From Closterium sp. NIES-65 (lineage: Eukaryota > Streptophyta > Zygnematophyceae > Desmidiales > Closteriaceae), in assembly GCA_948144175.1 (NCBI GenBank), contig CANXME010002497.1:744001-808000 (forward strand): a DNA stretch of 64,000 bases, written 5' to 3'. Below the pieces are notes generated by a model, which saw nothing but the letters and a program-made list of their open reading frames with translations, had not been told where the DNA came from and did no database searches. Below, piece by piece: positions 1-64,000 of the stretch (position 1 is the stretch's first letter; every line of letters begins with the position of its first letter). The position numbers and the translations under genes are program-made.

Positions 1-90
1 TTCGTATCAAAAAATCGGCGAGCGCGTCTCAAAGCGCGACGCGCTACCGATATAATCAACGTGTAGAAACGCAATGCGCATCGACTTACA

Positions 91-216
91 TGTCAAGAAT
101 GAGGAATGAAATGAACTAGCAAGCATGTGGGTACAATTAGCAAAACCTAAAAGTGTTGTACCCCATATTGTCTACCCCACTACAGCCTACACAGACTATA
201 GCATATGAGTTTGACA
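91..216 (-). repeat. 3' LTR of truncated copia
   Basis: Ends in TTTGACA at 210-216, next to the purine-rich tract seen as CACCCCCATAGG on the plus strand, exactly as in the other copia copies. The outer edge (about 91) is less certain because the sequence has diverged from the other LTRs. Confidence 0.6.
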
Positions 217-1818
217 CACCCCCATAGGCAAAGTGGGGGAGAACAAGAGGTCACAAGACCAGTCAAGCAAAGCAAAGCAAGCTCAGGGTGGATCACAATG
301 TCACCACACATTCCGAGCACAAGTTCAAAGGCTATAAGGCCAGTTCACATGCAAGATCATATATAAAGGTAAACAAGCAAGTGTAGGTATAGAAAGATCA
401 CAGTACAAGCAAGGTCAAGAAGTGAGCAAGTGAGGCCAAGTAGGCACAAGACCTAGCATCGTACAGAGACGCTGATGATTACAAGGCGGAAGTGCCTTAG
501 TGAAGATATCAGCAATGTTGGCCTCAGAGGCCACGTAAGCAAGGTGCAGCTGACCACGCTGCTGCAGCTCACGAGAAAGGAAGTAGCGAAGAGCAATGTG
601 CTTCGTTCTGTGCTCCAGTCTGTGCTCCCAACACAAGGCCAGCATGGCCTTGTTGTCTACGTACAGAACTGGAGGAGAACGAGGCGGCTCTCCTAGGTCA
701 GTCAGCAAGTAGGTGAGCCAGCGTAGCTCCTGTGCAGCCATGGCCCCCGCGTAGATCTCAGCCTCACAGCAGGAGCCGAGAACAGAAGACGAGCGGGTAG
801 ACCGCCACGAAACAGAGCCGGAGCCAAGGCTGAAGGTGTAACCCTGTGACGACCGCTGCAGAGCCTGGTCGTCAGCCCAAGAAGCGTGAGCGTGACCTGT
901 GAGGACCACTCGACGTCGCCCTCCAAGCACTAGCCCCATGCCCGACGTACTGCACAAGTAGCGCAACACCCTCTTCGCTGCAGCCATGTGCTCTGGTCGG
1001 TGTCTCCCAGGAGCAACATAGCATGCCAAGATGCTAAGAGGGTATGCAAGGTCAGGTCGTGTGCAGGTCATCAGGTACATGAGGCAGCCAACAAGCTCTG
1101 GGTACGGGCCACTCGGCTCTACGGACTCATCGGAAGGCAGAGCTGAGAGCGAGTGGCGAGTAGACAGAGGAGTGGCCTGAGGCGAGGAGTACGTGAAGTC
1201 GAAGCGCTGAAGGACCTGCTGCACCATGTGTGACTGAGTCAGGGTAATGGTGCGCTGTGCTCTGTCCCGGGTGATCTGCAAGCCAAGGTAGCTGCGCAGT
1301 TCACCCAGGTCTGTGCACGTGTGTCTCTTCTGCAGCTCAGACTTCACGTGGGCGAGTCCAGTAGTGTCAGCAGTGGCAAAGACCAAGTCGTCGACGTACA
1401 CGAGGATGTAGAACGGCGGCAAAGAGGTGTCGGTGCGCAGAAACAGCGACGGGTCGGCTGTAGAAGGAGCAAACCCAAGAGCCGCAAGTGTAGTCCTCAG
1501 TGTGTCGTGCCACTCACGGGGCGCCTGGCGGAGACGGTAGAGTGGCCGCCGGAGGCTCCACTGGGTACCAGGAGGAAACGACCCAGTGAAGCCAGGTGGG
1601 CGGCGCAGCCAGATCTCCTCGTGAAGGCTGCCCTGCAGGAAAGCTGTGATGAAGTCAAGATAGTGAAGCTCGTAGTCGCGCTTAGCGGCTATGTGTAGCA
1701 GCACCCGAAGAGTGGTCATCTTCGGGGTGGGAGAGAAGGTCTGAAAGTAGTCAACTCCCTGCCACTGACTGAAGCATCGAGCCACGTAACGCGCCTTGAA
1801 GACAGGCGGAGAACCCGG

Positions 1819-1959
1819 TGTCAGAATCCCAACCACTAGACCATTGGGATAAAAGGGCTTGTTTCAGTAGCGGGTCAGTGCGCCCATAACCCTCCAGTCG
1901 AACACGCCTGTAACCCTCTCTAGGATCAATCGGGCATCCATGGTGCAGATCTACTGACA
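1819..1959 (-). repeat. TRIM 3' LTR
   Basis: 141 bp, TG...CA ends, preceded on the minus strand by a G-rich polypurine tract. Confidence 0.9.
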
Positions 1960-2052
1960 CCCCCCCACACTGGGAGGCCCAGGACTAAGCACAGCGGCAA
2001 CGGCCTACATGTGCATACACCGAGAATCGAACCCGAGACAGCTCTGATACCA

Positions 2053-2193
2053 TGTCAGAATCCCAACCACTAGACCATTGGGATAAAAGGGCTTGTTTCA
2101 GTAGCGGGTCAGTGCGCCCATAACCCCCCAGGCGAGCACGCCTGTAACCCTCTCCAGGATCAATCGGGCATCCATAGTGCAGATCTACTGACA
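2053..2193 (-). repeat. TRIM 5' LTR
   Basis: 141 bp, about 96% identical by eye to the copy at 1819-1959. The primer-binding site abuts it at 2052. Confidence 0.9.
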
Positions 2194-2883
2194 CCCGGCG
2201 GCCGCTTCACCCTGAAAATCCACATGCCACTAACGATGTTCGCCCCAGGTGGGGGAACCTCGTCGACGTAGGTGCCTGTGGACTTCCAGGAATCCATCTC
2301 TGCGTCCATGGCTGACTGCCACTGAGAGGAGTAGGGACCCTCGATCGCCTCAGCGTACGATAGAGGAGTCGGGATGTCCGGTGCATCCGGGTCTCCCTCA
2401 GGGGCAATCAGCGTGGACACGAGATGAGGCAAAGCAGCAGCAAAACAATGGAACTCCTCCTGCCTATCCTCAAGGACGTCCGTGCTAAGAGCACACTCAC
2501 CCCCGACGGACGGAGGACAGACAGACTCAGACTCAGCAACGAGATTAGTGGCGTAGTCTAGACGACAGCGAGCAGCAAATTCGACAAGCTCAGCAACTAA
2601 GGCAGACGCAGCAGTGGACTCAAAGGAAGGGTCAGTGACAACAGTGGCGAGGAGACGCGTGACAGTAGGACTGGCAGCACGAAGAGAGTCAGACTCCGGG
2701 TCAGCAAGGACAGGATGAGAGGACTCTGGAGGAGACGGCAACGGGACACGCAGAGGAGCAGTGGAAGGACGCAGTGCCATCTGGTGTGTGCCCTTTCTGC
2801 GCCTCCACTCCTTCATGCTCGGTTACGCACGGCTCGTAGCGGTAGTGCGCGCTGACGGTTCCCAATCTCATGCGCTAGATACG

Positions 2884-2982
2884 AGAGGACGTGATGTGCG
2901 CCACGTCACGGGAGGACGTGATGTGCGCCGCGTCACGGGCGCGTCACAGGATAACGTGATGTGCGCCACGTCACGGGCGCTA
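2884..2982. repeat. Short tandem repeat with internal inverted symmetry
   Basis: Three copies of a roughly 27-bp unit containing GACGTGATGTGCGCCACGTC; each copy can fold on itself through its CGTGA/TCACG arms. It lies just beyond the truncation point of the copia fragment. No coding potential is apparent. Confidence 0.7.
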
Positions 2983-3065
2983 CTTCAAGATTGAGTGGAA
3001 CGAGCGCGATGCGGCGGGCGGCGAAGAAAGTCGCTAGGGAACTCGGATAAGGGTGAGAAAATCGC

Positions 3066-3675
3066 TTCCTCGTTCCGCCCTCCCTTGCTCGTTTCGCCCT
3101 CCCTTGCTCGTTCCGCCCTCCGTTGCTCGTTCCGCCCTCCCTTCCTCGTTCCGCCCTCCCTTGCTCGTTCCGCCCTCCCTCATTCCGTGCTTACTCCTCA
3201 TTCCACCCTTCCTCCTCATTCCGCCCTTCCTCCTCATTCCGCCCATCCACTTCATTCCGCCCATCCTCCTCATTCCGCCCTTCCTCCTCATTCCGCCCTT
3301 CCTCGTTCCGCCTTTCCTCCTCATTCCGCCCATCCTCCTCATTCCGCCCTTCCTCCTCATTCCGTCCTTCCTCCTCATTTCGCCCTTCCTCCTCATTCCG
3401 CCCTTCCTCGTTCCGCCTTTCCTCCTCATTCCGCCCATCCTCCTCATTCCGCCCATCCTCCTCATTCCGCCCTTCCTCGTTCCGCCTTTCCTCCTCATTC
3501 CGCCCATCCTCCTCATTCCGCCCTTCCTCGTTCCGCCTTTCCTCCTCATTCCGCCCATCCTCCTCATTCCGCCCTTCCTCGTTCCGCCTTTCCTCCTCAT
3601 TCCGCCCTTCCTCGTTCCGCCTTTCCTCCTCATTCCGCCCTTCCTCGTTCCGCCTTTCCTCCTCATTCCACCCAA
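3066..3675. repeat. Minisatellite, CTCATTCCGCCCTTC-type units
   Basis: About 600 bp of roughly 15-bp pyrimidine-rich units built from CTCATTCCGCCC and CTCGTTCCGCC variants. Open frames on both strands here only reflect the repeat (Pro/Ser/Phe on plus, Gly/Met/Arg on minus) and are not taken as genes. Confidence 0.9.
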
Positions 3676-3829
3676 TAGAAGCTATTGCTACTTATGCTAC
3701 AGATTTCCGCCCTTCCTACTCATTCCGCCCTCCGTCGTTCCGCCCTTCCTCCTTTTCTGTTTTCCCTCACTCACCTCGTTTGCTTTCCCCCACTCACCTC
3801 ATTTTCCCCACTATTCATCCCACTCACCT

Positions 3830-4340
3830 CACATCCCTCACTGTTCACCCCCACTGTTTCCCTGTCCCTCACTGTTCACCCCCACTGTTTCCCTGTCCAT
3901 CACTGTTCACCCCCACTGTTTCCCTGTCCCTCACTGTTCACCCCCACTGTTTCCCTGTCCCTCACTGTTCACCCCTCACTGTTTCCCTGTCCCTCACTGT
4001 TCACCCCCGCTGTTTCCCTGTCCCTCACTGTTCACCCCCCACTGTTTCCCCATCCCTCACTGTTCACCCCATTGTTTCCCCATCCCTCACTGTTCACCCC
4101 GTTGTTTCCCCATCCCTCACTGTTCACCCCGCTGTTTCCCCATCCCTCACTGTTCACCCCACTGTTTCCCCACCCCCCACTGTTCACCCTCCGCTCCCCT
4201 CTATTCACCATCCCCCCCTTATCCCTTGTATTCACCTTCCCCCACTGCTCCCCTCTATTCACCATCCCCCCCTTATCCCTTGTATTCACCTTCTCCCACT
4301 GCTCCCCTCTATTCACCTTCCCCCAGTGCTCCCCTGCACT
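3830..4340. repeat. Minisatellite, CACTGTTCACCCC units
   Basis: About 11 copies of a 28-31-bp unit (TTTCCCTGTCCCTCACTGTTCACCCC-like; positions 3836-4190) followed by a second family of TATTCACC/CTGCTCCCC units (4193-4340). Strong strand asymmetry with C/T on plus. Confidence 0.85.
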
Positions 4341-4411
4341 CACCTCTGCTCCCCTGCACTCACCTCTGCCACAATTGCTAAACCGTGTGCCATCCCGTCA
4401 CACCTGCCATC

Positions 4412-4948
4412 CAGGTGAGAGGTTCAGCAGAGCGAGGTGAGAGGCTCGGCAGAGCGAGGTGAGAGGCTCGGCAGAGCGAGGTGAGAGGCTCGGCAGAGCG
4501 AGGTGAGAGGCTCGGCAGAGCGAGGTGAGAGGCTTGGCAGAGCGAGGTGAGAGGCTCGGCAGAGCGAGGTGAGAGGCTCGGCAGAGCGAGGTGAGAGGCT
4601 CGGCAGAGCGAGGTGAGAGGCTCGGCAGAGCGAGGTGAGAGGCTCGGCACAGCCAGGTGAGAGGCTCGGCGCAGCCAGGTGAGAGGCTCGGCACAGCCAG
4701 GTGAGAGGCTCGGCACAGCCAGGTGAGAGGCTCGGCACAGCCAGGTGAGAGGTTCGGCGCAGCCAGGTGAGAGGCTCGGCACAGCCAGGTGAGAGGCTCG
4801 GCGCAGCCAGGTGAGAGGCTCGGCACAGCCAGGTGAGAGGCTCGGCGCAGCCAAGTGAGAGGCTCGGCACAGCCAGGTGAGAGGCTCGGCGCAGCCAGGT
4901 GAGAGGCAGGGCGCAGCCAGGTGAGAGGCTCGGCACAGCCAGGTGAGG
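4412..4948. repeat. 22-bp minisatellite in two sub-blocks
   Basis: About 24 copies of a 22-bp unit with core GGTGAGAGGCTCGGC. The left block (to about 4648) has the variant tail AGAGCGA; the right block has ACAGCCA or GCAGCCA. The block structure suggests two rounds of local amplification. Because 22 is not a multiple of 3, all minus-strand frames stay open; these are rejected as genes. Confidence 0.9.
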
Positions 4949-4949
4949 G

Positions 4950-6195
4950 TCGGGTCGTTGCTGCTTGCTCTCTCCCATTCACCTACAGTGCCTCCCCCTC
5001 TCTTTCTTTGCGCAGGTGTCATTTTCTTCGGTGCCAGCCACTGCGATCTCTCTTGTTGCGATGAGAAGGATAGGATAATGCAAGTCATTGGTATGCTCTG
5101 ATATGTATGGTTGTATGTAACATCATCACATATACAACCCCTGAATTCCTGTTACCCCCCCCCCCCCCCCCCCCCCGGCACTGAGTTTCTGTCTCCCCAA
5201 TTTGGTGAGAGCGTGTTTTTCGCCCTCTGAAGGCGCGTCTGAAATCGTGCTTCTGCCATACCCCCGTCCTCTGAAACCCCGTCTCTGCTTTTCCCCCTCT
5301 GAAACCTCTCACCTGCCATTCCTTCCCCTGACACCTGCCACACAACCCCACCCACCCGGCCCCTACCCTCCTTGCGCAGGTGGCGCGGTCTCTCCTTGGG
5401 GTGGGGGCGCCGTGAAGACTTTGTGAAGCGTTTTGCCTGAAGATGCAGTCATGAAAGTGAAATAGGATATGGAATAGGAAGCTCTAGGATTGTTCTGAAT
5501 AAGATTCTGAAATAGTGAGTAGGTTAGTAGTAGGCAGGAAGAGAAAACAGAAACAAGCAGGGACACACAGAAAGAGAGAGAAAAGAGAGACAGGGGCCGG
5601 CAGAGAAGGGGAGAGGAAAGCAGCGACAGGGGCAAAGTGCGGAAGCACAAAGTAGAAGCACGTAGTAGAAGCAGAAGCAGGAATATGGTATGATAGGGAG
5701 TAGGGTAGACATGCATGAGCCATGCCCAGGAATTTCCAGGGCGCTTCGAGGGGCTGTGAGGGGTTGTGAGGAGGATTGGGGGGTAGGGGGGCCATGGGGG
5801 GGTTTTCCCAGCGCGCCGCCTTTACTGTACCACTGTATTGCCTCCTTTCTGATCGTTATAGTGAAATCTGCTTGTTTTTTTTTTGTCAATAAAATGGTGA
5901 TGTGGGGAGTTGTTGGGGTAGTGGTGATGGTGGTTTGGAGGATTATGGTGTGGAGGAGAGATTGGTTGTGGTTATAATTGCTGATTGTTTGTGTTACCAG
6001 TTCTGCTCAAGGGCACGGTGCCTTCCTCTTGCCGTTTTCTTGAAATTTATTATCCATCTCGCAAAGTTCCTGGCATGGCAACCAACCCTACTACCACGGG
6101 TACCTACCTACAAGTGCTGAGATTAGGAAAAACAATGTTATCTACCCAACCATCTAAAGAACTATATAAGAGACCACTAGATGGAAGGGTTCACA
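4950..6195. other. Region without a recognisable gene
   Basis: Contains a 22-24-nt C homopolymer (5155-5177) and otherwise AT/GC-mixed single-copy-looking sequence. No ORF with credible composition and no RNA gene was seen. The part nearest 6195 would include the 3' UTR of the TTLL12-like gene. Confidence 0.5.
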
Positions 6196-7576
6196 TCACA
6201 AGCGCCGCACGTTCTGGGTTTCTCCTAGGAAGAGGCACCCAAACACATCGTTGAAAAAGGTTTTGGGTCGCAGCCACGCGGATTCATCTTCCGCTTCTGC
6301 ACTGCCCTCTGAGCCGGTAGGCCTTGGGAAGATCCTCTTCATGTCGTACGTCACAGCACGCGTGCAGTCCGGGCAGTATGTTACCTGTACACCGCCACAT
6401 GAATGCATAACATATGCAAATTCTAAAGAAAACAATATATAATAAAGGAGAATAGAATCATGATAATTTTACAAAATGTAGGGCATTAGGAAGCTGAATA
6501 GCAGGGAAGGAGGCGGTAATTGCACGACTAACCTCTAGAAGCTTGGGTTGGAAGTGATCATCCAGCATCACATCCACACCGTAGATTGCTCGACAGGTGT
6601 CGTCATCTGGTTGCATCTCGGGGTGGACGGTGACAGCAGCAGCCAGGAGCTCCCGCAGCATCCTCTGCACTGATTGGTCGATAGATTGCCACGTCACTGT
6701 AGCGGCAGGCATGCAAGTTGGGTACAGTTGGAGGGGAAAGAGCGAGTGGAGGAGGGATGAGAGGGGGAAAATATGCTCCTTTCATGCGTATTCCTGTGTC
6801 ATGGGGATGTGTGCAGTTAGCTGTTGCATGCCATTAGCAGAATGCATGACATGTCAAACCCCATACATACCATCTCACCAACCATGCATACCATGCCATC
6901 GCCCATCCATACCACGCCATCCCCCATTCACGCCATGCTGTCACCCATGCATACCGCTGTGCTCGTGCTCAAACGCCTGCACAAACTCGTGTGTTGGAAC
7001 GTGCTCATACTTGTGACCACTGTAGTTCTGACGAGAGTGTGAGAGGATGGAGAGGGGGAGGAATGGAGAGAGGGGGGGATGGAGAGGGGAGGATGGAGAG
7101 AGGGGAGGATGGAGAGAGGGGAGGATGGAGAGAGGGGAGGATGGAGAGAGGGGAGGATGGAGAGAGGGAAGGATGGAGAGAGGGGAGGATGGAGAGAGGG
7201 GAGGATGGAGAGAGGGATACAGGGGAAAGGATGGCATGTCAACAAAAGCATATTCTCATACTTGTGATTGCTGCTGTTCTGATGAGAGCAGGATGGAAGG
7301 ATGGAGAGAGGGAGGGGAGGATGGAGAATGAGATGGGAGGATGGAGAATGAGATGGGAGGATGGAGACATGAGAGACACACAGATGCATGTGCAAGCGGG
7401 CGCGCGAGCGCATGTGTGTGTGTGTGTGTGGCTGTGTGTGTGCGTGTGTGCCCACGTGTGTGTGTGTGTGTGTGTGCTTGTGTGTGTGTGTGTGTGTGTG
7501 TGTGCCCACGTGTGTGTGTGTGTGGCTGTGTGTGTATGTGTGTGTGTGTGTGTGTGTTTGTGTATGTGTGTGTATG

Positions 7577-7619
<43 letters not shown>

Positions 7620-10600
7620 TTGTGTGTGTGTATGTGAATCAGGGAGTATGGAGTGTCACAACCAGAATGTGCATAAATCAGTACCGTGATGACGTGTCAT
7701 GACTGAAGCAATTCTGTATCGCACCACACCACAACACACCACACCACACTGCACCGCACCATACCATGACAGTGAAGTGTGTCTGGAAGTCCGACAGGGA
7801 GTCCTCTGCTTGAGAATACTTGTTGTTGGCGATGCGAGCCTGGCGGTGCAAGCAAAGAGGGGTGAGTCACATGAGCCATGCAAGAGATGGGAGGCACAGG
7901 GCGAGTTGATAAAGTTGAGAGTCCGGCAGAGTGTTTTTTGCTTGAGAACACGTCTTGTTGGCAAAGAGTGCAGCAGGAAACAGGCAGCAGACAGCAACAA
8001 GCAAGCAGCATTCCACTCCGCCCGACCCACTCACCCAGAGCACGTCCGATAAATACGCCTCCAGCGGCTTGAGTCTCTTGAGCAGGAGCAGGAAGCGCAG
8101 GTCGAACTTCCTCATGTGGAAAAGTGCAGCAGCCAACCAAGCAGCAGGCGGCAAGCGGGCAGCATTCAACCCAACTCACTTCCTCCCGTCAACCCACTCA
8201 CCCAGAACACATCGGAGAGATATGCCTCCAGCGGCCTGAGCCGCTTGAGCAGCAGCGGGAAGCGCAGGTCGAATATCCTCCCATGGAAGAGTGGAAGGCG
8301 GGAAATGTACTTCTGGCACAGCTTGGGGCCGCTCTCTGCCCTGCCTTGTCCCCACCTCGCTGTTGCGCCCGTGTCTGCCATGCTGTGGGGCGCTTCATCC
8401 CAACACCAAACAGGCAGCGACAAGGACCAACCAGCAAGCACCAGTGGACCACCCAACTCACCCAGAAGACGTCAGAGAGATATGCCTCCAGCGGTTTGAG
8501 CCGCTTGAGCAGCAGCAGGAGGCGCAGGTCGAACTTCCTCCCGTGGAAGAGCGCGGGGCGGGAGATGAACTTCTGGGCCACCTTGGGGCCGGTCTCTGCC
8601 AGCCGAATGGTCTCTGCCTTGAGTTCGACCTCCCCTTAGGCCCAGTCTCTGCCTTGCTGTGGGGGGCCTCACAGCAACACCAGCCAGCAAAAAGCAAGCA
8701 GCAGGCAGAGAGCATGCAGCATTCAACCCAGCACACTCACCCAGAACACGTCGGAGAGATACACCTCCAGCGGCTTGAGTCTCTTGAGCAGCAGCAGGAA
8801 GCGCAGGTCGAACTTGCGCCCGTGGAAGAGCGCGGGGCGGAAGATGTACTTCTGGGCCACCTTGGGGCCGGTCTCTGCCAGCCGTACGATCTGCGCCAGC
8901 TGGCGCGCCACCGTTGCATCCATGCTGCGCGCGAGATTCCAGGGCTTTAAGATCCACGTGTTGTCCAGATCGGGGTCTGTGGGATGAAAGGGGGAGAGAG
9001 GTGGGCAGATGAGAGAGGACCAGAGGAGAAATCCAAGGAGGAGGAGGGAGTACAGCGAGAGGGTGCCCAGACGTTCCCTGATTACAATTCTTCCCTACCT
9101 TCATAGCTCTCAGGCGCCTCACCCCTTCATCGCTGGCACTCACTCGCCTCCCTGCAGCAGCATCAGCAATCACTCACTCACTCACTCACTCACTCAATCA
9201 CTCACTCATTCATTCATTTTGCACAACTCACCGACCTGCATGGATCTCAGGCGCCTCACCGCCTTCATAGCCGGCAATAACTCACCTCCCTGAAGCACCA
9301 ACATTTTAAAACCTTCGTTTCCTGGAACCTCCCTATGGCAATCAAGGTCTCCTGCCTTCAATGCTCATGGCCCTCTCACCTGCGTCACTATCAGGCTCCT
9401 CTCTGCCCTCGTAGCCAGCAATGAGTCGCCTCCCTGCTGCTGCAGCAGCTGCCGCTTCCCTCTGCTGGAAGCATCCAATCAGCGCTGCCAGCTCCGATGT
9501 TCACTTACCCTCATTCTTCTCAGGCGCCCCACGGCCCTCATAGCTGGCAATCAGTCGCCTCCCTGCACCAGCAACTTCCGCCGCCTCCCTCTGCTGGAAG
9601 CACCCTATGAGCGCTGCCAGCTCCGACTGCATGTCGTACGTGTCTTGCAGCCAGGGGCGCGTGTTGCCGTACGCCTGCATGGAAGAGCAACAACAGAGGA
9701 CCAACAGAGCAGCAGCAGAGCAACAACAGAGGACCAACAGAGCAGCAGCAGAGCAACAACAGAGGACCAACAGAGCAGCAGCAGAGCAACAACAGAGGAC
9801 CAACAGAGCAGCAGCAGAGCAAGAGCCAGCAGCAGAGCAAGAGCCATCATGAGACGGAGAGCAGACAGCCATGCAGCATCCTCTCAGTGCCGCCAACTGT
9901 GAGTGCATGCGATACGTGTATTGAAGCCAGTAGCACGTGTTGCCATATGTCTGCACATAGCGAGAGAGTAGCAAAGAGACTATCACACACACACACGTGA
10001 GGCAGCATTCGAGAAGATGGTGAAACAAACAGGACAGAATACGGCCTTCAAACACCTCTGCATGCATCAAAGACTGAGCTGGCAGCATGCAACAAGCATA
10101 TGGGGTATCAGGTACTGAGCAAATGTTGAGCTGACTGCACAGTGCACTATGTGAAAGACATGGCATGTGACGCTGACTGAATTGTACAAAGCGCATCGTG
10201 TGTAATGCTGAATGCATATGAACACAGCCCTCCCAGCCCTCCTTGCCCTCCCTGCCCTCCATTCTCTCCTTTGCCCTCCCTGCCCTCTCTGTCCCTTCAA
10301 CAATTATGCACCTCCCATCCCACCTGCTGAGTCATCCGTGGCAGGTGGCGTTTCATCACAATGCATGCCTCAAACGGATTTTGCTCCCTCTTGGCCCTCA
10401 CTTCTCCCTTGGCGCTCCCTTGGCCCTCCCCGCCCTCTCCACCTTCTCCACCCTCCCCGCCCTCCCTTGCCTCTCCACCACGCACCTGCTGGATGGTCTT
10501 CGCCAGATGATGTTTCATCACAATGCATGCCTCAAACGGGAACTGGTTCACCAACGGCTCCTGCCCGCTCTTCTCCCGCCTCTCCTTCAGCCCAGCCGCA

Positions 10601-13600
10601 TCTCTGAACGCATCGTCCACCTGTATGCTTGTCCAGATGATGTCCGCCTCGCTGGGTGCGTCAACTGAAAGGCAGTTGGAGGTTTTGGCGGTTGGTTGGG
10701 GAACAGGGGAAGCACGAGCATGAATTCAGCTTCGCCTCTCCTTCAGCCCAGCCGCCTCTCTGAACGCCTCGTCCATATGATGTCCGCTCGCTTGGTGAGT
10801 CAACTAGAGGATAAGAGGTGGGTGTGGGGGGGGGGGGGGGGGGGGGGGGGGTAAGGAAGATAGGGGGGAAGACCTATCTTTGACGGCTCTCTATGACCTC
10901 TCTAGCCTCTCGAAAAGCATCGTCCACCTGCATGCTCGTCCATATGATGTCTGCTTCGCTGGGGGCGTCCACTGGGGGAGGGGGAAGAGGGGATAAAGGG
11001 TGGGGGAGGGAGAAGAGAGAGCCCAGTTAACATAGCTCCTCCACTCCTCCCTTGCTTCTCTGATCTGAACGCATCAATCAGACAATGCTTACCTGGCAGA
11101 TAATATTTGCCTCAGTGGGGGCATCAATTGGGGAGGAAGGAAGGGGGATGAGAGAGCAGCAACTCAATTGTGACGCCTCCTCCTCCCTTCCTTGATTCTC
11201 TGAATACATTGTCCACCTGCTTGTACTGAATGCAAGTCCACCAGCCAGCCCATCCAGATCATATCCGCCTCGCCAGTGCACTCCAGTGTACAAGGGAGAG
11301 AGCACAGTGAGTGTCTATAGCGTGAATAATTCTTTTACAAAAGGTCGATGGTGAAAGGAACAGCGTCAACGCATACAAACACACACAAAGAAAGAAAGAT
11401 AAAAGGAAAACTTCTGAGAGATATTGGGAAAGAAAGCTGTCGCCTCGCTAGAGAGGTATGTGGCGAGTACGGCATAGAGGGCAAGCTAACATGCTTGGTG
11501 GGTCGTCTATCGCTAGCTAGGGATGGCTAACTAGAGATAAACGACTTACCAAGCATGAGCCCGGAGCAGGTCGTTCAAGAGATGAGGCGCCTCAAGAGAA
11601 CACATGCGGAAGAGAGCACATGCGATGCTCCCCAGCTTGCCCCTCCCTTGGCTAACATTGCTCCCCAGCTTGCCCCTCCCTTGGCTAACATTGCTTCACA
11701 AAGGCTGACCCGGTCACTCACTCACTCACCAAAAAGTGAAGTCAGGGCGGGAGAGGTTGTCAAGGATATGGGGCAGACCGCTGTGGACTCGATTCGATAC
11801 ACTCGCTTCCCCGCCTTGCCCTGCTCCCCCCATCTACTTGATTGAAGCACTTACCAAAAGTGAATTCGGGGCGGGAGAGTGTGTCGAGGACGTGTGGAAG
11901 ATCGCTGAACACTCGATAAACCCGCTTCCCTGCTTCCAGCTTCTCCGGCTCGTCTGCTTTCTCTGGTTTGCCTGTTGCTCCACCAGCCTCTCCTCCTCCT
12001 GCGTTGTCCTCTTTATTGTCGGGTTCGGCACAAGCAAGAAAAGCGGTTGCCTCTGCGTTCTTTGCAGACGCTGCTGCGAACCTGCACAGGCGCTGCTCAT
12101 AGGCCTGGGGCGTGGTGGAGAGGGGTATCGTGAGGTGGGATGAGTTGGGATGGGATGGAGTGGGATGGGGTGGGATGAATGGAGTTGTGGGATAGGATGG
12201 CGTGGGTGAAGTGTGATGACATGATGAGAGGTGAAAGGAGAGGAAGAGGAGAGGCGCTTTGAGGGAGGCTTGGTTTGAAATGGGATAAGATGGGGCGTGG
12301 CCTGTGTGGTGAAAAACGGTCCCTGCCGCCCTTTGAATTGGCTAGAATGCACGCGGGAGAGTGGGTGTGAGGAACTGCACGGAAACTGTAGCCGGCGCCC
12401 TTGAGCTCAAACTACAAGGGAGTGAAAGGAGCAGTGAAAGTTAGTGTACTTGCTGGAAGCAGTGGAGGGCGCGTGGAGCCACAGAGACAGCCTGAGAGAC
12501 TGCTGCTGCTGCCCTTACGTTTGATGCACAAGGGAGAAAAAGTAACTTGAGAGTTGAGGAGGGAGCGAGAGAGATGCCGTACTTGCTGGAATGCGCTTGA
12601 GGGTGTGTGAAACCAAACAGAAAGCTTGGCGGAGCGCTGCTGCTCCTCCCCCACCCCGGCGAGATAATCCCTTGTGCACTCCTCCCCCGCCTGCACTGCT
12701 GCCAGCGGCCACACCAGCGAGTAGCTGGAGGAAGGGAGGAGAACAGAGAGGAGCCATGTGAGCAGAGAGGAGAGCGCAGCTGCGCAGGTATGGGAGGGCA
12801 GGGAGGGGCAATGCGTGAGACGAGAGGCGATGAGAGGAAGGCAATCCTGCCCCACCCCGGCGAGATAGTCCCTCGTACATTCCTCTCCCTGCTGCACTGC
12901 TGCCCGCGGCCACACGAGTGAGTAGCTGGGAGGGGCAGCAGTGCATGAGGAAGGGAGGAGGGAGTGGGTGGGGGGAGATCGGAGGCTCTGGGCCAACAAA
13001 CAACCTGAGGGAAAATTCACCTGACAGAAAGTCCACCTGACAACAAAATGACAGCAAAGGAGAAAGAGCAATGTGCCACGAAGAGGAAGAGCGCACATCA
13101 GAAGTTGGTTTCGAAGGAAGGATGGCTTACCAGAAACCCAGCACACTGATAGCCACAGTGCATCCCCACGCTCACCTGACAGCCACAGCCCCACACCCAT
13201 TGCGAGTGATTTTTGAGAATTCTCAAAAATCACTCGCAAGGACTACAGCTCCCACCTGACAGCACAGCCCCACGCTCACCTGACAGCACAGCCCCACGCT
13301 CACCTGACAGCACAGCCCCACGCTCACCTGACAGCACACCCACACCCACCTGACAACAGATTACCTGACAATTTACACCCCCAGGCCCAGGCTCACCTGA
13401 GAGCACACCGCACTCTCACCTGAGAGCACACCGCACTCTCACCTGAGAGCAGAGGCGAAGGAGCCATCAGGCAGGAAGAGGAAGGGCGCACAGCGGAAGT
13501 TGGTTTAGAAGGAAAGGAAGGCATACCATACAAAATGCTCCTTTAACTATACCCGCCCCATACCTGACAGCAGAGGCGAAGGAGCCATCAGGCAGGAAGA

Positions 13601-16600
13601 GGAAGGGCGCACAGCGGAAGTTGGTTTAGAAGGAAAGGAAGGCATACCATACAAAATGCACCTTTATCTATACCCGCCCCATACCTGACAGCAGAGGCGA
13701 AGGAGCCATCAGGCAGGAAGAGGAAGGGCGCACAGCGGAAGTTGGGTCGGTCGCTGTGGCGGAAGGCACTGCCGAACTCGTCCATCACATACCTGGGGGG
13801 GGGGAGAGGATGGCGAAGCGGGGAGAGGGAGAGAGGATGAGCAGAGGAGGTAAGGGAGAGAGGATGGGGACGCAGGGATAGGGCACGGGCAGCTTGCGCA
13901 GGTGGTCAAGAGGAAGGGCGCACAGCGGAAGTTGGGGCGGTCGCTGTGCCAGAAGGCACTGCCGAACTCGTCCATCACGTACCTGATGGGGGTTGGGGGG
14001 GAAGGAGTGGGTGGGGGGGGTATGTGGGAATGTGAGGGGTTGCAGGAGGGTGTGGAAGGAGAATACGGAGAGCAACAAAAGGACGTTGGGGCGGTCGTTG
14101 TGACTTTTGAGTCGACTCAAAAGTCAACTCGTCCATCATGTACCTGGGATGCGGGGTGGGGTGGGGTGGGGTGTAGGGTGGGGTGTGGGGGTGCGGGTGG
14201 GTGTGGAGGGGTGTGAGGGGTTGTGGCAGGGTGTGGAAGTGGGAGGAGCATGAGGAGAGCAACAAGCGAGATTGTGGGAAACAGGTGTAAAGAGAACTGT
14301 GGGGAGGGGGAGGAAGAGGCTATTGCATGGCATGTGGTACAGTGTCAGTACATGCAACAGATAACACTACTACATGGCATGGCATGCGGTATGCCGTCAG
14401 TATATAGCAACAGAAAACAACAGTACTGCATGAACGTAGTCCTTTGCCGCAGGGTGTTTTTGAGAATTCTAAAAAATACCCTGCAGCACTCAAGTTGAGT
14501 TTTGAGACGTCTCAAGACTCGCCACACTGCACTCTCGTGTCTCGTGGCTCGTGTCTCGTGGCTCGTGTCTCGTGTCTCGTGGCTCGTCCAATTGAGTTTC
14601 TGTGGCGAGCTTGTAGCAGCACATGTGGTGCCACATGCCATACAGCACCCAGCATTCCTAGTCAGTGATCCATCACTCAGAGCGACGGACTAAATGCAGT
14701 GCAATGTGGTGCAGTGCGATGCAGTGTGGTGCAGTGTGGTGCAATGCATACCCACTCACCACACAGCACTCTCGTCCAGCTGTGTTTCAGTAGCGAGCTT
14801 GTAGCTGCACACGTGGCGCCACATGGCAAGCAGCACTCGATCCACCAATGGCGTGCCAGGCTGCCAGGCTGGCAGGCGAGGAAACATCCAGGAACCTCCG
14901 CGCATAAAGGAGGGAAGCGGAGCGCCATTGAGGGAGGAGAGGCGGGGGAGAGTTGAAGCTGCATCATATGGGTCGAAGGGGAAGGGGCCTTCCAGGTCCA
15001 CCTGGGAATGACAGGGCAAACGAGGAGTGGTGGGGGAAGGGGTGGTGGAAATGGAAAGCGAGGTGGGCGGGGCGAAAGTTAGAGCTGCTTGATCAGGGTC
15101 AAAGCGGAGAACGATGAGGAAGAAAAACAAAGGGAAGAACTCCTTCCAGATCCAATGGGGAAGCGCGCAGAAGGAAGGGAAGCCACGCGGCAAGAGGAGG
15201 TGACGTTGAGGGAGGAGAGACAGCGGGGAGGAGAGGATGCTGCGAGGAGAGAGAGCGGGGAGGAGAGGATGCTGTGTGACACAGATCAAAGATAGAGGAG
15301 CCTTCTAGGCCCAGCTGGGTGGGTGGAAGTAGAGGTGCGGGAGGTAGTTTTGAAAAGGGGCACATGCAAGGGGAAAGTGGAAGGGGCTCGTGGAGAGGTG
15401 AGGTGAGGGGCAGCAGCAATAAGCTGAACAGAACCAGAGAGCAGCATGACGAGGCAAGACTACTGAAATCACCTTCAAGAAATTTCAGAAGTGATTTCAA
15501 CGCAGCAATAAGCTGAACAGAAGCAGACAGCGTGAAGCGGAGAGATTACGGAAGCTATCGGAGCCCACCAATGTACACCTGACCTTGTTTGCACCCACCA
15601 GTACCAAGCAGCACCACACTTACATGCGCAGAGAGCGCAGCGAGGGAAGCGAGACGAGGAGCAGTAATGCACAGCTCAATTCACTTGCACCCATCAGCAC
15701 AGAGCAGCACCCATCGGAACCCAGCCGTGCCCAGCAGGTTCCACCAGCACCCATTAACACCGCACTTACTTGCAGAGAGCGCAGCGAGGGAAGCAAGGCG
15801 AGGGGCAGCAGCACAGAGGCTCGAGAGGCGTCGATGGGGGCGAGTGGGGAGAGTGGGAGCGGGTTGTGAGAGAGGTTGATATGGGCGAGGGCAGGGAGGA
15901 ACGATGGGGAGAAGACCTGTAGAGTCAACGAATAGCAGAGAAGAAAATGTGGGAGAGGGGCAGGGATAAGGAAGAGGGAAACATGGGGACGGGTTTTGAG
16001 AGGAGTGAAAGCAAGCAGGCAAGGGAGGCAAATGGGGGCTGTTTGGGCAAGCGGTTGTTGTGAGTGAGAGGGCTGGGAGGAGTGTATAGAGGAGGAGATG
16101 ACATTTAGAGAAGCAGGGAGAGTGGCAGGTACATGGGAAGGGGAATGGGAAGGTGAAGAGGAGGAATGGGAAGAGAGGGAGATAGCGGTGTGTCAACCCA
16201 ATTCAACTCACATCAGCCCAAGTCAAACCTCGTCCGCCCTTATTTCCATGCTTTGAACCCGTCTCATCTCATCCCAATCAGTCACACCTCTTGCTTTAGC
16301 TCCACGATCCCCCGGTCAGACAAGTCAACTTCAGTCAACCGCGCCAGCTCAGCAGCCGCCACGTCATCGTCCAACGTGGCACGGTTAGGGCCCACCACAT
16401 CAGCAGCGAAGAGCAGCGCCCAGGTGGAATAGCGGCGGGTGAAGTGGCGGTTGAACAGCTCGAGATTGGGGAGAGACTCAAGGAGGGCGTTTCTCAGATC
16501 AGCAGCGGCGGACCTGCGGCGGCATGGGGGGACGCAAGGGATGGCGGGGTAGTGTAGTGTAGGAGAGGAAGAGGGAAGAAGGAGGCGAGTGGCAGCAGCA

Positions 16601-18252
16601 GTGTGAGTAGGTTCAGCTACTGAGGAGGGATCCAGGGAGAGCGTTTCTCAGAGCAGCAGCAGCGGACCTGTGAGTAAGAGCACGGGTGAGAGGACGGTGG
16701 AGGTGAGGAGGGGGGTCAGACGGAAGGAATGTAGCAGGGATGACATTGTGAGTGAGTGCAGCGCCCACATTGTACTGCGGCGGATGAAGGGGAGGATTCA
16801 TTGGCAGGTGAATCGTTCTTGGGCGGGAGGGAGGAGAGTGTTTTTTAGTTTAGAGTAGGAGCAGCGGGCATGTTAGAGCATGCAGGAGAGGAGGGGAGAG
16901 AGGGTAGGAAGTGAGGAGGAGCAAATAAATCTCTCAGAACAGAGTGCATGGGCAGGCATGCAGGGAGCGCGAGGAGGGGGGTGACCGGAGAACCTTTCTC
17001 TCTACGACCGCAACATGAGTCACGCATGTGAAAGCACTCCCATCTTACTCACTCGGTGGCAGCACACGGGTTGTCGTTGAGCCAGAGCGCATGCAGGGAG
17101 GTGAGAGGAGAGAGCAGGGAGGCCACTCGAGCAGCGTCCGTGAGGCGGTTACCCCAGAGGCTCAGACCCACCAGGTTCTGGTGGTGAGGGAGTTGGGAAG
17201 GGTGATACGGGGTAATAGTGTGAAGTGGAATTGCGACAATAGCGGGAAGATTAAGACTATGTTAACGTGAGGATGTGACTTAGTCGCCCCAAAGGCTGAT
17301 TCGTGAAACGTCTCAAAAAACGTCCGTCACGGAAACAGGAAAGTGCGAGCAAAGAGAGGGGAGCCGTTTGTCCAACACCACAGATAGGCAGGTTCAAGTT
17401 CCGACCTGGTCAGACCTGGTCTGCCTGCGGGTAGATAGGCTCGCAGCTTAGTTGGTCATTTACGTTTACGTTTACGTACGTACGTGTACGGGTACGTACG
17501 TTTACGCGGCTGTTGGGTTGGAGGCCTAATTTACGGGCAGGTGAAAAAATTTCTGGGCTGCCCGGATATGTTTATTTTCTCTATACTTTTCCCTCGTAAT
17601 CATAATTTCCATCATACAGTGTAAAAATTCCATCATGTAGTGTAGATTTAGATTTGACTCGGCGAATTGGTTTGACTCGAAGTTGGGATTCGCCGAAACC
17701 AGTGAACCTCGGCGGTGACGAAACTACCGAGCGGGTGACATTCGCTTACCTTGCAAACGAAGCAATCGCAATCTGAGTCAAACTGTTCGCAATGTTCTAT
17801 CGCGAACAGTTTGCACACATTCAAATCTACTCCCACCACAATTTCCTCCCTCCCTCTCTCGACAGACTTAGCTATCGTAGTTCTGCCGCCTTAGTCGACA
17901 TAGTACGTAGGGTAGTCGCCACACCATAGCGACCCTAGCTAGCAACCTTCCTGTTTCTTACATTACTACTTTGAAAAACGTCGCGCCGTTTTGCTAACAC
18001 GCTAACAGAGCACAGGTCGTCGAAAGATTTTTTCTTTTTTAGTTTTTTCGGAAACCGTTTTCAAAGAAATTTCAACGCATATTTTTTTTCCTGACCTGCC
18101 CGGCGTACGTACACGTACGTACGCGTACGTACACGTAAACGTACATGTACGCGTACGTTACGTGTACGTGGGCTGAAATGGCGTAAATGACCAACTTAGG
18201 CTCGCAGGCGTTATTGTTGCCCCGCAGACCTAAGAGCGTGAGCTTTGCTAGG

Positions 18253-18332
<80 letters not shown>

Positions 18333-19947
18333 TGCCGCTGCTGCTGCTGCTGCTGCTGTTGCTGCTGCTGTTGCTGTTATGGGAGATTCGTCTTATATCC
18401 TCGATACTGAATTCTAACGATGAGGTGAGGATCAACGGAACTAGGTAGGTCAAGACAGAGACTTGACAGGTAGATGAGTGTGCGACCGCGACAGTGGCAG
18501 CGGCAGCGACAGTGACCGACAACAGTGCAGGCTGACTGTAGTGCAAAAAGAACACAGAGCGACAAGCGACACTCTGTTGAAACAAAACCCCCTTCACTGT
18601 ACCCTCTATAGGCAGCCTCGTTAGTGGGACTCACAGGGAAGCGCTCGTGCAGGTTCATAGCAGCAAGCATGGCATCATCAATCCCCTCCCCGTCCATCTC
18701 CAACCACTCCACACCGCTCTCCACCTGCCCCTCCGCCCCTCCCTCCGCCTCTCCACGTCCCGTTGTCCCATCTGTTCCCGGGATTCGTGCGTCCACAGCC
18801 GCCCGAACTGCCCGTGAGATGATTTCATCGACGGACTTTCCGCCCTTGCTTTCTTCCTCAGCCTTCTCTGCGCCTACAGTTTTCCCCTCTCCATTTCCTC
18901 CCACCTCCCCTTCCCCCTCCCCCTCCCCTTCCCCTTCACCCTCCCCCTCTTCCTCCCCCTCGTCCTCCCCCCCAACGCACATGAGAGCCGCCATCCGCGC
19001 CGCCAGCTTGGGGAGGTTCTCCAGCTGCGAGAAGAGTGGGGGGAGAGAAGTGGAGGAAGGGATGGGGGGAGTGGGTCAGAGGGAGAAGAAAAGGAGCAGC
19101 GGCGCATGAGAGCCGCCATCCGCGCCGCCAGCTTGGGGAGGCTCTCCAGCTGCGGCAGGAGGGGGAAGAATGAGGGGAAGGGATGGGGGAGATGGGGGAG
19201 TGTGGGGGATTGTGTGATGCGGGGTCCCAGGGGGAAGGGGCGGGTGGATCAAGGCTCTCCAGCTGCGAGAGGAGGGGAGGAGAAGTGGGGGAAGGGATGG
19301 GGGGAAGAAGCTGGAATGTGTGGGGTCCCGGGTGAGGGGAGGGGGGGGGGGGGGGGTATGCGCAGCATCACATGAGATCCGCCATCCGCGCTGCCATCCA
19401 TCCCCCCTGCTTTTCGCGAATTATCATATGTGATGTGACTCCCGCACGCTCCCCACTCCCCCCACAACACTCTTTCCCCACACGTGCCGGCTCGCGTTCA
19501 TGCCCGCCTTCCCCCCCCGCTTCCCCCCCTCCCCTCCCCCCTCCACACTCCCCCCCCCCCAAGTCGTGCCTGCTCGCGCGCCTGGCCCAATCGGAACGAC
19601 CACGCGTGGTCCACCAAAAACACGTCACCCTGCGCGTCCAATCCCTGCCCGCCAGGTGTCAGCACGACGCGCCTCTGCCGCCCGCCCTCCACCTCCTCGA
19701 TCGCGAATCTGCTGCCCGCATCGAATCTTTCCGCCATGATCTTCTCGAACAGTCGCGGGTAGAGCTCGCGAGGTAACCCTGTCGCGAGTAACAACATTTC
19801 GTGAACTTTTACAAAGTCCTCTAGGGTTTGAATCCGTGGAGGCGGGGAATCCGCGGGCGGGGGCTCCGCCGCAGCGGCGGAGGCTTGCGCATCAGACGGC
19901 TGCGCGGGAGTGCTCCTTGGCGGAGCGGAGTCAGCCGCGGGCGCCAT
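6196..19947 (-). CDS. TTLL12: Tubulin-tyrosine ligase-like protein 12 (TTLL12), plant type with leucine-rich repeats
   Basis: A 16-exon minus-strand model, all splice phases consistent, 1029 codons plus TGA. Exons in order: 19570-19947, 18635-19024, 17053-17177, 16288-16513, 15770-15916, 14760-15001, 13685-13792, 12583-12724, 11855-12104, 10486-10664, 9509-9674, 8741-8976, 7765-7839, 6955-7027, 6533-6696, 6196-6384. The start ATG is at 19945-19947 (MAPAADS); no ATG lies upstream in frame. Residues 1-130 hold the TTLL12 N-terminal module (FDAGSRFAIEEVE, VDHAWSFRL). Residues about 255-420 hold leucine-rich repeats (LVGLSLWGNRL, LHALWLNDNP, LTEVDLSDRGI). Then come the MWRHVCSYKLATE, YVMDEFGSAFRHSDRPNF and ECTRDYLAGVG blocks. 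The TTL/ATP-grasp part has NTWILKPWNLARSMD, FDLRFLLLLKRLKPLEVYL, YGVDVMLDDHFQPKLLE, CPDCTRA and FFNDVFGCLFL. The family acts on or near tubulin tyrosination; TTLL12 proteins are often considered catalytically weak, so ligase activity is not claimed. Intron 1 would use a GC-AG splice. Exon 2 encodes a long acidic Gly/Glu tract not typical of the family. Confidence 0.9.
7035..7365. repeat. GA-rich minisatellite and exon-14 partial copy in TTLL12 intron 13
   Basis: 7035-7217 is a tandem of a roughly 17-bp unit GAGGATGGAGAGAGGG; 7296-7365 repeats GGATGGAGAATGAGATGGGA. Between them (about 7230-7290), the minus strand carries a decayed copy of the exon-14 start, including its acceptor: CAG followed by AACAGCAGCAATCACAAGTA, compared with the real exon at 6955-7027. 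Confidence 0.8.
7407..7640. repeat. (TG)n microsatellite
   Basis: About 230 bp of TG dinucleotide with scattered interruptions (CCCACG, GGC, TA). Cysteine/valine-rich open frames over it are artefacts. Confidence 0.95.
7893..8615 (-). repeat. Intronic copies of TTLL12 exons 13 and 12
   Basis: Between real exons 13 and 12 lie four decayed copies. 7893-7965 mirrors exon 13 (reading FANKTCSQAKNTLPDSQ against IANNKYSQAEDSLSDFQ). About 8030-8130, 8200-8345 and 8455-8615 mirror the 3' part of exon 12 (HGRKFDLRLLLLLKRLKPLE and variants), each ending with its own GTGAG donor. The exon-12 copies become shorter with distance from the real exon. The protein needs only one copy of each, and phases fit only the chosen exons. 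Confidence 0.85.
9085..9497 (-). repeat. Intronic copies of TTLL12 exon 11 (3' half)
   Basis: Three copies of the 3' half of exon 11: 9085-9160, 9240-9296 and 9388-9497. The last reads LAALIGCFQQREAAAAAAAG then RRLIAGYEGR; the real exon at 9509-9674 has EAAEVAGAGRRLIASYEGR. Between them is a CTCA microsatellite (9172-9210). Confidence 0.75.
9685..9960 (-). repeat. 30-bp minisatellite and 5' copy of TTLL12 exon 11
   Basis: 9685-9845 holds about five copies of a 30-bp unit (AACAACAGAGGACCAACAGA) next to the exon-11 acceptor. 9882-9958 is a copy of the 5' half of exon 11 on the minus strand (TYGNTCYWLQYTYRMHSQL against AYGNTRPWLQDTYDMQSEL). Confidence 0.8.
10330..11295 (-). repeat. Five intronic copies of TTLL12 exon 10 parts
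   Basis: Around real exon 10 (10486-10664): 10330-10420 copies its 3' end (PFEACIVMKRHLPRMTQQ plus a GT donor), and 10730-10800, 10890-10975, 11085-11135 and 11180-11290 copy its 5' or middle part (for example APSEADIIWTSMQVDDAF at 10905-10975). A G homopolymer of about 22 nt (10829-10851) separates two copies. None fits the reading phase better than the chosen exon. Confidence 0.85.
11630..11815 (-). repeat. Direct repeat and decayed copy of TTLL12 exon 9 end
   Basis: 11631-11697 is a 33-bp perfect tandem duplication (CCCCAGCTTGCCCCTCCC start). 11725-11815 on the minus strand copies the end of exon 9 (GKRVYRI, then LSRPDFTF in a shifted frame, then a GTGAG donor), compared with the real exon at 11855-12104 (GKRVYRVFSDL, LSRPEFTF). 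Confidence 0.75.
12415..12930 (-). repeat. Partial copies of TTLL12 exon 8 on both sides of the real exon
   Basis: 12415-12500 copies the 3' end (LSLWLHAPSTASSKY against LSVWFHTPSSAFQQ). 12838-12927 copies the 5' end with acceptor (SYSLVWPRAAVQQGEECTRD against SYSLVWPLAAVQAGEECTRD). The real exon 12583-12724 lies between and contains both halves. Confidence 0.85.
13070..14146 (-). repeat. Five partial copies of TTLL12 exon 7
   Basis: Around real exon 7 (13685-13792): 3'-half copies at 13078-13125, 13442-13505 and 13562-13625 (NFRCAPFLFLPDGSFASAV with donor) and 5'-part copies at 13905-13983 (MDEFGSAFWHSDRPNFRCAP) and 14080-14146. The last copy is interrupted by a 26-bp palindrome at 14101-14126. 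13240-13400 is a roughly 24-bp minisatellite (CTCACCTGACAGCACAGCCC), and a perfect 40-bp palindrome sits at 13200-13239. Confidence 0.88.
14449..14660 (-). repeat. Exon-6 3' copy followed by two palindromes
   Basis: About 14530-14660 on the minus strand copies the exon-6 end (ATETQLDE/ESAVW region), expanded inside by a CACGAGACACGAGC-type tandem. It passes at the position of the splice donor into a near-perfect 24-bp palindrome (14497-14520), then a 36-bp near-palindrome (14449-14484). Confidence 0.8.
15145..15700 (-). repeat. Copies of TTLL12 exon 6 start and exon 5 end
   Basis: 15145-15165 and about 15285-15320 resemble the start of exon 6 (DLEGVLPF and GLEGSSIFD against DLEGPFPFD). 15615-15700 copies the exon-5 end (LVSLPSLRSL against LALLPSLRSLQ) with a GTAAGT donor. 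A 20-bp direct repeat (15413 and 15502) brackets a 34-bp near-palindrome at 15465-15498. Confidence 0.7.
16605..16672 (-). repeat. Copy of TTLL12 exon 4 start
   Basis: Minus strand reads SAAAALRNALPGSL then a stop, against SAAADLRNALLESLPNLE in exon 4 (16288-16513); the acceptor region is also copied. Confidence 0.75.
17452..18194. mobile_element. Candidate non-autonomous DNA element with TACG-rich termini
   Basis: Terminal inverted repeat TTGGTCATTTACG (17452-17464) and its reverse complement (18182-18194), flanked by CTTAG on both sides (17447-17451 and 18195-18199). Both ends carry arrays of TACGTACG/GTACGT (17461-17507 and 18108-18168), and both carry CTGCCCGG motifs a little inside. No ORF with coding character. 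It lies in intron 2 of the TTLL12-like gene. The 5-bp duplication and short repeat do not decide a superfamily. Confidence 0.6.
18256..18380. repeat. (GCT/GCC)n trinucleotide repeat
   Basis: About 40 units, with CTG at the edges and CCG in the centre, in TTLL12 intron 2. Homopolymer-like open frames (Ala, Leu/Pro, Ser/Gly) are not counted as genes. Confidence 0.95.
19088..19400 (-). repeat. Copies of TTLL12 exon 2 start
   Basis: 19088-19151 carries the acceptor and LESLPKLAARMAALM, nearly identical to the real exon start at 19024 downward (LENLPKLAARMAALM). 19254-19280 and 19370-19400 carry shorter pieces. A G-run (19340-19357) and a C-run (19550-19560) mark the edges of this duplicated stretch. 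Confidence 0.85.
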
Positions 19948-20106
19948 TTTGGGAAATCTTCCGGTGAACTGGTGCCACGTGGAGATTGATTCCGCTGAGG
20001 GGCTAACGAGAGGAACGAAGGTCGCGGAAGGCCGTTGGCGAAACGCCGGATTCGACGGATGCAGGCGACGCGAAACTATTGAATGGATAAGGTTCCTGGC
20101 TTTCAA

Positions 20107-21584
20107 AATTGTGACACAGTATGAGGGGTTTTGGGGGCCAAGGAGGGTTCAGTATTGAGAAATTTGGCATTTGACACAAATTCGTGTTACCGTTTTCGTC
20201 TTCGTCGCCAGTTTCGCGACTTTCTCAAGGTGGGGGTGAGTTTGGTCCAGTTCAGTTCGTGGTGGCTTTGCACAGTGAAATGTACAGCACGCCGCGACTA
20301 CTAGAACCTTCCACAACGCGTATCGAGCTGCTTATGTAACGCGGATTTCGGTTCACCACTCCGTTCCCTACACACACCCATCCTAACCCCTATCTTCCTC
20401 CCTCGCACACCTCTAGTCAACCAGTCAAGTCAAGACCGAGATTACCGCGAATACCTCACCACCACAGCCACGCATGTTCTCGAGGGATCTTATGTAGCTG
20501 AAGGGAGTGCCTCATTTTCAGGCATCAGCGCAGCCAGCGCACATTACTCCTTCCTTTCCATTCCAGCCACTCTTCGCTACTCGCCGCGCCGATTACCGTC
20601 ATCGCTAGCGGGACGCCTCAAGCCTTTTGCGGCTTCGCGGCATTGCTCACTGTCACCCTTCGTTACAGGTGCCCTCCTCCTCTTAACGCGCGCGCCCACC
20701 GTTCCCGTCAATTTTCTCCCCATCACTTCATTTTTGTTGATTCGCCTCAAATTCGCCTCAATATCTCCGTGGGAGGTACTAATCATTATCGCTTCATTTT
20801 TGTTGATTCTCCTCTTGCTGCACTCACCCACCACTCCCGCACTCACGGCGTCACCTGCTGTCCATCGCCGCTTCACTCCGGCCGTCTCACGTCCCGGGAC
20901 CGTGACGTTCGCTTCGTCGCCGTGTTTGAGGCGTCTCAAAACTCTTCTCGCGTCCCGTTTCGCTTCGTCCCGCTTTTCAGTTGCCGCGACGATCCAATGC
21001 GGCTCGCCGCCGAATGAAATAAGCGTTGTTTTGAGGCGTCTCGAAGCAGCACTTTTATCACGTGGCTATTCTTTTTCAATCGCCGCCGCGACGATCCAAT
21101 GCTCGCCGCCGCATGATGCGGCTTTCCCGTCCTTTCGTCTCTTCAAAACTCACCGTTTCTCGCGCAAATCTGCTTGTCGCTTCCAGAGTCCAGGCAGCTT
21201 ACCGATGGACTGAAAGAGGGCAGTCATAACGGATGATGCTATATGGAACCCTTACGCCCGCTCTCCCCGCACTTCCGGTTCTCCCCGCACTTCCCGTTTT
21301 CCCCGCACTTCCCCGTTCTCCCCGCTCTTCCCGCTCTCTCCGCTCTTCCCGCTCTCCCCGCTCTCCCCGCTCTTCACACCGATTTCCGGCCGGGGCCCTC
21401 TCCAAAGTGCTTCGCTTCCATTCCGCCCACCACCACCCCTCCCTCCCCTCCTCCCCACCACACACCCGCACTCTCCATTCCTTCCGCTCTTTCCGCGTTT
21501 CCACGTCAGATCGATCAACACGAGCGTCACAACATCGTCCCCGTCCCTCCATCTCCCTTCCTTCCTTCCTCTTTCCCGTGTCAG
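20107..21584. other. Intergenic region between divergent genes
   Basis: Separates the start of the TTLL12-like gene (minus) from the secreted coiled-coil gene (plus). It probably contains both promoters, but no reliable TATA or core element was recognised. Two GAGGCGTCTC-type palindromic motifs occur at 20925-20940 and 21031-21044. The C-rich stretch 21240-21370 is a degenerate CCGCTCTTCC repeat. Confidence 0.5.
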
Positions 21585-21858
21585 GTTGCTGAAACGAACG
21601 ATTGCAACGATCGCCACAATGAGGGCCTCGCTCCCTCCCACCTGTATGAAGAAGTGTTTTGAGACGTCTCAAAACCCTTTCTTCCTTCCTCTTTCCCGTG
21701 TCAGGTTGCTGAAACGAACGATTGCAACGATCGCCACAATGAGGGCCTCGCTCCGTCCCACCTGTATGAAGAAGTGTTTTGAGCCGTCTCAAAACCCTTT
21801 CTTCCTTCCTCTTTCCCGTGTCAGGTCGTTGGGACGAATGGTTGCAACGATCGCCAGA
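21585..21858 (+). repeat. 120-bp tandem copies of the leader and first codons of the secreted coiled-coil gene
   Basis: Units 21585-21704 and 21705-21824 are near-identical and match the sequence leading into the real start at 21859 (both contain ATGAGGGCCTCGCTCC). In each copy the reading is broken right after the CACCTG that precedes the signal-peptide leucine run, by a 20-bp palindrome at 21656-21675 (perfect) and 21776-21795 (one mismatched pair). Confidence 0.9.
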
Positions 21859-28059
<6,201 letters not shown>

Positions 28060-28981
28060 AAATACACTCTTAATTTGCTGCATTCATAGGAGCTGTGACA
28101 GACTCTGCAACGGAGAATGGTAGATTCACTAGTAATAATGGGTTTGATTGTCTGGCACAATGTTGAGCTATCTTGCTTTGCTGGATTTAATCAGTGGTTG
28201 TGGATTGACAAGTGTTAATCACTCTATTCTCACATCATCCTACCCGAACCAGTAGGGAGGTGTTACCAAACCCGTAAGGAATGCTGCGGAAATCGAATGA
28301 ATATTACTACAGGAAGGAGCTTGCAATAGTCCTTGTAAGGTACCATGATTATATATTGCTGGACAAAATTTCAAACAAATACAACAGCATGTAACGTATA
28401 AGAAATATCTTTGATTTTGCATGCGCTTAGATATCCTTCTGAGACTGATTATAGGCGCCTACATCAAAAGCTGCACGCGGGCTCAAGATAATTCCGACGT
28501 CGCAAATGTACTGGTTCTACAGTACCATCTTCGCGAATTACAATTGATGCCCAACCAGTGCACGCGGATTTGCCTTGCGCCGGATGGAAACGCTGCACCC
28601 GAGGTTGTTTCCCCAGCCTGTTGCTCCCACGCTAAAAGCGCGTCGCGTGGTTATCAACCAATAGTAACGAACAGACTGAGGTCAAGCAGAAGAGACTGAA
28701 GTCAAATAAGGTAACAGATCTTGGTTATAAGCACCTGCGAATCCTTTTTAGCTAGCTGCGAATTGACGAAAATTATGCGAAATGCTCGTTACAGCTTATA
28801 CGCCCCCTTCACAAGGCAACCCGGAGGGGCTCAAACAGGCATCAATTGTACAGCGAATTTCGACCAGGCACACTTCATATCTGCTTCGGATCAGGCGGAG
28901 ATACACCTAACCACCGCTATTTTCAAGGGGAAACCCAGCCCACTAATCTCGCGTTTCAAAGTTTCCCTGCACGTTTTCGAC
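28060..28981. other. Region without a recognisable gene
   Basis: Lower GC than its surroundings. The first part is the presumed 3' UTR of the copy A gene. Short open frames (for example 28421-28699) show no family motif. No RNA gene or repeat was recognised. Confidence 0.5.
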
Positions 28982-28983
28982 TA

Positions 28984-29543
28984 CCGTATTCTCCCGGACA
29001 TAACACCCTAGGGTATAGCTAAAAATACAGGGAAAAAATGGGGGGGGGGTCTCCTCATAGGAAAAAAATGCATAATACCCGGGTCTTTACATATGGCATA
29101 TTTTAGTGTTAGTGTTTTTTTAATTAGTCAATGTGGGTGTTTTGCTGGTCCTTTTAGCATCACTGCCTGAGGCGCGAATGTGAGTTTCGGCCTCGAACTT
29201 CATCGCCCTCACGAAAATGCCATGTGGCACCTCTCTTGCCACTTGCAACGGAAGATTCACCTGCACGTGGCAAGAGAGAAATAGTGGGAGGGGGCAAATC
29301 TCGGCAGATTGCCTTTGGATGTACCGCGAAATTTCCTTGAGGGAGAAATTCACACGATATTCTTCCGTATTGCAGCTACTCGTTAACGACTATAATAATG
29401 AATATGTAAGAAAAGGGGGGTGTTATAGAAAATCAGCCAAAAATGGGGGTATAGTAGAAACGAGGTCTATCATAACACCCACCCCGCACAAGCTACCCGT
29501 GGGTGTACAATTATGGGGGGGTGTTTTGTCCGGGAGTATACGG
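28984..29543. mobile_element. MITE with TA target duplication
   Basis: 560 bp. 25-bp terminal inverted repeat beginning CCGTATTCTCCCGGACA (28984-29008) and its inverse (29519-29543) with two mismatches. Flanked by TA on each side (28982-28983 and 29544-29545). Internal G-runs and further inverted TAACACCC motifs. No coding capacity. The TA duplication fits the Tc1/mariner superfamily or a related one. Confidence 0.8.
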
Positions 29544-29566
29544 TATTTCAGTTCGAAACTTAGATG

Positions 29567-30125
29567 CAGGCCCTCAGATTGGTTTGAGGGTATGCTGATG
29601 GATCAGCGTGCCTTGGCCAATGAGGTGTCCAAATCAGCGTTCACTGTTTTTTTTATACTGATTTTGCTAGTGTAAAAATCATAAGTAAACTCAACCAACA
29701 GTGTAGAAACAAAAAACTATAGCTGAAACCCCAGTACAAGGTGTGTGGTGTTGTTGCTGTGATAGGTTCCAGTGGCGCGCACCTGATATCTGTGCAGTGC
29801 ATGCGAAAAAATGCCAAGCGTGTGGGTGGGGTGTCAGGAATCACGGGAAGGTACAGATAGGACACGCGTACCCTATCATCCCCCCTCCCCCCCCCCCCCC
29901 ACACACACATGCGCGGTCAACTCCGTTTCAGTGTGACTCACGTCACTATACTGATTCATCAGTGTTACTTGTACAGCAACACGCAAAATGGTCAGTGTGG
30001 CAACGTAGGTTATACTGAAATTTCAGTGCAAAATTGAGGCATATGCTGAATTTTCAGGGAAAACGAAAATCACAGCTACAAAATCAGCGTAATCAGCGTG
30101 TTTTACGCTGATATCTGAGGGCCTG
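29567..30125. mobile_element. hAT-type MITE, later hit by a copia insertion
   Basis: 559 bp. Terminal inverted repeat CAGGCCCTCAGAT at 29567-29579 and its complement at 30113-30125. The left target duplication CTTAGATG is at 29559-29566. The right copy is split: CTTAG at 30126-30130 and, after the copia element, CTTAGATG at 37036-37043. Subterminal ATCAGCGT/ACGCTGAT repeats occur near both ends. The 8-bp duplication and CAGGC start are typical of hAT elements; it has no ORF. Confidence 0.85.
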
Positions 30126-30130
30126 CTTAG

Positions 30131-30263
30131 TGTCAAACATTATATATGTTATGCTTGTGTAGGCTACAGTGGGTTAGCCTATAGGGGGTACACAATTCTA
30201 GGGTTTCCTACTTGTACTCATTTCACTGCTAGTTTCATTCATTCCTGTTCGCTTATTCTCACA
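30131..30263 (+). repeat. 5' LTR of copia (30131-37035)
   Basis: 133 bp, TGTCAAAC...CTCACA, identical to 36903-37035. Confidence 0.95.
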
Positions 30264-31333
30264 TGGTATAGAGCGGGTCCTTCTACGGACCGTTTTTTTG
30301 GGCCCACCGAAGCGCCCCTCGAGGCGCGATCTTTTTTTTTCGCAACCCCTCGGGTCGCCATTTCCCCTGCGGCCCCGCCGCCTTCACTGACGCGGCCCCG
30401 CCGCCCTCTCTGTCGCGGCCCCGCCGCCTGCTCTCGCGCGGCCCCGCCCCGGCTTCTACGCGGCCCCGCCCCGGCTTTCACGCGGCCCCGCCGACGGCTT
30501 TGTCGCGGCCCCGCCCAGGCCCTTACGCGGCTCCGCCGCCTGCTCTCACGCGGCCCCGCCTCGGCTCCTTCGCGGCCCCGCCGCCTGCTCTTGCGCGGCC
30601 CCGCCCCGGCTTCTACGCGGCCCCGCCCCGGCTTTCACGCGGCCCCGCCGACGGCTCTGTCGCGGCCCCGCCCAGGCCCTTACGCGGCCCCGCCGCCTGC
30701 CCCCGTCGCGGCCCGGTCACCTCCTGACGGCCCCGCCGTCCCTTCGTGACGGCCCCGCCGTCCCTTCCTGACGGCCCCGCCGTCCCCTCCTGACGGCTCC
30801 TGCCGTCCCCTTCTACCGGCCCCGCAACTGCACCTGCTGGCCCCGCCGCTGCACCTACCGGCCCCCACCACCCACCCCCCCTTTTCCCGTCGCCTGTCGA
30901 GGCGACCTGAGAGGCCAGCAGAGGGGTGGCAGGTGTGTGGCCTCCCCTGCTTCTCCTCCTCCTTCATCTCCCACTGCAGCAGCCGAGCCGCCCCACAGCC
31001 GAGCCGCCCTGCCGCCGAGCCGCCGGGTCGCTGAGTTGCTGAGCTGCAGTTGCTGCCGAGCCGCCCTGCCGCCGAGCCGCCGAGTCACCGAGCTACTGAG
31101 CTGCAGTTGCTGCTGAGCCGCCTTGCCGCCGAGCCGCCCGAGTCGCCCGAGCCGCCGAGCCGCCGAGCTGCCGAGCCGCTGAGTCGCCGAACCTACTCTT
31201 CCCACCACTGGTGAGCTCTTGCCCTGCTAGCACGCTGCGCGTCGCCTGCTTGCCTGCCTGCCTGCCTTTTGGCTTGCCTGGCTGCCTGCCTCCCTGCTGC
31301 TAGTCCTGCTCCTGCTTCTACTTGCGGAGCCAA

Positions 31334-34300
31334 ATGCAGCCCCAGCGACGCCGGCGTGAGTCCCTCACGCCGCAGCAGCTGCGTGAGTGGTACGCTAGTT
31401 GGGGCTGTAGGGGTGGCGACGCTACTCCTACTACCACTCCTGCTGCTTCTACTCGTGGTGACGGCCAGATGCAGCTCCCGCGACCCTCTCGCGTGTCTCT
31501 CACGCCTCGCCAGCTTCGTGAGTGGTACGCTCAGAGTGGAGGGTCTCTTAGTGCTGTTCGCTGCTCTTACGTGATTCGCACTGGTACTCGGACTGGTCAG
31601 CCTTGTGGGACACGTAGTCATACACCGTCCCACTGCTTCGCCCGTTTGAGCGACGCCTGGCGTACCGTGTTTGGCGACGAGGCTGAGCTTCCCGACTGGG
31701 TGGAGTTGCTTAGGCAGAGGGTAGATATATATGCTCTTGACTATGATGCTATTCTCACTGCCATGTATGCATGGCCTACTAGTGCTGACCGTGCAGGTCA
31801 CCTGTGCGTCCCGCCTGACCCAGGTATAGGACCTGCTGCTCTAGCTACTGGTGAGGCTGCTGCTCTGGGTGCTAGTGAGTCTCCTGCTCCAGGTACAGGT
31901 GCGGCTGCTGCTCTAGGTGCTAGTGAGTCTGCTTCCTCAGGTGCGGGTGAGGCTGCGCTCTCAGGTACCGCGTTGGCTTCGGCCTCCCTCACCTTTACAC
32001 TTGACTCTGGGGCTTCTCGCTCCTTCTTTCGGGACCGCACCACACTCACGCCGCTTGGTCGGCCGGTTGCAGTCTCCCTGGCTGACCCCTCTGGGGGTCC
32101 TGTCCTCGCTCACTTCTCCACTGTCCTCCCGTGTCCGGCTGCCCCCTCGGGCACCCTGTCTGGCCTGTACCTCCCCTCGTTCTCGACGAACTTGGTGAGT
32201 GGTGCAGACCTACAGGATGCGGGGGTTCACCAGTTCACTCCTGCGAGTCAGCGGGTGACCCACTGCACGGACGCACGCACAGGCCGGCACCTGGCCACGT
32301 TCTCGCGTCGGCCGGGGTCGAGCCTCTACACCCTGACCACTGAGTCTCCTCCTGTCCCCGCGTCCGGTCAGGTAGCAGCGTCGGGTCAGGTGTTTGCTGC
32401 TGCGTCCAGGTCTGGTCCTGAGTCTGCCCCCTGTACTTGTCGCCTCCTGTCTCACGAGACTCTCCTGTGGCACCACCGTCTTGGCCACCCCTCCTTGCCC
32501 CGTCTTCGGAGCATGGCTTCCCGTGTCCTTGTCTCTGGTCTTCCCCAGTCTCTCCCTCCTCTCCCCTCCGGGCCAGGACCTCCCTGTGTCCCCTGTGTCG
32601 AGGGTCGCCTCCGGGCTACTCCTCACTCCTCCCACTTCCCCCCGACAGAGGCTCCCCTGCAGACGCTTCACATGGATGTGTGGGGCCCAGCCCCCGTCCG
32701 TGGGCAGGATTACGAGCGCTACTTCCTGTTGGTGGTTGACGACTACTCGCGTTACACCACAGTCCTCCCCTTGCGCAGCAAGGGTGAGGTCACTGAGGTG
32801 CTGATCGACTGGATCCGCGAGGCTCGTCTCCGGCTCAGGAAGAGCTTCGGCTCGGACTTTCCTGTTCTGCGTCTGCACTCGGACAGAGGCGGAGAGTTCT
32901 CCTCTGGCCTTCTGGGTGCCTACTGTCGTGCGCGAGGCATCCGCCAGTCCTTCACGCTTCCGGACTCACCACAGCAAAATGGGATTGCTGAGCGCCGCAT
33001 TGGCATGGTCATGGATGTCGCTCGTACGTCCATGATGCATGCGGCTGCCCCCCATTTTCTGTGGCCGTTTGCGGTGAGGACGCGGCGCATCAGCTCAACC
33101 TTCACCCCCGGGTCTCTCGGCCTGCAATGTCCCCAGCCTTGCTGTGGACAGGGAAGGTTGGCGATGCGTCTGTGTTCCGTGTCTGGGGATCTCGGGCGTT
33201 TGTCCGCGACTTGTCTGCGGACAAGCTGTCCCCTCGTGCTGCTCCCTGTGTCTTCCTTGGCTTCCCCACTGACGCCCCAGGGTGGCAGTTTTACCACCCC
33301 TCCTCTCGTCGTGTTCTGTCCTCCCAGGACGTCACGTTCGACGAGTCAGTCCCCTTCTACCGTCTCTTCCCCTACCGCACTCCTTCCCTCCCCCCTCCCC
33401 CGGACTTCCTTGTACCGGTTCCCCCCCCGGTAGACCCCCTTCCCCCTCAGGTTCCTGCCCCCTCAGGTGTGTCCCAGGTAGACGCCGTTGACCCGGTCGA
33501 GGTTACAGGTGACTCTGGTGCTGCTGCGGGTGCTGAGCCTGGGGGTGCTGACTCTGGGGGTGCTGTGCGCGGGGGTGCTGAGCCTGGGGGTGCTGACTCT
33601 GGGGGTGCTGTGCGCGGGGGTGCTGAGCCTGGGGGTGCTGACTCTGGGGGTGCTGTGCGCGGGGGTGCTGAGCCTGGGGGTGCTGACTCTGGGGGTGCTG
33701 TGCGCGGGGGTGCTGAGCCTGGGGGTGCTACTGCTGGGGGTACTGGGCCTGCGGGTGCTACTGCGGAGAGTGCGGAGCCTGGGGGTGCTGCGTCTAGAGC
33801 TGCTGAGCCTGGGGTTTCTCCTGCTGCTGCGTCTCGCCGGGAGCCCCTTTCTCCACAGGAGCTGCGCGAGTGGTTCGCTCGCCGCTGGAGGCGTGCTGCT
33901 GAGTCTGGAGGTGCTGCTGGAGCTGGAGCTGGAGCTTCTTCGACCGTCGAGGGTGCGGGTGCTGCCGGTCCCGGAGCTACTGGACCTGCGGGTCCTCCTG
34001 GAGCTGGAGCTGCTGAGGGCGTTGGTGCTGAGCCTGCTGCTGTTGGTCCTGCCGCTGGAGGTGTGGGTGGCGCTGGTGCTGTCTCTGAGGGCGCTGGTGC
34101 TGTCCCTGCTGCGTCTGGAGCTGCTAAGCCTGGGGTTTCTCCTGCTGCTGCGTCTCGCCGGGAGCCCCTCTCTCCACAGGAGCTGCGCGAGTGGTACGCT
34201 CGCCGCTGGAGGCGTGCTGCTGAGTCTGGAGGTGCTGCTGGAGCTGGTGCTGGAGCTTCTTCGACCGTCGAGGGTGCGGGTGCTGCCGGTCCCGGAGCTG

Positions 34301-36696
34301 CTGGACCTGCGGGTCCTCCTGGAGCTGGAGGTACTGAGGGCGTTGGTGCTGAGCCTACTGCTGTTGGTCCTGCCGCTGGAGGTGTGGGTGGCGCTGGTGC
34401 TGTCGCTGAGGGTGCTGGTGCTGTCCCTGCTGAGTCTGGAGCTGCCGCGCGGCCTCGGCCGTACTTCGTTCCGCTCCTACAGCAGGTTCTTGGTCTTTCT
34501 CCTTGGGTAGAGTGTCCACAGCCTGTCCAGTCGCAGTCACTGTTGGAGCCTTCCTCTCCTCTGCCTGCTCCCTCTCCTTACACTGGTCCTACTGGAGGTC
34601 TTGCTGAGCGTCGTGAGCCTGCGTCTCGTCCCGCGTCGCCTGTTCGTGCTGCTCGCGCTAGTGGTCGCGGTTCGCGTCAGCGTCCTCCTCCTGTCCCTGG
34701 CACGCACCGGATGTCTCTGCGTCCGTCCACTGCTCCTCTGCGTGCCCCTTTGCCTTCGCCTCCTGAGTCCTCTCTTCCTGCGCTTGCCGACCCTGAGTCG
34801 GACTCTCTTCGCGCTGCCAGTCCTACTGTCACGCGTCTGCTTGCTACTGTCGTCACTGACCCCTCTTTTGAGTCCACTGCTGCGTCTGCTCTAGTCGCTG
34901 AGCTCGTTGACTTTGCTGCTCGCTGTCGTCTCGACTACGCTGCTGGTCTTGTTGCTGAGTCTGCGTCTGTCTGTCCTCCGTCCGTCGAGGGTGAGTGTGC
35001 TCTTGACACGGACGTCCTAGAGGACAGACAGGAGGAGTTACAGTGTCTAGCGGCTGCTTCACCTCATCTCGCGTCTGTAATGCTTGCCCCTGAGGGAGAC
35101 CCGGATGCACTAGACATCCCGACTCCGCGTTCTTACGCGGAGGCCGTAGAGGGTCCCTACTCCTCTCAGTGGCAGGCAGCTATGGATGCAGAGATGGCTT
35201 CCTGGAAGTCCACAGGCACCTACGTTGACGCAGTTCCCCCTCCTGGGGCGAACATCGTCAGTGGCATGTGGATCTTCCGGGTGAAGCGGCCGCCGGGCTC
35301 TCCACCTGTCTTCAAGGCGCGGTACGTTGCTCGTGGCTTCAGTCAGCGGCAGGGAGTTGACTACTTTCAGACCTTCTCTCCCACCCCGAAGATGACCACT
35401 CTTCGGGTGCTGCTGCACATAGCCGCTCAGCGCGACTACGAGCTTCACTCTCTCGACTTCAGCACTGCGTTCCTGCAGGGTAGCCTGCACGAGGAGATCT
35501 GGCTGCGCCGTCCACCTGGCTTCACTGGGACTTTCCCTCCTGGCACCCAGTGGAGCCTCCGACGGCCAGTCTACGGTCTCCGCCAGGCACCGCGTGAGTG
35601 GCACGACACACTGAGGACTACGCTTGCGGCTCTTGGGTTTGCTCCTTCTACTGCTGACCCGTCGCTGTTTCTGCGCACCGACACTTCACTGCCGCCGTTC
35701 TACATCCTCGTGTACGTCGACGACTTGGTCTTTGCCACAGCGGACACTGCTGGACTCGCCTACGTGAAGTCCGAACTGCTGAAGAGACACACGTGCACAG
35801 ACCTGGGTGAACTGCGCAGCTACATTGGCTTGCAGATCACTCGGGACAGAGCACGCCGCACCATTACCTTGACTCAGTCACACATGGTGCAGCAGGTCCT
35901 TCAGCGCTTCGGCTTCACGTACTCCTCGCCTCAGGCCACTCCTCTGCCTACTCGCCACTCACTCTCAGCTCTGCCTTCGGATGAGTCCGTAGAGTCGAGT
36001 GGTCCGTATGCAGAGCTTGTTGGCTGCCTCATGTACCTGATGACCTGCACACGACCTGACCTTGCATATCCTCTGAGCATTCTTGCACGCTATGTTGCTC
36101 CTGGGAGACACAGACCAGAGCACATGGCTGCAGCGAAGAGGGTATTGCGCTACCTGTGCAGTACGTCGGGCATGGGGCTTGTGCTTGGAGGGCGGAGTCC
36201 AGTGGTCCTTACCGGCCACGCGGACGCTTCTTGGGCTGACGACCAGACTACGCAGCGGTCGTCACAGGGTTACACCTTCAGCCTTGGTTCCGGCTCTGTC
36301 TCGTGGCGGTCTACTCGCTCGTCTTCGGTTCTCGGCTCCAGTTGTGAGGCTGAGATCTACGCCGGGGCCATGGCTGCACAGGAGCTTCGCTGGCTCACCT
36401 ACCTGCTGACTGACCTTGGAGAGCCGCCTCGTTCTCCTCCAGTGCTGTACGTAGACAACAAGGCCATGCTGGCCTTGTGTCGAGAGCAGCGCTTGGAGCA
36501 CAGAACGAAGCACATTGCTCTCCGCTACTTTCTTGCTCGTGAGCTGCAGCAGCGTGGTCAGTTGCGACTTGCGTACGTGGCCTCTGAGGCCAACACTGCT
36601 GATGTGTTCACCAAGGCACTCGCGCCTTGTGACCATCAGCGCTTTTGCACCCAGCTGGGTCTTGTGCCTGTCTTGCCTCACTTGCTCTCCTCTTGA
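31334..36696 (+). pseudogene. Copia polyprotein lacking Gag, one frameshift in integrase
   Basis: The first ATG at 31334 opens with two LTP[QR]QLREWYA-type motifs, then an unusual knuckle (C-x13-C-x4-H-x4-C at about 31566-31640), the protease motif LDSGASRSFFRD (about 32000), the pre-integrase HHCC finger (LLWHHRLGHPS ... CVPCVEGR) and the integrase core (LHMDVWGP, HSDRGGEF, QQNGIAERR). Near 33076 one base is missing compared with the copies at 45165 and 54430, and reading continues in another frame (33061-36696) through a Gly/Ala/Glu-rich linker with a 45-bp tandem repeat (33540-33720) and two more SPQELREW motifs. Reverse transcriptase (YVDD at 35712-35723) and RNase H follow, to TGA at 36694-36696. 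The frameshift probably inactivates integrase; no other stop was seen. Confidence 0.88.
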
Positions 36697-36902
36697 CTTC
36701 ACTTGTACTGTGACATATATATATACCTGCTCTTGCTTGTCTAGTTTTATATATATGTCTGTACTCCTGCATGTGAACTGGCCTCTGGCCCTGCTCTTGT
36801 GCTCGGACTGTGTGGTGACTTTGTGATCCACCCTGAGCTTGCTTTGCTTTGCTTGACTGGTCTTGTGACCCCTTGTTCTCCCCCACTTTGCCTATGGGGG
36901 TG

Positions 36903-37035
36903 TGTCAAACATTATATATGTTATGCTTGTGTAGGCTACAGTGGGTTAGCCTATAGGGGGTACACAATTCTAGGGTTTCCTACTTGTACTCATTTCACTG
37001 CTAGTTTCATTCATTCCTGTTCGCTTATTCTCACA
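36903..37035 (+). repeat. 3' LTR of copia (30131-37035)
   Basis: 133 bp, preceded by TATGGGGGTG, followed by the target duplication CTTAG. Confidence 0.95.
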
Positions 37036-37040
37036 CTTAG

Positions 37041-38030
37041 ATGACTGGGGCTATGAATAACGCCTACTGCTCGAAGTTTAAACTCATTATGCGAATCTGA
37101 ATCCATAGCGCCACTTCTACCGTACTCTCTTCAAGGATCTGGAACAGATTCTCGCTAAAATTTAATGATGCCCCACATAACCCTCGATCACAGATTTAGA
37201 AAGGGTGCATACCCCACTTGTGCAAGTGGGGTTGAAAATAGACCAAAAGAAAATAGCGGTGGTTAGGTGTACCCTATTGATATGCCAAGCAGCCCAATGG
37301 GGGCTTGCTCTGTCAAAAGCGAAAGCGAAGCTGTAACCAACACTCTCGCCACCGGCCCAGTTGACAACCCACGCGGGGCTCTTGGGGGGCGCTGGTGCGG
37401 ACTAGCATCCCATGTTGGGATTTTGCCGACTATCGCAGCCAACAGAAACCCTCAGTTGGTGATTCACGAGCAAGCAAGGAGCCTGCACCTGCAGCATCAA
37501 GACACGCCGCTGAGCCTTGGAGCCACGTCAGGCCAAACGTGGCGCTCAACCGCATTCCCTTTGACGGACAAGGTTTGCACGGGTTTGAGGTAAACCTCGA
37601 ACGTGTCTGAGCACTTTTTGCACAAATACCGCGCGCCATTCTGACTTTCACTTATCCACCCAAGCAGCCCACAACACACATCCAAAGACACCCAACTCTC
37701 CAACACGTCATTTTTTCCCCGACTAACCCAATATGTTCAGAAATATACCAGTTTCTCAGCTAGAGACGATGGCGCCCAAAGAAGTGGATCACTCTCCGTT
37801 AGAACGGATGTTCGACCTCGAGACCACTTTTGAGTCTCAAAAGTCTGCTTCTTCCGGGCGCATTTTCGACCTGGAAACCATGGCCATGTAGCTGTTGGCG
37901 TAGCGACACCTGCTGTGGTTCGGCAACAAGAGCGCGGCCAACTTGCACTGGCCTTGCGCAGCCGCGCCTCGACTCCCGTGCCTGCCGCGGCAGGTAACCC
38001 CGGAAGGGCCGCAAGCAGCGGACGGACGGG
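37041..38030 (+). other. Low-information region upstream of the AP2-like pseudogene
   Basis: Contains short open frames with splice-like edges (for example a donor GAG|GTAAAC at 37590) but no recognisable domain. 37811-37826 and 37865-37880 are a diverged direct repeat (TTCGACCT[CG]GA[GA]ACCA), and the 19-bp palindrome 37826-37844 starts at the end of the first copy. Confidence 0.45.
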
Positions 38031-38033
38031 AGT

Positions 38034-38572
38034 CATGTGTAACGTAGTGAAGCAGAGGTACTACGTGCGGATCATATCTGCTCGCCGGCAGCAGGTTCGT
38101 CTGGGGTCGTACGAGGACAAGGACGAGGCAATCTTACGCGTATGCTACGGGGGCCGTTGTCCTTCGCCCTAACTCCCGCATCAGCTGCACGGTGCAGCTG
38201 TCCGACGGAGAGAGGCAGGCGCTAGCTGGCTGCACCGAGGAGAGTCTAAGGCTTCTCGTGAAGTACAGGCGCTGGAACAGATGGAGGGAGTGGAGAGCCG
38301 CCTTGGAGGGTCTGGATGATGCCCAGGCGCCCAAGGCCCGTTCGCCGCGAAAGGGCAGAGTCCCTCGGGTCATGCATGATGTTGAGGAGGTGGAGGCGAC
38401 CACGCCCGCTACGGAGGACGAGCCTATGGCTCTTGAACCTGAGGACCCACCGGAGGATTACACAGATGACGAGGCGTCTGTTGACGATGATGCTGTGTAT
38501 GAACTAGAGGGCGATGCCATGGAGGATGAGGATGACTGGGAGGAGGTCAACAAGGAGGACACTGCTGCATGA
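38034..38572 (+). pseudogene. AP2-like domain protein, frameshifted
   Basis: Frame 1 reads KQRYYVRIISARRQQVRLGS then YEDKDEAIL, which resembles the strand and WLG-type core of an AP2/ERF DNA-binding domain. At about 38141 the frame must shift by one base to continue as AYATGAVVLRPNSRI, the usual AP2 helix ending, and then LSDGERQALAGCTEESLRLL, a KYRRWNRWREWRAAL helix and a highly acidic tail ending in TGA (38570-38572). The assignment is by motif resemblance only. The frameshift suggests a pseudogene, though an unrecognised small intron cannot be excluded. It may be part of a transposon-derived gene instead of a host regulator. Confidence 0.5.
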
Positions 38573-39090
38573 AGGGTTGAATAGGGAAGCCATTGGACCA
38601 AGAGATGTTTTGGATTAGTGTTGACCTTGTCAGGGCTGAGTACGGGTGCATGTTAGATTGGCGTGGTTTGGAAGTTGCTGAATGTAATAGGACACATGTA
38701 GTATATGGAAGCACAATTTGGGCAAGTGGCACTGCAGCAGTTTGTAATTGAATGCATGTTGTCAGACGCAGATGTCGCAAGTGTTGAAATGATGCTGTGG
38801 GTTTGTGGTGTATCACGTCTAACATAGACGAGGACGAGCACAGAGCGTCACGATTGTGCCACGACGACATTTTCCAGGTGCAAAGTGTGGCTGACATTAA
38901 AAGGTAATCCACATGGCCACTCCAACCGTGACATGCGTACATGTGTGCGCGTGGACAATACGTTGGGCCAAATTATGTGGCCTGCAAACCCACTAGCAGG
39001 CATCGCGATATCATCGAGGGCGGTGATGGGCCTGGTGCGATAGTGAGTAGAACCCCAAGCGGGTTTCCAACTACGCCATTTCGAGCCCGC
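38573..39090. other. Region without a recognisable gene
   Basis: Presumed 3' flank of the AP2-like pseudogene up to the LTR element at 39091. No motif, repeat or RNA gene was recognised. Confidence 0.45.
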
Positions 39091-39237
39091 TGTCAGAATG
39101 TTATGTTTGTCTAGCCTGCAGTGGGGTACTCAATAGTGAGTACAGCCCGACTTAGGGTTTCCTATATGTACTCAACTGCTTGCTAGTGAACCCCCTTCTT
39201 CTTCATTCTAAACTTTCTTCTACTCCTAAACTTAACA
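39091..39237 (+). repeat. 5' LTR of short retroelement
   Basis: 147 bp, TGTCAGAATG...CTTAACA. Confidence 0.9.
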
Positions 39238-40393
39238 TGCTATCAGAGCAGGTCGATCCCCTTGGGTCGATCCTGTGGGTGGGCTCACCACCTCACTGCT
39301 TCCGCTGCTACTGCTACTCTGTATGTCGCACGCCCCGTGGCGTGCGACGAATTTTTCTTCCTGCCGCGCGCTCGGAGCGTGCGGCGGTTTTCTGCCCGCC
39401 GTGCACCCCGAGGCGCGCGGCGACTTTCTGCCCCGCCACTCCGCGCGTCGCCCCCGGGAGGCGCTGCGACGGGCGACGGGGACCCGCGCGTCGCCCCCCG
39501 TCGCCCGTCGTGGCCGGCGCGACCTATGTAGGGCCCGCGCGTGGCCCGTATAGCCTGCGCGCGGCCCGTACGGGCAACGCCAGGCCCGCGCGCGGCCTGT
39601 ACGGGCTGCGCCAGGCCAGAGCGCGCCTCGGGCCGCCCGCGCGCGGTTCGTACGGGCTGCGCCAGGCCCTTGGGCGCCCTGTTTCATCTTCCCCTGAGCT
39701 GCCCGCTGCCCCCCCGTGCTTCTGACGGCGCACCACCCCTGCTGCTGCCCGTTCTCCTGAATTAGGGTTTGGGGTGGGGGGTATGGGGGTGCAATTTCTC
39801 AGCGGCGTCCCCTGCTCCTCCTCCTCCTCCGTCTCCCGCTGCTGCAGCTGCCGCTCAGGGGGGTGGGTGTGTGGGAGCCGAAGGAGTGGTGCTAGGGGGG
39901 TGACGTGGGAGTGGAGCTAGGGGTGAAGCAGGGGGTGTGTGTCAGGGGGGTGGGACTGTTTGGGGAGGTTGAACGGAGGTTGCCGTCGTGTCGCCAGCAG
40001 CACCTGTAATCCGGGGAGTTGCTCCGGTAGCCCAGTCGCAGCCAGCTGTGCCAGTCGCCCGTGGGTCCGTTGCTCGTCTGCCGCTAGTTTTAGCCGCGGA
40101 GCCAGTTACTCCAGTAGTCCAAAGCGTTGTTCCGGTAGCCACTGTGCCAGTGTGACTCCTGTTGCCCGTGTGTCTGCAGCTTCAGCCGTCGCCTCCTATC
40201 TCCTCTCCTCTCACAGTCCCTCCTCCTCCTCACTTGCCCGCTGTGACTACCACTAGCTTTGCTCATAATTGTGAACTTTAAACTGTTGCTTCTTGTACTT
40301 GTGCTCATAATGTGTGGTGACATTGTGATCCACCCTGAGCTTGTTCTGCTTTGCTTGCTGTGCTGATTACACCCCACTTTGGCTATGGGGGTG

Positions 40394-40540
40394 TGTCAGA
40401 ATGTTATGTTTGTCTAGCCTGCATTGGGGTACTCAATAGTGAGTACAGCCCAACTGAGGGTTTCCTATATGTACTCAACTGCTTGCTAGTGAACCCCCTT
40501 CTTCTTCATTCTAAACTTTCTTCTACTCCTAAACTTGACA
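40394..40540 (+). repeat. 3' LTR of short retroelement
   Basis: 147 bp, TGTCAGAATG...CTTGACA, followed by CCCGC. Confidence 0.9.
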
Positions 40541-41316
40541 CCCGCGGTGTAGGTGGTCTTTGATTCTGTCTCCGCTGGAGGTCGAGATGAGTCCTGACCC
40601 AGAGGGCGGTCGTTCCAAGTGGAAGAAGAAAGCGCCGTCATGGTTGGCGGATGCATACCAATACCCAGAGAGGAAGAAGAAAGGGGGACGCGTACAGGAG
40701 CCCAAGTGGCGCAAGACCAGCACTGTAAAGAGTGGCAAGGAGGATAAGGAGGCGGAGCATAACGAAGGTAGCACTTGGGCTAAGTGACAATTATATTGCC
40801 TTTGATGTTGACATGATAATGGATGACACTGGTGAGTGAGGCCGTATGTGCACACAAACCTAACACCGTACTACATTCCACACCCACTGTCCCAGAGACT
40901 CAAGAACTGCCGCTGCAGATATGCAACGCCAATGTTGTCGGGGCCGTCGACGTGGAGACAGCCTCAACGCCCATTGTCGGGAGTGCACCCCCTGTGGAGG
41001 ACGACACCGAGGCCGTGAAGGCACGCTTGATGGACGAGTAAATGGAAGGTGAAGAGGAGGGCGACGAGGACGGGCACGCTTGTGGTCAGTCGTCAAGCAA
41101 CAACCCGTGTGGCGAAGACGGATCAGACGAAGAGCACGCCCTGAAAGTGCCATCTTCGAGGAAGCAGAAAGAAGCAACCGGTGGCCACATCACACGCGAG
41201 GAGTTTGAGGAGTTGCGTGAGTCACAGAAGGGTACCGCGAAGACAATGGCTCGTCTGGAGTCACACGTTTTAACCATCATTGCCCTTGGCGAGGGGCGCA
41301 AGCGCAAGCGGGCTTC

Positions 41317-41447
41317 TGTCAGAACATATAGCTTGTGCATATTGTGTAGGCTATAGTGGGGTAGCCTATAAGGGGTACAACCCAATAAGGGTTAGTACTT
41401 GTACTCAGTTCATTCATAGTTCATTCATTCTCGTTCTTACTTTCTCA
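41317..41447 (+). repeat. 5' LTR of copia (41317-48711)
   Basis: 131 bp, TGTCAGAACATATAG...TTTCTCA. Confidence 0.92.
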
Positions 41448-42516
41448 TGGTATCGAGCAGGTTCCCCCGTGGGAACTGTTCCTAGGGCCCACCGATCCTT
41501 TTTTTTTTCCTGCCTGGGGCGCGTCCTGCCCCTGCCCGAAGCGCGCCTACGGTCGTGCCCTTCTTAGCGGCCCCGTCGCGTCACCCTTAGCGGCCCGTCG
41601 CGTCGCCCTTAGCGGATCGTCGCGTCGCCCTCAGAGGCCCGTCGCGCCGCCCTTACGATCGCGTCGCGCCGCCCTAACGGCCGCATCGCGCTGCCCTAGC
41701 AGCCTCCCGCGGCCCCGATCAGCCGCCCTTGCAGCCCCAATCCGCCGCCCTTGCAGCGGCCCGTCACCGCCCTTGCAGCGGCCCGTCGCCGCCCTTGCAG
41801 CGGCCCGTCGCCGCCCTTCTTACGGCCCCGCCGCCCTCACCTGCGGCCCGCCGCCCTCAACTGCGGCCCCGCCGCCCTCAACTGCGGCCCCGCCGCCCTC
41901 AACTACGGCCTCGCCGCCCTCTGCTGCGGTCCCGCCGCCCTCGACTACGGCCCTGCCGCCCTTCCCTGCGGCCTCGCCGCTCTCACCTGCGGCCCGCCGC
42001 TCTCACCTGCGGCCCCGCCGCCCTCAACTACGGCCCCGCCGCTCACATCAGCGGCCCCGCTGCTCTCACCGGCGGCCCCGCCACTCTCACCTGCGGCCCC
42101 GCCGCGCTCATCTGCGGCCCCGTTCCCTGCTGCAGCGCCGCCCGCCACCAGAGCTGCCCCACCCGCCCCACCCAGCCGAGCAGCCGACCGCTGCGCCGCC
42201 CTGCAGCAACACCGCTGAGCCGCCCGGGCAACCGAGCAGCCGGACAACCGAGCCGCCGAGCCGCGCAGCAGCCGAGCAGCCGAGCCGCCTTGCAGCCGAG
42301 CCGCCCAGCAGTCGAGCCGCCCTGCAGCCGAGCCGCCGTACAGTCGAGCCGCGGGGCCGTCGAGCCGCGCAGCAGCCGAGCCGCCCAGCCGCCAAGTAGC
42401 CGAGCCGCCGAGCCGCCCTACTACCGAGCCGCCCAAGCTGCCCTGTCCGGTAAGCACAGTGCCTCTTTTACTGCACTGCCCTCACCCTACTGTTGCACTG
42501 CTTGTCTACTGTGGTC

Positions 42517-45500
42517 ATGGCTACCCCTAGTGTCCTCGCTTTTGACGCTGAGGGTCGAGCCATTGACTTTGACGTCTGGGTAGATGACCTGCAGCTGTTT
42601 TTACAGTGCGATAGGGCAGACGGTCTCTCTCACTTTGACCTCACCTCTGGCGCCTCTCCTGCCCCTGCTGCTGATGCTAACGCCACTGTTCGCTCCCAGT
42701 GGACCACGCGCGACGCTGCTGCACGTCTTGCTGTGCGTCGCCACCTCCCTACCTCCGAGCGTGCGCACGTTAGTCAGTACAAGAGTGCTCAGACCTTGTA
42801 CGACGCTGTAGTTACGCGCTACTCCTCCCCTGCCACTTCTGCACTGAGCCGTCTAATGCTACCGTACCTCTTCCCTGACCTTGCTGCCTTTCCCACAGTC
42901 GCTGACCTCATTACGCACCTCCGCACTAGTGACACTCGCTACCGCGCTGCGCTTCCTGCTGAATTCTGCGCCAAGAACCCCCCCCCCCATGTATATCACT
43001 CTCTACTACATAGTCACTCGCCTCCCTGACTCCCTTTGCGTAGTCAGGGACCACTTCCTCTCAGTCTGTCCCACCACTCTCACTGTTGACCTCCTCGAGA
43101 AGTCCCTCCTAATGGCCGAGAAGAGCATAGTCGCTGTAGGGGCCTCTCGTGGTGACCCGCGCACCCCCATCTTTGAGGGGTGTTCCCCCTCCCGCCTTTT
43201 GCCCTCTGTTGCCTCTGCTGCTGCGGCCGACCTCCTTGGTCTTGAGTCGGTCGGTGCGGCGTCTGCCCCTAGCGAGAGACGCCGCTCTGGCAAGGGCAAG
43301 GGGGGAAGGGGCACTGGAGGAGCGAGCGGGGGAGGTGGAGGTGGAGGTGGAGGCGGCGGGGGGAGTGGGGGTGGCGATGGGAGTAGAGGTGGGGGTGGAG
43401 GTGTCGGTGGCGGCAGTGGAGGCGGAGGCGGCGGCGGCGGTGACAGTGGGAGCGGAGGTGGCGGAGGTGGCGGCGGTGGAGGAGGCGGCAGAGGCGGTGG
43501 TAGTAGCGGAGGCGGCGGAGGCGGCGCAGGGGGCGGTGGTGCTGGTCGCGGGTCTACGCAGAGGAGTGGCTCCGGTGGTGGTCCGCGCCAGCAGCAGCAG
43601 CGCGATCGTGAGACCCTGTCCCCACAGCAGCTTCGTGAGTGGTACACTGCACGCCAGCGGGGTGGGGGTTTTGATCCGTGCACCTACGTCTTGCGCACTG
43701 GCGACCGTGCGGGTGAGCAGTGTGGGGGTGCGCACCCCACCCAGCGCTGCTTTGGCCGCCTGAAGGACGCGTGGCGTCACCAGTTCCCGGAGGCCACAGA
43801 GATCCCTCGCTGGGGCGAGCTGTCTAGGGCGGGAGTTGCCATCTATGATCTTGATTTTGATGCTATTCTTTCTGCCATGTATGCTGTGACTATAAGTGAT
43901 GAGGGTGACTGTTACCGGTGTTTGCCGCCGGATCCGGGCATTGAGACTGCTGCTCTAGGTACTGGTGAGGCTGCTGCCCTAGGTGCTTGCGACGCCGCTG
44001 CTCTAGGTGCTAGTGCGTCTGCGTCCTCAGGTACTGGTGAGTCTGCGCTCTCAAGTACTGCGTCCGCTTCGGCCTCCCTCACCTTCACCCTTGACTCTGG
44101 GGCTTCTCGCTCCTTCTTTCGGGACCGCACCACACTCACGCCGCTTAGTCGGCCGGTTGCGGTGTCTCTGGCTGACCCCTCTGGGGGTCCTGTCCTGTCT
44201 CACTTCTCCACAGTCCTCCCGTGTCCTGCGGCTCCCTCTGGCACCCTGTCTGGTCTCTACCTCCCCTCGTTCTCTACGAACATGGTGAGTGGTGCTGACC
44301 TACAGGATGGGGGAGTACACCAGTTCACTCCTGCGCATCAGCGGGTGACGCACTGCACAGAGGCTCGCACAGGCTGACACTTGGCTACGTTTACACGTCA
44401 GCCGGGGTCGAGCATGTACACACTAACCACCTTGTCTCCTCCAGTTGCTGCGTCTGGTAGGGTAGCTGCGTCAGGTCAGGTGTTTGCTGCAGCGTCCAGG
44501 TCTGGTCCTGAGTCTGCCCCCTGCTCATGTCGTCTCTTGTCTCACGGGACTCTCCTCTGGCACCACCGCCTTGGTCACCCCTCTCTGCTTCGTCTCCGAG
44601 GCATGGCCTCCCGTCTTCTTGTTTCTGGTCTCCCTCGGTCCCTCCCTCCCCTTCCTCAGGGGCCTGGCCCTACCTGTGTCCCCTATGTTGAGGGGCGCCA
44701 GCTGGCTGCCCCTCACTCCTCCCAGTTTCCTCCGACAGAGGCCCCGCTGCAGACGCTTCACATGGACGTGTGGGGCCCAGCCCGCGTCCATGGACAGGGT
44801 CACGAGCGCTACTTCCTGCTCGTTGTTGACGACTACTCGTGTTACACCACGGTCTTCCCCTTGCGCTGTAAGGGTGATGTCACTGCGGTGCTGATCGACA
44901 CGATACGCGCAGCTCGTCTCCAGCTCAGGCAGAGCTTTGGCTCGGACTTTCCTGTTCTGCGTCTGCACTCGCACAGAGGGGGAGAGTTTTCCTCTGGCCT
45001 TCTGAGAGCCTACTGTCGCGCACGAGGCATCCGTCAGACCTTCACGCTTCCGGACTCACCGCAGCAGAATGGGATTGCTGAGCGCCGCATTGGCATGGTC
45101 ATGGACGTCGCTCGTACGTCCATGATGCATGCGGCTGCCCCCCATTTTCTGTGGCCGTTTTCGGTGAGGTACGCGGCGCATCAGATCAACCTTCACCCTC
45201 GGGTCTCCTGGCCGGAGACCTCCCCAGCCTTACTGTGGACGGGGAAGGTTGGCGATGCGTTAGCGTTCCGAGTCTGGGGATCTCGGGCGTTTGTTCGCGA
45301 CTTGTCTGCGGACAAGCTGTCTTCTCGTGCTGTTCCTTGCGTCTTCCTGGGGTTCCCCTCTGACGCGCCTGGGTGGCAGTTCTACCACCCTACCTCGCGC
45401 CGTGTTCTGTCCTCCCAGGACGTCACGTTTGACGAGTCGGTCCCCTACTACCGCCTCTTCCCCTACCGCACTCCGTCCCTCCCCCCCCCCCCCCCCCGCT

Positions 45501-48380
45501 CTTCCTTGTACCAGGTCCCCCGCCGGTAGACCCCCTCCCCCTCAGGGTCCTGCCCCTTCACGTGTGTCCCAGGTAGACGCAGCGGAGCCTGTTGAGGTCA
45601 CTGGTGACTCTGGTGCTGCTGAGGGTTCTTAGCCTGGGGGTGCAGAGCCTGGGGGTGCTGCGCTTGGGAGTGCTGAGCCTGGGGGTACTGAGACTAAGGG
45701 AGCCAAGCCTGGGGGTGCTGAGCCTAGGGGTGCTTTGCCTAGGAGTGCTTCACCTGGGGGTGCTGAGTCTGGGGGTGCTGAGCTTGGAGGTGCTACGCCT
45801 GGCGGTTCTCCGGGTGCTTCGTCTCTGCGGGAGCCACTCTCTCCACAGGAGCTGCGCGAGTGGTTTGCCCGGCGCTGGAGCCATGCTGCTGGAGCTGGAG
45901 GTTCTTCGGCTATCCAGGGTGCTACAGTCGCGGGTCTTGGAGGTGCTCGTACTGGGAGTACTGGAGCTGCTGGGCCTGCGGGTTCAACTGGAGTTGATGC
46001 TGCTGAGGGTGTTGGCGCTGAGAATACTGCTGGCGGTCCTGCTGGGGGTACTACTGGTGCTGCTGGAGGTTCTGGAGCTGCTGGAGGTGCTGTTGGAGCC
46101 GGTGCTCCTGCTGGGAATACTAGTACTGTCCTTGTTGTGTCTGGCGTCGCCGCGCGGCCTCGACCGTACTTCGTTCCGCTCCTGCACCAGATTCTTGGTC
46201 TTCCGCCTTCTACTGGTCCTCCTCCTTCTTTAGAGTGTCCACAGCCTGTCCAGTCACAGTTACAGTTGCAGCCTACCTCCCCTTTGCTTGCTCCTTCTCC
46301 CTACACTGGTCCTACTGGAGGTCTTGCTGAGCGTCGTGATCCTGCGTCTCGCCCTGCGTCACCTGTCCGTGCCGTTCGCACTAGTGGTCGTGGTTCGCGT
46401 CAGCGTCCTCCTGTCCCTGGCACGCACCGGATGTCACTGCGTCCGTCCACTGCTCCTCTGCGTGCCCCTTTGCCTTCTCCTCCTGAGTCCTCTCTTCCTG
46501 CTCTTGCCGACCCCGAGTCGGACTCTCTTCGTGCTGCCAGTCCTACTGTCACGCGTCTCCTTGCTACTGTCGTCAGTGACCCTTCTTTCGAGTCCACTGC
46601 TGCTCGCTGTCGCCTAGACTACGCTGCTAGTCTTATCGCTGAGTCTGAGTCTGTCTGTCCTCCGTCCGTCGGGGGTGAGTGTGCCCTTGGCACGGACGTC
46701 CTTGAGGACAGGTAGGAGGAGTTCCAGTGTCTGGCAGCTGTTTCACCTCACGTCGTGTCTGTACTGCTTACCCATGAGGGAGACCCGGATGCACTTGACA
46801 TCCCGACTCCGCGCTCTTACGCGGAGGCGATAGAGGGTCCCTACTCTTCTCAGTGGCAGGCAGCTATGGATGCAGAGATGGCTTCCCTGAAGTCCACAGG
46901 CACCTACGTTGATGCTGTCCCCCCTCCTGGGGCGAACATCGTCAGTGGCATGTGGATTTTCAGGGTGAAGCGGCCGCCGGGTTCTCCGCCTGTCTTCAAG
47001 GCGCGTTACATGGCTCGTGGCTTCAGTCAGCGGCAGGGAGTTGACTACTTTCAGACCTTCTTCCCTACCCCGAAGATGACCACTCTTCGGGTACTGCTGC
47101 ACGTAGCTGCTCACCGTGACTACGAGCTACACTCTCTTGACTTCAACACTGCTTTCCTGCAGGGCAGCCTGCACGAGGAGATCTGGCCGCGTCGCCCACT
47201 TGGCTTCACTGGGACTTTTTCTCCTGGCACCCAGTGGAGTCTCCGGCGGCCAGTCTACGGTCTCCGCCAGGCACCGCGTGAGTGGCACGACACACTGAGG
47301 ACTACACTTGCGGCTCTTGGGTTTGCTCCCTCTACTGCGGACCCGTCGCTGTTTCTACGCACCGACACCTCTCTGCCGCCGTTCTACATCCTCGTGTACG
47401 TCGACGACTTGGTCTTTGCCACAGGTGACACTGCTGGACTCGCCTACATGAATTCGAAGCTGCAGAAGAGACTCACGTGCACAGACCTGGGTGAACTGCG
47501 CAGCTACCTTGGCTTGCAGATCACCCTGGACAGAGCACGCCACACCATTACCCTGACTCAGTCACACATGGTGCAGCAGGTCCTTCAGCGCTTCGGCTTC
47601 ACGTACTCCTCGCCTCAGGCCACTCCTCTGCCTACTCGCCACTCGCTCTCAGCTCTGCCTTCGGATGAGTCCGTAGAGTCGAGTGGCCCGTACCCAGAGC
47701 TTGTTGGCTGCCTCATGTACCTGATGACCTGCACACGACCTGACCTTGCATACCCTCTTAGCATTCTTGCACGCTATGTTGCTCCTGGGAGACACCGACC
47801 AGAGCACATGGCTGCAGCGAAGAGGGTGTTGCGCTACTTGTGCAATACATCGAGCATGGGGCTAGTGCTTGGAGGGCGGAGTCCAGTGGTCCTCATTGGG
47901 CACGCGGACGCTTCTTGGGCTGAAGACCAGGCTACGCAGCGGTCGTCACAGGGTTACACCTTCAGCCTTGGTTCCGGCTCTGTTTCGTGGCGGGCTACTC
48001 GCTCGTCTTCTGTTCTCGGCTCCAGTTGTGAGGCTGAGATCTACGCAGGGGCCATGGCTGCTCAGGAGCTTCGCTGGCTCACCTACCTGCTGACCGACCT
48101 TGGAGAGCCGCCTCGTTCTCCTCCAGTGCTGTACGTAGACAACAAGGCCATGCTGGCCTTGTGTCGAGAGCAGAGACTGGAGCACAGAACAAAGCACATT
48201 GCTCTTCGCTACTTCCTTACTCGTGAGCTGCAGCAGCGTGGTCAGTTGCGGCTTGCGTACGTGGCCTCTGAGGCCAACACTGCTGATGTCTTCTCCAAGG
48301 CATTTGCGCCTTGTGATCATCAGCGCTTCTGCACGCAGCTGGGTCTTGTACCTGTGTTGCCTCACTTGCTCACCTCTTGA
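42517..48380 (+). pseudogene. Copia Gag-Pol, broken by frameshifts and stops
   Basis: Gag starts at ATG 42517 (MATPSVLAFDAEGRAIDFDV), with UBN2-type text around LMLPYLFPDLAAFPTVADL. The first frameshift is at an 11-C run (42978-42988). Reading continues through a long Gly-rich tract (43325-43550), an SPQQLREWY motif, the C-x13-C-x3-H-x4-C knuckle, and protease LDSGASRSFFRD (44092). TGA at 44375-44377 replaces an Arg seen in other copies. The integrase core follows (MDVWGP, NGIAERR); its second acidic motif reads HSHRGGEF where relatives have HSDRGGEF, so a catalytic Asp is lost. The second frameshift is at a 17-C run (45481-45497). TAG codons lie at 45630-45632 and 46713-46715. Reverse transcriptase (YVDD near 47400) and RNase H end with TGA at 48380. 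Confidence 0.9.
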
Positions 48381-48580
48381 CCTTGCTTGTACTGTTGCAT
48401 ATATATACTCCTGCTCTTGCTTGTCTAGTCTTTTATATATATGTACGCCTGCATGTGAACTGGCCTTGTGGCCTTGAACTTGTGCTCGGAATGTGTGGTG
48501 ACTTTGTGATCCACCCTGAGCTTGCTTTGCTTGACTGGTCTTGTGACCCCTTGTTCTCCCCCACTTTGCCTATGGGGGTG

Positions 48581-48711
48581 TGTCAGAACATATAGCTTGT
48601 GCATATTGTGTAGGCTATAGTGGGGTAGCCCATAAGGGGTACAACCCAATTAGGGTTAGTACTTGTACTCAATTCATTCATAGTTCATTCATTCTCGTTC
48701 TTACTTTCTCA
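48581..48711 (+). repeat. 3' LTR of copia (41317-48711)
   Basis: 131 bp, about 98% identical by eye to the 5' LTR. Confidence 0.92.
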
Positions 48712-50037
48712 ACTTCTTCGGCTGCGGCAGCCTCGCTTGCCAGGGAAGCTCTGAAGCAGAAACGCCAGTCAGATGAGGACGAGTAATCCATGTGCAATGA
48801 AGACGAGTTGCCGTCGAAAGTGGCGAGGTATATGACTACCGACAAGTCGCCAGTGCTCCAAAGCGCCCTTGATATCCTTCCCGCAGAGAAGGCTTGGAAG
48901 GTGAGGCTTCGCATAGTGTGTTCTGGTAACCTCATGCGAGGGTACTCGACAGCAATACTATTTTCATCACCGTATTCCGCCCCCCCGCAACACTATTTTC
49001 ATTGTTGCAGGGTGTTTGCGACCTGGTAAAGGGTCATCTGTTTCTAGAAGTCCCGAACGAGAATATGGACTTCTATCCGAGCCGCGACGCCAAGAACGCC
49101 GACGTCTGCCATGTCATGTCCACCATTCCTCCCAAAACTGCGACACTGGCGTTAGACGCGGATAAGTCTCGAAGACAGGATCTGAACAAGACTTTGTCAG
49201 AGTACAAAACAGGGTTGGCCTGCTGCGCTCGGGGAGTTTTTCTTCCCCGGATGGGTCTCTTCCGTGACGACGAGGACCGAGCCAGTCCTTGGGCTCGTAA
49301 GAAGAAGTGCACTAGGAAGCGTGCCCGAAAAAAATATGGCGTTCCCGCCACGGACGATGGTGCGTGTATGCATGTCATATGGCCGGTGCATTTAAGGCCG
49401 GCATGAGTTTCATGCCATAGTGGACCACTGCGGCCATTGAACCCTCTCCGACCCCCATGCGCGGCATCATTGTACCCATATTTTATTCCACGTGCGCAGC
49501 GGAACCTGCCTTGTGCAATTGGCACATCAGCAAGGAAGGCCTGCCCTTTGCTTCCGCAGCGTTCTCGGCATGTGCCATCGCGGCGTTCGGAGGGAAGCGT
49601 TCCGACAAAGAAACAACTCTGAAGTTGTACCACATGTCGTGGCTCCAGCACCTGGTACGTTTACACCGTTGCGCACATATGATGTTGCCACGTCCGTAAT
49701 ATTCTCCGTTTTAAGTGGGCTTTTGTTGCCGTCTCAGATCACGGACACCATTATCAACTGGGAGACTTGCAAGGGGAAACTCCACAACTCACCGTGCGAT
49801 AACGGCGCTTCTATGCGCCGGATTCAGAAGCTGGCCTTTGATGCCATTGCAGATGCCGTGTGCGGGAATGAAGTGGCCTACGATGAGGAAAAGAAGTCCT
49901 GGAAGTGGGGCAGGCATGGGCTCCGTCTATCATCTTGCGGCCTGGAATGCCTCCTGGAAGACGAAGCATCCTCCGAAGACGATCATCAGGAGTCTGATGA
50001 GTCTAATGATTCAGAGAGTGAATCTAATGCGTGACCT

Positions 50038-50753
50038 GCTTAGGGTTGTTTGGCAAATTCTGTGTCGTAGACTGGTGTAGTTCCTTAGTCGGAGGATGCT
50101 ACACTTGTTCGCTCGGTGCATATGTGCAATAAATCAATGACATATATGTTGGATTTTCTAAGACATAAGGGAGACCATGCTGAACCTAGACACGAGTATG
50201 GTTTTATCACAGTTCCGCGCATCACGGCGACAATTGCGGCGCATTTCGTGGTGACAAATACGGCACGGTTAATAGGAGCCGTCAGATGAAGTGTTAGGAA
50301 GACATGGAGAAAGACCAACCGTACATCCCGCCGAGCCGCTCGTCAACGATACGTTACTTATTGGGTGCCGGCACCAGTGTCCAATGTATGTTGGCCACCT
50401 GGGTGATGCAGATGGTCACAGGTGTGTTATCGTGAGATCCGCGATGATTACACGTGTATGTGCGATTGGTAGGTGTAGTCCTAGTTGGACATGTATTATC
50501 TCCGATCGGACGTCGTGCGTAGGTACAGGTGGATTGCACTACCAATCTAGGAATAACATTTGTAAGGTACGGACGGTCGCGATGTGGCGTATCCGTTTGA
50601 GTTTTGTAGGTCGGCGGCGTATTAGGAGCGGCCATGTGCCGGCTCCTGTTTGGCAAAACCCACTTGCCATGAGGCAATTGCCGTCGTACATCTGTGGCCA
50701 TCTCGACCCTACATGCGGCACGACACGATTCGTCAGGGGAGGGCATCCATCTG
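50038..50753. other. Region without a recognisable gene
   Basis: Presumed 3' flank of the interrupted gene, then mixed sequence. A possible hairpin AGGAGC...GGCTCCT lies at 50623-50647. No coding or RNA feature was recognised. Confidence 0.45.
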
Positions 50754-50758
50754 GCATA

Positions 50759-50890
50759 TGAGAAGAAGTGAACGAGAATGAAATGACTATGAACGAAGTG
50801 AGTACAAATAGGAAACCCTAATTGGGTTGTACCCCCTATGGGATACCCCACTATAGCCTACACAAATAAGTAAGCTATAATGTTCTGACA
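50759..50890 (-). repeat. 3' LTR of copia (50759-58202)
   Basis: 132 bp, identical to 58071-58202. Confidence 0.95.
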
Positions 50891-51104
50891 CACCCCCATA
50901 GGCAAAGTGGGGGAGAACAAGGGGTCACAAGACCAGTCAAGCAAAGCAAAGCAAAGCTCAGGGTGGATCACAAAGTCACCACACATTCCGAGCACAAGTT
51001 CAAAGGCCACAAGGCCAGTTCACATGCAAGATCATATATATAGAGATGTACAAGAGTCAAGTAAGCAAGAGAAAGAGTATATATAGGTGAAGGTACAAGT
51101 AAGG

Positions 51105-54100
51105 TCAAGAAGTGAGCAAGTGAGGCAAGACAGGCACAAGACCCAGCTTCGTGCAGCAGCGCTGATGATCACAAGGCGCAAGTGCCTTGGTGAAGACATC
51201 AGCAGTGTTGGCCTCAGAGGCCACGTACGCAAGTCGCAGCTATCCACGCTGCTGTAGCTCACGAGCAAGAAAGTAGCGGAGAGCAATGTGCTTTGTCCTG
51301 TGCTCCAGTTGCTGCTCTCGACACAAGGCCAGCATGGCCTTGTTGTCTACGTACAGGACTGGAGGAGAACAGGGCGGCTCTCCAAGGTCGGTCAGCAAGT
51401 AGGTGAGCCAGCGAAGCTCCTGGGCAGCCATAGCCCCGGCGTAGATCTCAGCCTCACAACTGGAGCCGAGAACAGAAGACGAGCGGGCAGCCAGCCACGA
51501 AACAGAGCCGGAACCAAGGCTGAAGGTGTAACCCTGTGACGACCGCTGCGTAGCCTGGTCGTCAGCCCAAGAAGCGTCCGCGTGTCTAGTGAGGACCACT
51601 GGACTCTGCCCTCCAAGCACTAGCCCCATGCCCGACGTACTGCACAAGTAGCGCAACACCCTCTTTGCTGCAGCCATGTGCTCTGGTCGGTGTCTCCCAG
51701 GAGCATCATAGCGTGCGAGAATGCTAAGAGGGTATGCAAGGTCAGGTCGAGTGCAGGTCATCATGTACATGAGGCAGCCAACAAGCTCTGGATACGGGCC
51801 ACTCGACTCTACGGACTCATCCGAAGGCAGAGCTGAGAGCGAGTGGCGAGTAGGCAGAGGAGTGGCCTGAGGCGAGGAGTACGTGAAGCCGAAGCGCTGA
51901 AGGACCTGCTGCACCATGTGTGACTGAGTCAGGGTAATGGTGCGGCGTGCTCTGTCCCGGGTGATCTGCAAGCCAAGGTAGTTGCGCAGTTCACCCAGGT
52001 CAGTGCACGTGTGTCTCTTCTGCAGCTCGGACTTCACGTAGGCGAGTCCAGCGGTGTCAGCTGTGGCAAAGACCAAGTCGTTGACGTACACGAGGATGTA
52101 GAACGGCGGCAGAGAGGTGTCGGTGCGCAGAAAGAGCGACAGGTCTGCAGTGGAAGGAGCAAACCCAAGTGCCGCCAGCGTAGTCCTCAGTGTGTCGTGC
52201 CACTCACGCGGCGCCTGGCGGAGACTGTAGACTGGACGCCGGAGACTCAACTGGGTACCGGGAGGGAAAGACCCAGTGAAGCCAGGTGGGCGACGCAGCC
52301 AGATCTCCTCGTGCAGGCTGCCCTGCAAGAAAGCAGTGCTGAAGTCGAGAGAGTGCAGCTCGTAGTCACGGTGAGCAGCAACGTGCAGCAGTACCCGAAG
52401 AGTGGTCATCTTCGGGGTGGGGGAGAAGGTATGAAAGTAGTCAACTCCCTGCCGCTGACTAAAGCCACGAGCCACGTAACGCGCCTTGAAGACAGGCGGA
52501 GAACCCGGCGGCCGCTTCACCCTGAAGATCCACATGCCACTGACGATGTTCGCCCCAGGAGGGGGAAGAGCGTCAACGTAGGTGCCTGTGGACTTCCAGG
52601 AAGCCATCTCTGCATCCATAGCTGCCTGCCACTGAGAGGAGTAGGGACCCTCTATCGCCTCCGCGTAAGAGCGCGGAGTCGGGATGTCTAGTGCATCCGG
52701 GTCTCCCTCAGGGGTGAGCAGTACAGACGCGAGATGAGGTGAAGCGGCGGCCAGACACTGGAACTCCTCCTGCCTGTCCTCAAGGACGTCCGTGCCAAGG
52801 GCACACTCACCCCCGACGGACGGAGGACAGGCAGACTCTGACTCAGCGACAAGACTAGCAGCGTAGTCTAGACGAAAGCGCGCAGCAACGTCGACGAGCT
52901 CAGTGACAAGGGCAGACGCAGCAGAAGACTCGAAAGAAGGGTCAGTGACGGCAGTAGCAAGGAGACGCGTGACAGTAGGACGGGCAGCACGAAGAGAGTC
53001 CGACTCCGGGTCGGCAAGAGCAGGAAGAGAGGAAGTAGGAGGAGAAGGCAAAGGGGCACGCAGAGGAGCAGTAGACGGACGCAGAGACATCCGGTGCGTG
53101 CCAGGGACACGGGGAGGACACTGACGCGAACCGCGACCACTAGCGCGCGCAGTACGAACAGGCGACGCAGGACGAGACGCAGGCTCACGACGCTCAGTAA
53201 GACCTCCAGTAGGACCAGCGTAGGGAGAAGGAGCAGGCAAAGGGGAGGCAGGCTGTAGCTGTGACTATAACTGGACAAGCTGTGGACCCTCTAAGGAAGA
53301 AGGAGAAGGACCAGAAGAAGGTGTAAGACCAAGAACCTGCTGCAGGAGCGGAACGAAGTACGGTCGGGGCCGCGTGGCGACGCCAGAAACAGCAGGGACA
53401 GCACCAGTACCCCCAGCAGGAGCACCCGCTCCAGCAGCACCTCTAGCAGCACCTCCAGGAGCACCGGAACCCCCAGCAGCACCTCCAGCAGTCCCAGAAC
53501 CTCCAGCAGCACCAGGAGCACCGCCAGGCGGACCGCCAGGGACAGTCTCAGCGCCAACACCCTCAGCAGCACCAGCTCCAGTCGAACCCTCAGGCCCAGC
53601 AACTCCAGTACTCCTAGTACGAGCACCTCCGGGACCCGCGGCAGCAGCACCCTCAGCAGCCGAAGAACCTCCAGCACCAGCAGCACGCCTCCAGCGCCGG
53701 GAAAACTACTCACGCAGCTCCTGTGGGGAGAGTGGCTCCCGCAGAGACGAAGCACCCGGAGAACCTCCAGGCAAAGAACCTCCAGGCTCAGCACCCCCAC
53801 GCAAAGCACCGCCAGGCGTAGCACCTCCAGCCTCAGCACCCCCAGGCTCAGCACCCCCAGGCTCAGCACCCCGAAGCTCAGCACCCCCAAGCTCAGCACC
53901 CCCAGGCTCAGTACCCCCAGGCACAGCACCCCCAGGCTCAGCACTCCCAGTCTCAGCAACCCCAGGCTCAGCACCCGCAGCAGCACCAGAGTCACCAGTG
54001 ACCTCGACAGGCTCGGCCGCGTCTACCTGGGACACACCTGAAGGGGCAGGACCCTAAGGGGGGACGGGGTCTACCGGGGGGGGACCTGGTACCAAGAAGA

Positions 54101-57085
54101 GCGGGGGCGGGGGGAGGGCCGGAGTGCGGTAGGGGAAAAGGCGGTAGTAGGGTACCGACTCGTCGAACGTGACGTCCTGGGATGACAGAACACGGCGAGA
54201 GGTGGGGTGCTAGAACTGCCACCCAGGGGCGTCGGGGGGGAACCCCAGGAAGACGTAGGGAGCAGCGCGAGGGGACAGCTTGTCCGCAGACAAGTCGCGG
54301 ACAAAAGCCCGAGATTCCGAGACCCGGAACGCCGACGCATCGCCAACCTTCCCCGTACACAGCAGAGCTGGGGAGGTCTCCGGCCTGGAGACCCTGGGGT
54401 GGAGGTTGATCTGATGCGCCGCGTACCTGACCGCAAACGGCCAGAGCAAATGGGGGGCACCCGCATGCATCATAGACGTACGAGCGACGTCCATGACCAT
54501 GCCAATGCGGCGCTCTGCAATCCCATTTTGTTGCGGTGAGTCCGGAAGCGTGAAGGTCTGGCGGATGCCTCGCGCACGACAGTAGGCACGCAAAAGGCAA
54601 GAGGAGAACTCTCCGCCTCTGTCTGAGTGCAGACGCAACACAGGAAAGTCCGAGCCAAAGCTCTGCTTGAGCTGGAGACGAGCTGCGCGGATCCAGTCGA
54701 TCAGCACCTCAGGGACATCACCCTTGCTGCGCAAGGGGAAGACTGTGGTGTAACGCGAGTAGTCGTCAACCACCAGCAGGAAGTAGCGCTCGTGACTGAG
54801 TCCACGGACGCGGGCAGGGCCCCACACGTCCATGTGAAGCGTCTGCAACGAAGACTCTGTCGGAGGAAACTGGAAGGAGTGAGGGGCAGCACGCTGGCGC
54901 CCCTCAACACAGGGGACACAGGCAGGGCCAGGGCCCTAAGGAAGGGGAGGGAGAGACCGGGGAAGACCAGACACAAGAAGATGGGAGGCCATGCCTCTGA
55001 GCCGAAGCAGAGAGGGGTGACCCAGGCGGTGGTGCCAGAGGAGAGTCTCGTGAGACAGGCGACGACACGAACAGGGGGCGGACTCAGGACCAGACCTGGA
55101 CGCTGCAGCAAACACCTGACCAGACGAAAGGACCCTACCAGACTCAGCAACTGGAGGAGAAGCAGTGGTCAGTGTGTACAGGCTCGACCCTGGCTGACGT
55201 GTAAACGTAGCCAGGTAACGACTTGTGCTAGCCTCTGTGCAGTGCGTCACTCGCTGACGAGCAGGGGTGAAGTGGTGGACTCCCGCATCCTGTAGGTCAG
55301 CACCACTCACCATGTTCGTAGAGAACGAGGGGAGGTAGAGACCAGACAGGGTGCCAGAGGGAGCCGCCGGACACGAGAGGACTGTGGAGAAGCGAGACAG
55401 AACAGGACCCCCGGAGGGGTCAGCCAGGGACACCGCAACCGGCCGACTAAGCGGCGTGAGTGTGGAGCGGTCCCGAAAGAAAGAGCGAGACGCTCCAGAG
55501 TCAAGGGTGAAGGTGTGGGAGGCCGAAGCCGACGCAGTACCTGAGAGCGCAGACTCACTAGTACCTGAGAGAGCAGCCTCACCAGTACCTGAGAGCACAG
55601 ACGCACTGGCACCTAGAGCAGAAGCCTCGCTGGCACCTAGAGCAGCGTTACCAATGCCCGGGTCGGGCGGGAAACACCGGTAACAGTCACCCTCATCACT
55701 AATGGTCACAGCATACATGGCAGCAAGGATAGCATCAAAGTCAAGATCAAAGATAGCTACACCAGCCCTAGACAGCTCTCCCCAGCGGGGGATCTCCGCG
55801 GCCTCCGGGAACTGCTGGCGCCAAGCGTCCGTCAGGCGCCCAAAGCAGCGCTGGGCGGTGTGGGTACCCCCACACTGCTCTCCAGCGCGGTCGCCAGTGC
55901 GAAGAACGTAGGTGCAGGGACCAAAACCCCCACCACGCTGACGCTGCGTGTACCACTCACGGAGCTGCTTAGGCGTGGGGACGTCGCGAGAACGCTGCTG
56001 CTGCTGCTGCTGCTGCTGGCGCTGACCGCCCCCAGTGCTGCTCCGCTGCGAAGCGCCACTCCGACTACCTCCACCACCGCCACCCCCGCCTCCGCCTCCA
56101 CCGCCCCCGCCACCGCCTCCACCGCCGCCGCCTCCGCCACCTCCGCTCCCACCGCCACCGCCGCCGCCACCCCCGCCTCCACTGCCGCCACTAGCACCCC
56201 CACCCCCGCCACCACCTCCACCGCCACCCCCACTCCCTCCGCCGCCTCCACCTCCACCTCCACCGCCCCCGCCGGCCCCACCCGCTCCCTTGCCCCCCTT
56301 GCCCTTGCCAGAGCGGCATCTCCCGCTAGGGGCAGACGCCGCACCGACCGACTCAAGAGCAACGAGGTCGGCCGCAGCGGCAGAGGCGACAGAGGGCAGG
56401 AGAGGGGAAGGAGAACACCCCTCAAAGATGGGGGCGCGGGGGTCACCTCGAGAGGCTCCTACAGCGACTATGCTCTTCTCCGCCGCTAGGAGGGCCTTCT
56501 CGAGGCTGTCGACTGTGAGGGTGGTGGGACAGACCGCGAGGAAGTGGTCCCGGACTACACGAAGGGAGTCAGGGAGACGGGTGACTAGAAAGTAGAGGGT
56601 GATGTACATGGGAGGGGGGTTTGCGGCGCAAAAGTCAGCAGGAAGCGCAGCTCGGTAGCGAGTGTCACTAGCGCGGAGGTGGGTAAAGAGGTTAGCGACT
56701 GCGGGAAAGGCAGCAAGGTCAGGGAAGAGGTACGGTAGCATGAGGCGGCTCAATGTAGCAGAGGAAGGGGAAGAGTAGCGCGCAACTACAGCGTCGTACA
56801 AGGCCTGAGCACTCTTGCACTGACTGAAGTGAGCACGCTCAGAGGAAGGGAGGTGGCGACGTACAGCAAGACGTGCAGCAGCATCGCGGATGGCCCACTT
56901 GGAGCGAACAGTGGGGTCAGCATCAGCAGGAGAGGCAGGGACAGCTCCAGAGGTAAAGTCAAAGAGAGAAATGTCGTCTACTGAATCGCACTGCAAGTAC
57001 AGCTGCAGGTCGTCGAGCCAGACTGCAAAGTCAATGGCGTGACCCTCAGCGTCAAAAGCCAGGACAGTAGGGGTGGCGATGACAG
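51105..57085 (-). pseudogene. Copia Gag-Pol in one frame with six TAG codons
   Basis: Homology begins at about 57085 (reading ATPTVLAFDAEGHAIDFAV), but the ATG found at this place in the copy at 42517 is ATC here. Order: UBN2-type Gag, Gly-rich tract (56050-56290), PTPKQLREWY motif, knuckle CTYVLRTGDRAGEQC..H..C, protease LDSGASRSFFRD, pre-integrase finger, integrase (MDVWGP, HSDRGGEF, NGIAERR), Gly/Ala/Pro linker, reverse transcriptase (here YVNDLVFA instead of YVDD), RNase H, TGA at 51105-51107. In-frame TAG codons at 54936-54938, 54210-54212, 54054-54056, 53706-53708, 53265-53267 and 51240-51242; no TAA, TGA or frameshift was found in about 5.9 kb. The YVND change removes a catalytic aspartate, so the enzyme is very likely dead. 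Confidence 0.9.
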
Positions 57086-58070
57086 CAGCGACAGTCTCAC
57101 CAGACAGGAAGGGTCGGGCAGCTCATCAGCACAGCAGTACGGCAGCACGTCAACTCCGCCGGCCCAGGAGCAGCAGCAGCCCCACAGGAGCAGAAGCTCG
57201 GCAACCCAGGTGGCTCGGGCGGCTCGGGCGGCTCCGACACTCAGCGGCACGGGCGACTCGGGCTGCGCTGCTGCTCGGGCGGCTCGTGCGGCTCGGGTGA
57301 CGCGGGTGGCCCGGGCGGCGCGGGCGTCGTGGTGGGCGGCTGAACGGGCGGCTGCACGGGCGGCACGGGCGGCTCACGGGCGGCTGCACGGGCGGCTCAC
57401 GGACGGCTGCACGGGCGGCACGGGCGGCTCACTGGCGGCACGCTGGGCGGCTGCACGGGCGGTTGCACGGGCGGCTGCACGGGCGGTTGCGAGGGCGGCT
57501 GCACGGGCGGCTGCACGGGCGGCTCACGGACGGCTGCACGGGCGTCACGTCGAGCAGCTGAGGGCGGCCGCACGGGCGGCACGTCGGGCGGCAGCACAGG
57601 CAGCTGCACGGGCGGCTGCACGGGTGGCTCGTCGGGCGGCGCACAGGCAGCTCACGGGCGGCTGCACGGGCGGCGCGTCGGGCTGCTGAGGGCGACGCAC
57701 GGGCGGCTCACGGGCGACGCGCGGACGGCTCGTCGGGCGGCTAGCGCGGGCAGCGACGGGCGGCGCTCAAGCTCTAGGGCGGGCGGCGCTCGGGCTCCAG
57801 GGCGGGCGGCGCTCAGGCTCTAGGGCGGGCGGCGCGCGGGCGCTAGGGCGGGCGGCGCTCAGGCTCTAGGGCGGGCGGCGCTCAGGCTCTAGGGCGGGCG
57901 GCGCTCAGGCTCTAGGGCGGGCGGCGCGCGGGCGTCTAGGGGCCGTTAGGGCAGATCGAAAAAAAAAGGAAGAGAAAGGGCCCGGAGCGCGTTCCGGGCA
58001 GAAAAAAAAAATCGAGGGAGTGGTGGTGGGCCCTAAGCACATTTCCCACAGGGGAACCTGCTCGATATCA

Positions 58071-58202
58071 TGAGAAGAAGTGAACGAGAATGAAATGACT
58101 ATGAACGAAGTGAGTACAAATAGGAAACCCTAATTGGGTTGTACCCCCTATGGGATACCCCACTATAGCCTACACAAATAAGTAAGCTATAATGTTCTGA
58201 CA
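58071..58202 (-). repeat. 5' LTR of copia (50759-58202)
   Basis: 132 bp; the primer-binding site lies directly inside it at 58057-58070. Confidence 0.95.
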
Positions 58203-58207
58203 GCATA

Positions 58208-58548
58208 AAGCGTAATTACACGTGGAGATATTCTGCTGACGTGGAATAGTGGCTTAATGTATGCTCCAATGCAGCAATGTGGCAACGCACAGGTGTAACC
58301 GTGGAGTGTCACCACCGTGACGCAAATGTCATCGACGAACATATGGCGTATAAGCAACCCCCATGACGCTGTGCGTGTTGCGGCATTGTTGCGGGAACCG
58401 TTGCTAGAAAGCTGCGGGAAAGTTGCGGAAAAGCCACTTTCCCCGTAACCCCGACACACAAGCGTTTGACCTAGACTTTTTTCTTGCGAAACCAAAGTTG
58501 CGTGAAAGCAACTTTGAAGCTGCTAAGCCGCAGCTTTTCCGGCCTTAG
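58208..58548. other. Upstream flank of bHLH exon with two small hairpins
   Basis: No ATG in frame with the bHLH exon. Two adjacent inverted repeats: CAAAGTTGC/GCAACTTTG (58493-58516) and AAGCTGC/GCAGCTT (58517-58536), directly before a splice acceptor-like CCTTAG (58543-58548). Confidence 0.5.
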
Positions 58549-58831
58549 ACTTTCGCCAGTGGCGGGTGGGCGCATCAAGGCGCGGAGCATGGCGGAGAGG
58601 CAGAGGCGGGAGAGGATCAGCGAGGGGCTGCAGAAGCTGCGGTTGGTGGTGTGCGGCCATAGGGACACTGCTACCATGCTCGATAAAGTTGTTGCATGTG
58701 TCGACGCGTTGCAGCGCAGGATGACCGCGCTGGAAACCGCTCTGCTGCTGCACCAGGCGTCGTGCAAACACCCAGAGTGGCCGAATGGTTGCTCCCTGGC
58801 CTCCCTTGGAGGATCTTCTGAGCTTTTGTAA
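58549..58831 (+). CDS. bHLH transcription factor, C-terminal exon
   Basis: The reading frame begins at the acceptor-like CCTTAG and ends in TAA (58829-58831). It encodes RIKARSMAERQRRERISEGL, QKLRLVV, a short loop with DTATMLDKVV, and helix 2 ACVDALQRRMTALE. This is the plant bHLH pattern: basic-region Glu and Arg residues for E-box binding are present (E-R-x-R-R), and helix 2 carries the leucine-type spacing for dimerisation. The RERISEGLQKLR and TMLDKVV wording resembles plant RSL/LRL-like groups, but subfamily is not certain. No start codon was found; upstream exons should lie before 58202, so the copia at 50759-58202 may sit in an intron or may have separated the gene from its 5' end. It would act in the nucleus. 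Confidence 0.8.
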
Positions 58832-59506
58832 GGGATATTCCCATTGGACTAAAGGTTATCAATAACATAAGATCAGCCGACTAATGTAGCTGGATGTGTC
58901 ATTTGTCAGAGCGATTCCATTGACCTTGTATATAATATGTGTCCTCATTTTCTTATGAATCAACCCATCATACGTTTGAAATGCCTGGTCACAACTAGTT
59001 TGAAACAAGTTGGCTACTAGGAGAGTTATTATTGTTTGAAGTTCCAGAATCTTCTCCTACGGATCGCAAGTTATACAAACGCGGATTGTTAGGGACGGAA
59101 CAGTTGTGCTGTTTGGAACTTTGTTGGGGCTGGTGAGTAGCGGTTTAGAGCGGTGACGGAAAACAGACGGTCTTGAAGGTGAACCAGCCTTGACCGCCCT
59201 GCCCATCACGCTTCTGGAATTTTCCACTCTGGCGAGTTGCAGAATTTGAAGGTACCTAGTGCCCACAGAGGAACTGTCTCCAGTCGCCATTTTCTTACGA
59301 CTCTTAGCGTTAGCTCCCTACTAATCAGCGACGGTAGCAGGAGGAGCGTCTTACTAATATATAGCTGCTTCTCGTTCAATATATATCGCTGTCTCTCGCT
59401 CGCCGCCCTCTTCCGCGCTTGCTCCTCCCTCCGTGCCGATCCGCCCGTCCGTTTTCGCTCTCCTGCTTTCCGCGTCTTGCGAGCTTCGACTCGTCTACGC
59501 GACGAA
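58832..59506. other. Intergenic region before the second secreted coiled-coil gene
   Basis: No gene recognised. 59330-59400 is AT-rich (ATATATAGCTGC, ATATATATCGC) about 110-170 bp before the ATG at 59507 and could include a TATA-type core promoter; this is a guess from composition and distance. Confidence 0.4.
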
Positions 59507-62500
59507 ATGAGTGCCGCTCGCCTTCCCGCGCTCCTCGCGCTCCCGCTGCTGCTGTTGCTCGTCGCGAGCCTGCTGGTCACCCCGCTGCGCGCCGAGGACT
59601 GCGACGCAATCCTCGATAAGGTGAGAATGACGCGCGACGAGAATGAGGAGCGGCGAAGGGGTGAATTCTGCGTGTCGGTTGACGAGCAGCACCGCGTGCG
59701 GCTGCGCGCCGATTGACGACCAGCAGGCTGCGCGCCGAAGACTGAGACGACATTCTAGATCAGGTGCGAGGCGAGAGTGACGAGGAGCGCGTGGAGGGGG
59801 AAGGTCTGAGGGGGGTGCATGATTCTGCGCGCCGATGAGGACCAGCTCCGCGCGGATGACGCGCGGAAGACGGTACTACTCATTCATACGCATACCTTTC
59901 CCCATCCCTTCCCCCGCGCTTCACTCGCTTCATTCAAGTTTCCTCTCCTCGCGTACACCTCTGACTGCACGCCTTTTGAGACGTCTCAAGAGTTATTCCC
60001 GCCTCTCCTTACACTGCGCGCCATGAGGCGCAGTGAGAAAAAAAAATCTAGAATTCTCAACAATCTTTGGAGGCGTCTCAAGAGTTATTCCTGCCTCTCC
60101 TCTCACTGCGCGCCAACGAGGGTTCTGGCCCAGTGAGAAATTTTCGAGAATTCTCAAAAATGTGTTAAGTTGTCTCAAGCGTTATTCCCCGCCTCACCTC
60201 TCACGCACCAACGAGGCTTCTGGCCCTGCCCCAGGGGAGGGGAGCACGTGTAAAGGCAATTTCTGTTTGAGCTGCTACACTAGATTTTCCTTTTCTTTGT
60301 TCAAGCTGCTGCGCGCATGCTCCAAGCCTCGCACATATCCCTCTCTCCTTCCCCGCCCTTTCTTCTCTCACTGCGTGCCGATAACTGTGCGCCTATGGCT
60401 GAATGCCTATGACTGAATGCCTATGACTGAATGCCTATGACTGTATGCCTATGGCTGAATGCCTATGACTGAATGCCTATGACTGAATGCCTATGACTGA
60501 ATGCCTATGACTGAATGCCTATGACTGAATGCCTATGACTGAATGCCTATGACTGTATGCCTATGGCTGAATGCCTATGACTGAATGCCTATGACTGAAT
60601 GCCTATGACTGAATGCCTATGACTGAATGCCTATGACTGAATGTCTATGACTGAATGCCTATGACTGTATGCCTATGGCTGAATGCCTATGACTGAATGC
60701 CTATGACTGAATGCCTATGACTGAATGCCTATGACTGAATGCCTATGACTGAATGCCTATGACTGAATGCCTATGACTGAATGCCTATGACTGTATGCCT
60801 ATGGCTGAATGCCTATGACTGAATGCCTATGACTGAATGCCTATGACTGAATGCCTATGGCTGAATGCCTATGACTGAATGCCTATGACTGAATGCCTAT
60901 GACTGAATGCCTATGGCTGAATGCCTATGACTGAATGCCTATGACTGAATGCCTATGACTGAATGCCTATGACTGAATGCCTATGACTGAATGCCTATGA
61001 CTGAATGCCTATGACTGAATGCCTATGACTGAATGCCTATGACTGAATGCCTATGACTGTATGCCTATGGCTGAATGCCTATGACTGAATGCCTATGACT
61101 GAATGCCTATGACTGAATGCCTATGACTGAATGCCTATGACTGAATGCCTATGACTGAATGCCTATGACTGAATGCCTATGACTGTATGCCTATGGCTGA
61201 ATGCCTATGACTGAATGCCTATGACTGAATGCCTATGACTGAATGCCTATGACTGAATGCTTATGAATGAATGTCTATGACTGAATGCCTATGACTGAAT
61301 GCCTATGACTGAATGCCTATGACTGAATGCCTATGACTGTATGCCTATGGCTGAATGCCTATGACTGAATGCCTATGACTGAATGCCTATGACTGAATGC
61401 CTATGACTGAATGCCTATGACTGAATGTCTATGACTGAATGCCTATGACTGTATGCCTATGGCTGAATGCCTATGACTGAATGCCTATGACTGAATGCCT
61501 ATGACTGAATGCCTATGACTGAATGCCTATGACTGAATGCCTATGACTGAATGCCTATGACTGAATGCCTATGACTGTATGCCTATGGCTGAATGCCTAT
61601 GACTGAATGCCTATGACTGAATGCCTATGACTGAATGCCTATGGCTGAATGCCTATGACTGAATGCCTATGACTGAATGCCTATGACTGAATGCCTATGG
61701 CTGAATGCCTATGACTGAATGCCTATGACTGAATGCTTATGAATGCACGCCGGTGACTCCAGGGGGGATTGTGAGGAGAAGATGGGCAGTCACAAATATC
61801 GCTCCCTCTCCACATGCATGAGTGCCTCTCCACATGCATGAGTGCCTCTCCACATGCATGAGTGCCTCTCCACATGCATGAGTGCCTCTCCACATGCATG
61901 AGTGCCTCTGCACATGCATGAGTGCCTCTCCACATGCATGAGTGCCTCTGCACATGCATGAGTGCCTCTGCACATGCATGAGTGCCTCTCCACATGCATG
62001 AGTGCCTCTCCACATGCATGAGTGCCTCTGCACATGCATGAGTGCCTCTCCCTCCCCTTGCCAGGTGAAGGAGTGTGAGGACACGTGGGGAAGTTGAGGA
62101 AGTTGCTGTTCATTGAGGGAGTATGTGTGCAGCAGCAGCTTGAGCAAAGAAAAGAGGCAGAGAGCACATTTTTGCTGTCATCTGCGTTTCCCTTGCCAGG
62201 TGGAGGAGTGTGAGGAGAATGTGGGGAAGCTGAGGAAGCTGAGATTCGAGGCGGAGAACAAGTTTGACGCGACGCATGCGATGGGGGAGAAGATGAAGGA
62301 GAAGATGGCCGAGTGTGAGGAGACCACCGCCAAGAACGCTGCTGAGCGGGAGAAGGAGAAGAGCGAACTGAGTAAGTTGGCGGATTCCATTTTCAAGCAA
62401 AGTAGATGTGTGTGTCGAGTTGATTCAGATGAGAAAATGGGGAGTTGGCTTGGCAAAGTAGGTTGGAGGAGATAACCTGGGGGGAGCTTGATGGGGTGCA

Positions 62501-63275
62501 GAGAGAAAGATGGTGTGAGGGATCTAGGGGTGCACGTGATCTAGCTTGATCTGGGCTGTACGTGGGGATAAGATTGGTTGCTGGGCCTCACGCAACTCTT
62601 GTGCTGCACTGTGCTCCATGCCTCTTCTGACTTACAGCCATGCACAGTCTTCTGATATGGCCCTCAAGTGCACGGCTCTTCTGGTCTTGTTCAACGCTTC
62701 TCAACGGCAGCAGTGCTTCACCTGGATGGGAGTGTTAAGTCGTGCTTCGGGCATGCCAATATATGTCCACTGTTTTCATGTCTCATCTCTTTGCCTCTCT
62801 TAACACTCTGCAGGTCACATTGGCTGAGAGGCTTGAACAAAAAGGATGATGTCGTGTTGTAGACACTTAAGGCATGAGGCATGCTCACAATGCCTCCTCC
62901 TGTCTCCTCTGTGTCCCTCTCTCGCCACTCTCCCCTTTCAATGCAGTGGCACAGGTACATGAGCTGGAGAACAAGGTGAAGGAGCTGCTCAAGGCATGCT
63001 CACAATGCCTCCTGTTTCCTCTGTGTGTCCCTCTCTCCCCTTCCAATGCAGTGGCACAGGTACATGAGCTGGAGAACAAGGTGAAGGAGCTGCTCAAGGC
63101 ATGCTCACAATGCCTCCTGTTTCCTCTGTGTGTCCCTCTCTCCCCTTTCAATGCAGTGGCACAGGTACATGAGCTGGAGAACAAGGTGAAGGAGCTGCAA
63201 GCGAAGCTGGGCATCAGTGAGGACAGCAGCACCAGTGATGACACCAGCAGTGACGGCAACACCAGTGACAAGTAA
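59507..63275 (+). CDS. Small secreted coiled-coil protein, copy B (three exons)
   Basis: Model: 59507-59620, 62200-62371, 63157-63275, stop TAA; 134 codons, phases 0 and 1. Exon 1 is a signal peptide (LLALPLLLLLVASLLVTPLR) ending AEDCDAILDK, with donor AAG|GTGAGA. Exon 2 (acceptor TTGCCAG|GTGGAG) encodes VEECEENVGKLRKLRFEAEN and a Lys/Glu coiled coil with a second Cys, ending KEKSEL, with donor A|GTAAGT. Exon 3 (acceptor AATGCAG|TGGCAC) encodes AQVHELENKVKELQAKLGI, then a Ser/Thr/Asp-rich tail. The last splice phase and the KSE(L/I) boundary match the copy A gene at 21859-28059, so the two are likely paralogues. Function unknown; secretion is inferred from the signal peptide. Confidence 0.75.
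59705..59875 (+). repeat. Decayed copies of exon 1 end (copy B gene)
   Basis: 59725-59790 repeats CGCGCCGA[GA]GACTG...ATTCT[CA]GAT[AC]AGGTG including the donor; a shorter piece follows at 59823-59860. They carry stops and are not part of the model. Confidence 0.7.
59960..60215. repeat. Three tandem units with palindromic cores
   Basis: Units of roughly 100 bp, each with a GTCTCAAG[AC]GTTATTCC start, a Pro-rich CGCCTC stretch and a CAGTGAGAAA end followed by an AGAATTCTCAA palindrome. Palindromes: 59973-59992, 60050-60061, 60140-60161. Confidence 0.75.
60396..61745. repeat. 14-bp satellite in intron of the copy B gene
   Basis: About 95 copies of the 14-bp unit ATGCCTATGACTGA. Variants (TGTATGCCTATGGC) recur roughly every 8-11 units, which gives a visible higher-order period. 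Confidence 0.97.
61800..62052. repeat. 20-bp minisatellite
   Basis: About 12 copies of GCCTCTCCACATGCATGAGT with CTC/CTG variants, directly upstream of the exon-2 copy. Confidence 0.97.
62055..62110 (+). repeat. Copy of exon 2 start (copy B gene)
   Basis: CCTTGCCAG|GTGAAGGAGTGTGAGGA then a stop, matching the real acceptor and first codons at 62191-62240. Confidence 0.85.
62942..63156 (+). repeat. Two 105-bp tandem copies of exon 3 start (copy B gene)
   Basis: Units starting at 62947, 63052 and 63157 are near-identical: acceptor AATGCAG, TGGCACAGGTACATGAGC and the helix HELENKVKEL. 105 is a multiple of 3 and no stop occurs, so read-through across all three would stay in frame. Only the third continues into the QAKLGI tail. 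Confidence 0.92.
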
Positions 63276-63730
63276 ACCTCTGTAATGGTTGGCTCATGCC
63301 TGCAAGCGAAGCTGGGAATCAGTGAGAACAGCAGCACCACTGGCGACACCAGCAGTGACAAGCAGCCCTTGTAATAGATGGTTCATGCATGAATTGTGCA
63401 AATGCAGTGTGTGGTTTTAGCGTCTGTCAATTTGAGGTTGTGTAAATGAGTAAAATGATATCTCATTAATTGGAATCATGACATAAGGTCATTGTACCTG
63501 GAGTCGTCGTCATCAGCGGAAACAGCATTGGCCCCATGAGCCAGACCGTGTACGGTACCTAGAGTCGTCTTTATTGCATGCCACCTTATTTCCCCACCTC
63601 CATGAGACATAAGCGATGCAAAATGCAGGTGCCTGCGCGGGAGACGTGACACACGAATCCTGCCGTGCGAGGCTGAGCGGCAAGGCTGAGCGGCGAGGCT
63701 GAGCGGGAGAGGATCTCTCAGCGCCTTGCG
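63276..63730. other. 3' flank of the copy B gene and intergenic region
   Basis: 63300-63375 is a further copy of the tail-coding segment (LQAKLGISENSSTTGDTSSD) after the stop. The rest shows no gene; 63665-63705 repeats GGCTGAGCGGC[AG]A. Confidence 0.6.
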
Positions 63731-64000
63731 CTAAAAAACGTATCCAGCCGCTCTGGCTTCCGCCTCCGCCCGTTCCGCTTCCGCAATAGCTTCCGCCATT
63801 CGCTCATTCTGCCTCCGCACCTCCAGGTCCGCCTGTCTCTTCGCATGCACGGCTTCGTCAACGATTTTCTTCGCCTGGTCCATTTCGCCAGCGGCCTCCG
63901 CCACTCGATTGTTCGCCTCGTCCATTTCGAACTGCAGCTTGTCGATGCTCGGCATCTTAATGGCGGCGCTTGACGATTTCGATTTCGACCGTCTCTTCTT
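63731..64000 (-). CDS. Coiled-coil protein, C-terminal end (runs off the window)
   Basis: Minus-strand frame open from the window edge to TAG at 63731-63733. It begins with a basic KKRRSKSKSSSAAIK stretch, then about 65 residues of charged helix with Ala/Glu/Arg heptads (DEANNRVAEAAGEMDQAKK, RQADLEVRRQNERMAEAIAE), ending AAGYVF. The basic stretch before the ATG at 63953-63955 is in frame, so the protein may start outside the window. Not recognised; it has no signal peptide and is not obviously related to the two secreted coiled-coil genes. Confidence 0.6.
   Translation of the reverse strand, partial: KKRRSKSKSSSAAIKMPSIDKLQFEMDEANNRVAEAAGEMDQAKKIVDEAVHAKRQADLEVRRQNERMAEAIAEAERAEAEARAAGYVF

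Follow-up and report, generated by a model that had tools for sequence, protein, structure and literature searches.

The TTLL12-type gene analyzed here is lined with truncated, partly decayed copies of its own exon edges. These copies are probably the outcome of recurrent short tandem duplications, each with one breakpoint in a coding exon and the other in an intron or flank, that subsequently decay neutrally. The tandem geometry of the copies, their neutral pattern of change, their presence in several gene families and the difference in copy number between two near-identical contigs are established. The gene lies in the window, that is, the whole stretch of 64,000 nucleotides that was analyzed (C2199:744001-808000), which was taken from the 874-Mb, 2,400-contig genome of the zygnematophyte alga Closterium sp. 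NIES-65. The gene model is given below; in this model the donor of exon 1 is uncertain, and one exon was possibly missed between exons 2 and 3.

6196..19947, minus strand: TTLL12-type gene, modelled with 16 exons from the splice sites and reading frames of the sequence
19947-19570, 19024-18635, 17177-17053, 16513-16288, 15916-15770, 15001-14760, 13792-13685, 12724-12583, minus strand: exons 1-8
12104-11855, 10664-10486, 9674-9509, 8976-8741, 7839-7765, 7027-6955, 6696-6533, 6384-6196, minus strand: exons 9-16

Judged from sequence similarity, the predicted product is a TTLL12-type protein. It aligns with the proteins P0001-P0004 of other Closterium strains at 82-90% identity over 96-99% of the queried part, and P0001 carries the Pfam domains TTL and SET_TTL. 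Two related loci were used for comparison: contig C1801 holds a near-identical second copy of the locus (10,544 intron bases aligned, with 41 differences), and a second, more distant TTL gene lies near 636 kb, where the stretch examined on C2199 starts at exon 7. An Rfam search at gathering scores returned nothing in positions 6000-22500.

Copies were searched for in the introns beside their own exon, or by BLAST within the gene region. Every exon was compared by alignment with the intron on either side of it, and the best result from 200 first-order shuffles of the intron concerned served as the threshold. This shuffle test was passed by 27 exon-intron matches, and 24 were kept as curated copies; the three that were dropped (exon 2, low-complexity; exon 5 upstream and exon 7 downstream, both marginal) are also consistent with the direction rule described below. 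The curated copies adjoin exons 2, 4, 6, 7, 8, 9, 10, 11, 12 and 13, and no copy of exons 1, 3, 15 and 16 was found in their flanking introns by the shuffle test. A 3'-side copy of exon 5 and a copy of exon 14, the latter mostly intron sequence, were detected by BLAST (1e-14 and 2e-13), yet they fail the shuffle test. Thus, where the first-pass annotation had spoken of at least 11 of 16 exons and listed 12, ten of the 16 hold under the strict test and exons 5 and 14 are left with their BLAST matches. The copies and arrays are as follows.

19102..19149, minus strand: exon 2 5'-part copy (exon positions 1-48); BLAST and shuffle test
16588..16667, minus strand: exon 4 5'-part copy (1-80); BLAST and shuffle test
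14583..14648, minus strand: exon 6 3'-part copy (166-231 of 242); BLAST and shuffle test
14081..14143, minus strand: older exon 7 5'-part copy, containing a palindrome; BLAST and shuffle test
13908..13982, minus strand: exon 7 5'-part copy (1-75), 95% identical; BLAST and shuffle test
13441..13745, minus strand: 121-bp array, 2.5 units (6.5 units on C1801)
13253..13451, minus strand: 23/24-bp minisatellite in intron 7, adjoining the 121-bp array, its unit including a donor-like CAG/GTGAG
13049..13108, minus strand: old exon 7 3'-part copy, with a junction resembling that of the 121-bp array; BLAST and shuffle test
12845..12925, minus strand: exon 8 5'-part copy (1-81); BLAST and shuffle test
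12450..12511, minus strand: exon 8 3'-part copy (81-142); BLAST and shuffle test
11732..11839, minus strand: exon 9 3'-part copy (146-249 of 250); BLAST and shuffle test
10733..11273, minus strand: four exon 10 5'-part copies (10733-10803, 10884-10971, 11026-11127, 11173-11273); shuffle test
10324..10452, minus strand: exon 10 3'-part copy (44-179); BLAST and shuffle test
9875..9950, minus strand: exon 11 5'-part copy (1-76); BLAST and shuffle test
9101..9497, minus strand: three exon 11 3'-part copies (9391-9497, 9235-9337, 9101-9162); BLAST and shuffle test
8035..8618, minus strand: three exon 12 3'-part copies (8462-8618, 8202-8388, 8035-8127); BLAST and shuffle test
7920..7971, minus strand: exon 13 5'-part copy (1-52); BLAST and shuffle test

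The unit of the 121-bp array consists of 61 nt of the exon 7 3' end, the donor and 60 nt of intron, and the first of the exon 12 copies (8462-8618) also matches the TTL profile (8462-8605). The distance from an exon edge to the nearest copy is 121-279 bp in this gene, and 2,093 of its 10,662 intron bases fall within recognizable truncated copies.

The arrangement of the curated copies follows a strict rule: all 11 copies of a 5' part lie upstream of their exon, and all 13 copies of a 3' part lie downstream. The copies also share one strand with their exons, since 105 same-strand and no inverted self-matches within 1.5 kb were found in the window (low-complexity filter on); the tile test described below gave two inverted cases in the window, neither of them within the TTLL12-type gene. 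Both the common strand and the separation of 5'-part and 3'-part copies to opposite sides of the exon had been claimed from a reading of the sequence, and both are confirmed. The direction rule is the signature of a tandem duplication that has one of its breakpoints within the exon: when the end of an intron and the start of the exon are duplicated, the truncated copy comes to lie upstream, and when the end of the exon and the start of the next intron are duplicated, it comes to lie downstream. As the rule follows from tandem duplication alone, it is by itself no evidence of selection.

Exons and curated copies differ at 84 of 674 first, 91 of 678 second and 152 of 678 third codon positions (12.5%, 13.4% and 22.4%), and the excess at the third position (p = 5e-8) is explained by silent substitution in the real exon on top of neutral change in the copy. 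Identity between copy and exon is 74-96% in most cases, and 51 of 61 alignment gaps, counted from permissive alignments, are not multiples of three. The splice dinucleotide, GT or AG, is kept in 17 of the 23 testable copies; the splice site is thus usually retained, as had been noted, at about the 16.2 copies expected under neutral decay at 84% identity. With every codon position changing and splice sites retained at the neutral level, there is therefore no sign of maintained function, and on this comparison the copies look to be decaying neutrally.

The first-pass annotation had also suggested that some copies could act as decoy or alternative exons. Maintenance of the copies for such a role in the regulation of splicing would fit the 17 retained splice dinucleotides, and it would fit the deposited Closterium gene models that count copies as exons: with the real exon included, P0005 contains the exon 12 motif four times and the exon 7 motif twice, P0007 the exon 7 motif twice and P0004 the exon 6 motif twice. 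These models are, however, predictions, which are expected to pick up such copies, and the truncated exon copies in P0004, P0005 and P0007 are probable annotation errors. Given changes at every codon position, gaps that break the frame and splice sites retained no more often than under neutral decay, the suggestion found no support, and a decoy or alternative-exon function would be very unlikely.

Duplications of this kind still vary between the two contigs that carry the locus. Beside the real exon 7, its 3' edge is present in six copies on C1801 and in two on C2199, and this is one of eight indels of at least 12 bp within the gene between the two contigs, each of which was read as a change in the number of tandem copies. 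Inside the introns, the two contigs also differ by tandem changes of short units (16-36 bp). The second TTL gene has its own set of copies on exons 7-12, with its own numbers and breakpoints, including five 3'-part copies of exon 12 against three in the TTLL12-type gene; a tree of the exon 12 copies of both genes, built to see if the duplications are older than the separation of the two genes, leaves 8 of its 11 inner branches open. The exact copy numbers of the young array, two versus six, could be assembly errors. That the copies in general are assembly artefacts is extremely improbable, considering how far most of them have diverged from their exons and that all copies strong enough for the cut-off of the comparison are present on both contigs.

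In the scheme that we favour, short tandem duplications would recur in which one breakpoint falls within a coding exon and the second in the intron or flank beside it. The remainder of the exon would keep its connection to one copy of the unit, so that every such event restores an intact exon and leaves the gene functional, and the truncated copy, together with its splice site, would join a lengthened intron. Some of the duplications may expand to arrays of differing copy number. The copies would then decay neutrally, the intron parts faster than the exon parts, since neither copy of an intron part is constrained. The origin of the duplications may be the repair of staggered breaks.

The intron parts of the units agree with this scheme unevenly. 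The intron beside the splice site is 97% identical over 60 nt in the 121-bp array of exon 7, and the intron part aligned beside the copy by BLAST amounts to 21-80 nt at exons 2, 5, 8 and 12 and to 0-8 nt at exons 4, 6, 11 and 13. A global alignment of the intron parts was uninformative, with shuffled sequence scoring about 0.7. The upstream copies of exons 2, 7 and 8 stand against the scheme in that their exon part is 86-96% identical and their intron part hardly aligns, a contrast that exceeds a two-fold difference in decay and for which turnover of low-complexity sequence is the assumed reason.

The same pattern was observed in other genes of the window. The relevant features are listed below; the exons of the gene at 59507-63275 were delimited in this analysis, and the relation of the 120-bp array to the start codon and first coding exon was read by eye.

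21555..21884, plus strand: 120-bp array with 2.8 units that span the 5' flank, the start codon and the first coding bases of the gene at 21859-28059
62065..62169, plus strand: exon 2 5'-part copy, gene at 59507-63275
62928..63198, plus strand: 105-bp array of the last exon's acceptor and 5' part, gene at 59507-63275
63300..63359, plus strand: 3'-part copy of the last exon, past the stop of the gene at 59507-63275

The young arrays are arranged head to tail, with 98% identity in the 121-bp, 94% in the 120-bp and 98% in the 105-bp array, and the last of these places two copies upstream of the real last exon. The first-pass annotation had assigned the pattern to both genes and had regarded it as genome-wide. 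For the gene at 59507-63275 the second and the last exon bear this out, and exon 1 has no copy passing the test. For the gene at 21859-28059 what remains is the array at the start codon, the stretch of 22.8-27.3 kb being made up of 27-bp arrays and the open reading frame of a hAT transposase. As for the genome, exon-edge tandem duplication does extend beyond one gene, to the second TTL gene, tRNA-synthetase, TCP1 and Rpb2-type genes and a few kinesins, but it is not universal, as the kinesins in general and the adaptins demonstrate.

The wider comparison was based on 378 Pfam rows from six families, TTL included. All 26 edge-type pairs drawn from these rows obey the direction rule (15 5'-part pairs upstream and 11 3'-part pairs downstream). 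The TTL genes supply six of the 26. For many loci both near-identical copies are counted, and merging pairs with equal profile ranges reduces the edge-type pairs to 19. In nucleotide alignments, copies flanking an exon were found in six of eight tRNA-synthetase loci, in seven of eight TCP1 loci and in three of ten kinesin loci, the latter apparently representing one gene. No copies were found in seven of eight adaptin loci, the eighth (L027) giving one weak match of 57% identity that was set aside, and the 41 adaptin profile rows contain no pair. In the Rpb2-type gene L056 (C1969:110801-114400), which was picked because the profile search showed repeated matches, inspection by eye revealed an exon 3' part with its donor repeated about five times, and five 90-bp units each consisting of an acceptor and an exon 5' part.

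Several of these results do not follow readily from duplications anchored in exons. The families differ strongly, adaptins having practically no copies, and the 378 rows also contain 19 whole-exon, 14 unclassified and three inverted pairs. In addition, some matches touch no exon edge (L030 42-129, L031 331-418, L039 86-223, L040 48-185 and L041 53-159, and at low identity L042 59-478 and 59-479).

Three close inverted pairs of kinesin fragments, on C511 (712945-713361), C1725 and C1052 (556971-557362), are unlike the same-strand rule seen elsewhere.

A further question is whether the breakpoints are biased to exons. Local copies were counted in tiles of the TTLL12-type gene, with short repeats masked, 76 tiles skipped and the same rule applied as in the simulations. 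A copy was found for 23 of 55 exon tiles and for 12 of 69 exon-free intron tiles (17%), all from this one gene; a wider, hand-made exclusion of 31 copy segments gave 5 of 50 exon-free intron tiles, a count more favourable to a bias. A separate tiling of the rest of the window gave 4 of 32 tiles at 0-6 kb, 9 of 57 at 20-29 kb, 11 of 197 at 29-58 kb and 9 of 31 at 58-64 kb. The first-pass annotation would have been refuted by copies that are equally common away from exons; instead they are rarer, both in the introns (12/69) and at 29-58 kb (11/197), than in the exon tiles (23/55).

These counts were compared with simulations on this gene. In 32 runs, uniform duplication left a copy for 48-85% of intron tiles; when indels were more frequent and introns changed faster, the ranges were 47-67%, 21-50% and 15-42% (24 runs each), the last being the most permissive setting, with intron change doubled and older events. 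Under edge-biased duplication, 4-26% of intron tiles had a copy. With the uniform settings grouped in this way as four ranges, three of them lie wholly above the observed 17%, and the fourth includes it near its lower limit. Moreover, the window has six arrays whose unit is at least 60 bp and whose match is at least 85%, and three of these carry an exon edge, although exons make up little of the window. A bias of the breakpoints to exons or exon edges, beyond the slower decay of exons, is thus suggested; we grade it no higher because the recount gives 12 of 69, one gene was used and the rates were assumed.

The alternative is that tandem duplication is uniform everywhere, and that exon copies are remembered longer as one of the two copies is under selection. 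In its favour, exon parts outlast intron parts, units of 16-36 bp have changed in number within introns between the two contigs, and the most permissive range includes the observed value. Furthermore, duplication has also affected a first coding exon in its start region and a last exon at its 3' end, so that splice sites seem not to be required. The remaining three settings, which exceed the observation, and the share of longer-unit arrays that carry an exon edge speak against it, and we regard uniform duplication as quite possible, though not the probable case.

A palindrome family is associated with some of the duplications. The 18-base form, TTTTGAGNNNNCTCAAAA, has 30,327 exact copies genome-wide, compared with four of the reversed pattern; among the matches listed, a small part of the whole, the centres are mostly TCGA, ACGT, GCGC or AATT, and runs are spaced 37, 42 and 53 bp. 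The core TTGAGNNNNCTCAA is common to 23 of 28 perfect palindromes with arms of at least 9 in 313 kb, second copies of loci being counted. With up to one mismatch, ten palindrome sites were found in the window. TTLL12 introns hold four of them, intron 1 of the gene at 59507 holds two, and three more lie around the start of the gene at 21859; the last is at 27681, and the stretch between 28 and 58 kb has none. Sites of particular relevance are the following.

13200..13239: palindrome with core TTTTGAGAATTCTCAAAA, between direct repeats
14101..14126: palindrome TGACTTTTGAGTCGACTCAAAAGTCA, within the older exon 7 copy
21656-21675 and 21776-21795: palindromes between units of the 120-bp array
60140..60161: palindrome with one core mismatch, between direct repeats

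The duplications could accordingly be footprints of this palindrome, whose insertion, or a break caused by the palindrome, would duplicate a target of about 40-160 bp; in exons, only events that rebuild the edge would survive. Besides the excess over the reversed pattern, the placement of the palindromes is consistent with this, since 9 of 20 lie at junctions of direct repeats, compared with 167 of 1,414 control points taken from the sequences that hold them (Fisher p = 0.0003), with the reservation that the cut-offs were set after inspection of the data and that the 20 palindromes are not all independent (three lie within about 100 bp in L041). Four identical palindromes separate the five acceptor-bearing units of L056, and two lie between the about three units of the array at 21555-21884. 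On the other hand, 11 of the 20 are not at a direct-repeat junction, the junctions of the listed TTLL12 copies are mostly without a recognizable palindrome by eye, and the palindromes may be passengers. We therefore consider an origin from the palindrome, in both its parts, unlikely. In its strongest form it would amount to a break-or-insert system, marked by tens of thousands of palindromes with the core TTTTGAGNNNNCTCAAAA, that hits exons without killing the gene and whose debris grows the introns; this proposal is likewise doubtful.

Recurrent tandem duplication at exons, our preferred explanation, can be compared with several known systems. Gao and Lynch reportedly described internal gene duplication in 2009, in which, as here, tandem duplication within genes supplies intron sequence; unlike that case, no new intron flanked by AGGT is needed here, and the number of introns may stay the same. 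Tandem exon duplication with mutually exclusive exons also places exon sequence side by side in one gene, whereas the TTLL12-type copies are truncated and decayed. In potato, a tandem genomic duplication across an intron-exon boundary occurred in the RdRp gene, and one recent event made a new intron (PMC4974935). There, as here, the segment runs from an intron into the exon that follows, carries most of the splicing signals with it and turns exonic sequence into intronic; here, unlike the potato case, many events per gene affect both exon edges and accumulate and decay beside the exons. A break-repair route to small tandem duplications, similar to the one envisaged here, is outlined in the abstract of a study of cells with induced breaks, in which fill-in at break ends by Pol alpha-primase and CST gives such duplications (PMC8355091); that abstract mentions neither an exon bias nor a palindromic junction. 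Introners (PMC9860276) resemble the present case in that intron sequence arises in many genes of one genome, but they are dispersed copies of one element, and here each copy was found through its own neighbouring exon.

Among the best matches in open-licence literature on exon duplication, tandem duplication, the Closterium genome and palindromes, and decoy exons, the pattern is unreported, and the terms 'tandem duplication' and 'pseudogene' are absent from the main text of the NIES-65 genome paper (PMC10407611). Within this literature the geometry is known from single cases, and its density beside most exons, together with the palindrome, appears to be new. The duplications offer a visible mechanism of intron lengthening, still varying between two near-identical copies of a locus. 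For annotation, the copies are misleading, and they would account for the internal repeats in the deposited models P0004, P0005 and P0007. If the exon bias is true, its cause (chromatin, transcription or the palindrome) can be tested in a lineage close to the land plants.

Finally, the window contains other repeats. The hAT-type transposase open reading frame at 23453-25798, with DUF659 and hAT dimerisation domains, is flanked by arrays of one 27-bp unit at 22789-23187 and 26136-27335. A 22-bp array of 24 units at 4411-4947 has a consensus with a donor-like CAG/GTGAGA, which may be compared with the donor-bearing array in TTLL12 intron 7. The block at 29-58 kb, which has a GC content of up to 0.71 and repeats that are 77-97% identical to several other places on C1801 in both orientations, looks like nested transposons.
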